A stretch of 64,000 nucleotides of DNA, taken from Liolophura sinensis. Taxonomy: Eukaryota > Mollusca > Polyplacophora > Chitonida > Chitonidae. A program made the position numbers and the translations under genes. Location of the stretch: assembly GCF_032854445.1 (NCBI RefSeq), contig NC_088306.1, forward strand, positions 3,594,373 through 3,658,372, in the 5' to 3' direction. Each line of letters begins with the position of its first letter. Position 1 is the first letter of the stretch. The notes below the pieces were generated by a model. It was not told where the DNA came from. It was given only the letters and a program-made list of their open reading frames with translations, and ran no database searches. Shown in pieces: positions 1-64,000 of the stretch.

Positions 1-338
1 CGGCCATTCTTTGCTCCTGCCTTCCATCAAGAAGCCCTCCTGTCAACACTTCTTTACAACCCATAGGTTGTATTATTGTAACTACGAAATTGTAACTGTT
101 ATAACTAACGTTATTCGTATCAACTCGCGCAATCAACGCATTCAAAGTATGTCCAATAAGAAACAACTATTTATATACTTTATCTGACTGGCATTTTTAC
201 CAAACGCAAGAATTTTCATCCGTGTGATGGCAGATGGATGGAACCGGACAGAGATTGAGTGAAACCACCGCCCTTCGCTAGTTGCCTGATAAACTACCTG
301 ACTTAGGTCCGCATCGTGATTACACTTCTAACGGTCTG
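1..338. other. no feature seen
   Basis: I see no exon, repeat unit or RNA gene in this stretch. It should be intron or upstream sequence of the EGF gene, because exon A at 1498 starts in phase 2 and needs an upstream exon that I cannot find here. Confidence 0.4.
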
Positions 339-1335
339 CTGCGTGTTATAATATTAACGTGTACAGTCCGCAGACGAATACACTTAGGGCCTACTGCGTG
401 TTACAGAATTAACATTTACAGTCCGCAGTAGAAGACACTTAGGGCCTACCACGTGTTACAGTAAAAAATACGTAAAGTGATGTACAGTCCACAGCCGCAT
501 ACACATAGGGTCAACTGCGTATTACAGTATTAACAGGTACAGTCCGCATCCAGATACACTTAGGGTCTACCACGTGTTACGGTATTAACGTGTACAGTCC
601 GCAGCCGAATACACTTAGTGTCTACCAAGTGTTACAGTATTGACATGTACAGTCCGCAGCCGAATACACTTTGGGCCTACCACGTGTTACAGTATTGAAA
701 TTACAGTCCGCAGCCGATTACACTTAGGGCCTACTGCGTGTTACAGTATTGAAATTTACAGTCCGCAGCCGAATACACTTAGGGCCTACTGCGTGTTACA
801 GTATTAAAATGTACAGTCCGCAGACGATTACACTTTGGGCCTACCGCGTGTTCCAGTATTAACGTGTACAGTCCGCAGACGATTACACTTTGTGTCTACC
901 GCTTGTTACAGTATTGAAATGTACAGTCCGCAACCGAATATACACTTAGGGTCTACTGCGCGTTACAGTATTAACATGTACAGTTCACACCTGAATATAC
1001 ACTTTGGGCCTACCGCGTGTTACAGTATTGAACTGTACAGTCCTAATCCGAATACACTTTTAAAGGTCTCTGGCATATTACAGTATTAATATGTACAGCC
1101 CGCAGCCGATTATACACTTAGGGTCTACCGCGTGTTACAGTATTAACGTATACAGCCCACAGCCGAGTGCACTTTGGGCCTACCGCGTGTTACCGTATTG
1201 AAATGTACAGTCCGCAGCCGAATTCACTTTTAAAGGTTTCTGGCGTATTACAGTATTAATATGTACAACGCGCAGCCGATTATACACTTAGGGTCTACCG
1301 CGTGTTACAGTATTAATATGTACAGTCCACAGCTG
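339..1335. repeat. minisatellite, about 56-60 bp unit, about 17 copies
   Basis: A unit with the core 'gcgtgttacagtattaac' followed by 'tgtacagtccgcagccgaat' recurs about 17 times, with substitutions and small length changes between copies. The array ends about 160 bases before EGF-gene exon A, so it is probably intronic. The open frames inside it are products of the repeat and are not taken as genes. Confidence 0.9.
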
Positions 1336-1497
1336 AACACATGTATGCTTTGGGATCAGGCGACCGAAATACGCCATTTATCCTTGTTACAAGGCGTGTA
1401 ACTATAGGCCTACTGTTTTCCCCAATTAACTGTATTTTTTCAGGTGAAGTTATATGTGTTATACTTACGTTGGTTGTTTTCTTTCTCCCGCTCACAG

Positions 1498-1616
1498 GGC
1501 GTTTGTGTTCCAGGCGGTCAGCCTGCGCGTAGCCGACGGGGAGATCGAGGTGGATCCCGCCCTGACCCATACCCGAACTCCGCTGGAATGTTTCGCCTCG
1601 GCCACCAGGCAAACCG
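1498..1616 (+). CDS. EGF gene exon A
   Basis: The acceptor is 'ttctttctcccgctcacag' and the donor gtaaat follows 1616. The exon starts with one base that completes a codon and ends in phase 1. It reads AFVFQAVSLRVADGEIEVDP... and ends RQT, with one cysteine (LECF). Phase agreement with the EGF exon supports it; I do not recognise the domain. Confidence 0.65.
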
Positions 1617-4600
1617 GTAAATATATAGCTTACACGACATGAGCGTAAAAACCAGCATATCGCGAAAATTGCTTTGTGTACGAGTCGTAAATTGTCACAA
1701 AAATGCACATCCACATAATTGTGTGTATCGTCATTCAGACTAACTCAAAATGACTCAGGGGCCTCCGTGGCTCAGTCGGTTAGCGCGCTAGCGCAGCGTA
1801 ATGACCCAGAAGCCTCTCACCAATGCGGTCGCTGTGAGTTCAAGTCCAGCTCATGCTGCCTTCCTCTTCGGCCGTATGTGGGAAGGTCTGGCAGCAACCT
1901 GCGGATGGTCGTGGGTTTCCCCCGGGCTCTGCCCGGTTTCCACCCACCATAATGCTGGCCGCCGTCGTATAAGTGAAATATTCTTGAGTACGGCGTAAAA
2001 CACCAATCAAAAAAAAAAAAAAAAAAAAAAAAAATCAAGATGACTCACTTGGCTGTATGGTTTTAACACAAGCCTGTGAGACTTTTAGCACGAGTAACTC
2101 ATTGCAAAATATGATGGCTTTTTTTTTTGATGGTTAAGTCTTAACAGCTATATGGTTTTCCTTTTCAAATGTTAAGGTGTGTATACATTCCAAAGTCTCC
2201 TCCACTTAATACAGGAGTTCAAGGTTTCACAATTGGAACGTAAATAACGCCACTTGGTGTTAGATGACCATTAAGTATGCAGGGTTTTATTGCGTGGACG
2301 CTTTCTTACTCAATTCTAACTCTTTTGAAGTTGCTTAGAGTAACCTACTTGACCATAAAAGGCTCTTCACGCCCTAACGGATTAGCTCCCCTGAACAATG
2401 AGATCTGAGGTTCGAATCCAGCTCTAGGTTGTTTGCCTGCAGATTTGAATCAGGAGATTTGTTAGATACCCGGCCAAGAGCGGTGTTTTACTCCGGGCAT
2501 CCCCTTGTCTTTGTTGGTTTTTTTTCATCACCAATAAACATGAACGCTACTGGGATGAGTTCTTAAAAGCAAAATCTGTTCACTATATTTTCAGCGACGT
2601 CAGACTCAGGTAATAACAGTAGGGTGTCACTAGGTAAGTTGATCACAGAAATCTCCACACACACTACATCTTTGTCAGAACTTCTCTCATCCAAAATTAA
2701 TAAATTTTCCCGATTGGTAAATAATATCTGAAAATTTTTTATTTATTTTACCATAATGCTTTCAACCGATATGTGTACATAATGGAAGATAAATGGAGGT
2801 TAAACATTTAGCGGGATCAAATACCCGCAAGACTTGTTTTATTTGAACTGTCGTTTTTTACTGGTAAGTGGTACTCGACAAGCCCTTCAGTATTTATCCG
2901 TAATGAAAATAGGATCGATACTTCATCTCTTATATTGATTCATTTATTTATTGATTTGATTGGTCCCTGTTGAAAGGCACGCGCTTCTAACCACTAGTCG
3001 AAAAAATCGCGACGAACGAATGACTACAGTTTTAACACTGTGACTGACATCCCAAGAGAACACAAATATAGCAACATTCGTTTCTCTTGAGGTCGCTGTT
3101 TTCGACCTAACTACCCAGAAGCTTTCCACCGAAAACCATCAACATGCCCAGGAAACTGTGGGGTCCATAACTGAGCAGGAACATGATGTTTAGACAACAC
3201 GTGTACAACTGTAATGGGTCACGGCGACATTTTCGTTGTTTCTCTTCGCATTCTTTAAGAAATAATGAATGAACGCTCAATTTACAAAAGATTAAAAGGA
3301 TGTATACTAGAAATTTACTTTACTCGTGATGTAATTAAAGAAATGGCACGTGATAGGATGTATTTCTTTTAATTCATTTAATTAATTTATTTAATCGCTG
3401 TCAAACTTTATGCATGGGAATATTTAACTAAGCCCCGTCCAGATTGTCCAACATTGTACAACTTTAGTCGACTCAATGCTACAAATCAGATAGGTCAGCA
3501 TCTTCCAACACTGTTGTCGTATGTTGAGGTGTGTGTGTTTTTTTTTAACAAACTGTCGATAAATTGGAGGGAAATTTCCATCTTTCTCTACAGTGCATGA
3601 AACACAATGATTTTCTTTTGTCCCTGTCTTTGTAATTTTTAGAGTGTTGTACAGGCAAAGATATTTTTCATACTCCTGCATCAGTGAAACCGTCTCATCG
3701 TGAGACGAGTTTCACTCTTTCACCTATGGTGCCGCCATTTTGCCCAGGTCACGTGTCATGTTATTTCTACATGCGCCCTGACTGACTAAATTCTCTCAGC
3801 TTGACTTAACTTGTTGACCAAAAATACGCATGCACATTTCCGATTCAACAACGTTTGATGGTGTTGAGTGTTGTTGAATGAAGATGACAGTCTGGACGGG
3901 GCTTAAGATGACGGTGATCATCCGGTAATCTCTCAGCATCCAATAAACCCTCGACGCCCGGTAGGCCTAATTCTTCGGCATACAAAACCTCCACTTGTGT
4001 GTCAGTAGAATTCTGTTAGAATGCATAGCAATTCACAATGAAGTATCAATACACAAACTCCATGAAAAAGAAACATCCATAGCAAACTGTTCAATATGTT
4101 TTCAATACCGATATCGTTTATTTTTATAGATTCAGGGCTGCTTTCGACATGTTCAGGGTCATATCTGTCTCTTTGTATCATGCCGGCTTGTATCATGCCG
4201 GCCGCAATGCCGACATATTAACAGCGCTGCCTCACTAGAAAGCCATGTCGAAGAAACTGTATTGTATGTATGATATACGCACAGAGCTGAGAGCGTGCCA
4301 GTCTACTCCCTTATGTGGAACTCTCAACATTGTCAATTCTGCAATTCCCTTTCAAATACTTCCTATGATTATGTCTAACTTTGGCCGGTGCTATTGTTGC
4401 TTTAAACTCTGTAGGCTGTGACTTTTGCTGCTCGGGGAGAGGCGTCTGTGACGAGACGAACTCGTGCCAGTGTCACGAGGGGTACAGCGGCCCCGGATGT
4501 GGTAAGTCTTACTCACTCCTTAAATGATCGACAAAATAAACTCAGAGGAAATCCATTTCTGAAGTACTTAGGTTTTAGCTTTAATTTAACTGAAGCACTC

Positions 4601-6654
4601 ATCATTTATCATAATTCAAATTTATATGTGAAAGGCTTTATATATTTAACTTTTACTTTTATAAGTAGTTTTCCTTTGGCACAAAACATCAAAAAGGTTC
4701 TTTCGTCGAAAGCGCGCAAACCTAGCCGAATGTAATTTTGCTCAGATGTGTTTTTCGTCACCAATGTGCATTTATTTGATTTGTGTTTTACGCCGTACTC
4801 AAGAATATTTCACTTATACGACGGCGACCAGTATTATGGTGGGAGGAAACAGGGAAGAGCCCGCAGGAAACCCACGACCTTCCGCAGGTTGCTGGCAGAC
4901 CTTTCCACGTACGGCCGCATTGATTGGAGGTCTTTGGTCATTCCGCCATTCAGGCGTGCTAACCCCCTCGGTCAGGCAGCCATTATGGCGGTGAAAATGC
5001 TCGACATGAAACACCACACTCACAAATCAGGTACCATCTTTTGCTCCTCCGCTGGGAAGTTTGGTGTCAGGAAAACTGACCTACGAGAAAATCTGTATGT
5101 GTCGCAAGGATGAGAAGTACGTCAATAACTTGTGAATGGTCCGTGGTTTTCGCCGGCCAGTCCTCTGTCATACAGCTTTATAACGTAGCCCCTTCTTACA
5201 AGTCAAAAATCACTGAGTATGACGTTCAAATAACAATCTACCAATCATTCCGGCACGTGATCATCCTTTTTGTTAATTTTTCAGAACATCAAGAATATAC
5301 CAAATACAAGGTTTACATCAACCCGGCCGACACGCGTCTTCTCTCCACCCAGACTTCAGACGGCGAAGTCATCCATCTGTACGGGAAACGGTCTTCGGAT
5401 GGATCTGTCCGGTCCCTTAATGCTTTGAAGGTTCGCCAGACAGACGAACGTCAAACATCCGTCACGCTGGGGAAAAGATATCGCGTGAAGAGAATAACCT
5501 CGTCCACCGGAAGTCGTCTGAATTTGAAATGGCTCCGTCGAAATCGAATTTACGTCAAAGCCGTGACTCCCGATGGTTCGTCTCAGGTCAACATCGATGT
5601 TCGGTTAAAAAATCAGCGTTCCGGGAAAAAGAAAGGGAATGTGCGGAAAAGGAGGAGAAAGAGAAGAGAGACGAGTGAAGTGGGGGTGGGGCACCTTAGA
5701 GGTGACTTTCCGTTTGACAGGAGAATGTTAACCGAAACTCGCAGTCAGTATTTGCATATACCTGTCCGAGTGGCCAGTTGTGAAGTACCGGAGCCACTCG
5801 CCGAGGTGTTCGCCAATGTGTATCTGAACTACCAGAACGGCACGTGGGACGGGTCTGTGGAGTATCGTGCCATGCGCACCAGAACCCCGGGAGTGTTTTT
5901 CATTCAAATCCCCAACAACCCCGCCTCCAGGGCTAAAGACAGCCTGGCTAAAGCCTGCTCCTCTATCGGAAAAGCGGCCTTAAGGAGTTGCGCCTCAGTG
6001 TCGCCGAGAGTCCAGGTATACGAGGAGAAAATTTGCAACGCGACAGCAAACGGGTTTGCGTTTATCCCGAACGCGGACCCTCGCCAGGTGCAGGACGTCC
6101 TTGAGACATGTAGGGCCGGGTTTAAGGCGGTCGAGTCCCATTGTAAGACGATCGATTTTACACCAGAGCAACAGGACGACGCCTTCTTGGACTGTGACAA
6201 TGTTCAGAGCTACGAGGACTCCTATACGGACAAGCCGATTTTCGTCTCGCCTGTTGTCGTCTACCCGGACGGCCGGATCCTCAATGGGAAAGGCGCAGAG
6301 ATTAGAATCACCCGCAACATGGTTTATCACGAGGAAGGCTTCGTGTTGGACGACAATGGCGGCGGTGTCAAACTGACGGACATCGTCGTGGATCCGTCCG
6401 ATCCTAAACCCAAGGAACGCTACACAGTCCGCGTTACTCACCGCTGTGCCTCCAACAAAACCTCTCTCTACGCCTCCGTGGCCGGAAGTGACTTTTACAC
6501 AAACGAAATGTCCTGTATCGGGTATAAATCATGCAACTGTTGTGAGCTGGGGGTCGCAGGGGCCGCAGAGCTCGTCGTGGACAGTGTCCAGGTCCATATC
6601 GAGGACCCCCACCTAAAGACTCCGATATCTAGACATGTTGTTGTTATATTCTGA
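1498..6654 (+). CDS. extracellular EGF-like protein, 3' part of gene (three exons)
   Basis: Three exons, 1498-1616, 4415-4501 and 5285-6654, join with matching phase-1 introns (donors gtaaat and gtaagt; acceptors ctgtag and tttcag). The joined product has a stretch of about 40 residues, one EGF-like module of 28 residues with a dense Cys pattern (CDFCCSGRGVC...CQCHEGYSGPGC), and about 456 further residues ending at a TGA at 6652-6654. The long part has a strongly basic run rich in K and R near 5624-5672, resembling a furin-type site or a polyanion-binding patch, then a domain with scattered cysteines and a Cys-rich end (SCNCCELG). The EGF module and cysteines suggest a secreted or cell-surface protein. 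I do not recognise the C-terminal domain. The 5' exons lie outside the window. The long last exon could instead end at an internal donor, which I could not exclude. Confidence 0.75.
1757..2034 (+). mobile_element. tRNA-derived SINE, near full length
   Basis: The head 'ggggcctccgtggctcagtc' carries a polymerase III A-box (tggctcagtcgg), and a B-box-like 'gagttcaagtcc' follows at about 1835. The conserved tail runs through 'cataatgctggccgccgtcg' to 'gtacggcgtaaaacaccaat' and ends in about 25 A. This is the best reference copy of the family in the window. It lies in the intron between EGF exons A and B. The tail resembles the Nin-type SINE domain described from molluscs; that family name is from memory. 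Confidence 0.9.
2372..2535 (+). mobile_element. second tRNA-derived SINE type, degraded
   Basis: A B-box-like 'gaggttcgaatccagctc' is followed by 'agatacccggccaagagcgg' and 'gtgttttactccgggcatcc', a layout like a tRNA head joined to a SINE body. It differs from the main family. Only one copy is seen here. Confidence 0.4.
3427..3908. mobile_element. MITE-like element with terminal inverted repeats
   Basis: The left end reads 'taagccccgtccagattgtc'. The right end, read on the other strand, gives 'taagccccgtccagactgtc', an inverted match of about 20 bases with one difference. The inner sequence has further short inverted matches around CAACA motifs. The span of about 480 bp without a transposase fits a non-autonomous DNA transposon in the intron between EGF exons A and B. 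Confidence 0.7.
4415..4501 (+). CDS. EGF gene exon B, EGF-like module
   Basis: The exon encodes a compact EGF-like module with Cys spacing C-x2-CC-x5-C-x5-C-x-C-x8-C and the typical ending GYSGPGC. Acceptor ctgtag and donor gtaagt bound it, and both flanking introns are phase 1, the usual arrangement for shuffled EGF modules. Confidence 0.85.
4773..4985 (-). mobile_element. SINE, main family, altered 5' part
   Basis: Read on the minus strand, this is the conserved tail ('gtgttttacgccgtactcaa' on plus), the middle section with 'cccacgaccttccgcaggtt', then a sequence that no longer matches the usual tRNA-like head. It sits in the intron between EGF exons B and C. Confidence 0.8.
5285..6654 (+). 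CDS. EGF gene exon C, long C-terminal exon
   Basis: The acceptor 'tgttaatttttcag' precedes 5285. The first two bases complete the codon begun in exon B, and the frame then runs 456 codons to the TGA at 6652-6654. Coding-type base use stands out from the AT-rich surroundings. Features include a K/R-rich run (GKKKGNVRKRRRKRRE), about 12 cysteines and NxS/T sites (NGT, NAT, NKT). The open frame extends upstream to 5110, but that part lies before the acceptor and is intron. Confidence 0.8.
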
Positions 6655-8439
6655 TACGCCATTGGTGCGAACAGAGATGAAAGTTTCTGTGGTTGTGCGC
6701 GTATGTGGAGATGGCCAACAGGAGTAGTGTCTTGTTTCTGAGCGCTGGTTCGTATGGCCAAATCCCGTGAATAGCAATATATTCTGACAATATGACAGTG
6801 TGATAAATCGACTACAAATGAAATCCTTAAAAATAGTTGAAATAAGGGGTTGAGCTGAAAATTCGGGGAGTCTGACGATTGTCATGAATGTTCAGTGAAC
6901 TGAACTAATCGGTGTTGGTGACACTGCAGTACTTGTGTACTAGCTTATTGCTTTATTGGCACAGATATACACAGAAAATACGACGTACCGCATCGTTATG
7001 TGCTGTGACGTAGCGTTCTGTGCCGTGACGTATCAGTACTTGTGTGCCGGCTCACACAAGTCATGACCACAGCGTCAAATCCGTGGGCGAAATATCACGT
7101 GAAATACAAGTAGCAAAGCAGCATGTGAACTGATTGTTCACGGTTGATTGAGGCTCATCATTTGTGTCGCACGTGACTATTGTATTCTGTCAACGTTTTA
7201 CACACCATGATGAGGCAGCGAACCAGTTCTCTGACCTCCGGTGACCTCAGCAACGGTTAGAAAATGACATCACTGTACCATCCAAAGGGGTATGCGTGTT
7301 ACAGCAAGGTACGAGTGCCATACCGTTTGCACACGACTTGATCATAATTTGAGTGCTGTTATAAAGATGCATGTCTCCACTGCCGGAAGCTGCAGGTAAA
7401 TGTTATGACTGAGGTGATTTCGATTCCTTATTCTATGTTTCATTTTCAGGTATTTCCACCACTTTTAAGTTAACTTTTAATTTTAAGATTATTCCACGAT
7501 TCCATATATGATTTCCATGATCTTTTTTACAATTTTTAAACTGAACAAAATTCAAAAGCAGTAAAAAAAGTATTTATGCTCAGTGGTGGACTTACTGCGC
7601 CATATTGAATACGCTGAAGCATATTGAAGTTACAGGTGCTTTTTAAACTTTAAAACATCTCTAACTCCTATTTGTCTATATAAAATACAGATGTAGATTT
7701 TTACTCCATGTATATTGGTTTTGAATATGGTAATATAGGAATCTGCGTGTTCAACGGGTAAAAAACAATCGTCGACGTCTTTTTGCTTCAGGTTGTCCAA
7801 TATGGCTCAAAAAGTCCACCCCAGAACCCGAGTCTCTATTTGAATTTTATTCACTGTAAAAATAAAATGTAAAACACAATCATGAAACCCATAGCCGGAA
7901 TCAGAACGTCTTTTAGATGATGTCTTCTTTATATAAAGGTGGATTCTTCCTTCAAGCTATATGGGCAAAACAACTGCGTGATTAGCGTATAGGTTTCTGG
8001 CATTGTATTTTATTGGTTCCATTGTTTGGGACTCAAATGAAGTGGATTGTTCACTATATTGAAAACCGTAAATTTGTCATATACACGTACGTCTGTGACG
8101 AGATTTAGCTTTTTTACGCCCTTCCCAGTACTGAAGGCTCGTCATGTTCTGAATGCACTATTTTCCCATGTACAACAACAACAATAAACATGGTGCAATA
8201 TGCATAATGCACAACGGGTTACCAGAAAATATTAAAGGAATCAGTGACGACTTGAAGATCAAAGCCACATTTTTTAGTATATCGGTCATATATTCGTGAT
8301 TATAATCAAAGGTAAAATACTAAAACTATAAGACACCGTCATTAATTTGTTTCTACTGATACCTGTCGCTTTTTAAAACGACTATCTGAATAGCATGATA
8401 TATTTTGAACTCTTACGATTTATGGACAATATTTACATT

Positions 8440-8562
8440 GTCTGGCGTCGACATCGTGACAGGGAATTCTTCACTTTTGTCTGGCGTCGACATCGTGACA
8501 GGGAATTCTTCACTTTTGTCTGGCGTCGACATCGTGACAGGGAATTCTTCACTTTTGTCTGG
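8440..8562. repeat. 39 bp unit, three exact copies
   Basis: The unit starts 'gtctggcgtcgacatcgtga' and repeats three times in succession without change, followed by six bases of a fourth copy. The identity suggests a recent duplication. 39 is a multiple of three, so frames stay open through it; these are not taken as coding. Confidence 0.95.
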
Positions 8563-9098
8563 ATATTACAGAGGTTATACAGCAGATTTTGGCAAATATT
8601 TATCAGCACAAATCCAATCGATTGATTACAGTTATTTTAGAATAGCCCAGATAGTCACCTTTCACAAAGTATGAGCCTTGTCTATGAACGTTCTACCGTT
8701 AGTTACCGTTAAATCGACAATAAAGTAAAATCGTAAAGTTTATAATGCCATCCGCTGTATATATGTAACTGTTAAACTTTAGAATATAATTAAGACGCAC
8801 AGCACAGAGATACAAAAACAGAGCAGTGACGACAGTGTGATGGCTGGCAAATGGTCCCAGGTAACCGGTGAAATACGGCCTCAATTTACCTCAGTCAGGG
8901 TTTTATTCTAGGTGTTCATGTAAATGCATAAATAGTAGCAAAAACCCATGGTTTAAGCAGAATTAGCTAAAAACAAAAAAACTTTAACATTTATTATGTC
9001 ACGCAACAAGACACGACGTCATACAAGAAGACATGTGCGCGTCACGCTATATACCGAAGTCTGTGAATGTCTTCAGCTAAAATATAAATAATAAATAG

Positions 9099-9202
9099 AA
9101 TATTGCACAGTGGAGGTTGAATATCATAAACATTTTTCCACTGAGAGGTGGAAATGATAACCCACGGTATTTAGGATATCCAACCTCCACTGTGCAATAT
9201 CC
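9099..9202. repeat. nested perfect-stem hairpin, about 104 bp
   Basis: The left arm 'tattgcacagtggaggttg' near 9101 and the right arm 'caacctccactgtgcaata' near 9181 are inverted copies of about 26 bases with one mismatch. Inside lies a second stem, 'tttttccac' against 'gtggaaatg'. It could be a tiny foldback element. Confidence 0.85.
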
Positions 9203-9218
9203 TCAATTTATCAATTTC

Positions 9219-9306
9219 AACACGGAGTGCTTTACCCCGTTTCCAAGAATTTTTCACTTATATGGTGGGAGGAAATTGGGTACACCCCGGAGGAAACCCA
9301 CGACTA
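9219..9306 (-). mobile_element. SINE tail fragment
   Basis: A diverged, internally deleted copy of the conserved tail ('ctttaccccgtttccaagaa', then 'ggtgggaggaaattgggtac', then 'aggaaacccacgac'). The tRNA-like head is missing. Confidence 0.7.
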
Positions 9307-9912
9307 CTAATGACGTCACATAATATCAGTGAGGCCATTTAAGCCGGCGTAGAATTCAGATATTTAAATGCATTTAAGTCTGAGCCTAAATGGGTTATAT
9401 TAAATCAAGTGATTTTAGGCACATTATTTACTGGGGTGTCAGATAATGTTCCCTTCATATTACTTCTTTACATCTGACGCATGCACGACAAGATCTGGCT
9501 TCCTCTCTTGTCATACAACAATGTAGGTTTTGAAATTGTCACCTGATAATTAAGTTTCATACATGGAAGAAATAATTTAGAGAGCAGTATGTTTTATTAT
9601 GGAGAATAAAGTATTTTAACAAATATATATATTCACACGCGCGTTTGACCTTTGTCCTTCTGTACTCTTATAATAATGATCCATATGATGTGTGTCAGGT
9701 GACTGGACAGATAATAAGATGAAAATGACCATGGAATACAGGGAAAAAATAAAGAGCGGGTGGAAGCTAAGTCTTGCAGATACAATTTGCGATTTTCAAG
9801 ACCAACAGTATGTGTATATCTTAACATCACACGTGGGGAAATTTGTGAGTAACTTGCCAAAGGTTGGTTGTTTACAATGGCACTAAGCTTTCCTAATTCG
9901 TATTCCATAAGA

Positions 9913-9990
9913 TGAGTGAGTGAGTGAGTGAGTGAGTGCTTGGGGGTTTAACGTCGTACTTAACAATTTTTCAGTCACATGACGTCGAAT
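9913..9990 (+). mobile_element. SINE-like fragment with gagt microsatellite
   Basis: A run of tgag repeats is followed by 'gcttgggggtttaacgtcgt' and 'acttaacaatttttcagtca'. This second conserved motif differs from the main SINE tail; I associate it with molluscan repeats. One copy only. Confidence 0.5.
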
Positions 9991-10015
9991 ATTGTACAAG
10001 ACGAAACCGTACATC

Positions 10016-10450
10016 GTATCCTGCTTGGGAACCTATGCTATCCTGAGGGAGGAACCATTCTATCCTGCATGGGAATCTATGCTATCCTGAGGGAGGAACC
10101 ATCCTATCCTGCATGGGAATCTATGTTATCCCGAGGGAGGAACCATCCTATCTTGCATGGGAATCTGTTATCCTGAGGGAGGAACCATCGTATCCTGTAT
10201 GGGAATCTATGCTATCCTGAGGGAGGAACCATCCTATCTTGCATGGGAATCTATGTTATCCTGAGGGAGGAACCATCCTATCCTGTATGGGAACCTATGC
10301 TATCCTGAGGGAGGAACCATCCTATCCTGCATGGGAATCTATGCTATCCTGAGGGAGGAACCATCGTATCCTGTATGGGAATCTATGCTATCCTGAGGGA
10401 GGAACCATCCTATCCTGCATGGGAATCTATGTTATCCTGAGGGAGGAGCC
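10016..10450. repeat. minisatellite, about 44 bp unit, about 10 copies
   Basis: The unit 'tcctgcatgggaatctatgc' plus 'tatcctgagggaggaaccat' recurs about ten times with few changes, then decays to about 10530. It lies in intergenic sequence. Confidence 0.95.
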
Positions 10451-12220
10451 ATCAAGGGCAAACCACAGTATCCTGTAAGGGGAAACCATCATATCCGACA
10501 ACGTAGTATATTGCAAGGAGAAACCATAATATCTGACAAGAGTTCACAGCTTTAGCAATACATACAGGTAACAGTTTGGAGCACCTACATACGCACAAGA
10601 CATTTTCTGTCGCTTTTATGAATAGATCTGAGAATGGCAGAAATTATTCAAACGTCAGCAGGCAGGTGAAACTCTCATCATGAGTTTATTGCATTATCCA
10701 CTTATACAAATAGAAAACCACTCTTATTTACAGGTACAAACCTTTCAACTTATTCATCATCAGAATACCCGAGTAACATGTCACCAAAAGATTGATGTAA
10801 TGTATAAATACACGACTTTACAAAGAAATTGATTGAAGCAATATAGGCATCGTCACAAAGAAACGCATTATTTGTGACATCTAGGGCGTAATGGAGTATG
10901 CTGACACGCGTAATACACTCTTAGTTTGATTGTTAGAATGTTCCCATCGAAGGACAAACCCAATACCTTCTTCAGTACACAGTGTACAGGGATATGTGTA
11001 CAACATCAACTTCTTTATACTGTAAACTCTGCCGAATTATCCACCATTATTACCGAATTGTAACATTGACAATTGTTAAAATCAACATATGCATACTTAA
11101 CCGACATATTCATCTCCTAAGGCGCGCTGCAGAGAAAACTGTTGAACTCTGTTGAATTGTCCCCCGTTGCTGTCGAATTGTATTTTTCCCTGTTTAAATG
11201 AACATGCACGAGCGACTTTTTCTGGTAACAACCAATCACACACTTAACAATGAACATACACGAGCGGGTTGTCTGGTGACAGTCAATCACACACTTAAGG
11301 GTGGAGAAAACATAAAAATGACAAAGTTCAGATGAAAGAGTGCGAAAAGTTATTCCTAAATGTGGTCTTCAATATTTTTTACGATTTTTCCTTAAGGAGA
11401 AAAAGACATATGAAAATAATTTTTGAATGGTGGGTATTTGGGACCACCTTTTAGTATTTATAGTCTGTCTTTAATAATGTCATCAATGAGGATGTAACAC
11501 GGGTTTAATAGATATTTTTGAACTAGAATTTGTTCTTTTCAGCTAATAAATGTATTAAACCTCAATTTCGATCATATTTATATTTTTAATATATTCATAA
11601 ATATTATAATAATTTAGAGTAAATGCAAATGTTTCGATATAAAGAACAAATTTACACTTTAATAAATTTATTTCACAAGCATCACATTCTTGTTTAGAAT
11701 ATTATTATGCAACAACGATAAATACCAAAAGTTGGTATACAAAAATACTTTCAAATACCCTATTCTCCTGAAAAAAAGAACAAAAAAATATTAAAGATCA
11801 TATTTGCAAATAAGTTTTGACGCTCTTTCATCAGATTTTGGCATCATTTGCATGTTTTCTTTTCCTTTAATAATGAACATACCTAATGTTACAAATACAA
11901 ATGTTGCTATACTCTGACATATCATCTACATCTTCGATCATGTGTACATCTACAGAGGTAGCTTCACCACTCAACTTTAACGTTCAAACCGTTTTGCCAC
12001 GCATCAAATAAACGCCTCTGAGCGCCAAATAGTGCAAAAAAGAACTCCCATTTTTTTTTTAAACTCTTGGGAATTCACGGGAACATGTAAATACATATTT
12101 AGATATTCTATAAATTCTCTATCATAATCATAGCACTATGGTCACATGCAGATCTTGGAAGTTTGCATTTCTCGGCATGGACGAAGAATTTGTACCACAC
12201 GATGTCGAGTATAACGTTCA

Positions 12221-12330
12221 CTACGACTGGTCCGCAGAAAACTTTACCAACACCGTTCCCTTGGAAACCGTGTCGCCAACTTTGAAATGACCTTTTCTAC
12301 GATACCCGCTCTTGGAGCTCGAATGACGTA
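12221..12330 (-). CDS. MCCC1: MCCC1 exon 17, C-terminus with apparent frameshift
   Basis: The acceptor 'tttctattccag' precedes TACGTC. The first part reads [14 protein letters not shown]; the second half of the biotinyl domain ([19 protein letters not shown]) and a TAG at 12221-12223 lie in another frame. The exon is 110 bases where 111 would keep the frame, so one base seems missing near 12285-12287. As written, the frame ends at a TAA at 12244-12246 after unrelated residues. Confidence 0.9.
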
Positions 12331-15300
12331 CTGGAATAGAAATGAAATGATTAAACAATTAATATGATGAGCGTAAAGTGTTAAATACGCAGATACTTTA
12401 AATTGCAGTACCGTGAAATAAATAAATGTTTTCATCTCCACATTATTTAAAGAGCACATATTGCTAAGCTTTTTCAGCTTTTCTCGAAACAATATGTTCA
12501 ACAAAAAACTTTTAATACGATATGGTGATAGACGTGTAACTTTACACGTGTAGTACCCGTTTCTCTCCCATGCGAAGAGTCCAGCTTTGTTAGCTAACAG
12601 ACATGGGAGGACCTCCGTGGTCAAGAGGGTTAGCACGTCAGCGCGGAGCAATGACTCAGGAGCCTCTCACCAATAAGGTGGCTGTGAAGTTCAAGTCCAG
12701 CTCATGCTGGCTTCCTCTTCGGTCTTCCTCTTCAAGCAACCTACGGATGGTCGTTGGGACGGCCCCGTACTCTGCCCGGTTTCCTCTCACCATAATGCTG
12801 ACCGCCGTCGTATAAGAGAAATATTCATGAGTACGGCGTAAAACAGCAATCAAATAAAATAAATAAATTTTTGTATACGTCTGTATCAGTATAATTTTAT
12901 TCCATGAACAAATTCAGCAAGGTGACAATGGAAGCGGAACTACAATATAGCAAATATCTTAATTTGCACACTGTAACAGTCAATAAAATTAATTTCTCTT
13001 TGCTTTGGAAACATGCAATTTAGCCTTTTCCCCGGTGCTCGAAAATGGAGAAACATATCAATCCCAAGAAATACTCGACCAAAAGCCTACTGAATTCACT
13101 TATTGCCTGTCAATGAGCCCAAACTGTCTTCTTCCACCCTTAAGTATATTTGCCACATTTTGCCACATTTGCCACATTCCGTTCAATTCGCTGAGAAAGT
13201 TAACTGCATTGAATTCAGTCACTTATCAACAGCAGGGAATACAGCTGTTACTATAAGTTATACTTCAGATGGTAGAATTTCAGGCGGACGCAAATGTTTG
13301 CTTGCCTTGTCTACGCCTGTCTTGAGGTAGTTTAACTGAAGTGTCATTGACAGACAACATGTAAATTGTTCAATTCATGGCTAGAATCAAATTTCTCCCT
13401 TGTTTGCAATTTGTATATTTTGACAATGTTTACAAGGACAATCTCATCCAGAAGAAATGCCGTCGTCCAGCCTGGAAAACCCCACCGTCAAACTAACCTG
13501 TTTATAGCCCGTGGGTTCTCTTGTTTAAAAATCAAAACATCTAAATCTTTCCAGCCTTGTGTAAAATCAACTCTAAAAATGAGAACTTTCACCTTGTATG
13601 TAAACAGTCACCTTAACGATAGGAGTAAAGTGATTAAGAGAAAAGCAGTTAAGTGTAAAGGTCAAACTCTTAACGATGAATGTAAAATCTTTGGTTCTGG
13701 AAGTCAAAAAAAAAGGTAGAGTAAATCGTCGAACTCCTAGAGGTGACTTTTCACTCAGCGGTACGTCTATTACTCTTAGCCTTGGTTTTCGATACAGGAT
13801 TGATTTCACAGGTATAGGTTACACACTTTGCTCCTCCAGGCCTACATTTGCCTTCCCAGACAACTCCAGTATAAGGCTTGCACGGAAGACAATAAACAGA
13901 CATGCCGAGTGAGAGTGGTACGAATAAACACGACCTAGATTGCACGGTACATATGTGGGTCGGGAAACACTTACTGGGACATCCCTCACTGACAACTTAC
14001 ACAGGCCGGTAACTCCTACCTCTATCCTGTTCATAAATATCAGTTATACCCGCCGTACGTATGTCTTGAAACAATGAAGTCTTTAATTTCAAAAAACGTT
14101 CAAACTCTAAACACTTTCAAGTAGTGTACTTCAAAAAACAACGTTTTCATAACGACTCCATGTTTCGGCTTTTATTTAGCCATCATTAGTGCTTTCTTTC
14201 ATGAAAGGATAGCAAAATAAAAGCCAAAATGGCTAACAACCACGTTTAACGCCATTGGATATTTACCAAGACTATGTTTCGCCCATAACGGGAAAGTCAA
14301 ACTGTTTGATTCTCTTCTAAGACAATCCCATTTTTGTCTCATTAAAACATTACAAGTTTTAAAAACCTCCGGTACACGATTGAGAAACCACAAACAAGAG
14401 CTAAAATCAATCCTCAGTGATAGTTATAATTTAACCTGCAAAGAAAATACACGTTTCTCCATGAACCCAAAATATTTCTTATCCACAAGAAAAATTGGAA
14501 TGCGTTAGACGTTTGCCCAAAGTTCCCTAATATTTGGAAGATCTACCACAGTCTGTTTTCCCTCAGCATAACCGAGGCTATCGACAGAACACATGTTCTC
14601 CCCCAGTAGTAACTGACCTAGTTTTCTTAACATCAAGAAAACAGATAATGGTCTCTCTCTGGAACTCTCTTGTGGGAAAGGTAGGGTTATTCTACCGGAA
14701 GGAAGTACCTTCACAAAACAAGACTTCCCACGTGCACAAACAACACACGTTGTCCATAGGAACAGCAATTAGCCAAATATACAGTGAATCTGTACGACCA
14801 TACCAGCGCACTATCTATAGACGTGTCCCAGAGGGTTAGAAAATAGAGTTTCTCAGGAAAAACAAATTAGCGTCATTAATTTGGCCTCCACATGAGATCA
14901 CACGACGGAGATTCATACAAGTTTGTTTATCAACGAATCTCAACTTCCCCGCCCAATGTTTGCTCGTCCCTTTCTACTTTTTCGCGCGATAATTTCCCCC
15001 CAAAATTAACCAAACACTACACGGTACCCTCCACTTTCAAAAGTGTGAGGCCAAAATAAGCCTAGTTTAAGCCTATTTTCAACTTAAACATACTTAAAAA
15101 AAAAACAGAACTCAATGCAACATTTTCCCTATTCCATGTTTTCAGCAAAGCAAACAACTAAAGAACCATTTTATAAAGCCACGCCAGCATTTTCTCTTAC
15201 ACAAAGAACGACAGAACATGAATTTCATCTTGCATCATCATGCTGGATATGAATTCCTTTTTACGATTTGTGTACTGCACTATATACACTTTGGTATATT

Positions 15301-18300
15301 AAACATTAAGATATGGGTACTATTGCCAGAAAAACCGTTAGTACTGAGCCTGTTTTAAGGTGTTTTTTTTACCTTCAAACATTTTCCCTTCGTTTTGGCC
15401 GACAAATTGGTGTTTAACGTCCTACTCAAGCATTTTTCACTTTTCCCACTGTGGTCAGTTTTATGGATCACCTTGCGTAAACCACCGAAATGTGATAGTT
15501 GAACGATCAACTTTAGAACGTATGGCGTACCTGACTTGTCCGCCACATTCCTGGAAAACAAAGTGGCCTGACTTCAGCGAATGTGTAAACGACCCTTTCA
15601 GTGTCCCTACCGACACTGAATGTGGTTATCCTGTGAGTCAAGAATTCTACCACGGCTCACCTCCATTTTCATGGCGATCATAACAACCAGAGGGTCTCCC
15701 TGTGCCACTGCCGTGTCGTCCTTCACTATCACCTTCTCGATTACCCCGGGCATGGGCGCCACAGCCCCTCCCTTATCTCCCAGCCCCGCCGCTCCACCCA
15801 AAAACTCTGGGGTAGGGATCCGTAGCTCACAGTCACCGTCCTGTGGGAAATGATCAAATTATAAATCTCAATAAAATCATTCGAAATTCAAAATATTACC
15901 GGGGGTTCAGCTCAATGTTACCGTCCTACAATATCCCACACCCTTAAATCGCAACAAAATCATAACAATTCAAACTATAAATACAAAAAGGTGTAGAACT
16001 ATTCATGGGCTACATTCAGGAGATAAACAATTCCACAACGTCATTATCAACACAACAGGGAATCTACAGCATAAATCATCTAACACAAAATATGTACCTG
16101 AAAGAACAGTTTCACATAATATGAAAGAACCTAAAAGTTATCTAGATTTTTTGAAGGGGGTGGGGGGGGGGAGGGGTAGATCTTAATAAATTTGCACTGG
16201 TTTAAAACAATCAATTTATGGCGCCGATTCTACAAAAAAATGTTTTTGGAAAATCATGTTTCAAGCTTAAGTTTCACTATTTTATGTTAAATCTCTTTTT
16301 CTGGATTGTTAATTACATCAAACGATATAGAATTCAATTAATCTTTGTTAATAACGAAAGACGAACACGCTCACCGTAGTAAACAGATGGATGGCGTTTC
16401 CGGATATGACCACGTTAGCGGAAGTTCGAACTCCCTCCATTTCGCAGACGAGTTTCACGCGATCGTCTCTCGTCTGCATGTTTCCACAGAGTTCGTAACG
16501 TTTCCCGCCAGTTTCCATTGTGAATGAACCATCAGAGTTGTACGTCACCGCGACCGTTAATTCTGGTAACAAAATTAACCAAAGAAGGCATTTATCTAAA
16601 TGCATTCGGTCACAAACAGGTTTTGATTGTTTGATTTATTTCATTTTAACAAGTTTATTTAGTAAGGCGCATTACATCTACACAAAATGGAATTAATTTG
16701 AAGTACGTTTCACATTTACATCAATGCGATTGTTTCAGCTCTGTTTCATTTTACCACTTTATATATAGTGATTCTGTTTCTTTACTATCACATTTTCCCC
16801 TTTAATTTTACCTAACAGTCATATACATTGTGTCCAGCATGGCAATATACAAAACAAAAGCTTGGGGATTTCACTACATTGTAGCGTCCCATAATATAAG
16901 CCTTTCTGCATTCATACATTCTAGAGCTCCTTAATTGCAGAGGAATTCCAAAAAGGCATACCCAGGGTTGTCTTAAAAGGTGTTATTTTCAGATAAATAG
17001 CATCAGTTTGATGTTAGCTGTCAGTTTCTTACACGTCTGTTAACACGTTCATTTCTTTCACAAGTTGTTTTGTTCTCCATAAACGCAAATAGGTAAGCAT
17101 ACGACAAGTCAACATGAAGGATTCAGAAAAAATAGGACACATTTATTTTTTAAGAAAATGTTTATTCCCTTTTCCTTTCTACTATATAAAAGTTTATATC
17201 TGGTTTATTTTTAGAACGGTGGAAAAACGACTCATTCCTCAATCGTTACCTTCCATTTACTGCGACTCCATTTCTCAATGGGGTTACAGAAAAATTTTCT
17301 CATGTCTTTTACACAGTATAGAGCCGAGGCAAGACATGAACCACTTTGGACGGGTTGCGACAATGAGACTACTGTCCAGTTATCAAAAGATGATGGAAGG
17401 ACCACCGTGCAGAGAAAGATATGCGACAATGCACACAGTCAAGATGACGACCCTGAAGATGATGATAGAGAGAACGGCCGGCACAGCAAGGTACGAGACT
17501 GTGAAGGTGTACAGTTCAATAGTAAAGGGGGAACCGAACAAGCAAAAAGAAAGAAAGCAAAAAGAAAGAAAGCAAAAAAAATACAAGCAAATGTCAAAGT
17601 GACAAGAGCAAAACCGGTTACCCTTAAACCAGGGAGAAAGAAACTTCATCGACAGGGCCATCCATTCAAAATGGCGGGCTGAGCAAAAGAGTAAAAAAAA
17701 ACACCGTTTTGTCATGTAATGCTACAAAATATACACGGTTGGAATGCGTTTACAAGACTTCACTGAGGAGAAAAAAGAACCGACAAACAATCATGTGAAG
17801 ATCTGCAGCAATGTTGCCTGAAACCGGTGTAAGCAAAAGCTCATAAATTGTCTGCAGGCAACAAAACATAAAAGTGAATTTGGCATCGTCTGCATGCCAT
17901 CTTTCCTGAAGAGGGCACAAGAACAGGCGATAGCATGTCAAAACATCAGAGCCAAAACATCAGAGAAAACGCAACCTAACCGAATTTAGTTAATCTGCTG
18001 ATTTCTGTTAACAATTATTTATTTGCTTGTTGATCTTAAATCCTATCGGTCAGGTACTGACGGGCTATCTGAGGTGTGAAGTACAGATGCTGACGGGCAA
18101 TCTGACGTGTGACGTACACAGATACTGATGGGCAACTTGACGAGTGACATACAGATACTGACGGGCAATCTGACGTGTGACGTACAGATACTGACGGGCA
18201 ATCTGACGTGTGACGTACAGATACTGACGGGCAACCTGACGTGTAACGTACAGATACTGACGGGCTATTGACGTGTGACATACAGATATTGACGGGCAAT

Positions 18301-21300
18301 CTGACGTGTGACGTACAGATACTGATGAGCAATCTTACGTGTGACCTACAGATACTCACGGGCTATTTGACGTGTGACATACAGATACTGACGTGTGACA
18401 TCCAGATACTGACGGGCTAGACGTGTGACGTCCAGATATTGACGGGCTATCTGACGTGTGACGTCCAGATACTGACGGGCTATCTGACCTGTGACGTACA
18501 GATACTGACGGGCTATCTGACGTGTGACGTACAAATACTCACGGGCAATCTTACGTGTGACGTACAGATACTCACGGGCTATCTGACGTGTGACATCCAG
18601 ATGCTGACGGGCTATCTGATGTGTGACGTACAGATACTGAGGGGCAATCTGACGTGTGACATCCAGATACTGATGGGCTATCTGACGTGTGACATCCAGA
18701 CACTGACGGGCAATCTGACGTGTGACATCCAGATACTGACAAGCTATCTGACGTGTGACGTACAGATACTGACGGGCAATCTTACGTGTGACGTACAGAT
18801 ACTGACGGGCTATCTGACGTGTGACATCCAGATACTGACGGGCTAGACGTGTGACATCCAGATATTGACGGGCTATCTGACGTGTGACGTCCAGATACTG
18901 ACAGGCTATCTGACCTGTGACGTACAGATACTGACGGGCTATCTGACGTGTGACGTACAGATACTCACGGGCAATCTTACGTGTGACGTACAGATACTCA
19001 AGGGCTATCTGACATGTGACATCCAGATACTGACGGGCTATCTGACGTGTGACGTACAGATACTGAGGGGCAATCTGACGTGTGACATCCAGATACTGAC
19101 AGGCTATCTGACGTGTGACATCCAGATACTCACGGGCTATCTGACGTGTGACATCCAGATACTGACGGGCTATCTGACGTGTGACATCCAGATACTGATG
19201 GGCTATCTGACGTGTGACATCCAGATACTGACAGGTTATCTGACGTGTGACATCCAGATACTGACAGGCTATCTGACGTGTGACGTACAGATACTGACGG
19301 GCAATCTTACGTGTGACATCCAGATACTGATGGGCTATCTGACGTGTGACATCCAGATACTGACAGGCTATGTGACATGTGACATCCAGATACTGAGGGG
19401 CTATCTGACGTGTGACATCCAGATACTGATGGGCTATCTGACGTGTGACATCCAGATACTGACGGGTTATCTGACGTGTGACATCCAGATACTGACGGGC
19501 TATCTTACGTGTGACATACAGATACTGACGGGCAATCTTACGTGTGACGTCCAGATACTGACGGGCTATCTAACGTGTGATGTCCAGATACTGACAGGCT
19601 ATCTGACGTGTGACATCCAGATACTGACGGGCAATCTTACGTGTGACGTACAGATACTGACGGGCTATCTGACGTGTGACATCCAGATACTGACGGGCTA
19701 TCTGACGTGTGACATCCAGATACTGAGGGGCAATCTGACGTGTGACATCCAGATACTGACAGGCTATCTGACGTGTGACATACAGATACTGACGAGCAAT
19801 CTTACATGTGACGTACAGATACTCATGGGCTATCTGACGTGTGACATCCAGATACTGATGGGCTATCTGACGTGTGACATCCAGATACTGATGGGCTATC
19901 TGACGTGTGACATCCAGATACTGACAGGCTATCTGACGTGTGACGTACAGATACTGACGGGCTATCTGACGTGTGACATCCAGATACTGACGGGCTATCT
20001 GACGTGTGACATCCAGACACTGACGGGCTATCTGACGTATGACAACCAGATACTGACGGGCTATCTGACGTGTGACATCCAGATACTGACGGGCAATCTT
20101 ACGTGTGACGTCCAGATACTGACGGGCTATCTGACGTGTGACATCCAGATACTGACGGGCTATCTGACATGTGACATCCAGACACTGACGGGCTATCTGA
20201 CGTATGACAACCAGATACTGACGGGCTATCTGACGTGTGACGTCCAGATACTGACGGGCTATCTGACGTGTGACATCCAGATACTGATGGGCTATCTGAC
20301 GTGTGACATCCAGATACTGATGGGCTATCTGACGTGTGACATCCAGATACTGACAGGCTATCTGACGTGTGACGTACAGATACTGACGGGCTATCTGACG
20401 TGTGACATCCAGATACTGACGGGCTATCTGACGTGTGACATCCAGACACTGACGGGCTATCTGACGTATGACAACCAGATACTGACGGGCTATCTGACGT
20501 GTGACATCCAGATACTGACGGGCAATCTTACGTGTGACGTCCAGATACTGACGGGCTATCTGACGTGTGACATCCAGATACTGACGGGCTATCTGACATG
20601 TGACATCCAGACACTGACGGGCTATCTGACGTATGACAACCAGATACTGACGGGCTATCTGACGTGTGACGTCCAGATACTGACGGGCTATCTGACGTAT
20701 GACATCCAGATACTGATGGGCTATCTGACGTCTGACGTACAGATATGCACACCTTATTGGTGTAAGATAAATGGCTTCCAACAAACGGTTGACTTCGCAA
20801 AATGGCCGCACCAGCGTCGTGGTCGATTGATTATTATCAGAATAGCCCCACAAACAGTAAGAGCGGAGGAATCCGTTCACGGATTAAAATGTATGTTGGA
20901 CTGTTTAGAATTCCACGTTATTCAATCATTTAACTCTTGGAATTAAAAACTCCCAGCCCAATAAGCCTGAGCTGGATTCGAACGTCGGACCTCAATGGTC
21001 AGCTGGCTAACATGCCACGGTAACAAATAAACCAGCGAAATCGCCCATGTTTTCAAGACTACTCTGAAGTTTCTAATTATGTACTGCATATGACAGATCG
21101 CACAGCTGATCCCCAGAATATCAGTATTGTAGAAACAACCAACAAGAAGTATTCTGCCTGGGATGTTAATCCTCTTAAGGATCTTAAGGTTCTATCAAGA
21201 TAAGCTCTAGATGATTGATAGCATGGAGACCTTTAGCCAAATATAACTCAAAGCGCCCTCTACCTTGTACCTGAGCAACTAAACCTACCAATACCAATGT

Positions 21301-24300
21301 AACTCAAAACGCCCTCTACCTTGTACCTGTGCAACTACACCTACCAATACCAATGGGCTGATGATCAACCAATCATCATTCACAACATGGTCTCTACTCA
21401 TTAGCTGCAAATATCGTGTCGTTCAGTAAACTTAACATTACACACAGTTGTCCACTTAGAGGACATTTTCTGTAAAATTCATGAATGACATTTATTTAAT
21501 AATTATATATATATTCATGCAGTAAATACATTCCAGGATCTGTATGTATAAATTAAGCTGAATCATTTGTTTACTTCGTTAAATCTCTTTATTATTAACT
21601 GTCTTAATTATTCCCGGGCCAGGTTGTTCAAAACTGGTTTAAGACTTAATACCTGATTTAACTTTAAGCTAAGTCTTGAGTTTTGTTCTTGACCTAAAAA
21701 AAAATTGTATGCCATTATATTAAACATGAAATAAAACTGTTCCTGTTGGAGAAATGCACAGGCATTTTTTAAATATAAAATATGATTTTATAATAGCAGT
21801 ATTAGCTAAAACACTTCCTAACAAGTGGGTCCTGGAGTTTGAGGATACTTAACTTACTTTTGTCACCATCCTCAAGAGTTACGGTTCTTGGTAATGAGCC
21901 ATTCATTCGGAATCCACAGCCAAACCCAAATGGGGAGAATGGATCTGAACAAAGGAAATAATGACATAACTGAAAAGTAACATCATCTATATACTTATAG
22001 CCAAACCCAAATGGGGAGAATGGATCTGAACAAAGGAAATAATGACATAACTGAAAAGTAACATCATCTATATACTTATAGCCAAACCCAAATGGGGAGA
22101 ATGGATCTGAACAAAGGAAATAATGACATAACTGAAAAGTAACATCATCTATATACTTATAGCCAAACCCAAATGGGGAGAATGGATCTGAACAAAGGAA
22201 ATAATGACATAACTGAAAAGTAACATCATCTCTATACTTATAGCCAAACCCAAATGGGGAGAATGGATCTGAACAAAGGAAATAATGACATAACTCAAAA
22301 GTAACATCATCTATATACTTATAGCCAAACCCAAATGGGGAGAATGGATCTGAACAAAGGAAATAATGACATAACTGAAAAGTAACATCATCTATATACT
22401 TATATGTAGTAAGTATCTGAAAGAAACAGAAACTACCCATTATTTGCCAATGATTAATGTCGTCAAAATTGTAGTTAATATTTTTACACAACTATCTTAA
22501 TCTGTCTGCTCTGTCAGATGTTAGATTACTCTCTCCACAACAGACCGTTCAAATCCATCCATTCGAAGCTCTGTCGAAAGATACCTATTTTCCAGACATG
22601 AGTGAAAAGTGACATAATTTGTGTTAGGCAATGAACACTCTGTAAGAAAAATACCTTTGGCAAACAAGTAAAGTATTTTCACTGGTCGAAGTGGGTGCTT
22701 GTCTCCATTAATATTCACATTCACTTTAATGTGCAGGTTAGCGACTACCAAGCCTTGCATTTACAATGAAATAAAAACTACTTCAACAATACCTGGTGCC
22801 ACCAATCAGCCACAAGTGGAACACAAATAGTCCTCATGCTTAAAACGTGACCCCTATGACCAAATCAAATTTGACCCATATTCAGCTTTCCACATCCCAC
22901 AACAAAATGTTACATCTTACAATGTTACGATCGTTTCCTTCGCTTATTCTGGATTATGGTAATTAGCCATGTGCATCTGATTAGTGAGCTCTTTCAGTAA
23001 AGGTATCAGACACTACGAGGGTGTTCTTCATTCATGTACTGAGCATGATGTTTGATTGTCAAGACTGACATACAGGTGTGTCTGACTGTCAAGGCTGACA
23101 TACACATGTATCTGATTGTCAAGGCTGACATACAGGTGTGTCTGACTGTCAAGGCTGATACAGGTGTGTTTGATTGTTATGGCTGACATACAGCTGTGTC
23201 TGATTGTTAAGGCTGATACAGGTGTGTCTGATTGTTTGTCAATACAGGTGTGTTTGGTTGTCAAGAATGATATACAGGTGTCTGATTGTCAAGGCTGACA
23301 TAAAGGTGTATCTGATTGTCAAGGCTAACATACAGGTGTGTTTGACAGTCAAGGCTGACATACAGGTGTCTGACTGTCAAAGCTGACACACAGGTGTATC
23401 TGATTGTCAAAGCTGACATAAAGGTCTGTCTGACTGTCAAGGCTGACATACAGGTGTCTGACTCTCAAGGCTGACATACCGGTGTCTGACTGTCAAGGCT
23501 GACATACAGGTGTCTGATTGTCAAGGCTAACATACAGGTGTGTGTGACCGTCATGGCTGTGAAACACAGTCACAATGGCTGTTATGATTGTCAAGTCTGA
23601 CATACAGGTGTGTCTGATTGTCAAAGCTGACATACAGGTGTGTCTGACTGTCAAAGCTGACATACAGGTGTGTCTGACTGTCAAGGCTGACATACAGGTG
23701 TCTGATTGTCAAGGCTAACATACAGGTGTGTGTGATCGTCATGGCTCTGAAACACAGTCACAATGGCTGTTATGATTGTCAAGTCTGACATGCAGGTGTA
23801 TCTGATTGTCAAGGCTGACATAAAGGTGTCTCTTGATTGTCAAGGCTGACATACAGCTGTGTCTGACTGTCAAAGCTGACATACAGGTGTGTCTGACTGT
23901 CAAGGCTGACATACAGGTGTGTGTGGCTGTCATGGCTGTGAAGCACAGTCACAATGGCTGTCATGATTGTCAAGGCTGACATACAGGTGTCTGACTGTCA
24001 AGGCTGACATACAGGTGTCTGACTGTCAAGGCTGACATACAGGTGTCTGACTGTCAAGGCCGACATACAGGTGTCTGACTGTCAAGGCTGACATACAGGT
24101 GTCTGATTGTCAAGGCTAACATACAGGTGTGTGTGAGCGTCATGGCTGTGAAACACAGTCACAATGGCTGTCATGATTGTCAAGTCTGACATACAGGTGT
24201 GTCTGATTGTCAAAGCTCACATATACGTGTGTTTCAATTTGCAGTACAACACCTTTGTTATTTATCAGTTTTTACACAGTAATACGTATTTAAAATCTTA

Positions 24301-27300
24301 CCTTTAGATAGCGCACTTGACAGCTGAGTTTGTTGCTGCTCTGTTAAAAGTAAGGCCAATACAGCTTGACACAGTCTGCTATGGGAGAGTTCTTGTAAGG
24401 GGAATAACTCCTCACTATGCTCCGCTATAAAGCCTGTATGTACGTGACCTTTCTCAAACTGAGGATGTTTGGCAAGGTCATGAAGAAATCCTATATTTGT
24501 TGGAAGACCCACGACCTGCATAATAAAAAATCATAAATCTATCTAGGGTGTATACTTCATTCTGTTTAAAAGCATTACAGCACCTGTAAGAGAACAACCA
24601 ATATTACAGCCATCTGCTTCTTCAAATGACAACTAAAAACATTATCAGCAGCACAAACACCACTGAAAACTCAACCTAAAAATACCTTCACTTATTGTTT
24701 ATTTTCCTGATTTTGAGAGTTCTGTTGATTTTGGAACGGTGTTCTGCGGAAAATAGGATGATATCCTACTAGAAAATTGTTTCAGCTCCAAAAATACTAT
24801 TTTCTGACATTTATTTACCTCAAAAATGCACATTTTAGAGTGGATTATGATTTACAGTAACTTCTGAAACTTTCTTTAACAAAATTAACTGCATTTAATA
24901 TGTGTGTGAGTTATAAGGTGGGCTTGTATTTCTGGGCTTTGAAGACATCACAGAACATTTTTTACCTTAATGCTTTCTAAATGGTGATGTGAACATGAAA
25001 TTAAATAGTTTATTAAGGTTATAAGAATTACAATTACAAAATTACAAAAACATTGCACCCAAAGACAGAATAACCACGCATTCTACACTGTTCTGCTTGC
25101 AGTCGTGAGTTTAAAAAGATTTCTTTTTCTTTACCAATTTTTAAAATTATTTTGTACAATAATGTCATTGTTAGACCTTCCTGCCATTGGGTTATTCACA
25201 ACACAGATTTCCTAACGTTTATATAAAACAAAAAAACATTATTACATTCACATCTTTCAGACAAGAAAATATTTGTGTTCTATTAGAGGAAGAATACGAA
25301 GACGAAAAAACAGCTACAAACATATGATGACTCTTTTTCAGCTTGTCTAATTTAGAAAATAATTTTATATCCAAGTCATGCTGATGACCTTTGCCATATT
25401 CTGAATAAATAACTCTGACCTCATCAGGAAAATAATAGGTTAATGCCTCGTATTACGGAAGCAAAAAAAGGCTATCCTCATTATGTCAAGATTGAAAAAT
25501 GACAAAATAATTATCATGTTTTCTACAATATCAACCACAGCAAAAAAAAAACATACTCTTTGGACATACAAGACTAGACAACCCTGTTGGAACTGTATGT
25601 GAGGCCTTGGTGACAATAAATGATAAACTGCAAAGTTCGTTAATAATTTTCATCGCCTCTTTCACACTGCCCACAGAAACTGCGGTCCCTTCAACCAGAA
25701 AGCTGACAGCATTCATGTGAGTGAAAAAGTTTTTGAGTGTGGCACTACAAAAATAATCACAAAAGTAAGTAGATTACAAACATGTTCTCAGTGGCATGCT
25801 TCTAAGTAATAAAGGCAACCATAACTGTTTCCTACCATTTCTATGCACACCACTGGCAAGCTACAGTCAAACCACAGGCAAGCTACAGGCAAACCACTGG
25901 TAAGCTACAGGCAAACAACAGGTAAGTGACAGGCAAACCACAGGCAAGCTACAGGCAAACCACAAGTAAGGTACAGGTAAACCACAGCTCAATAATAGTT
26001 AAACCACATGCAAGCTACAGGCAAACCATGGGCAAGCTACAGACAAACCACAGGCAATCTATAGCACAAAAGCAAACTATTCCATTTCCCTTTGCCAGCT
26101 CTGAGCTTGTCTCTTTAAAAAAACAGCCCTACTGTAGCCCTATCTTACATGTATGATGTTTAAACAAAAGCAGAACTGTTTTTTTCCCACCAAAAATAGC
26201 ATTCTTTTAGGCAAATAACTGTCATAAAATATTACTTGTTATCATCCTGCAACTTACATGTTTCCTTTAGGATGTTACCCAACATGTACATTTGAAACAA
26301 ACTTCAAAACACCTTTGTGAGATCAATAGAACTCATGGAAAAAATTAGCAAATTAGCTGCGGTAGAAATTTTAGGTCAGCTATACTAAGTGCCCTAAATA
26401 TCCATTAAACTATGATTAGTTAATATATCAAAGTATAAAACAAGTATTTTTGTTCATAAATTTATATTCTGAAATGCCACTTCATGATATAAATAGATAC
26501 ATAATAGTACATGAGCGAAAAAAAATATCTGCCTCTGGATTGACATAAATGGATCATGTTAAAATTGATGCAGTTTCTAGTCAGGGGACATTTACAAAAT
26601 ATCAATGTTTAAAAAGAAAGGACAAAAAAAAGCCAACTTGTTGACAGATGATGTCAATTAAACGAGTTCTGACATATACGGATGAGGACAGAGCCATTTG
26701 AGTTACATCATAATTCAGCCCAAAATAATCTGAAGACAGATTGTGCTCTGTCAATCTTTCTAATTTTGGAGCACATCGTGGATCTGCTGTCTAAAACGAC
26801 AAATTAGGGTCAACCAAACAGATATATTCTGCCATGAGAAGACAATCGCAATAGGCCATGTACAAGGACATTATCAGAGGCACATTTTTATATTCTTCAG
26901 CGTCGTTCCAGACAAAAGGACAGTTGGAACAAAATTCTATTTTCAAACAGTACCCATTTTTTTTCAAAACAGGAAATATATCGTTGGCAGGATGATATCT
27001 TAAACTGATAAAATTATCACCAACATCCCAAGATTATACCTTACAGAGAGAATTAGCTCTCAGCTTTGAAAATTATATGTGACAAAATTATCTCTCAGCT
27101 TTGCAAAATTATATCTGACAAAATTATCTCTCAGCTTTGCAAGATTATATCTGACAAAATTATCTCTCAGCTTTGCAAGATTATATCTGACAAAATTATC
27201 TCTCAGCTTTGCAAGATTATATCTGACAAAATTATCTCTCAGCTTTGCAAGATTATATCTGACAAAATTATCTCTCAGCTTTGCAAGATAATATCTGACA

Positions 27301-30300
27301 AAATTATCTCTCAGCTTTGCAAGATTATACCTGACAAAATTATCTCTCAGCTTTGCAAGATTATATCTGACAAAATTATCTCTCAGCTTTGCAAGATAAT
27401 ATCTGACAAAATTATCTCTCAGCTTTGCAAGATAATATCTGACAAAATTATCTCTCAGCTTTGCAAGATAATATCTGACAAAATTATCTCTCAGCTTTGC
27501 AAGATTATACCTGACAAAATTATCTCTCAGCTTTGCAAGATAATATCTGACAAAATTATCTCTCAGCTTTGCAAGATAATATCTGACAAAATTATCTCTC
27601 AGCTTTGCAAGATTATATCTGACAAAATTATCTCAGCTTTGCAAGATTATATCTGACAAAATTATCTCTCAGCTTTGCAAGATTATATCTGACAAAATTA
27701 TCTCTTAGCTTTGCAAGATTATATCTAACTGACATAATTATCTCTCAGATTTTACAGATTATATCTAACAGGAAATATCATCATAACTATAATAACTTGG
27801 TAGAATTACTTCTGAACTTTTCAGATTCTAATCTTAACTCAGCAGGATTACAGTACATTTTAACTTGGTAGAAATATATCTTAGGTTTGATTATATCTCA
27901 ACTTTGCAGTACTGTATTCTATGATGAAATAGTCAAATTAAAAATACATTTACGGCAAAATGTTACAAAATTACAAATTTCTTTAGCATTTCGACATGTG
28001 TTATAGATTAACTTAAACATTACTTTTCGTGGAAAATCTGAAGTAAGCCAGTCTTACTCTTACTGGATTATTGATGTGTTACAACTGAAAAAACAATTTT
28101 CATTAAAAATATTTAAAAAGAAAGACTAAACACATTACTTTAATTTTACATCCTGTAAAATGTAAAACCTGAAGGCCGCTACAGTTTTTAGTTCTGTTAA
28201 GCAACACTCTTACAACACCTGGAACATGTTTCATTGATAATTTATCTGGAATAACTTTTTTTAAGATAAATCTTCCTTCGAAGTTTTGCAATTAGTGGCT
28301 AATGTTTAATAATGGAATTTGTTATTGACACCTTAACCTGGGAAAAAAACCCCAACCTTTATATTTGTATGTTTTACTTTCTATTTTCATTTTCACCTGT
28401 GGTGAAATTTTGTTTTGATGTTGGTATACTCATACTCAAAAACAATCTATTTCAGAATGTTTGGTAAAAAAAAAGTTTGTGCGATAATTGACCATAAGGC
28501 CATCAGGCTTGACCATAAGACTTGGTCATAAGGCTTGGCCATAAGGCTTGACCATAAGACTTGACCATAAGGCTTGACCATAAGACTTGACCATAAGACT
28601 TGAGCATAAGGCTTGACCATAAGACCATAAGACTTACCACAGAACTCTAACATTTGACTGCTTCTAAATCAGTTCTAAAAAAAAAAGTTCTAGAATAAAT
28701 AAGGTAGTGTCAGTTGTAATTTTCAATCGTACTTTTGCTGAGAACAGCTTCATTATCACTTTTTGACATACAAAGTTGGGTAATCTAAAGAAAACAGCTT
28801 ATAACATCACTGTATTTCACCTACAGTTTTGCATTTTTCAGGAGGCACACTTTCTTTCCTTGATTATGACTGATTCGTCCACCTTACAGGGTCACCTTAC
28901 AGGGTCACCTTACAGGGTCACCTTACAGGGTCACCTTACAGGGACACCTAAGAATCTTTTGTTGAATTCTGATTAATCAGAAAATTACTCAAGAGTTGAC
29001 ATTTATTGATTTTTTTTTGGGGGGGGGCGTGTAATTTCCTATCAGATAAAATTTAAGTGTTGGCATCAAAAGTATCACGTAAAGACCTTGATTGTGCTTG
29101 AGTGTCTTTTTACGTACCAAACTTTAAGTGAAATACTGGAATTTGAGCTTTCAGAGCCCACATAGTATTGCTCACTGTACTTACCTTGTTAAATAGATTC
29201 TACCTTGGTACAGAATGACTGAATGATTGTCGCTAAAGGCCACATTCAGAATATTGCAGACATACTGTGGTAAGAGGTTGTTCCAAATACAGAAGACAAC
29301 AGCTCAGAGCAGTAAAACCAGACACGACAGTGCGACAGTTGGCTCTCTCATACCCAACCCATCCCCTTGACAACCTCAATCAGGGTTTCATTCTGAACTG
29401 TTCATATAAATGCTTAAACACACGTATTAGCACCACTGTCCCAGTAGATATTAGTTTAAAAATGCAGTGATGCTCATTGTAATTTATTCTATTACCCTTC
29501 GGTTCCTTTTAATTACCTACAATGCACTGCTTGGTACTGTGCCAAGAGTACATTATCTGAGTCGTTAAATACCCCCCATCACGAGACAGAAGCGTTTGAC
29601 TTCTGGACGGGTCTATTGTAGTTCTATGGGGGGATAGAGGTTGTTGTTTACATTGAATAAAGCAGGCGACAAATATAAACAAAGAAACAAAATGGTTATT
29701 TTTTCTGTTGGAGCGAACGTTTATTTTAAAGGAGAAAAGTATCAGGTTACAGATAATTTAAGCAGACCTAAAATATAAACTCTTCCACATCGATGTGATG
29801 TAAAACTACCGTTAGACTACCCTGACACAAACGTTATTTCTTAATTAGATGTTACGGTCTAGCATTACTCCAAGAGATGTGTTCTTGGCACATTTAACAT
29901 ACAACAACATTAAAACAATACAAAGGAATCTGGGGCCAACACCACAAAACAATTTCCAACTTTTTGGACATTATGACACAATTGTCTTAAGATAACATTT
30001 ATGACAGAATCAAAATTTCAACTTTCTATGTACCAAAATTATGCTCCAAGGTCGATTTCCGATTTTCGACGTCAGTCAGAAATGGCTTTACGGAGCCTTG
30101 GCAATGTCGGGGGAAAATACTGATCTATGCAGACACACAAGAGGCTAAAAACAGTTACTGAACTTTAATATATATACTTACATTATAATCTCTGAGGGAG
30201 GAACATAGACGTTTGAGGGCAGAGTGTCTGTCGTTGGACCAGACCACAAGTTTGGCAATCATCGGGTCATAGTGAACAGAAACCTCATCCCCTATTCAAC

Positions 30301-33300
30301 AACAAAGTTAACACCCCAGATTATTTGCTTATTCTACTTTTGCTTGGTACCACACTCAAGGACTCCTTACTTTTATGATGGTGGTTAGTTTTATAAGTTA
30401 AGAAACCAAAGTGCAGAGAATAAACCAACAACCTTTGGCAAGTTACTTACAAACTTTCCCTCCTGTGACATACATGTACAGATTTATATATGACACTGAT
30501 GTAGACTAGCAGTCTTTATTAGTGCTGTTAACTCCTGATGGCATTCAGAAGTTTCTGTTCCTTGAATATCCCCATCCACTTGTATTTTACACATATCTCA
30601 ATACATATTTTTTTTAGAACAATTAACATTCTCCTAACACAAGAGTCAATCAATTTATAATATCTTTTCTCGGAAATCATGTCGCCTTCTGATGCTTTCA
30701 CTCAGGCAATACATGTAATATCATTGATGAGAAAAGCTACAAGAAATTGGATTTCTGAAGTTTTGTGAAAGTGGCCAGAGTATCCGAACCATTCACACAC
30801 AAAGTTTTTTTCCATGAAATAGAAGTTGAAAAGGATCCAAGAATTACTTCAAGATAAAATATGGTGCTTATCATTTCATGTCATGAAGAAATGGCAAGTC
30901 CACAGTGCTATGGCTGGAGAACACCATGGCTAAACACTGTCAACAATACAATCTGAGATAAATGTATGTGATCAAGATGGCCAAGTGGTTAGCATGCTAG
31001 CGCAGCACAATGACTCAGGAGCCTTTCACCAACTCGGTCACGGTGAATTTAAGTCCAACTTAAGCTATATTGTACATGTGGCTTCCTTTCCAGGTATTGA
31101 TTTCTTTTTTTTTTTTTTTTTGATTGGTGTTTTACGCCGTACTCAAGAATATTTAACTTATACGACGGCGGCCAGCATTATGGTGGGTGGAAACCGGGCA
31201 CAGCCCGGGGGAAACCCACGACCATCCGCAAGTGGCTGACAGACCTTCTCACGTACGGCCGGAGAGGAAGCCAGCATGAGCTGGACTTGAACTCACAGCA
31301 ACCGCATTGGTGAGAGACTCCTGGGTCATTACGCTGCGCTAGCGCTTTAACCGACTGAGCCACGGAGGCCCCCGCTCCAGCTATTGAGAAAGTCTGCGAG
31401 CAAGTGTGTTTCTCACAGACTCTGTCCGGCTTCCTCCCACCATAACATTGACCCCCATCATGTATAAAGTGAAACATCCTTGTGTATGGCATAAAACACC
31501 CATCCTTTACTCAATACAATTATCAAAACAAAAGTTCCTCTCCAGCCGTACGTGGGAAGGACTGTCAGCAACCTGCGGATGGTCATGGGTTTCCCCCCGG
31601 CTCTGCCCGGTTTCCACCCACCATAATGCTGGCTGCTGTCGTATAAGTGAAATATTCTTGAGTACGGCGTAAAACACCAATCAAATAAATAAATAAATAA
31701 ATCGAAAAAAGTGAAAAAGAATTGGCTATCTGGTGGTACCTTGTCTAACCCCTGTATCTATTCTCACATGCTCATCCTTTTCTGGTGTGCTCAGGTGAAG
31801 CAGAGGTCCTGCCCCAGGCATGAAGTTGTTACGGGGATTTTCAGCATAGATTCTAGCTTCAAAGGCGTGGCCTGTAAGTGTTACCTCTTCCTGCTTCATG
31901 GGCAAGGTATCGCCACTGGCAACCTGTGAAATGTACATGAATATCAAGACCTAGCTTTTCCTGAAAAACCAATGATTTGTACAGTCATAATTTCACACTT
32001 TCATCAAACTGAGTAGAAATTACAAATCAGAAATACAAATAACATAAAATAACGATCATAATGACCAAATACATCAAGATATAGTTTCATTCTACACTGT
32101 GTTTTTCCCAATGTACATTCTAGATGGTGCAAATCTCCCACAAGTTTACAACACTTCATGAATTGCACTGTTAGAAGAAGAGGAACACAGAGAATTTATA
32201 TTATATCGGGTAGGCCTAAAAAAATCAGCCATACTTTGATGCTGCATTGCTCCATTATCCTTTGTTCAAACCCTTTCAAACTTTAGATATTGAAATGGCA
32301 TGATTTTGTTAATATACTGACTAATTTTCGGGGTCATAGCTTGAGGAGTCTGTACACAGGGTTAAAATGAAAACATAGCCTCAAAAACACATGTTCTGGT
32401 GACCCACATTCCATTACCTGTCAGGTGTCATGAGTAGAGCGCGCGCTGCACCTGTGTGACACGCGTCAATCAAGTGTTGTCTGGAAAAATTGTCTGGCTC
32501 TAGTGTCAGAGAAACCCTTCTGCCAGATAGGCACAAGTTTTGCTGAATCAAGATGGTTTTCTCTGTGGCGGACAAGGAACTGATCACCTTTTCAAATAAA
32601 ACAAGGCAGAACATCATTTTGAAATGTCCGGAACCTGCGTTTTTTGACTTTTCCTGCATTTTTTTGATTTTGGTCTCATGAACAGAAATCTTAAAGGATG
32701 AAATTGAAATTTGGTCTGTATACTCAGGACATACTGTCTTTCGAGTGTGTAAATTTTTAGAGGCTGACTTAAGAGGGTTTTTGGTGATATTGAGTGTCAA
32801 AATATGGCCCATTTTTTTATGCTCACCCGATACATGCAGAGATGTTTTTGTTTTGTTTGTTTTTTTTACGTATCACTGCATAAATCAGGACTTCTATTTT
32901 CAGGTTTTACTTGGAAAGAAAGGATGTAGAACCATTTGCTGTAGCAGCCACACTAAAGGTTCTCAGGGGCATGTTCTCATCAGCCCATCACAAATTCATC
33001 ACTAGCACACCACAAATTCATCACTAGCACACCACAAATTCATCACTAGCAAACCACAAATTCATCACTAGCACACCACAAATTCATCACTAACACACCA
33101 AGAATCCATCACTAGCACATCATGTATCTGTCATTAGCACACCAAGAATTCATCACTAGCACACCAAGAACCCATCCCTAGCACACCACAAATTCATCAG
33201 TAGCACATCACGAATTCATCACCAGCACACCATGAATCCATCACTAGCAGACCATAAATTCATCACTAACACACAATGAATTCATCACTAGCACATCATG

Positions 33301-36300
33301 AATTTATCACTAGCACACCATGAATTCATCACTAGCACATCATGAATTTATCAGTAGCACATCACGAATTCATCACTAGCACATCATTAATTTATCAGTA
33401 GCACACCATGAATCCATCACTAGCAGACCATAAATTCATCACTAACACACTATGAATTCATCACTAACACACTATGAATTCATCACTAGCACACCATGAA
33501 TTCATCACTAACACACTATGAATTCATCACTAGCACACCATGAATCCATCACTAGCACACCATGAATTCATCACCAGCACACCAAGAATTCATCACTAGC
33601 ACACCATGAATTCATCACTAGCACACCATGAATCCATCACTAGCACATCATGAATTTATCACTAGCACACCATGAATTCATCACTAGCACATCATGAATT
33701 TATCACTAGCACACAATGAATTCATCACTAGCACACCATGAATTAATCACCACCACTCCATGAATCCATCACAAGCACACCATGAATTCATCACTAGCAC
33801 ACCATGAATTTATCACTAGCACACAATGAATTCATCACCAGCACACCATGAATTCCTCACTAGCACACCAAGAATCCATCACTAGCCCACCATGAATTCA
33901 TCACTAGCACACCAAGAATTCATCACTAGCACACCATGAATTCATCACTAGCACACCAAGAATTCATCACTAGCACACCATTAATTTATCACTAGCACAC
34001 CAAGAATTCATCACTAGCACACCATTAATTTATCACTAACACACCGAGAATCCATCACTAGCACATCATGTATCTGTCATTAGCACACCAAGAATTCATC
34101 ACTAGCACACCAAGAACCCATCCCTAGCACACCACAAATTCATCAGTAGCACATCACGAATTCATCACCAGCACACCATGAATCCATCACTAGCAGACCA
34201 TAAATTCATCACTAACACACCATGAATTCATCACTAGCACACCACGAATTTATCACTAGCACACCATGAATTCATCACTAGCCCACAATGAATTCATCAC
34301 TAGCACATCATGAATTCATCACTAGCACACCATGAATTCATCACTAGCACATCATGAATTCATCACTAGCACACCATGAATTCATCACTAGCACACCATG
34401 AATTAATCACTAGCACACCATGAATTAATCACCACCACTCCATGAATCCATCACAAGCACACCATGAATTAATCACTAGCACACCATGAATTAATCACCA
34501 CCACTCCATGAATCCATCACAAGCACACCATGAATTCATCACTAGCACATCATGAATTCATCACTAGCACACCATGAATTCATCACTAGCACACCATGAA
34601 TTAATCACTAGCACACCATGAATCCATCACTAGCACATCATGAATTTATCACTAGCACACAATGAATTAATCACTAGCACACCATGAATTCATCACTAGC
34701 ACACCATGAATTAATCACCACCACTCCATGAATCCATCACAAGCACACCATGAATTCATCACTAGCACATCATGAATTCATCACTAGCACACCATGAATT
34801 CATCACTAGCACACCATGAATTCATCACTAGCACATCATGAATTTATCACTAGCACACAATGAATTCATCACTAGCACACCATGAATTCATCACTAGCAC
34901 ACCATGAATTAATCACCACCACTCCATGAATCCATCACAAGCACACCATGAATTCATCACTAGCACACCATGAATTTATCAATAGCACACAATGAATTCA
35001 TCACTAGCACACCATGAATTCATCACTAGCACACCAAGAATTCATCACTAGCCCACCATGAATTCATCACTAGCACACCAAGAATCCATCACTAGCACAC
35101 CAAGAATCCATCACTAGTACACCATGAATTCATCACTAGCACATCATGAGGTTGTCAACAGCACACCAAGAATCCATCACTAGCACACCATGAATTCATC
35201 ACTAGCACACCATAAATTCATCACTAGCACACCATGAATCCATCACTAGCACACCATGAATTCATCACTAGCCCACAATGAATTCGTCACTAGCACATAA
35301 TGAGGTTGTCAACAGCACACCAAGAATCCATCACTAGCACACTTGTACTGGAACATTTTTTCACTGTTTCATCATCAGTCTACAGGTCAACTATGGGAAG
35401 GCCACAGACTTACTTACCAGGCTGTCTATGAGAATTTGTCTGTCTTGTAGAACATACATGTCCCATATTTACATAAACTTATTTATGTATTTGATTGAAG
35501 TTTTATTTCATGTATTCAATGACAGCCAGCATTTTGGTGGGAGGAAACCTGACAGGGTCCAGGGGAAACCCACACCCATCTGCAGGATGCTGGCAGAAAT
35601 TCCTACAGATGGTCGGAGAGGTTAGGTAACCAGCATGAGCTGGAATTGAACCTGACATAAAGCGATTCAATGCAGCGTATCCATGTCTGATTGGGGTTTA
35701 ACCACTGAACAATTTCTCAGTGATATGCCAAGGAGGAGCCATTAGGTGTCTGTACATCAATGTACTGTATGCAGCTAGCATACAAGTATTGACACAGGGG
35801 AAGATAATTTGGCTGGTTATACCCGCAGCTGCCACTCCACCAGGTCTGTTCCTGTGACCATCTCAGTGACTGGGTGCTCCACCTGGAGGCGAGTATTCAT
35901 CTCCATGAAATAAAACTTCTGGTTTTTGTCCATGATGAATTCAACTGTACCTGCAGGAGATAAATTCATTAATTCAACTGTGCCTGCAGGGGATAAAATC
36001 ATGAATTCAACTGTGTCTGCAGAAGATAAAATCATGAATTCAACTGTGCCTGCAGGAGATAAAATCATGAATTCAACTGTGTCTGCAGAAGATAAAATCA
36101 TGAATTCAACTGTGTCTGCAGAAGATAAAATCATGAATTCAACTGTGTCTGCAGAAGATAAAATCATGAATTCAACTGTGCCTGCAGGAGATAAATTCAA
36201 GTCAACCCATTTCTTGATTGTTGTAAGTACACTTAGTAGATAAAAATGAAATTTAAGAATTTGATACAATCCTTTGAAACTGTTCAAAGGAACAAGAGAA

Positions 36301-39300
36301 AGATGTATGAAGAGTCTAGTTTTGTGAAAAGGGAAGCCATGGCAAATTCACAAATTTCTGTTCTACCTGTCATGTACTATTTACTTAAGATTTCTAGTTT
36401 TAGACAAACTGTTAGGGTAAACTTCCTTCTAGTTTTCTTTTTCCCCTGACAGTTGACCTCAGAAATCTATGAATATTTTTTTTTCCTGAGTCAAAGGATG
36501 CCTTTATGTCTGTCAAAGGATGCCTTTATGTTTGTCAAATGATGCTTTTGTGTTTGTCAGAGGATGCATTTATATCTGTCAAAGGATGCCTTTATGTTTG
36601 TCAAAGGATGCCTTTATATTTGTCAAAGGATGCCTTTATGTTTGTCAAAGCATGCTTTTATATTTGTCAAAGGATGCCTTTATGTCTGTCAAAGATGGCA
36701 TTTATGTCTGTCAAAGGATGCCTTTATGTCTGTCAAAGGGTGCCTTTATGTCCGTCAAAGGATGCGTTTATGTTTGTCAGAGGATGCTTTTATGTTTGTC
36801 AAAGGATGCCTTTATGTTTGTCAGAGGATACCTTCATGTTTGTCAGAGCATGCCTTTATGTCTGTCAGAGGATGCCTTTATGTCTGTCAAAGATGGCCTT
36901 TATGTCTGTCAAAGGATGTCTTTATATTTGTCAAAGGATGCCTTTATGTTTGTCAAAGGATGCCTTTATGTCTGTCAAAGGATGAATTTATGTTTGTCAG
37001 AGGATACCTTTATGTTTGTCAAAGGATGCCTTTATGTCTGCCAAAGGATGCCTTTATGTCTGTCAAAGGATGCCTTTATGTCTGTCAGAGGATGCCTTTA
37101 TATCTGTCAAAGATGGCCTTTATGTCTGTCAAAGGATGCCTTTATGTCTGTCAAAGGATGGCTTTTTGTTTGTCAAAGGATGGCTTTTTGTTTGTCAAAG
37201 GATGCCTTAATGTTTGTCAGAGGATGTCTTTATGTTTGTCAGAGGATACCTTTATGTTTGTCAGAGGATGCCTTTATGTCTGTCAAAGGATACCTTTATG
37301 TTTGTCAGAGGATGCTTTTATGTTTGTCAAAGGATGCCTTTATGTTTGTCAGAGGATACATTTATGTCTGTCAGAGGATGCCTTTATGTCTGTCAGAGGA
37401 TGCCTTTATGTCTGTCAAAGATGGCCTTTATGTCTGTCAAAGGATGCGTTTATATTTGTCAAAGGATGCCTTTATGTCTGTCAAAGGATGCCTTTATGTT
37501 TGTCAAAGGATGCTTTTATGTTTGTCAAAGGATGCCTTTATGTTTGTCAGAGGATACCTTTATGTTTGTCAAAGGATGCCTTTATGTCTGCCAAAGGATG
37601 CCTTTATGTCTGTCAAAGGATGCCTTTATGTTTGTCAGAGGATACCTTTATGTTTGTCAGAGGATACCTTTATGTTTGTCAAAGGATGCCTTTATGTCTG
37701 CCAAAGGATGCCTTTATGTCTGCCAAAGGATGCCTTTATGTCTGTCAAAGGATGTCTTTATGTTTGTCAAAGGATGCCTTTATATTTCTCAAAGGATGCC
37801 TTTATGTCTGTCAAAGAATGCCTTTATGTTTGTCAAAGGATACCTTTATGTTTGTCAAAGGATGTCTTTATGTTTGTCAGAGGATGCCTTTATGTTTGTC
37901 AGAGGATGCCTTTATGTTTGTCAAAGGATACCTTTATGTTTGTCAAAGGATGTCTTTATGTTTGTCAAAAGGATGCCTTTATATTTCTCAAAGGATGCCT
38001 TTAAACCTTGCAGATTTATGTACGGTTATGTATACATGTTGAATGTCAAAAAAAGAATAAAAAATGTCAATAACAAAAATATAATTTCAAAAAATGTAAA
38101 AAGAATATAACAAAAGTCTGCGTGTAAAAATGGCTTCCAAATCATCAAACATACATGCACCTGCACCCCAAGATTAAAGCTCTTTCTCTTCTAGCATTTT
38201 TAGGACAATATCCACTATTTCATGCCAAATTTAATTTATTTTCATTTCAAAAATAAAAAGTCATCTTCAATGGCACAAAATATACCAGTTTAATCAAAAC
38301 CAGTGAAATATTTTTAAAAGATTTACACAATTTCGAGTGTGCATATACATGTTTCCTGCTCAGAATAAATGCATGTGTAATTTAGTTAAAGGTGAACTGC
38401 AAAGTCTTTAACTTTGTCTTTAACCTTGCAAATAAGGCCAAAAAAAAGTTAATTAAATGTTTCTCAGACACCATTGCCTAATCATTTCACCAAAGGTTAG
38501 CCCCTTTATAATCAAGGTCTCTGTCAATCAAAAATTTCATCCAGGTGGGAGGAAAGGGGAGATAATTCACCAAGAAAATCTAACATACCTGCCCCAACGT
38601 AGTTAACTGCCCTTGCTGCCCTGACTGCTGCCTCCCCTATAGATCGTCGCACCTCTTCCGATAAACCGGGCTGAAATGAAAAGAAATACGAAATAAATAC
38701 ATATACAAATTGTAAAAGAATGAAGGCAATACTTCGATGTTAACTGCTCCCCGGCGGATTTTTCTGGTAACAATACAATATAAAGTGTAAGTGGCCTTAC
38801 TCGATGTGATGCTTTTTTCTATGACTAAGAGCCTTTGATTTGTTGATTTCCAAGCCAAATGGCCCTGCTGGCCTTTCGATTTTCGGGGCTTATTTCTACC
38901 CAGTTTCACAAAACTTCTTGCGTTCAGTAACCTGTTCATGTTACCTTTTTGGACTCCTGGAGTGTTCCTCCACACACTCTTACTCAAACACTATATATAC
39001 AGTATAATAACTATGTTACCTTAGCAAGACACCTTTGCTTCAGAAGGAAACTTAGAAGGTTTCACGAAACCAACCCCTGAAGTTCATGTTACGCCACAGA
39101 GGATTAGAGTAGTCTTGTTACTTACCGCTGGAGCTTCTTCTATGACCTTCTGGTGTCGTCGTTGTACACTGCAGTCCCTCTCAAACAAATACACGTAGTT
39201 ACCATGGCTATCACCAAACACCTGCACCTCAACATGTCTGTGTGAGAAATGGGATCAATTATGACATGAAAACAGAGAACGCCAAGAACAAAGTAGCATG

Positions 39301-42300
39301 TGTGGACACAACCCCGTATTTTGTGTTGAGATCAACAATAGTGTCTTGGCAACAAAATACTGTATAGTTATTTTTTTGATTGGCTTTTATATGTTATGCT
39401 CAAGACTATAAATTATTGCTGACACATATATGAACAAAGTAACGCAAGACAAATGATGCACAAAAGACTTATTGAACCATCCACACATTCTGGTCCTTGG
39501 GTATGTTTTCTTACAGCATTTACAGAAAATCAGAACCAATAAACTGTGTTAACAGTAATATTTCCCCCTAATTCTGCTGAAGCCATGGGGGGGGGGGGGG
39601 GGGCGTCATGGGGTGAGTAATAGGTTGCTATTTACACTTTTACACAAACAGTTAGAATAAATCCTACCTGAATGATGTGACTGGATTTCACCAATGATGT
39701 GACCAAATGTGACCATTTACCACCCACAACACTGCTGTCACTGGTCTGGCTGAACGCCCCGTGCTGTAGTCTTTTATCGGTTTTAATTAATGCAAACGTT
39801 CCAGCTGTCAAAACTAATGACCTGTGCACTACTAACCTCGGAGTTTCCACAAACTTCTCAATGAGCATGACATCGTCCCCGAATGACTTCATCCCTTCCG
39901 TTCTGGCAGACTGCAGCTGTGCATCGAACTCCTTACTGGTCATAGCTATCCTCATCCCCTAGAAATCGAGTGATTGATTTATTCGTCAGTTGTACTATTG
40001 AATGATTGATGATTGGATTGTTTGATGCTGCACTGAAAAATATTTATTGAAGAAACTTAAAAAGAAACTTGGAGGTGCCTTGAGAGGAAGCTTGGGACAC
40101 ATTTGGATAAGATCTGAGAGTAAAGCTGGGAGGAAATTTGAGGAAACTCTCAAAGGAAACTTGTCAAAAACCTAATAAGAAACTCGAAGGAAATTGTCAA
40201 GCACACAACCTCTGTAGGACAATGACAAAAGCACACTAAAAAAGATGTGACAGAGCTATCATCACCCTGATTCTACAAGTAAATACACATGTAACTAAAA
40301 AACTCGAAAACTTCTGCACACCTTTCCCCCACCTCCTCTAACAGCTTTTATCATCACTGGGTAACCAATCTTTTCTGCTTCCCTCCTCAGCCTGTCATCT
40401 GATTGGTCTTCACCATGGTAACCTTCTATTATAGGGACACCCGCCTTGGACATAATGGATTTTGAGGTGCTGTAATGCAAACAACTCGATGAAAGACATG
40501 GGGTAAATATTTGCAAAAAGAACACTTTGTTAAATCCAAGATGTGTGTGGTCATATTGTAAGGCCATGGTGAATGGGGTAGAACTCTGTGCATGTACATG
40601 GGCTCCGGAGAACTTGTGGGCGTACGGGGCTTAAAAGGTGAAGGGAATTGTGGTCGGGGAACCATGTGCTTCAGTTCTTTTGTGTGTCTTGGTGTGGCCA
40701 CACGTGCGCATGTGCCTGTGTTTGTAGTCATTTTGTGTGAATGGATATACCTATTGGAACTGGGACTCGGTGCTGTGGACTTTATGTCTATCTCATTTGT
40801 CTGCTCGGTGGAAGAACAAGACAGAGAGGAAACCAAAGTGTGCAGAGCAAGCCACCGACACTTATCTGGCAAACCTCCTGGTTTAATTAAAGATGCACGC
40901 CAACCTGCAAAGGCCTGTGTTAAGGCAACACTCTCATTGGTCGATCATCAAACTTGAAATCCTGAATTTCGTAATTTGCTGTAATTAATATGTTCACAGA
41001 GCATCAGCGATGAAAAATACCCTTAAGTCATGAATGTAAAACTTCAGGACAATGCATGCAGTACTTTTCAAGATACCACCCCTAACATTTACTTTGACAC
41101 TGATTCTAATATGCAATACCCGAAGTCGTGAATTTTGTAATTTACTGTACTTAATATGCATACTGCGAATCAATGATGGAACATTCCACTCCTGTTCAAC
41201 AAGTGCAATACTTTTGAGATAGCATCCATAACATTTTGTTTATAATAACATTTTGTTTTGTAATAACATTTTGTTTATAATAACATTTTGTTTATAATAA
41301 CATTTTGTTTATAATAACATTTTGTTTATAATAACATTTTGTTCATAAACATTGCTTTCCCTGTTAAAGGATGCTGACGCCAATGCGCTGTGTATGACAT
41401 AAGCTTATGTCATACTCTGTACAGGCCACCTAAAAAGACGTAAATATGAAAATGAGATTACGTACATGTAAATTTTTTTCATAATGCAAATTTTATAATC
41501 AAAATTTTAAATACACAGAAGACTGTATAACATGTTCAAAAAAATAAAACAGAGCAATTTTTCACTTCAACAGGGAAAACTTTGATCCACAGACGTACCT
41601 TTTAATTCCCATGTCTCTGATGGCTGTAGCTGGTGGACCAATGAAAATGATTCCTTCTTTGTCACAAAGCTCAGCAAATTCAACATTTTCTGACAAAAAT
41701 CCATATCCAGGGTGAATGGCCTAACAGGAAACAGAACAGGAATATGTGACTCAGTTAACACAAATGTTCTAAAAGGCTAGCGAGCATATTTGTTGATTTT
41801 ATAAGTGTTTTGTTTTACTGAATGAAATTACTTAATGATTGCCTTTACATGATGCTGTTTGTTATGATAAAACCATACCCACTCAAAAGCAACACACTGT
41901 TAGAATAACAAGGACATAAATTGTAGAAAAAACATATTCTTGGATATTTCAGCAAAATATCAGTTCATTCTTTCATCAACAGCATATCAGATTATGTAAA
42001 AAATTCATTCATATATTTGAAAATTTGTCTACCCTTATGAACCAGAATACCTGAGCTCCAGAAAGCTTGGCCACATCAATAATCTTCTCTTTTTGGAGGT
42101 AGCTTTGTTGTGATGGAGCTGGACCAATGAGGTAAGCTTCATCTGCCTGCCAATCAATGTGAATGACTGGGTCAATAAATGAGTAGCCCTGGGAATATTT
42201 CACTGTTTTTTACATGGTGATTTTCAGATACAATCACTGACAATGTAACAACACCAAAGTGACACCCCTTAGTGGCTTCTCATCACTTCACAACATGGTA

Positions 42301-44891
42301 TAAATATAGATAAGTACAGAGCTGTGAAAAAAGCAGCGTCGCAGCACAAAAAGATGTCACTGTCTTGTTGGAACATCCCAACTCACAAACCATGCATTAG
42401 CTGGAGTCACCACTGTCATCAGATAATAGTATAAATTCACATTCTATCAGGCAACTTGTATGCAAACCACCAAACATTTTGTTTTTCCAGACACTTCAGC
42501 AATTTCTAATAAAGTGTGAGAGCTGGATTTCAATTACTGTAATTCATTATCCTTTTCAAATGTTTGCAAGGTGTTTATTCAAGCATATTTTGAAGGTATT
42601 ATTCTACGTTGAGTGATACTTTTTGTGAAGCCCTGAAACTAGCCAATCCAATCCATGTAGTTCCAAAATCCAATTACAAATGTACATAAATTGCACAGAA
42701 AGTTCCTCTTTTATATGCCAATAGGTTTAGGAATTATTGTAGCCATCTCATTGATGATAAGCAAGTTATCTGAAATAAGTCTCTTTATGCAGAGAGCAAA
42801 ACATTTGGTATCACCCATAGAACGATTGATCATTTCAGTCGCTGTTTCGAAGTTTCTTTCCTGACCAACAAAGTGATTTATTCTATTCCAGACCGTTCAT
42901 CTAAATTGCAAGCTAATCATGTGCAAATCATAAAATAATCAAGAGCAGAAAATTAGACAGTTTCAAAAACAAATCAATTATACAAATACAGAAATGCTGG
43001 AACTGAATACTTTCTATACTGGGTGAGCCTATTTTTGCTTGATTCATGCTTGCTCATCTGGGGGCCTGCATGGCCAAAGGGATGAAATGAACCAGGAGCC
43101 TTTCACCAATGCAACTGCTGTAAGTTCAAGTCCAGCTCATGCTGGCCTTCTCTCCGACACACAGTCAATGAAAGATGGAACATTCCACTCCTGTTATTGT
43201 GCTCTACATGTGTGCGAATTCTGAGCTCAATACATGCAGTACTTTTCAAGATATCACCTCTAACATTTTGTTTAACATTGCTTTCCCTGATACTGGACAT
43301 CAGCTAGGCCTGCACTTCATACAGGTGAGCTAGTAATCCAATTAAGTATACAAATTTATACAGAAATACTGAAACTTTTTGCGTATTACCATGGAAACAT
43401 GCATGCTGTCAGCATCGGCTTGACTGTAAACGGCCACTGTTCGTACACCAAGTCTTCTTGCTGTTCTGATAACGCGACAAGCTATCTCACCTCGGTTAGC
43501 TATAAGAACTTTGTCTATCAGTCCATCTGTGAAAGGAAGATGAGAGAAGATTATACTTCCTTATGAGTTACTCAATTCTTCAACCAACTTCCAAAATATC
43601 GAACGTCTCAAACTTTATAAAAAAAATTAAATAAAGTTCAACATTTGGACGCAACATTTTGATGTTTTTTTTACCATCAAACTGAATTGTGATGATCGTG
43701 AAATGAGATGTTTTACAACTTTGAAAGCCAATTTGCTATAAATAACACATAATTTTTCTCAACTATTATTTGATTAATTCTTTTTAAAAAATCAAATAAA
43801 TCACTTGTTCCACCAACACGCATATTTTAAAATCAAACATGTGATCTTCCCAGGGTTGCTTTGTTTAACAAATGCAGCCAATATGACAGACACAGGGTTG
43901 AAATTTTTTCTTTCCACCTTAGCATATGACAGGTAAAGATGAAAGTGGTAAATTCTAACACTTATTGTAACATGCTGATTTTTTGGCCCAAAAAAATTTC
44001 AGAAATTTCCATGCAAACTGTACTAAACTGCACCTGATGCATTCGAAACATAACTCCAGTTTTCACCAGAGAAAAATTTTTTACCTCTGAAGACTCTGAA
44101 AATTTATGTACTTCAAGCTATCTCCAGTTCCCAACCTACTGTAAATCTTCAACCTTTCCAAGGCCTAAAGAACTCTTGTCTGTGCAATTTATGCATAGAA
44201 TTACTATAAAAATGAAGCTCAACCTGATTTGCTTGTGTTGATAAAGATGCAAGCTTCATAAAACTGTGCAGATCATTTCTCTACACCCCATAGTTCTCTC
44301 AGAATGTTTCTAAATATTGATTAAATGTGAATAATATCAGCTTAACCTATAGCAGAATCACTGCTATGAGATGGATTGAGACTTATTTTACCCTCTGACT
44401 TTCCTGTCAGCTGTCGTCTCGGCACATGTCCCAGGCATTTCAATTGTGATCTGTAAACAAGAAAACACTACATGTACATACTCTGACAGGGCTCCCTGAT
44501 TAGCTAAACAGTACTCAATACATCTGACATGATCTAATATCAGAAGATGGTCAAAACTAAGCACACTACATACAAATCTCACTGAACAGTTTAATTAGGT
44601 CCCAATTTGGTTGCTCATGCAGGTTAAATGACAAATATAAAGAAACAGTAAAATAAATTCACATATAAATGTCCATCTTTCGTGATTCATTGAGTGAATT
44701 TGTTTTGTTGCCATTTATATATATATATATATTCTCTTCAGCCGTACGTGGGAAAATCTGTCAGCAACCTGCGGATAGTCGTGGGTTTCCCCGGACTCTG
44801 CTTGGTGTTCTCCCACAATAATGCTGGCCGCCGTCGTATAAGTGAAATATTCTTGAGTACGGCATACAACACCAATTTAAAAAAAAATACT

Positions 44892-44940
<49 letters not shown>

Positions 44941-45982
44941 TACATGACACACTCTAATATTATCACTGCATGCAAATATCCCCTTATACTCTGTTAACAT
45001 TCTACATGGGATGGGATAGAACAAGCTCTTATTCCACACGGAAATCTATGTGTTTATTTTAAGATTTATGGTGAATAAAAATGAAATGAAAAAATGAAAA
45101 TGTATGTATCAAGACAATCGAAAACTTTCGAATCACATTCAACAGTGTAATTGAACACAGCTGCAAAGGATCCACTAATGATACACTTTGTACAGTACAG
45201 TTAGTTCAATTATAGTTCAACAAGTCAAATGATACACTTCTATTTGTCGGCCATATTACAATAATGGAGGATCCTCCATCAATGGTGATAATTCAACAAC
45301 AATAAATGTACTACCTACATATTTTATATATCTGACATTCATTCAACAAGATAAATATCAGAATGTTAAAGAAGCAAGGAGAACATTTTGGTCGTGGAAG
45401 TAATTAAATTGAATGTCACTTGTGCAGATGATAAGTGACACTCTGACAGAACACAGCCAGGCTGATGTGTCTGATGGTCAAATTTTCCCTGTAAAATCGA
45501 CCTTTAATTTACAGTTATTGAACTACTGTACAGTAAAGGTTTGCCGTCACTCCCCGTCATCTGCACGCACTTCAGTGATAAAACAAACAGATGATAATTT
45601 TTTTTTTTTTTAAATGACTGCACTCCAGCAACACTCTTTGTCCCACCCATCTGATTCCCCCCAGGAGTCCTTGTGCCCTTAATGTTTGATACATTAGTAT
45701 ATCGTAGGATCACCCGGTCACAAACAGAAAATATATTCGATGGACCGAACAGGGTGTCAATGTCATGTCATATGCAACGTTAAATACAAAACTGAGAGAA
45801 ACTTTAAGGTCTTTCGTGTCAGATAACAGCTAAACAACCACGGCAACAGACATTTCCCGCGGAAGAAATTGTATATGCATGCATTGGAATAAGTACAAAT
45901 GCTGTAACATCGCTGATAAGAACAAAACAGACCTATTCCTGATAAGACAAGCACTAAACACACCACGAAACATCGTCGCCAT
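12221..45982 (-). CDS. MCCC1: methylcrotonoyl-CoA carboxylase subunit alpha, mitochondrial (17 exons)
   Basis: This is the biotin-carrying alpha subunit of 3-methylcrotonyl-CoA carboxylase, the mitochondrial leucine-catabolism enzyme that carboxylates 3-methylcrotonyl-CoA using ATP and bicarbonate. Seventeen exons join in consistent phases to 2129 nt, about 709 residues, close to the human 725. The order is: a basic, Ser-containing targeting peptide ([17 protein letters not shown]...), the biotin carboxylase N-domain ([16 protein letters not shown]), ATP-grasp glycine loop (VRGGGGKGMRI, about 197-208), catalytic segment ([16 protein letters not shown], about 324-339), the carboxylase C-domain, the MCC-type linker, and the biotinyl domain with AMKME, whose Lys at about 671 is the biotin site. 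The stop is TAG at 12221-12223 if one missing base in exon 17 is allowed for. Introns are rich in tandem arrays. The matching beta-subunit gene is not in the window. Propionyl- or pyruvate-carboxylase is less likely because the linker and SQQSYL segment fit MCCC1. Confidence 0.97.
12285..12287 (-). other. MCCC1: apparent one-base deletion in MCCC1 exon 17
   Basis: On the minus strand a run of three T stands where four would give VEKVIFKVGD and restore the conserved biotinyl fold. A miscount in a homopolymer by the sequencer is the simplest explanation; a true allele or mutation is possible. Confidence 0.8.
12606..12870 (+). mobile_element. tRNA-derived SINE, main family
   Basis: A head with 'gacctccgtggtcaagaggg', a B-box-like 'aagttcaagtcc', a slightly duplicated middle section ('cttcctcttcggtcttcctc') and the conserved tail ending 'gagtacggcgtaaaacagca', then AT-rich repeats. 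It lies in MCCC1 intron 16, opposite to the gene. Confidence 0.85.
15405..15467 (-). mobile_element. degraded SINE tail
   Basis: The stretch 'attggtgtttaacgtcctac' followed by 'tcaagcatttttcac' and 'ggtcagttttatgg' is a diverged copy of the conserved SINE tail, about 200 bases from MCCC1 exon 16. Confidence 0.5.
15661..15840 (-). CDS. MCCC1: MCCC1 exon 16, biotinyl domain
   Basis: Sixty codons encode the linker end and the biotinyl domain ([20 protein letters not shown]) and finish with VMIAMKME, which holds the biotinylated lysine. Donor gtgagc follows directly after the Glu codon, so the domain is split between exons 16 and 17. Confidence 0.98.
16375..16562 (-). CDS. MCCC1: MCCC1 exon 15
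   Basis: The exon reads [20 protein letters not shown] and onward to NAIHLFTT, the MCC-type linker domain before the biotin carrier. Acceptor 'gttaccag', donor gtgagc, phase 1 to 0. Confidence 0.95.
18049..20745. repeat. 33 bp minisatellite, about 80 copies, 2.7 kb
   Basis: The unit 'tgacgtgtgacatccagata' plus 'ctgacgggctatc' repeats about 80 times. Variants such as 'gacgtacag' and 'gggcaatct' are interspersed, and higher-order blocks of several units recur. Because 33 is a multiple of three, long open frames exist on both strands (up to about 690 codons); I take them as repeat artefacts. It lies in MCCC1 intron 14. Confidence 0.98.
20945..21025 (-). mobile_element. tRNA-like SINE head
   Basis: On the minus strand 'ccgtggcatgttagccagct' resembles an A-box and 'gacgttcgaatccagctc' a B-box, about 40 bases apart as in a tRNA. 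No cloverleaf with a clean acceptor stem is evident, so a SINE head is preferred over a functional tRNA gene. Confidence 0.45.
21243..21354. repeat. 56 bp tandem duplication
   Basis: 'aactcaaagcgccctctacc' and the next 36 bases occur twice in succession with four differences. In MCCC1 intron 14. Confidence 0.9.
21858..21944 (-). CDS. MCCC1: MCCC1 exon 14
   Basis: The exon reads [20 protein letters not shown], then VTLEDGDK, matching the human DQFSPF... linker. The acceptor 'tttcctttgttcag' is the innermost of six tandem copies (see 21919-22405). Phase 1 to 1, donor gtaagt. Confidence 0.94.
21919..22405 (-). repeat. MCCC1: 81 bp array spanning the exon 14 splice acceptor, six copies
   Basis: On the minus strand each unit holds 55 bases of intron end ('tttcctttgttcag' acceptor) plus the first 26 bases of exon 14. 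The copy at 21944 leads into the real exon; five more lie upstream, at steps of 81 to 22349. The copies are almost identical. The unit is 27 codons and the exon frame stays open through all copies, so any outer acceptor would give an in-frame longer exon. Confidence 0.95.
23055..24235. repeat. minisatellite, about 27-30 bp unit, about 40 copies
   Basis: The unit 'ctgactgtcaaggctgacat' plus 'acaggtgt' recurs with small length changes. A longer block containing 'tcatggctgtgaaacacagt' and 'cacaatggctgttatgattg' is inserted four times, giving a higher-order repeat. In MCCC1 intron 13, ending about 65 bases from exon 13. Confidence 0.95.
24302..24515 (-). CDS. MCCC1: MCCC1 exon 13
   Basis: The exon reads [20 protein letters not shown], then [13 protein letters not shown], the end of the carboxylase domain, then a variable linker to SSALSK. 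Donor gtaaga, phase 0 to 1. Confidence 0.96.
25850..26070. repeat. 22 bp minisatellite, about 9 copies
   Basis: The unit 'ggcaagctacaggcaaacca' plus 'ca' recurs with substitutions. In MCCC1 intron 12. Confidence 0.9.
27060..27765. repeat. 36 bp minisatellite, about 19 copies
   Basis: The unit 'gacaaaattatctctcagct' plus 'ttgcaagattatatct' repeats about 19 times with very few changes, then decays to about 27900. One plus-strand frame stays open for 196 codons because 36 is a multiple of three; this is not taken as a gene. In MCCC1 intron 12. Confidence 0.97.
28495..28635. repeat. 13 bp tandem repeat, about 10 copies
   Basis: The unit 'gaccataaggctt' with the variant 'gaccataagactt' repeats irregularly in MCCC1 intron 12. 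Confidence 0.9.
28885..28950. repeat. 13 bp tandem repeat, five copies
   Basis: 'cttacagggtcac' repeats five times with only the last copy changed. In MCCC1 intron 12. Confidence 0.95.
30182..30291 (-). CDS. MCCC1: MCCC1 exon 12
   Basis: The exon reads [20 protein letters not shown] and onward to SLRDYN. Acceptor 'gaatag', donor gtaagt, phase 1 to 0. Confidence 0.97.
30977..31085 (+). mobile_element. SINE head, interrupted copy
   Basis: 'aagatggccaagtggttagc' and 'ggtgaatttaagtccaactt' form the tRNA-like head of the main family. The copy breaks off where an opposite-strand SINE begins, and a matching tail piece follows at 31425, so it looks interrupted by a later insertion. In MCCC1 intron 11. 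Confidence 0.7.
31103..31376 (-). mobile_element. tRNA-derived SINE, near full length
   Basis: It starts with a T run (the A tail on minus), then the full conserved tail and middle, and ends with the tRNA-like head ('accgactgagccacggaggc' on plus). It is inserted in an older SINE in MCCC1 intron 11. Confidence 0.92.
31425..31500 (+). mobile_element. diverged SINE tail fragment
   Basis: 'ccggcttcctcccaccataa' and 'gtgtatggcataaaacaccc' match the tail with many changes. It is probably the other half of the copy that begins at 30977. Confidence 0.6.
31535..31705 (+). mobile_element. 5'-truncated SINE
   Basis: 'cagccgtacgtgggaaggac' through 'gagtacggcgtaaaacacca', then an aaat microsatellite. 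The tRNA-like head is missing. It ends 35 bases from the donor side of MCCC1 exon 11. Confidence 0.85.
31740..31923 (-). CDS. MCCC1: MCCC1 exon 11
   Basis: The exon reads [20 protein letters not shown], then [20 protein letters not shown] and onward to GVRQ, the carboxylase C-domain. Donor gtacca is off consensus. A SINE tail ends about 35 bases beyond the donor. Confidence 0.96.
32985..35345. repeat. 22 bp minisatellite, over 100 copies, 2.36 kb
   Basis: The unit 'catcactagcacaccatgaa' plus 'tt' repeats more than 100 times with point variants, and blocks of many units recur (for example the run holding 'cacatcatgtatctgtcatt' at 33.1 and 34.1 kb). Frequent stops keep frames short. In MCCC1 intron 10. 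Confidence 0.98.
35489..35665 (-). mobile_element. diverged SINE
   Basis: 'gccagcattttggtgggagg', 'ggggaaacccacacccatct' and 'accagcatgagctggaattg' match the middle and B-box part of the main family with about 20 percent change. It lies about 160 bases downstream (3') of MCCC1 exon 10. Confidence 0.75.
35823..35950 (-). CDS. MCCC1: MCCC1 exon 10, catalytic segment
   Basis: The exon reads [20 protein letters not shown], then [20 protein letters not shown], the catalytic core of biotin carboxylase. The acceptor 'tctcctgcag' is the innermost of eight near-identical tandem acceptors (see 35940-36210). Donor gtataa, phase 1 to 0. Confidence 0.96.
35940..36210 (-). repeat. MCCC1: 33 bp array spanning the exon 10 splice acceptor, eight copies
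   Basis: On the minus strand each unit is an acceptor ('ttttatctcctgcag') followed by the first bases of exon 10 ('gcacagttgaattcatga'). Acceptors lie at steps of 33 from 35950 to 36181. The exon frame stays open through all seven extra copies, each adding eleven residues such as [11 protein letters not shown]. Outer copies use either tctgcag or cctgcag. Confidence 0.95.
36492..38005. repeat. 22 bp minisatellite, about 69 copies, 1.5 kb
   Basis: The unit 'tgtcaaaggatgcctttatg' plus 'tt' repeats with variants (tctgtc/tttgtc, gaggat/aaggat). All three plus frames stay open for hundreds of codons because the unit has no stop and 22 is not a multiple of three; these are artefacts. In MCCC1 intron 9. 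Confidence 0.98.
38589..38670 (-). CDS. MCCC1: MCCC1 exon 9
   Basis: The exon reads [20 protein letters not shown], then AVNYVGA. Acceptor 'catttcag', donor gtatgt, phase 0 to 1. Confidence 0.97.
39126..39237 (-). CDS. MCCC1: MCCC1 exon 8
   Basis: The exon reads [20 protein letters not shown], then [17 protein letters not shown], one of the best conserved blocks of the family. The first base completes an Arg codon from exon 7. Donor gtaagt. Confidence 0.98.
39588..39603. repeat. G homopolymer run
   Basis: About sixteen G in a row in MCCC1 intron 7. Similar G- or C-runs occur near 16157, 29013 and 59071. Such runs are prone to sequencing length errors. Confidence 0.9.
39837..39958 (-). CDS. 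MCCC1: MCCC1 exon 7
   Basis: The exon reads [18 protein letters not shown] onward to [10 protein letters not shown]. Acceptor 'gatttctag', donor gttagt, phase 0 to 2. Confidence 0.96.
40322..40469 (-). CDS. MCCC1: MCCC1 exon 6, ATP-grasp glycine loop
   Basis: The exon encodes [20 protein letters not shown], then [14 protein letters not shown]. The glycine-rich loop contacts ATP in this enzyme family. Phase 2 to 0, donor gtgtgc. Confidence 0.97.
40990..41100. repeat. interspersed repeat copy 1
   Basis: 'gcagtacttttcaagatacc' with its flanks also appears in related form at 41167-41360 and 43165-43320. A family of unknown type in MCCC1 introns. Confidence 0.6.
41105..41365. repeat. interspersed repeat copy 2 with internal 17 bp array
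   Basis: 'gatggaacattccactcctg' is shared with 43172. Within this copy the sequence 'aacattttgtttataat' is expanded to about seven tandem copies (about 41225-41350), whereas the other copies have it once. Confidence 0.75.
41599..41720 (-). CDS. MCCC1: MCCC1 exon 5
   Basis: The exon reads [19 protein letters not shown] and continues to AIRDMGIK, strongly conserved in biotin carboxylases ([10 protein letters not shown]). Acceptor 'ctgttag', donor gtacgt, phase 0 to 2. Confidence 0.97.
42051..42146 (-). CDS. MCCC1: MCCC1 exon 4
   Basis: Thirty-two codons, [20 protein letters not shown] and onward to LSGAQ. The SQQSYL segment is typical of MCCC1. Both ends are phase 0; donor gtattc. Confidence 0.97.
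43058..43160 (+). mobile_element. SINE tRNA-like head only
   Basis: 'tctgggggcctgcatggcca', 'cctttcaccaatgcaactgc' and 'taagttcaagtccagctcat' match the head of the main family; the tail is absent. In MCCC1 intron 3. Confidence 0.75.
43165..43320. repeat. interspersed repeat copy 3
   Basis: It shares 'gatggaacattccactcctg', 'gcagtacttttcaagatatc' and 'aacattgctttccctg' with copies 1 and 2. It follows directly after a SINE head. Confidence 0.65.
43390..43526 (-). CDS. MCCC1: MCCC1 exon 3, start of biotin carboxylase domain
   Basis: The exon encodes [20 protein letters not shown] followed by a segment ending SMHVSM, the classic opening of the biotin carboxylase fold. It starts in phase 1 and ends in phase 0, with donor gtaata. 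Confidence 0.97.
44392..44450 (-). CDS. MCCC1: MCCC1 exon 2
   Basis: Acceptor 'cttgtttacag' and donor gtaaaa bound 59 bases. The exon reads [19 protein letters not shown] in the phase demanded by exons 1 and 3. A different frame also stays open here but does not connect in phase. Confidence 0.85.
44732..44890 (+). mobile_element. 5'-truncated SINE
   Basis: 'cagccgtacgtgggaaaatc' through 'ataatgctggccgccgtcgt' to 'gagtacggcatacaacacca', then an A run. In MCCC1 intron 1. Confidence 0.85.
44896..44932. repeat. (TA)n microsatellite
   Basis: About eighteen TA dinucleotides follow the A tail of the SINE just before it. Confidence 0.95.
45933..45982 (-). CDS. MCCC1: MCCC1 exon 1, start and targeting peptide
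   Basis: The ATG at 45980-45982 sits in 'ccaagATGGcg', a good initiation context. Sixteen codons ([16 protein letters not shown]) plus AG precede donor gtctgt. The basic, Ser-containing and acid-free sequence fits a mitochondrial presequence. The donor is weak but gives the phase required by exon 2. Confidence 0.85.
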
Positions 45983-46010
45983 CTTGGGGAATGTCCTTGC
46001 GTGACGTCAA
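45976..46010 (-). promoter_or_regulatory. MCCC1: candidate MCCC1 promoter elements: CRE and YY1-like
   Basis: A perfect palindromic CRE (tgacgtca, 46002-46009) lies about 20 bases upstream of the MCCC1 ATG, and the ATG itself lies in 'caagatggcgac', close to the YY1 consensus. YY1 sites at the start codon are known from many housekeeping and mitochondrial genes. No TATA box is seen. The transcription start is not visible. Confidence 0.45.
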
Positions 46011-46938
46011 ATGCCGAGGGAATCCTGACCTACTTATCTTCACGCAGGTCGCGATATGTAAATAACATCACATGGTACAGATGCAGTTACAACTCGCGCC
46101 TTCAACGTCGAAGAAATACACATTTAGGGCTCTCGTTGGATTATTATCTTTCTTTGTGACAGAAAAACACGCACTTACTCGGAAAACAAAGCTTCTAAGG
46201 TTCATATGAGTGTTCAAACAGAAATGCCGGGTTGATAATTTCATGTTGCCTCCGCTCCGATTTTAGCTGAAAGAATCCACTGCATAAGAATTGCACTCTA
46301 ATTCTTTTCTTGACATATTCGTTTGATAAGTGGTTATCGTGTGATAATTGCTCTACTAAGCGCATTTTCTGATTATTGACGTTTTCTTAGTGACATTTCC
46401 TAGAGAGAACAAAGAGAAGGCCCGAGGGAAAGAAAAGTCAACAGGATGGACACACAAGAACACACGCATGAGAGAGGAAAGCAATAGCGCGAGAGAATCA
46501 AATTATGAACCACACAAAAAGGAACGAAGAATATAGATTTGAAAAGTAAGGCAAAGAAAATGAGAAAAAAAAAATACCGCAAGGTGTAGGAATGGTCATG
46601 TATGTGAGAATAACAACTAAAGGTATGTGTTCAGAAAACTGGGAGACGACAAATAGCGAAGAATCTGTGTGGGACATAGAAAAAAAAAGAAAAGTCGGGT
46701 TAAGTAATGTGCTTTGAGAGAAAGACCTTCCGGTTTAGGTGCATGGCCCTGAGAAGGGCCTTTTTTTGTCGTAAGCCCTGGGAGGGAAGGATGCTGAGGC
46801 TACGCTCTGCTGTGACAGTCGGCCTGGTCTGGATTTTTAACTAGTGCCTGCGTAGGCCTACTTGTTGTTTGTCAGCGTCTTTTCGTGTGCAACTTGCATA
46901 CAGGATATCAGGGTGTCGTTTGCATTGCTCGCGTCATC

Positions 46939-47250
46939 TTAAGCGTCGTTGCCTTCTTCCGTGTCCTCGTCGGACGGGTACGTGATTTCCCTAGCCTCGT
47001 TACCAAACATCCGCCTCCTCATGGAGTTGACAATGACCGCCTTTGCTAGGGCGTACTCGTAGTAAATATGGCGGAGTCCCTGAACGACAGACAGCTGAAG
47101 GCGAAGGCTGTTTCGCGCTGTCCTTTTCTGTTGGCGATTCGCTCGCTGATATCTCTCAAATAAATCTTCCAACCTGTTGTCCAATAAGAACACCTGGTCG
47201 CAGGCTTTTTGGTAACGATTTTCTTCGCCTTCAAGGATGTGTTTATCCAT
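46939..47250 (-). CDS. small intronless reading frame, conserved-looking unknown protein
   Basis: 103 codons, from ATG in 'agaaaaATGGat' to TAA at 46939-46941. The product starts MDKHILEGEENRYQ, is rich in charged residues and looks mostly helical (RLEDLFERYQRANRQQKRTA, then LRHIYYEYALAKAVIVNSM), and has an acidic tail (PSDEDTEEGNDA). No signal peptide or membrane segment is seen. Base composition is richer in GC than the surroundings, which favours coding. An upstream in-frame ATG at 47301 would add 17 residues; the second ATG has the better context. I do not recognise the family. It could also be a fragment of a larger or retrocopied gene. Confidence 0.55.
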   Translation of the reverse strand: MDKHILEGEENRYQKACDQVFLLDNRLEDLFERYQRANRQQKRTARNSLRLQLSVVQGLRHIYYEYALAKAVIVNSMRRRMFGNEAREITYPSDEDTEEGNDA

Positions 47251-49047
47251 TTTTCTTGAGGGGAAAATTAGTGAACTGCAGAATTCAAGCGTATTTATCA
47301 AGTATTTTTATCTCAGCTCCCTGTCACGCCAAATGCTTGCACTTTTAGTTCACAAGCTGCTAGTAGAAAAATTTTGCAGGAGGTGACGATCGGATGGAAT
47401 CGATAGATCACAATGAACACAGGAGATTGGACGACTCGGTTATGTTGACCATGCCCACCCACTGGGGCCGCCCCTGCACGTTCTCTGCACGTGCAGGCAC
47501 GCTGGTCACGATGTCAGCAGGGTCAGAAACGCCTTGACAACTGACTGACTCCAGATCCAAACTGTCATTTATGTTGACTTGTCATGCTGTTATGTGATTT
47601 GACTTCGCTAAGTTGTAAACAATGAATTAGACAGAAATTCTATGTTCAGTTTCGTAAAAAAAGCTATACGGTGAATGTCGCGTCGTCTTGTAGTTAGGGC
47701 CTATATATGCGCGAGAGAATTGTTGCAGATATACGATTACGTTTTTGCTGTAATAAAGAAAACGTTCACCAAAAGACAATGCTATCATGTATTATATAAA
47801 TATATTTTGTCTGCATGTCAACCTTCCATTCACGTTCCATCAAACAATAAAGTACCCCATATAGAGTTTAAAAAGAGACGTTGCATAAACGAGATATCGT
47901 AGTTCAAAGTAAGCAAGATCGCACACTCTGAGAAAAGCGAAAAGCTGCCATGTTATCAATTTTATCCAAATGAGGCGCGAGTTATTTCTATCACGTCAGG
48001 ACGCACCTGTTTTCGCTCACGCCACGTAAATTCTGTTTGGTCCCTTAGCCATATAAGCAACATGGTGTTTCCGGTTTCTCTAACCATGGCCTCGTAAGAA
48101 TTCCTGATTAAAATTTGATTTATAGAGTCCCCAGGCACGTCAGATCTAAATGGCTGTGCCTAGTAGAAACCCTCTTCCGAAATAACTGAAGTTAGGGCCT
48201 ATATTATTTGTTACCTATTCTGTTAAAGTGAAGATAAAGTCAGCCACTAAAGCTGAATTAATTAATAAAGTAGTATTTCAGAAATGTTATAAAAATATAT
48301 TTAAACATTCTGCACCGCTTATCAACAAAATAAATAGCACACAATTGTCAGTACCTAGCCACTCATTTGGTGACGCCATTTTACCATGTTATAGCTATCA
48401 GAGTGACGTCCCAAAACCTAGGAGCTCTACTGTACCATCGGTATTAAACAATGTGACAATGAGAAAATACAAACTAAAACGCCTGATATCGAATCAAAGA
48501 GTATCAGCTCTATTCCGTGCTTAAAGGGCCGATGTTTCTTTTATTTTGTTAGATGTCAGGGAGATGTTAGTGGACACAGGCGTCATGTTTTAGCGGCACT
48601 TCTCGTCCTCGTCCTGCATGGGTGTATAAGCATTTTGCCTTGCTGGCTGTATCAATTTGAGGGAGTTTAGGGAACACAGCAGGACGGTCTGTTTGATGAC
48701 AAACCCTTTCATTCAGATTTTGGGAAGACATTTTCGTAATAAATCTAATATTTTTCTTCAAGCAATGATTCTCCCGAGGCGGTTTTCTTGCCAGCTCACC
48801 CTAAAAAGTTATTACAGCATCTTCGGGCAGCCGTTCTTAGTTCCCTGCTCATAAATGTGTGTTCCAAAATGCATCAGTTTATCTCTTAAACTAACCCCAG
48901 TATCCAATTCATTGCACCGATATCTGTCTATCCACTATAAGAATCACACTAACAATCGAGAGCCAATAGGTTTTTTGACGTGACAGCCAATCATCACGTG
49001 ACGCTTTCAGCGCTAGTGATTTGCAAGTTCATAAGGGCTTCTTCGAC
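47251..49047. other. intergenic, upstream of the small ORF
   Basis: Apart from one copy of an interspersed repeat (47870-48115), no supported feature is seen. A plus-strand frame of 98 codons at 48228-48524 is AT-rich and without recognisable similarity, so it is not called. Confidence 0.5.
47870..48115. repeat. interspersed repeat, copy 1
   Basis: 'cgttgcataaacgagatatc', 'gcgcgagttatttctatcac' and 'accatggcctcgtaagaatt' recur in related form at 51120-51375. About 250 bp, of unknown type. Confidence 0.65.
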
Positions 49048-49128
49048 ATGGCGCCTCGGAGTGAATTGTCCGTCAGTGCCATATCCCCAATGCTGAACTT
49101 CATCTTCTCGGCCTTTAAAACTTTATAG
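49048..49128 (+). other. possible 5' exon with a 26-codon ORF
   Basis: An ATG in 'cttcgacATGGcg' opens a 26-codon frame (MAPRSELSVSAISPMLNFIF... to TAG). About 65 bases later a strong donor, 'gaag|gtgagttc', follows (about 49196). An acceptor-like 'gctgtgtag' lies at 50330, just before the S28 start codon. This could be a noncoding first exon of the S28 gene with an upstream ORF, or chance. Confidence 0.3.
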
Positions 49129-50027
49129 AATTTTTTATAGATTTTTCTATTTTAACTGTGTCTTTCATATGTTCCGGTACTCTCTGACCGGAGTGAAGGT
49201 GAGTTCGAATTTAACCTCCTCCTCTTTTGCTTTGGTTTATTCTTAGTTAAGTCAGACGTAGTAGCCGCTTCTAATATGCTGACTAGTCGGTCACTAGTCG
49301 AGGTGAGGTACCAGTAATCTGAGCAAAGTCAGACCTATCTAACCACTCCAAGTACTGACTAGAACTGAAGCAACACTAATATGAATACAGTTTGATCCCA
49401 TTACTGACTTGTCGCTATAACTACAGATCATATGAAATACCTGCATCCAGCCAGTTAGAATGAAGAAGTCAAACCTTACAGAACCAATCAGAATCGCCGT
49501 TACTTTCCCAAATGAATAAGTCGACCATACTTCTTACATTGCATGTGCCGCTCTCTACGGTCGCTTTACACCACTGCCACCACTAGAAAAGCTTGACCTT
49601 TGGTACCTCTGCGACGCAAATGAGCTTGCTTGTACTCTGTTTAAATACAGAGACAAAGGATGAGGTAGAGTGTTTCTGTTTTCTAACATCACTTCCTGCC
49701 TCATCACCATCCCAAGTAACCTTAGCGTTGCTTAAGAATTTTGTACAAAATTTGCTAGTGGTGGTAGTGTGTAATGTAGTCTGTAAGGCGAGCGTAAGGT
49801 GTGGCACACAGTCATTATGCAATGTAATGTGTTGTACTGAAAGGCCGATAGGCCATACCTGGCCTACATATATTTTTAAGGACTGCCTCAATGGAACGTC
49901 ATGCGAACAATATCAAATACACCAGACAGACATAAGTGCCAAGATTGCCAATTTTAATTGAAGTCTTAGGTATTTCATGACTCGGGATTGAACCAGCGGT
50001 TAATTCTCTTGTATAATCTAATCTCTA

Positions 50028-50255
50028 CTGATACAACCAGGTGTATTTGCAATCAAGTCATATTGTGTATATACACCTTGTGAAGCGGCCATCATGAAGT
50101 CTGTTTGAAACTATATCAACATCTCTTCGAATAATTAACATACCTACAGTACAACCAGGGATAGTTGCATTCAAGCCATATTACGTACAGTTTGCTAGGC
50201 GAATCCCGTGTAGTTTGGTTGAAACTATATATCTATATCGAATGATATCACCATG
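50028..50255. repeat. diverged tandem duplication of about 115 bp
   Basis: 'acaaccaggtgtatttgcaa' and what follows recurs as 'acaaccagggatagttgcat' about 115 bases later, including 'gaaactatat' at the end of both. Just upstream of the S28 coding start. Confidence 0.6.
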
Positions 50256-50349
50256 ATTGACCTATCACCAATTTAATGAGGTCACATAAGGGGCGGTATC
50301 GCTGTATTTGTATGTCTGTGTGCTGTGTAGGCTAAACTCATTACTCATC

Positions 50350-50541
50350 ATGTTTACCTCTGTCTACCTGTGTGTTTTGCTTCTCTTGTTTACGACCCGA
50401 CATGCCTTGGTGTCAGGGATGCCAAAGGGTGTCAACCTAAGGGGATCGATGCCCGGAGCTCGCGTCCTGCCCCCGACAGAACGATGGGTCACTCAGAAAG
50501 TCGATCAGCTGACGTACACTGACAAGAGGACGTGGCAACAG
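50350..50541 (+). CDS. S28 exon 1, signal peptide
   Basis: Sixty-four codons from ATG to WQQ. An in-frame ATG lies upstream at 50308, but the one at 50350 begins a clean hydrophobic signal peptide, and an acceptor-like tag at 50330 suggests that a 5' UTR intron ends there. Donor gtaagg, phase 0. Confidence 0.85.
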
Positions 50542-53500
50542 GTAAGGCTTAGAGGATGGCTGTGGCAGCGATTAGATTATGCTTCGTTATAAAAAAAGGA
50601 CTGCAAATAGTATAGCCCATTTTAGGAAGAAGGAAGAAAAAAGGCCTAAATCCCTGGACACAAAAAGTCGCAGCAAATCCCGCGGAAACAGGATTCGAAC
50701 TCGCGACCTTGAAATTTGGGACCAGGTTAGCTTCCTTATTTAGATATCTTATATCAGCAGAGCTATAGCCATTTCCACATTTGGTAATTCCCACTTCCAG
50801 CTTTTTCCTCCGCTCAATAAAGCTTTAGTGTGATAACATTCCAGTCCACTTCAATACGACTATATATGCCCAGTGTAGAATACACCGAACAGTTTTGGGA
50901 TTCAGTTTTACTGAACTGATTACAGCGGTAGTTTTCACTCCTTAATACTTAATTCCAGCTGCACTTTCACAGTTCATTTGTCACTTACTCGTACATGAAT
51001 TAAATCGTCAAAAATAGAAAAGAAAATATATATGCTTTGGGTTTTACTTCGTTAAAGGAAAATATAACACTAGACTAAATGTATATATGCATCGATTAAG
51101 TATCCCACATTTAATTTTATGATGTTGCATAACCGAGATATCGCTTTTCAAAGCAAGCAAACTCGCACGCACTGAGAAACCCGACAGCGCAGCAGTGTTT
51201 CCAATTTTGATCAATGAGACGTGAGTTATTTCCATAAACCCGAGAGCGCTTACGTCACCTGAACCCTGGTTTGCCTTCTAACCATACATGCGTGGAGTAC
51301 GAGTGAGGCGAAATCGTGTTTAAGGCTGTTTTAACATGGCACATCCCATGGCCTGGTAAGAATTCCAGATTAAAGGTCTATTTATTTATTTATTTATTTA
51401 TTTGGTGTTTCACGCCGTACTTAAGAATATTTCACTTATGCGACGGCGGAGAGCATTATGATGGGAGGAAACCGGGCACAGGGGGAATAAAGTTCTATTT
51501 AATGAGCTGCCCAAAAAACACTAGCTGGGCACAGCCGTTTAGATCTGTTACCGCTTCATGTGTAAGTCAGTTTATATTACTTGTTGTCTGATCTTTTAAG
51601 TGGTATCCGAGGTGGTTATAGTATATTTCTTTTAGAGAGTTTTCTATATTCAGCTGTCTGTAAAATCAGTCATATTCGCTACGAAAATTGCCTTTAGTCA
51701 GTGATACGTAACAACAGAAGATCTACACATTGATATGTTTTACGTTTACATTATTGTAAGGAAAAGGAAGCTTTTTATAATTCATGATGTTAATGTCCAT
51801 AAGCTTGATTTCGACGGCAAGAACGCATTGCTTTGGGTGACGTCATAATTATTCAAAAACCACTGGCATGCTGGATATTGGGTGGAGTTCAACATGTTTT
51901 GATGGAGGCCGGCACCAGCCTGTCACCTAAATTTCTATCGATTTTACTGTAAACCCTGTTTCTTACACTGTCATATTTGAAATTGTTCACACATTTGAGT
52001 ATAATATAATCTTAAATAAATGAATCTTATTTTATCTATTGTAATATATAATCTCACGGCATTATTGTTTTAAAGCTGGATGTTAGGAAATTTTGTTATA
52101 AGAAGCAATTTAGTCTATGCCGTGAGCGTGCAGTGTAGGCTGTGTTACTACGTGGAGTTTGTTCTAACCGCATGTTTGCGCACCTATTGTAAAACAAATT
52201 ACTCTTCACGCCCATTCCCCAGCATGCAACTGTTTTTTTTTTTTTGTTTTTTTTTAAATAATTATGACGTCACCCGAGACAATGCGTTCTTGGCGTCGAA
52301 ACTGAGCTTATGCAGTTTAACATTATGAATTAGAAAAAGTGTTCGAATTTGATTTTCTTTGCAAGAATATGGACTTTCAATATATCCATGTGTAGAGCTT
52401 GGGTTGTTACGTGTCAATTACTAAAGGCAATTTAGATACCAACTATGACTGATTTCACAGACAGCTGAAAAGGCGGCTCTCTAAAAGAAATACACTATAG
52501 CACGCCAGAGCGGCGCAATAAACCAGGAAGTATCACTATGCGGTCGCTGTGAGTTCAAGTCCAGCTGATGCTGTCTTCCTCCCCGACCGTACGTGGGAAG
52601 GTCTGACAGCAACCTGCGGATGGTCGTGAGTTTGCCCCGGGCTCTGCTCGGTTTCCTCCCACCATAATGCTGGCCACCGTTGTTTAAGTGAAATATTCTG
52701 GAGTACGGCGTAAAATACCAATCAAATAAGTACGTTTAAGTGGTATTATCACTATGGTCTCAGCTATAACGCAATAGCCGTAACCAAGCAACCAACCACA
52801 CAACCAGTCAGTCATCTAACTAGCGAACCAGTCAATCAATATATCAATCAATGAATCTATCAATCAATCAATGAGACAGTTATCCGATCAACCTAATGGT
52901 TATTTTCCAGCGTTACTTTATCAGTGAAGAACATTACACAAAAGGTGGACCGATCTTCCTTATGCTGGGAGGGGAAAGGGAAGCGAACCCCGCGTGGCTT
53001 CAAAATGGGCAGTGGGTGCGGCAAGCTCTGCAACATAAAGCCATGCTTATTTACCTGGAGCACAGGTATTACGGCCAGAGCAGACCAACATCGTGAGTTT
53101 CCGACATTTTTGATCTGTAGGTGTCTGGGTTTAATATCCTTAAAGGGAAAGAAAAAATAAAGTAACCACCAGTACAAAAATTGTGTCTTTTATAGCTTTT
53201 TTTTCCCAGATTTTGTTCTCACTTAATTAAATGCACTCAGTTGTTTAGATTCTGAAATGGACTTTGTTGACCGTATATTGTCAATGACGTCACACAACTT
53301 TCTCAACACCTTTATGTTCAGGGCTGAATAAGATCTTCATGTCCTTACCCATACAGTGAGTGCTTGTGCCCGAAAAAAAACGGGTCAGATATTAAATTCC
53401 TGTTCGATAGATAGAGAGAATTAGGTGTGATAGTAATGGACATTTGTGCTGTAACTTATCTATTGATCCTTCAACTGGTCATTCGATCCGTCAACTGGTC

Positions 53501-56500
53501 ATTCGATCCGTCTACTGGTCATTTGATCCGTCTACTGGTCATTTGATCCGTCTACTGGTCATTTGATCCGTCAACTGGTCATTTGATCCGTCAACTGGTC
53601 ATTTGATCCGTCAACTGGTCATTTGATCCGTCTACTGGTCATTTGATCCGTCTACTGGTCAGTTGATCCGTCGACCAGTCTTTTGATTCGTCAACTACTC
53701 AAGTGGGTGCAGACTACTGTTTTCCCTAAAATGGTCAAAGCGACGGCCACTCATTCAAGTTCCCCACACACTCAGAGACACATGAGTAAAACCACTCAAT
53801 CTTGGACCTAACCAGCCTCAAGGCATGTCCAAATATTGTTAAAACTGAAATGCATATACAATTCCACGTCACTATTAACTATGTGATTGTGTTATTTAGT
53901 TTTACACAGCCTGAATTTGCTGAAAACAGACAATTTCCATCAAAGAATTACCAAATTTTGGCACTCGGAGCATGTTTATTTTCTTCTCATCTATCACATA
54001 GCCTAACCATTCATCAACCCGAGGAGGAAAAAGATGTCTAGCACCTGACGAATGAAAGACCGTTAATGCAATAAAACCATCAAGCTTGGCACTTAAACAT
54101 GGATTCACTCTTTGCTTATGGGCAAAGCTAGCAAAGCCACACTTGCCACGTGCAGGCTTGGCACAATTTGACGCCGGCTACTACTGCAATGAAACCAGCA
54201 CAATAGATACAAACTTCTGAAGAGGAACCTTACCTGCCTGTGTGCTTAAGCCCAATTAACCGCCCCCCACCCCCTCCCTCCCAATTTCTCCCCAGGTCCC
54301 AACAGGTACGAAACTGTACTGATCTGCTCATGCACTTCTCTACTAATCCGTAAACCCATCTTTTCTTCATCAGGGATATCAGCGTATCAAACCTCCAGTA
54401 CCTTACCGTGGAGCAGGCGCTAGAGGACGTGGCAAATTTCCAACGATACATCTCAACCAGCCTCTCACTGGCTAACGATACCACGTGGATTGTTTTCGGC
54501 GGATCATACGCAGGTAATAGCTGCGCTGGTTTTGCTGTTTTCAAAACGAAGACCAATGCCTGGGTAAAATAATGCCTCACTGGACGATGTATTGGTGTTA
54601 TATGTATATTAATTAGTTACAACCATGCAGGAGGACAATAAATCACACGTTTAATGGCGACTCGGGTCCAAGCTGTACTGGCCAGAGTTCACGTATATAT
54701 TGATACAAGGGTACGAGTTTGCACACAAATCGTAAATTGATTTATTTATTTGATTCGTGTTATACACCATACTCAACAATATTTCACCTATACAACTGCG
54801 CCAGCATTATGGTAGGAGGAAACCGGCCAGAGCCCGGGGGAAACCCAGGATGAGTTGGACTTGAACACACAGCAAGAGCATTGGTGAGAGGCTCCTGAGT
54901 CATGGTGCGCTAACCCCTCTGCCACAGAGGCCCCTCTCACACCCCACCCCCGCCAAAACGTAAAGACAGGATATGACAATGCGTTATACATAATTCGGAC
55001 AAAATACGCTGAATAGGCATTTCAGGTGTCTCTTGACTTCCCGATGGTTTGGTCGAGATAAGGTGAGATGTCTCAAAAACGACGCGGCTAACGTACGTGA
55101 TTTTACGACAGTTACTAGATAGAAAATACATTATGCATAATCCGGTCTGCCAGTTAAAAGCGCCAGCGGCTATTATGGCGTAAAGTCATGTTTTGAGTAG
55201 TTTGAAAGTTCCCCACACCTTGTCTCGCCTTAATCTGCGTGAAATTGCGAGACTCCTAAAATGTCGATTAGGCTGGAAAGGTTCCATGTTCTGCCCTATG
55301 AGATTTTCTCCATCCGGAAACCAGCTCTCGTTGTTTTGGCCACAGCTTTATGTCGGGAGGTTTGTCAGGTATATACCTGGCGAAGGGCGATTGTTGAGTT
55401 ATGTCGGGTACCCCGGTTTTCTCCACCAAAAACCCTGAACACGATCGTAAAAGTGATACATTCTTGACTAAGACGTTGAACGCCAAATCCACAAACAGTA
55501 TACACCGCTTTGTAAACAGCATGGAGAATAATCGGAAACGAATTCAGAGAAACAGATGAAGCGTTGTTTTGCGTACAGCGTATATTACTATAAGACAACC
55601 GGAAGTCTGATTGCGCATGATTCCTGCCATAAATATATCGGTACTTCTGTGTGTTGATTACCTTCTGCATCCACAGGCACCTTGGCCGCATGGTTTCGGC
55701 TGAAGTACCCGGATCTTGTGAACGCCGCAGTGGCCTCATCTGCTCCAGTCTTCCCGACAAAAGACTTTAAAGGTATGGTACATCTGAAATTTCTGAGAAC
55801 CAAGTCATAGAAGAATCTCTTGAAGCATTTCCATACCTCCATCTTATACTTTCTTTATTAATTGTTTAAATTCGTCCCCTCCAGTTCAAGGTTCCACGAT
55901 TGTCTGTGAAGAAAACGCTTTTTTAAAACCAAATTTGCTTATACAGACCAATAAATCCTGATTGTTTCTTGTTGCTTCACAGAATGCATGTACTAATTTC
56001 AGTTGTTTCATATTACCTCTCAGACTACTAAGTCCGGTTGGTTCCTGGTTGCTTCACAAACATCTAAATCCATTTTGTTTCATGTTGCATCACAGACATC
56101 TAAATCCATTTTGTTTCATGACATCTAAATCCATTTTGTTTCTTGTTGCATCTCAGACTTCTTAACCCCATTTGTTTCTTCAAAGGCCTCAAAGGCGTCT
56201 ATATCCATTTTGTCTCTTTTGTCTCTTGTTGATCCCCCAGCAGACGTCTAACCCCAGTTTGTCTCTTGTTGATTCGCCGACTACTAAATCCAGTTTGCAT
56301 CACAGACTTCTAAATCCATTTTGTTTCTTGTTGCATCTCAGACATTTTAATTTATTTTGTTCCTTGTTGTATTACACAGTACTAACCACTTTGTTTCTTG
56401 TTGCCTCGCAGATTTCTAAACTCAGTTTGTTTCTTTTTGCCTCACAGATTTCTAAACTCAGTTTGTTTCTTTTTGCCGCTCAAATTTCTAAACTCAGTTC

Positions 56501-59500
56501 GTTTCTTGTTGTCTCAGAGACTTTCTAATCCATTTTGTTTTCGTTTGACTCACAGACTCCTAAATCCAGTTTGTTTCTTCTTGCCTCTCAAACTTCTAAA
56601 CTCAGTTTGTTTCTTGTTGTCTCACAAACTACTAAATCCAGTTTGTTTCTTCTTGCCTCTCAAACTTCTAAACTCAGTTTGTTTCCTGTTGTCTCACACA
56701 CTACTAAATCCAGTTTGTTTCTTCTTGCCTCCCAGACTTCTAAACTCAGTTTGTTTCTTGTTGTCTCACACACTACTAAATCCAGTTTGTTTCTTCTTGC
56801 CTCTCAGATTTCTAAACTCAGTTTGTTTCTTGTTGCCTCACAGACTTCCCAATCCATTTTGTCTCTTGTTGCCTCTCAGACGCCTATATCCATTTTGTCT
56901 CTTGTCGCCCTACAGACGCCTGACCTCAGGTTGTTTCCGAATGCTTCACAGATTACAACTAAATCCACTTTGTTTCTTGTCGCCTCACAGACCGCTAAAT
57001 CCAGTTTATTTCCTGTCACCTCACAAACTTCTCAATCGTGTTTGCTTCTGTTTGCCTCACAGACTACTACGTGACGGCGGCTCTCAGCCTGCTACTTCAC
57101 GGAGGTGCTGACTGTTACAACACGCTGATAAACGCCACTATGACGATCCTGAACTACACCACGACAGACAGCGGCAGAGAACAGCTACAATATATAATCA
57201 CGTATGTCTACAGTACCACAAAGAGTAAAATATCGAGAATCAGCCCGTTAAAAATCACTGTGATTTCTACATGGAAATTTCCCAATTTTAGAGTTCGTAT
57301 ATTTTTCACTGCGATGCCGCATTGCACACTTGTGTGATTATACCTATGCTTTCCAGCGGCGTGATTTTCCAGCTGCGTGATTTTCCAGCAGCGTGATTTC
57401 CCAGCAGCATATTTTCGGCATAATGGTGTTGTGGACAGCATGGTGTCTCCAGTAGCATAATGTTTCCAGCTGCATGGTTTTACCAGTAACAACGTGTTTC
57501 CTGTAAGACGATGCTTCCAGTGGTGGCCATTATAACATGGTGTTTCCAACTAAACAATGTTTCCAGCTACATGGTGCTTTAAGCAGCTTGGTGTTTCCAG
57601 CTGCTCTGTGTTTTCAGTGGTACGATGTTTCAAGCTACATGGTGTTTCCACTCAAAAATGTTAAAGTATCCCAGAATGTGCTGGTTGCATTGTTATTGTC
57701 ACGTGTTACAGAATAGGAAAGATAGTACAATTTCTTTTATGCGGCTACTATATTTTCAATACACTGTCCGTATGTATACCCGACAGTCTTTAGATATGGA
57801 AACCGGATGAGTATATATCGTCCCGCGGATTGCGAGGCAAGGGAACGAGGAGAGTCACCGTTCGCGCGCGAACCAGTACCATCCTCGTCCCCTCATGTCA
57901 CGCTCATGGCGTCCCCTCATGGCGCGAGGGTGGTAACATTCGCGCGATTTACGCCGCCCTAGTACCGTCGGCTGCGACCCGCCAGACGAGATGGCCTCAT
58001 CCAACTTCCATAGTTAGAAGTGAAAAGAGGGAAAAATACAACTTATAGATGCAGAAGTTCAATTGCAAAGGTTGAACGCTTTCAGTAAATAAAAGATTAC
58101 TAAAATGACTCCAGACTTCGTATAAGAATATCCCATAGGAAGTGAATTCGATGAGGCAAGATGTGAATCTGTTTTTGTTTTGTTTTTTCTGAGGTTATGC
58201 GAACCGATGACAACTGTGAATAAGCAGGACATTGCTAATGTGTTCTCCACCATGGCCTCGTACGTCGGGGAAGTCGTGCAGTTCAACAACGGCGCGCGCC
58301 AGTTTGAGGTAAGTCAAAGGTCAAGAACGTATACAAAAAACAAGTTGAAATAAGTGCCAGTTTTGACAGAAAAACGATGTCTGAAACAAAAGTTTACAAA
58401 TTTTAAAATAAAACATGGTCATTTTTTTTCAATGGGAAAATTATTTCAAGCGTTGTCAATCTTTGTTTTAAATGTATTCAACAGGATTATTTCAAAACTT
58501 GTGAAGTTTTAGTCCAGAATTTTTCAGGTATTATTCCATGGGCTATTTCATTTAAAAGGTAAACTTAGTTCCTTCAGCGTCATTTGATGGACAAGATAGC
58601 TTGTGTAAACGTAGCCCTATATCACGCACTTTGTACAGCTCAGTTGCGCTGTTCCCGGGGACCTAGTTAAACAAAGTTTTAGGGACTCCTTTGCGCAGTT
58701 CCAAGCACCCCAAACCTCCCCAATGGCCGATTGCGCAGTATGATCATTCCAGATTTCAAACGATAGTATCAAAAGCTTAACTGGTTTATGTTCAAAGCCT
58801 TTCTTATTGTTATATCAAACACCATACCTATTGCTGGTGCTTTTGTTGTTGGTTTCATAACAAAATAAACTTGACATGAGAATGTTCAGCCTTGAATGAG
58901 TGGAAAAACCAAGGCGTCAGTAGACAAAAAAAAATAACAAAACTTTGTCAATATAAAAGCCTTATCGCATAGGGGGTATAATATCAGAGTAGTGACGACA
59001 GTATGGTAGTAGTCAAATGCTGATGATAGGTCCACTTGTCAATTTACCTCAGTTAAATAAATGCTCAGGACCCCCCCCCCCCCCCTTCCCCCCCCGGAAC
59101 TAACTACAGAAAGCAGTTGTTTGTTCATAAACCCCCAATATCACAACCTGTGGGTGGTCCTGGGTTCTCCCCGGGCTCTGCTCGGTTTCCCACCAAACCA
59201 TAATGGTGGCCGCCGTCGTATAAGTCAGATATTCTTGAGTATGGCCTAAAACTCCAATCAGACAAATAAATAAAATATATTACAGTCAATCCTTAAATCA
59301 ATAACTTCTATCGAAATAATCATCTTGAGCCCAGTTGCTCCAACTGTCAGCGTTTTTATCGACTTTTTTCCACAGGGGATTAAAGGGTGGAATTACGGCA
59401 TCAAGGAGTTTTGTACAGATATGTCTAGTGACGACCCGTACGCCGGTGATCCGATTTACCGCTACTCACGCTTCCTGTCCGCGAGACTAGGGAATTCTGG

Positions 59501-62500
59501 GAAGACTTGTTTGGAGCACAGGTACAGCCGAGTCCGAGAAAATCTCAAGGACACGGACTGGGATAGTGACGTGGCAAAGGGAGGTAGGTATATTTCTTTA
59601 TTATTTATTTATTGATTTATGTTTCACGCCATTCTCAGTTATAGGATTTATTTATTTATTTGATTGGTGTTTTACGCCGTACTCAAGAATATTTCACTTA
59701 TACGACGGCGGCCAGCATTATAGTGAAAGGAAACCGGCCAGAGCCCTGGAGAAACCCACGACCATCCGCAGGTTGCTGGTGGACCTCTCAGTTATAGGAG
59801 GGGAGTCAAGTTCAGGACTGGGAATAAATTAACAGAGCCCAAGTTAAATCATTGTACCGTGTCAGGTACCTGGCCAGTCTTCGTACATATAAATCCGCAG
59901 CTGAACCAGCCATGGTTGGATTCGATCTGCGACCTCGTTGGTCAAAGGTTACGGAATTGAGAAGCCATTCGAACATCTGCCAGCAAGGACCCCTTAGTAT
60001 ATGTAGACTGAGCCCATGCTGAACCAGCCATGGTGGGATTCGATCTTTCGACCTCGTTGGTCAAAGGTTACGGAATTAAGAAGCCATTCAAACCTCTGCC
60101 AGCCAGGACCCCTTAGTATATGTAGACTGAGCCCATGACACCTCCTCAATCGATATATCAAAGAATAACCGTAGAAAATTATCTGGAAATCAACAAATAA
60201 AGAAATTTACTCACGCGTGCACATTTTCTATGCATTGTTTACAGAAACGCGGGGAACAAACGATAAACTCAACAGCACCTCCTGCCCAATTCTTTTAGCC
60301 TATAAAGTTACCTCCCTTTATTGTCGTATAATATGAAACAATACGGCTCTCCGGGATCTAATATCATTTCAAGTACAAGACGGTCACGACTGATTTCATT
60401 GGACCACGTTTATACCTATTTAATAACCATTTGTATTTGTTCATTTATTTATTTATCTGTTTATTTGATTGTTGTTGAACAATCAAACTCATACTTGGAG
60501 TTAACAAGTGACTTTGCCAAGTTACTGGCGAACCCTCACTCTCACGTGCCACATACGGCATATTGAAAGAAAAACAAGTCGTTAACAGCGAACTTCATGC
60601 AATACTAAACAAGAGGGCGCTGCCAAACATGTAATACCTCCAGCCCATGAGAACAAGGGAAAAACAAAAGGGCGCTGCCAAACATGTAATACCTCCAGCC
60701 CATGAGAACAAGCGAAAAACAAAAGGGCGCTGCCAAACATGTAATACCTCCAGCCCATGAGAACAAGGGAAAAACAAAAGGGCTCTGCCAAACATGTAAT
60801 ACCTCCAGCCCATGAGAATAAGGGGAAAACAAAAGGGCGCTGCCAAACATGTAATACCTCCAGCCCATGAGAATAAGGGGAAAACAAAAGGGCTCTGCCA
60901 AACATGTAATACATCCAGCCCATGAGAACAAGCGAAAAACAAAAGGGCTCTGCCAAACATGTAATACCACCAGCCCATGAGAACAAGCGAAAACAAGAGC
61001 GCACTGTCAAACATTGAATACCACCAGCCCGAGAGAACAAGACCAAACAAGAGGGCACTGTCAAACACTGAATAAAACCAGCCAGTAAGAACAAGGGAAA
61101 AACAAGAGGGCGCTGCCAAACATGTAATACCACCAGCCCATGAGAACAAGGGAAAACAAGAGCGCACTGTCAAACATTGAATACCACCAGCCCGAGAGAA
61201 CAATACCAAACAAGAGGGCACTGTCAAACACTGAATAAAACCAGCCAGTAAGAACAAGGGAAAAACAAGAGGGCGCTGCCAAACATGTAATACCACCAGC
61301 CCATGAGAACAAGCGAAAACAAGAGCGCACTGTCAAACATTGAATACCACCAGCCCGAGAGAACAATACCAAACAAGAGGGCACTGTCAAACACTGAATA
61401 AAACCAGCCAGTAAGAACAAGGGAAAAACAAGAGGGCGCTGCCAAACATGTTATACCACCAGCCCATGAGAACAAGCGAAAACAAGAGCGCACTGTCAAA
61501 CATTGAATACCACCAGCCCGAGAGAACAAGACCAAACAAGAGGGCACTGCCAAACACTGAATAAAACCAGCCCATGAGAACAAGGGAAAAAACAAGAGGG
61601 CACTGCCAAACATTGAATACCGCCAGTCCGTGAAAACAAGGGAAAAACAAGAGGGCACTGCCAAAACATTGAATACCACCAGCCCGTGAAAACAAGGGAA
61701 AAACAAGAGCGCACTGCCAAACATTGAGTACCGCCAGCCCGTGAGAAAAAAAGGAAAAACAAGAGGGCACTGCCAAACATTGAATACCACCAGCCCGTGA
61801 GAAGAAGGGAAGCAGGGGAACAGAAGACAATTTCCTGACCCAGAGTGGTATTGCACCACATCTCACGTGACCTAGCCAATGAAAGGCAAGCATCTTAACC
61901 ACTCTGCCACGGCCGGATCCCTGATGGATATTGAAATGTGACAGATGAGCACAAATATTGAGATAAAGTCATGGTAAGCAAACGTTAGCGCCGAATTGTG
62001 CCAAATGAGCTGAGAGACCCCAGGATTAAAATAAAAGCATAGTGAGTAATCGTAAACGCAGAATTGTGACAAATGCGCTGATGTATACCGGGATTGAGAT
62101 ATAAAGTCAGGGTGAGCAGGCGTGAACGCAGAATTGTAACAAATGATCTGATGGACACCGGGATTGGGGTAGGCCCCTATAAAGTTACGGTGAGAAAACG
62201 TAAACGCGGAATTGTGACAAATGATCTGATGGACACCGGGATTGGGGTATAAAGTCACGGTGAGCAAACGTAAACGCAGAATTGTGACAAATGAGCTGAT
62301 GGACACCGGGATTGAGATAAAGTCATAATGAGCAAACGTGGGCACGGAAGTGTGATAGATGAGCTCATAATCACTGCTCTGGTTTTACTATGCTGTATAT
62401 ATGTCTTGCATATTATTTTCATTTTGACACTCATTCATTCATTCATCTTTACTCCTTTTAAACTTTTTAACTTAGAATTGTTAAAATTATCGTAGCTTAC

Positions 62501-63375
62501 TGGACACAAAATTTAGCATCGGACATCTACAACAAAGTTCTATTTTCAGAACTGAACGAAAACCTGGTGACGTTTGTAATCTCTGCAATAAAAACTTCAA
62601 CGTTGGTAAAATGGTCAAAATATTCTGATCGAGTTTTAAGTGGCTAAGGCAGATATGCAAATTCACAAACAAAATTATGATCCCGTGAGTAATTTGCCAA
62701 CAGTCGGTAGTTTATCCCAGGTATTCGGGTTTCCTCCGCCCTTAAATTACACTGACCACAGTCGTTTCCTCCGCCCGTAAATTAAACTGAACGCAATCGT
62801 TTCCTCCCCCCTTAAATTAAACTGACCACAATTGTTTCAACCACCCTTAAATTAAACAAGGGGCCTCCCTGGCTCATGCTGGTTTCCTCTCCGACCGTAA
62901 GTGGGAAGACCATCCAGCAACCTGCGGATGGTCGTGGGTTTCCCCCGGTGCTCTTCCCGGTTTCATCCTACCATAATGCTGGCCGCCGTTGTATAAGTGA
63001 AGTATTCTTGAGTACGGCGTAAAACACCAATCAAATAAATAAATAAAAAATTAAATAAATCAAACTGACCGCAGCCGGATATAAAGTTAAAAGTCGGGAA
63101 AATGGCGTTATTTCCTGCGTGCGGCTTTGTGTCGGGAAAACTCCATGTTGTCGTTTCCTTCATACAATATACGGGTTCTTCACGGTTTTATCCCTCTCAG
63201 CGTCATATTGAGAACGAAGTTATGATGAGACAAGCGTAATAATCAAACAATCGTAAACATATACCTTTGTGTTCTGAACAGAACGACAGTGGCTGTATCA
63301 GTCCTGTACACAGTTCGGATTTTTCCAGACCTCGGAGTCGAACAACCAGCCCTTCGGCAGCAATTTCCCGGACAG
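50350..63375 (+). CDS. serine peptidase family S28 (PRSS16/K12H4.7-like), 5' eight exons
   Basis: The product is a secreted or lysosomal serine peptidase of family S28, which also holds prolylcarboxypeptidase and dipeptidyl peptidase 2. Eight exons, 1166 nt, about 388 residues, join in matching phases. After a signal peptide ([20 protein letters not shown]) come the family marks: [42 protein letters not shown] and the nucleophile motif GGSYAG with Ser at about 168. Next are [16 protein letters not shown] and [17 protein letters not shown]28 enzymes have about 480-500 residues, so the last 100 or so, with the catalytic Asp and His, lie beyond the window. The similarity is closest in style to thymus-specific serine protease and K12H4.7. 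Introns carry arrays, SINEs and a large foldback element. Confidence 0.93.
50630..50790 (-). mobile_element. tRNA-like SINE head
   Basis: On the minus strand 'atggctatagctctgctgat' resembles an A-box region and 'gcgagttcgaatcctgtttc' carries a clear B-box. It is too irregular for a cloverleaf tRNA, so a SINE head is likelier. In S28 intron 1. Confidence 0.45.
51120..51375. repeat. interspersed repeat, copy 2
   Basis: 'atgttgcataaccgagatat', 'gacgtgagttatttccataa' and 'ggcctggtaagaattccaga' match the copy at 47870-48115 in the same order and orientation, with an extra piece near the end. Confidence 0.65.
51379..51487 (-). mobile_element. SINE tail fragment
   Basis: A ttta microsatellite, then 'ggtgtttcacgccgtactta' and 'gatgggaggaaaccgggcac', which is the conserved tail without the middle and head. 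In S28 intron 1. Confidence 0.85.
51617..52500. mobile_element. foldback element with about 250 bp inverted arms
   Basis: The left arm (51617 to about 51862) begins 'tatagtatatttcttttaga' and ends near 'gggtgacgtcataattatt'. The right arm (about 52247-52500), on the other strand, reads 'tatagtgtatttcttttaga', then 'cagctgtctgtgaaatcagt', 'caagaacgcattgtctcggg' and 'tgacgtcataattattt' in the same order. The arms differ by substitutions and small gaps. The centre of about 385 bp has no transposase. This fits a non-autonomous DNA transposon with long terminal inverted repeats, in S28 intron 1. Confidence 0.85.
52535..52728 (+). mobile_element. SINE, 5' truncated
   Basis: 'cactatgcggtcgctgtgag' (B-box part), 'gaccgtacgtgggaaggtct' and the tail to 'gagtacggcgtaaaatacca'. 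It begins about 35 bases after the foldback element and ends about 185 bases before S28 exon 2. Confidence 0.88.
52911..53092 (+). CDS. S28 exon 2
   Basis: The exon reads [20 protein letters not shown] and onward to [15 protein letters not shown]. Acceptor 'tattttccag', donor gtgagt, phase 0 to 2. Confidence 0.97.
53478..53700. repeat. 20 bp minisatellite, about 11 copies
   Basis: The unit 'tgatccgtctactggtcatt' repeats with single-base variants in S28 intron 2. Confidence 0.97.
54374..54513 (+). CDS. S28 exon 3, nucleophile serine
   Basis: The exon reads [20 protein letters not shown] and onward to [15 protein letters not shown] holds the catalytic serine; its final Gly codon is completed by exon 4. 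Donor gtaata. Confidence 0.97.
54740..54942 (-). mobile_element. SINE with internal deletion
   Basis: 'gattcgtgttatacaccata' and 'ccgggggaaacccaggatga' join tail directly to head; the usual section with 'cgacccatccgcaggttgct' is missing. The head ends 'ctctgccacagaggcccctc'. In S28 intron 3. Confidence 0.85.
55677..55772 (+). CDS. S28 exon 4
   Basis: The exon reads [20 protein letters not shown], then [11 protein letters not shown]. Acceptor 'catccacag', donor gtatgg, phase 1 to 1. Confidence 0.96.
55965..57062 (+). repeat. 36 bp array built from the exon 5 splice acceptor, about 27 units
   Basis: The unit 'acttctaaactcagtttgtt' plus 'tcttgttgcctcacag' carries a branch-point-like ctaaa, a pyrimidine tract and a CAG. 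The units alternate between 'acttctaaactca' and 'actactaaatcca' forms. The final unit ends in the true acceptor at 57062, and the exon begins ACTACTACG, matching the repeat's first seven bases. The left units are more diverged and less regular. Confidence 0.92.
57063..57201 (+). CDS. S28 exon 5
   Basis: The exon reads [20 protein letters not shown] and onward to EQLQYII. The acceptor 'tttgcctcacag' is the last of a long series of near-identical acceptor-like units. Phase 1 to 2, donor gtatgt. Confidence 0.9.
57350..57650. repeat. irregular repeat with the core tttccagctgcatggt
   Basis: The core recurs about fifteen times at spacings of about 17-25 bases with many variants ('ttttccagcagcgtga', 'gtttccagctacatgg'). 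It follows S28 exon 5 within about 150 bases, in intron 5. Confidence 0.7.
58194..58308 (+). CDS. S28 exon 6
   Basis: The exon reads [20 protein letters not shown], then [18 protein letters not shown]. Acceptor 'ttttttctgag', donor gtaagt, phase 2 to 0. Confidence 0.93.
59146..59272 (+). mobile_element. 5'-truncated SINE
   Basis: 'acctgtgggtggtcctgggt' to 'ggccgccgtcgtataagtca' and 'gagtatggcctaaaactcca', then an aaat run. It ends about 100 bases before S28 exon 7. Confidence 0.85.
59376..59583 (+). CDS. S28 exon 7
   Basis: The exon reads [20 protein letters not shown] and onward to [20 protein letters not shown]. Acceptor 'ttttttccacag', donor gtaggt, phase 0 to 1. Confidence 0.93.
59640..59805 (-). 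mobile_element. SINE, head missing
   Basis: A ttta run, 'gattggtgttttacgccgta' and the middle to 'ccatccgcaggttgctggtg'. A second, broken tail start ('atgtttcacgccattctcag') lies just before it at 59610, so two insertions are likely. About 60 bases after S28 exon 7. Confidence 0.88.
59885..60136. repeat. tandem pair of about 118 bp with B-box-like motif
   Basis: 'ctgaaccagccatggttgga' through 'gtatatgtagactgagccca' occurs twice with few changes. On the minus strand each holds 'gatcgaatccaaccatgg' (B-box-like) and 'ccttgctggcagatgttcga' (weakly A-box-like), so this may be a dimer of a tRNA-derived SINE. In S28 intron 7. Confidence 0.75.
60597..61815. repeat. minisatellite, about 56-60 bp unit, about 21 copies
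   Basis: The unit 'gggcgctgccaaacatgtaa' plus 'taccaccagcccatgagaac' and 'aagggaaaaacaagag' repeats with two main variants (catgtaat and cattgaat), arranged in blocks of about 180 bp. Open minus frames are repeat artefacts. In S28 intron 7. Confidence 0.96.
61825..61920 (-). mobile_element. tRNA-like SINE head
   Basis: On the minus strand 'ggccgtggcagagtggttaa' is a clean A-box followed by 'gatgcttgcc', as in tRNA-Leu/Ser. The B-box region ('gatgtggtgcaataccac') is weak. Probably a SINE head or decayed tRNA copy next to the array. Confidence 0.5.
61960..62345. repeat. minisatellite, about 62-66 bp unit, about six copies
   Basis: The unit 'cgtaaacgcagaattgtgac' plus 'aaatgatctgatggacaccg' and 'ggattgagataaagtca' recurs with small gaps. 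In S28 intron 7. Confidence 0.9.
62860..63060 (+). mobile_element. SINE with internal deletion
   Basis: 'ggggcctccctggctcatgc' joins the first bases of the head straight to the middle ('tggtttcctctccgaccgta'). The tail ends 'gtacggcgtaaaacaccaat', then aaat repeats. The B-box is deleted. About 220 bases before S28 exon 8. Confidence 0.88.
63282..63375 (+). CDS. S28 exon 8
   Basis: The exon reads [20 protein letters not shown], then [10 protein letters not shown], a strong S28 signature. Acceptor 'gttctgaacag', donor gtaagt, phase 1 to 2. Following exons are outside the window. Confidence 0.96.
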
Positions 63376-64000
63376 GTAAGTTTCTAAACAGGAATAAGGC
63401 TCCATGGGAATGGACTTTAGCCTACAACTTGTATTATAGTTTGACATTTTGTCTTTACTATTCCGACGATATCTCGCTTAAAGCCTCTATTATCTGCCAA
63501 ATACTTTACAAATATTGTTTTCAAAGATGTTTTATGTTATACAAAGATCAGTGATTCGATGTGTTTTTCTTTTTTTCTCTGTAAGTACGCAGTACGTTTA
63601 TACCAATCGTTCGTATAATCATACGAACGCCAACGTCTAAAACATCGTTGTGGTGGAACGGATTCAACTGTCAGAGTTTTCTCAAGAATACGGTTCAACA
63701 CCACTCCCTGAATGAATCACTGAAGCGCATACAATCTGTTTGGGTCAGATACCGGTACATATATAGATACATTTGAAGGAGCGGGTACTGATATAATTCC
63801 ATGCGTACACGTCTATAACGGGGAGCCTTTCCCGCCTGTAAAGTAATATATTCGCGCCAAAGCTGCTTGTCTTTTATGTTTCATTCCTGTCTTTGCGACG
63901 ACGATTTGTGGGCAAACTAGTAAAGTAATATTCATGTACAGGATGAGAACAGTGATCAATCCGTTTTGATCGCAAATCGCGATTGTGCGGGAAATGGTAC
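63376..64000. other. S28 intron 8, to window edge
   Basis: No further S28 exon is found. I see no array or SINE. The catalytic Asp and His exons should lie to the right of this window. Confidence 0.5.

Follow-up and report, generated by a model that had tools for sequence, protein, structure and literature searches.

When an exon begins inside a tandem repeat, so that its splice acceptor is present in several near-identical copies, which copy is used? The question is raised by MCCC1 in the chiton Liolophura sinensis, in the window (the whole stretch of 64,000 nucleotides that was analysed), where the acceptor of one coding exon stands six times in a row. The first-pass annotation named the two possible outcomes: either outer acceptors are used and the exon grows, or only the inner one is used and the spliceosome discriminates by position. 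Those were the right two branches, and the evidence gathered here favours inner-only use by position over outer use.

Acceptor arrays in the MCCC1 gene

Fifteen coding exons of MCCC1 were recognised, and the labels E2-E16 are our own count of these. The Pfam families PF02786, PF02785 and PF00364 are matched in that order along the gene, and the best PDB match is human MCCC1. Tandem arrays hold two of the 15 acceptors and none of the 15 donors. The features discussed below are these:

12286..43521, reverse strand: MCCC1 gene, 15 recognised coding exons (E2-E16)
21918..22404, reverse strand: minisatellite of 81 bp x 6.0, from TRF and copy-by-copy comparison
21858..21944, reverse strand: MCCC1 coding exon E13, 87 nt by the innermost acceptor, with AAAA/GTAAGT as its donor; aligned with human MCCC1, the junction shows no insertion
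21944..21946, reverse strand: exon-proximal acceptor of E13 (AG at 21945-21946, first exon base 21944), the predicted used site, by inference from the genome-wide sample
22025..22351, reverse strand: five outer E13 acceptors, first exon bases 22025, 22106, 22187, 22268 and 22349, in frame and open if used
35935..36199, reverse strand: acceptor-spanning minisatellite of 33 bp x 8 (17 intron and 16 exon bases), from TRF, in frame and open
35950, 35983, 36016, 36049, 36082, 36115, 36148 and 36181, reverse strand: first exon bases in the exon 9 array
35823..35950, reverse strand: MCCC1 coding exon E9 (GTVEFIMD...WQLR), ATP-grasp core, inner acceptor 35950, PF02786 match with E=1.2e-16

The E13 array was reported by TRF with a period of 81, 6.0 copies, 99% matches and a score of 960, and it measures 487 bp in total. 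Each unit consists of a pyrimidine tract and AG, in the last 54 bases of the intron, followed by the first 27 bases of the exon. Copies 1, 2, 3 and 6 are identical, while copies 4 and 5 each differ from copy 1 by one base, and all six acceptors tie at a model score of 10.5. The first-pass annotation had described six tandem copies of an 81 bp unit at this exon, acceptors at 21944+81k and an exon frame open through all six, and each of these was borne out, by TRF and copy comparison, by position and by translation. Its arithmetic of 27 added residues per outer step, up to 135, is also correct. It had divided the unit into 55 intron and 26 exon bases, where the actual division is 54 and 27. Its placement of the exon in the linker between the carboxylase and biotinyl domains is roughly right: E13 lies between exons that match Biotin_carb_C and Biotin_lipoyl, and the nearer Biotin_carb_C exon reaches 26.3 bits, under the family cut-off of 32.4.

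The second array, at the acceptor of exon 9, was missing from the first-pass annotation, as was the genome-wide extent described below. The AG is present in all eight of its units and the frame is open. Both arrays are made of head-to-tail, near-identical units in the minisatellite range of about 10-100 bp (81 bp x 6.0 and 33 bp x 8). All outer AGs are intact, 5/5 at E13 and 7/7 at exon 9, and the arrays are young.

At both exons the inner acceptor gives the conserved protein. The peptide of 21858-21942 aligns with residues 534-559 of the human MCCC1 chain, with E=0.91 when searched alone; joined to its neighbours it aligns with E=1.3e-34, and the E12/E13 junction made with the inner acceptor is gapless, the two one-residue gaps of that alignment both lying away from the junction. 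Exon 9, joined through its inner acceptor, aligns without a gap to human MCCC1 (E=1.1e-32) and to Pseudomonas MCC alpha (E=1.1e-28), these being the two alignments examined among 20 matches. With an outer exon 9 acceptor, 11-77 extra residues would end up between GAG and TVEF, within the ATP-grasp core.

As a repeat, the E13 array lies well outside what chance would give, but minisatellites are abundant in the window. TRF arrays with a period of at least 10 cover 23.7% of the window in 34 merged arrays, and 30.5% of the part from 12 to 45 kb; the highest copy number is 107, of a 22 bp unit at 32993-35342. A whole-genome DNA search with 21700-22600 found the array at this locus only, among the 40 of 215 candidates that were scored; the 40 other rows listed match sequence outside the array.

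A separate observation concerns the last recognised MCCC1 exon (about 12286-12330, reverse strand), where an apparent change of frame occurs soon after the start, relative to the expected end of the protein. A sequencing error, an assembly error and a real lesion cannot be told apart there.

Junction arrays in neighbouring genes and across the genome

The 36 kb beyond the window end (C12:3658373-3694372) were also checked. They contain a PCCA gene, with PF02786 matches at C12:3680643-3684572; one of its exons matches six PDB sequences at E<=1e-10, all of them PCC alpha chains, the best with E=2.4e-16. Three donor-spanning arrays lie in this gene on the reverse strand, given here by their positions in the joined piece C12:3658373-3694372:

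8856-10081, reverse strand: donor-spanning array, 87 bp unit
13527-13990, reverse strand: donor-spanning array, 67 bp unit
27417-28056, reverse strand: donor-spanning array, 138 bp unit

The 87 bp unit may even contain a complete small exon with both splice sites, present about 14 times. In the first section of the same piece (L003), an S28-peptidase-like gene, whose exon scores 18.8 bits against a cut-off of 25, carries a repeat which is perhaps a junction array at the stage of birth:

L003 1837-1985, forward strand: two-copy repeat of 74 bp, acceptor and exon start

To see how common such arrays are, exon matches of five Pfam families (carboxylase ATP-binding, chaperonin, myosin, aldehyde dehydrogenase and kinesin) were sampled from the genome. 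A total of 276 of 298 rows were used; the rest were seven MCCC1/PCCA rows on C12 and 15 that were long, stop-ridden or already seen, and 18 PF00501 rows were kept out of the sample. The 276 rows merged into 188 regions, and the first 160 of these after a seed-1 shuffle gave 238 exon matches in 211,512 bases, 11.2% of which is covered by TRF arrays.

A splice junction lies inside a tandem array at 20 of the 238 exon matches (8.4%, interval 5.2-12.7%). Fourteen of these junctions are donors and six are acceptors, an excess of donors that is a trend only (p=0.12), and the hosts are conserved chaperonin, myosin, kinesin, carboxylase and aldehyde dehydrogenase genes. The 20 arrays and their TRF periods are as follows:

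Arrays: L020, L035, L056, L058, L059, L071, L076, L081, L089, L091, L106, L118, L121, L123, L126, L134, L142, L147, L150, L168
Acceptor array periods: 27, 41, 32, 64, 27, 95
Donor array periods: 71, 37, 55, 140, 31, 73, 40, 124, 66, 66, 109, 34, 30, 63

TRF output was inspected by eye for arrays close to the match ends, up to 40 nt away in the first 120 regions and up to 60 nt away in the last 40. The L056 acceptor was added after its sequence was read and is marginal, the TRF array reaching one base into the exon; the inner site of L020 is weak, with a score of 4.0; and automatic calls at the L056 donor and at L138 were rejected by eye. L135 was excluded as a partial exon copy inside the L106 gene. 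The exon concerned is a kinesin exon (L106/L135, C11:27412583-27415230) with a 73 bp donor array; near this array some of the exon's 3' part is present a second time, which gives a possible extra pseudo-exon. Members of the pairs L056/L123 and L091/L126 lie at most 9 kb apart on the same contig and the pairs are probably two genes, which puts the number of genes behind the 20 arrays at about 18. The longest donor run has 18 copies, all with GT (L091), and the longest acceptor runs have 12 copies, all with AG (L058), and 15 copies with AG kept in 11 (L089), as counted within the fetched pieces, past which the runs may continue. The sample suggests that tandem rows of splice sites occur at about one in twelve exons of this genome, and the E13 array is one of very many.

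Arrays are not attracted to splice sites. A single criterion was applied to junctions, intron positions and exon midpoints in the 160 regions, in a run which replaced an earlier control with unequal criteria for junctions and controls. On the donor side, tandem recurrence is seen in 29/235 cases at each of the intron positions 150 and 250 bp from the junction, against 15/235 for junctions; on the acceptor side the counts are 17/237 and 24/237 against 6/237, and at exon-match midpoints 4/238. The junctions in this control were called automatically, unlike those of the curated list, and by eye a few were false and a few curated ones were missed. Array coverage, taken over 140 regions, is 5% at the acceptor edge and 9% at the donor edge, and by 300 bp inside the intron it has risen to 16-17%. 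The lower rates at junctions than at intron positions rule out an attraction, and the arrays look tolerated at junctions rather than favoured: they land anywhere, and their purging from junctions is incomplete.

Such junctions may mislead both gene prediction and repeat masking. In the paper on the assembly, the class 'Other (simple repeat, microsatellite, RNA)' accounts for 0.08% of the genome, and the main text has no words beginning with 'tandem' or 'satellite' (PMC11068029). TRF arrays, in comparison, make up 11.2% of our exon-centred sample.

Choice among near-identical sites

The reading that we prefer, at a probability of roughly 73%, is that a young minisatellite lies across the exon start, that the exon-proximal acceptor would be the one used, by exon definition, and that the outer copies are mostly silent decoys. 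A tandem duplication of a short stretch over the exon start would have given rise to the minisatellite, which would then have grown to six copies, with a pyrimidine tract and an AG in every one. Exon definition, in which an acceptor is paired with the nearest downstream donor, is well established, and here it would pair AAAA/GTAAGT with the nearest acceptor and so bring the inner copy into the mRNA. The five outer acceptors would be mostly silent, and the outer copies would leave with the intron. The recognised coding pieces of MCCC1 measure 45-213 nt and the gaps between them 0.3-5.7 kb, sizes which fit exon definition.

Indirect evidence points to the inner copy. The conserved MCCC1 protein is gapless at both array junctions when it is used, and in 17 of the 20 sampled arrays the nearest outer site cannot make the protein, being lost or leading to a frameshift or stop (the outcome was read by eye for L142 and L020). 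The nearest copy gives an open in-frame insertion in the other three, L089, L123 and L147. Both MCCC1 arrays belong with this minority class (3/20), which speaks against our preferred reading, since outer use could be tolerated there.

If the inner acceptors are used, site strength is not the reason: the inner site ties with the others at E13 and has the lowest score of the eight at exon 9 (9.5 vs 9.6-11.0). Outer-site scores cover 16 of the 20 sampled arrays, all except L020, L142, L150 and L168. For donors, in line with use of the inner copy, the outer mean is below the inner score in eight of the nine scored arrays with unequal scores (the exception is L147, and three more tie), a comparison that is partly circular because the inner copy was picked as the recognisable junction. 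For acceptors, the inner site is ahead of the outer mean in three of four sampled arrays, only through outer AGs that were lost or decayed; the inner score is equalled or exceeded by 8/10 outer acceptors in L056, 4/6 in L071, 10/11 in L058 and 6/14 in L089, and the outer AG is kept in 4/6 in L071 and 10/14 in L089. As the acceptor scores do not help the preferred reading, its rating was lowered slightly.

The copy nearest the functional site has lost its GT or AG in L142, L020 and L059, which also points indirectly to use of the exon-proximal copy. Selection has possibly acted here against the nearest competitor, though the cases number only three. In L142 and L020, several farther copies keep the site although the nearest copy has lost it. 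A candidate constraint on outer donors (59/59 columns conserved) was dropped because the method had left out the lost-site arrays L059 and L142.

The first-pass annotation had stressed that all six copies are in frame, and the sample does not support taking the six-fold open frame as a signal: TRF periods divisible by three number 6/20 (expected 6.7, p=1.0), with 2/6 among acceptors and 4/14 among donors, where the actual first step may differ from the TRF period (it is 68 in L106 and L168). Selection for frame, which would enrich such periods if outer acceptors were used, was rejected on this chance level. The chance of a period divisible by three together with an open intron piece is 1/3 x 0.22 (about 0.07) for an 81-mer and 1/3 x 0.75 (0.25) for a 33-mer, so that a few open in-frame cases are to be expected among many arrays. 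For both MCCC1 arrays to be open has a chance of about 0.02 for the pair, a mild coincidence, and as such periods turn up only about as often as expected at random, the six-fold open frame at MCCC1 is probably luck. A further candidate, kilobase-long open introns (open-frame values above 1000 aa), was rejected at two loci, L007 (1339) and L008 (758), which have no such frame.

Partial use of the outer acceptors would make MCCC1 a ladder of isoforms, in 27-residue steps at E13 and 11-residue steps at exon 9, tolerated because they are in frame. The six equal-scoring acceptors at E13, the frame that is open through all copies of both arrays and the pyrimidine tract and AG of every unit are all consistent with such a ladder. 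So are two human parallels found in the consulted parts of the literature: IFI6 uses downstream repeat units as alternative donors (PMC4526556), and 66% of repeat-made intron modifications also have transcripts that keep the repeat (PMC2812944). However, the absence of any enrichment of periods divisible by three gives no sign of outer use common enough for selection, an insertion at exon 9 would fall within the ATP-grasp core, and open cases with such periods are expected by chance among many arrays. Based on this, a ladder seems unlikely.

It is far less likely that the array works as an array, with multiple acceptors raising splicing efficiency or variable-length protein repeats kept as a trait. 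Although one gene has two arrays, both in frame and with intact sites, intron positions 150/250 bp off recur in tandem more often than junctions do, and outer sites have decayed in L071 and L089, with the nearest one lost in L142, L020 and L059. Least credible of all is that the copies were made by misassembly of a single unit. According to its paper, the Liolophura japonica assembly has a coverage of only 14X, which leaves some room for such an error, but it was built from HiFi reads with a mean length of 8,347 bp, which would span the 487 bp array (PMC11068029). Copies 4 and 5 also carry private single-base differences, and 20/238 sampled exon matches have a junction array, in some of which, such as L142 and L089, the copies are old and diverged.

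We return, then, to use of the exon-proximal copy through exon definition. That copy is the last to be transcribed at acceptors and the first at donors, so that a single 'shortest exon' rule would serve in both cases. A simple scan from 5' to 3' that stops at the first AG would pick an outer copy. A broader claim, to which we would give even odds, is that a large share of the genes has minisatellite-made runs of 2-18 near-identical donors or acceptors, most of which would ruin the frame if misused, and that splicing reliably goes to the exon-proximal copy, be it transcribed first or last. If true, the genome would hold a natural experiment on a strict 'shortest exon' rule that is independent of site strength.

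Designed minigenes are the usual means of studying how the spliceosome chooses among equally strong sites. The chiton offers natural tests, with 2-18 near-identical sites in conserved genes where a wrong choice mostly means a frameshift or a stop, and existing RNA reads of the species could reveal the choice at once. What makes the case interesting is the wider phenomenon, that of naturally occurring rows of equal splice sites among which position probably decides.

Comparison with known systems

NAGNAG and other tandem alternative acceptors are competing sites a few nucleotides apart. The MCCC1 acceptors likewise compete at one exon start, whereas they stand 33-81 nt apart and each has its own pyrimidine tract.

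A closer likeness is human IFI6, in which, as described in the parts of PMC4526556 that were consulted, a minisatellite over an exon-intron junction creates multiple donors and two downstream units are used alternatively; the original report is cited there as Turri 1995. In IFI6 as in MCCC1 the minisatellite overlaps the junction and the splice site lies within the units, with the AG and adjoining exon and intron present in 6/6 and 8/8 units of the two MCCC1 arrays. IFI6 is a case of donors in one gene, whereas the MCCC1 sites are acceptors, with donor versions elsewhere in the genome and about 8% of sampled exons affected. Alternative use of units has been reported for IFI6.

In human segmental duplications, internal tandem repeats at exon-intron boundaries account for 27 intron modifications in paralogs, according to the consulted parts of PMC2812944. 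There too, minisatellites alter exon-intron boundaries. What those parts describe is variation among recent paralogs and novel introns, while the chiton arrays are in conserved genes and present many near-identical copies of one existing site. A search of the open-licence literature, by titles and the starts of abstracts, found no precedent for junction arrays in a mollusc or genome-wide. Human precedents of the same kind exist; the chiton case differs from them in that conserved genes carry arrays of acceptors, and what is new is the prevalence, close to one in twelve exons.
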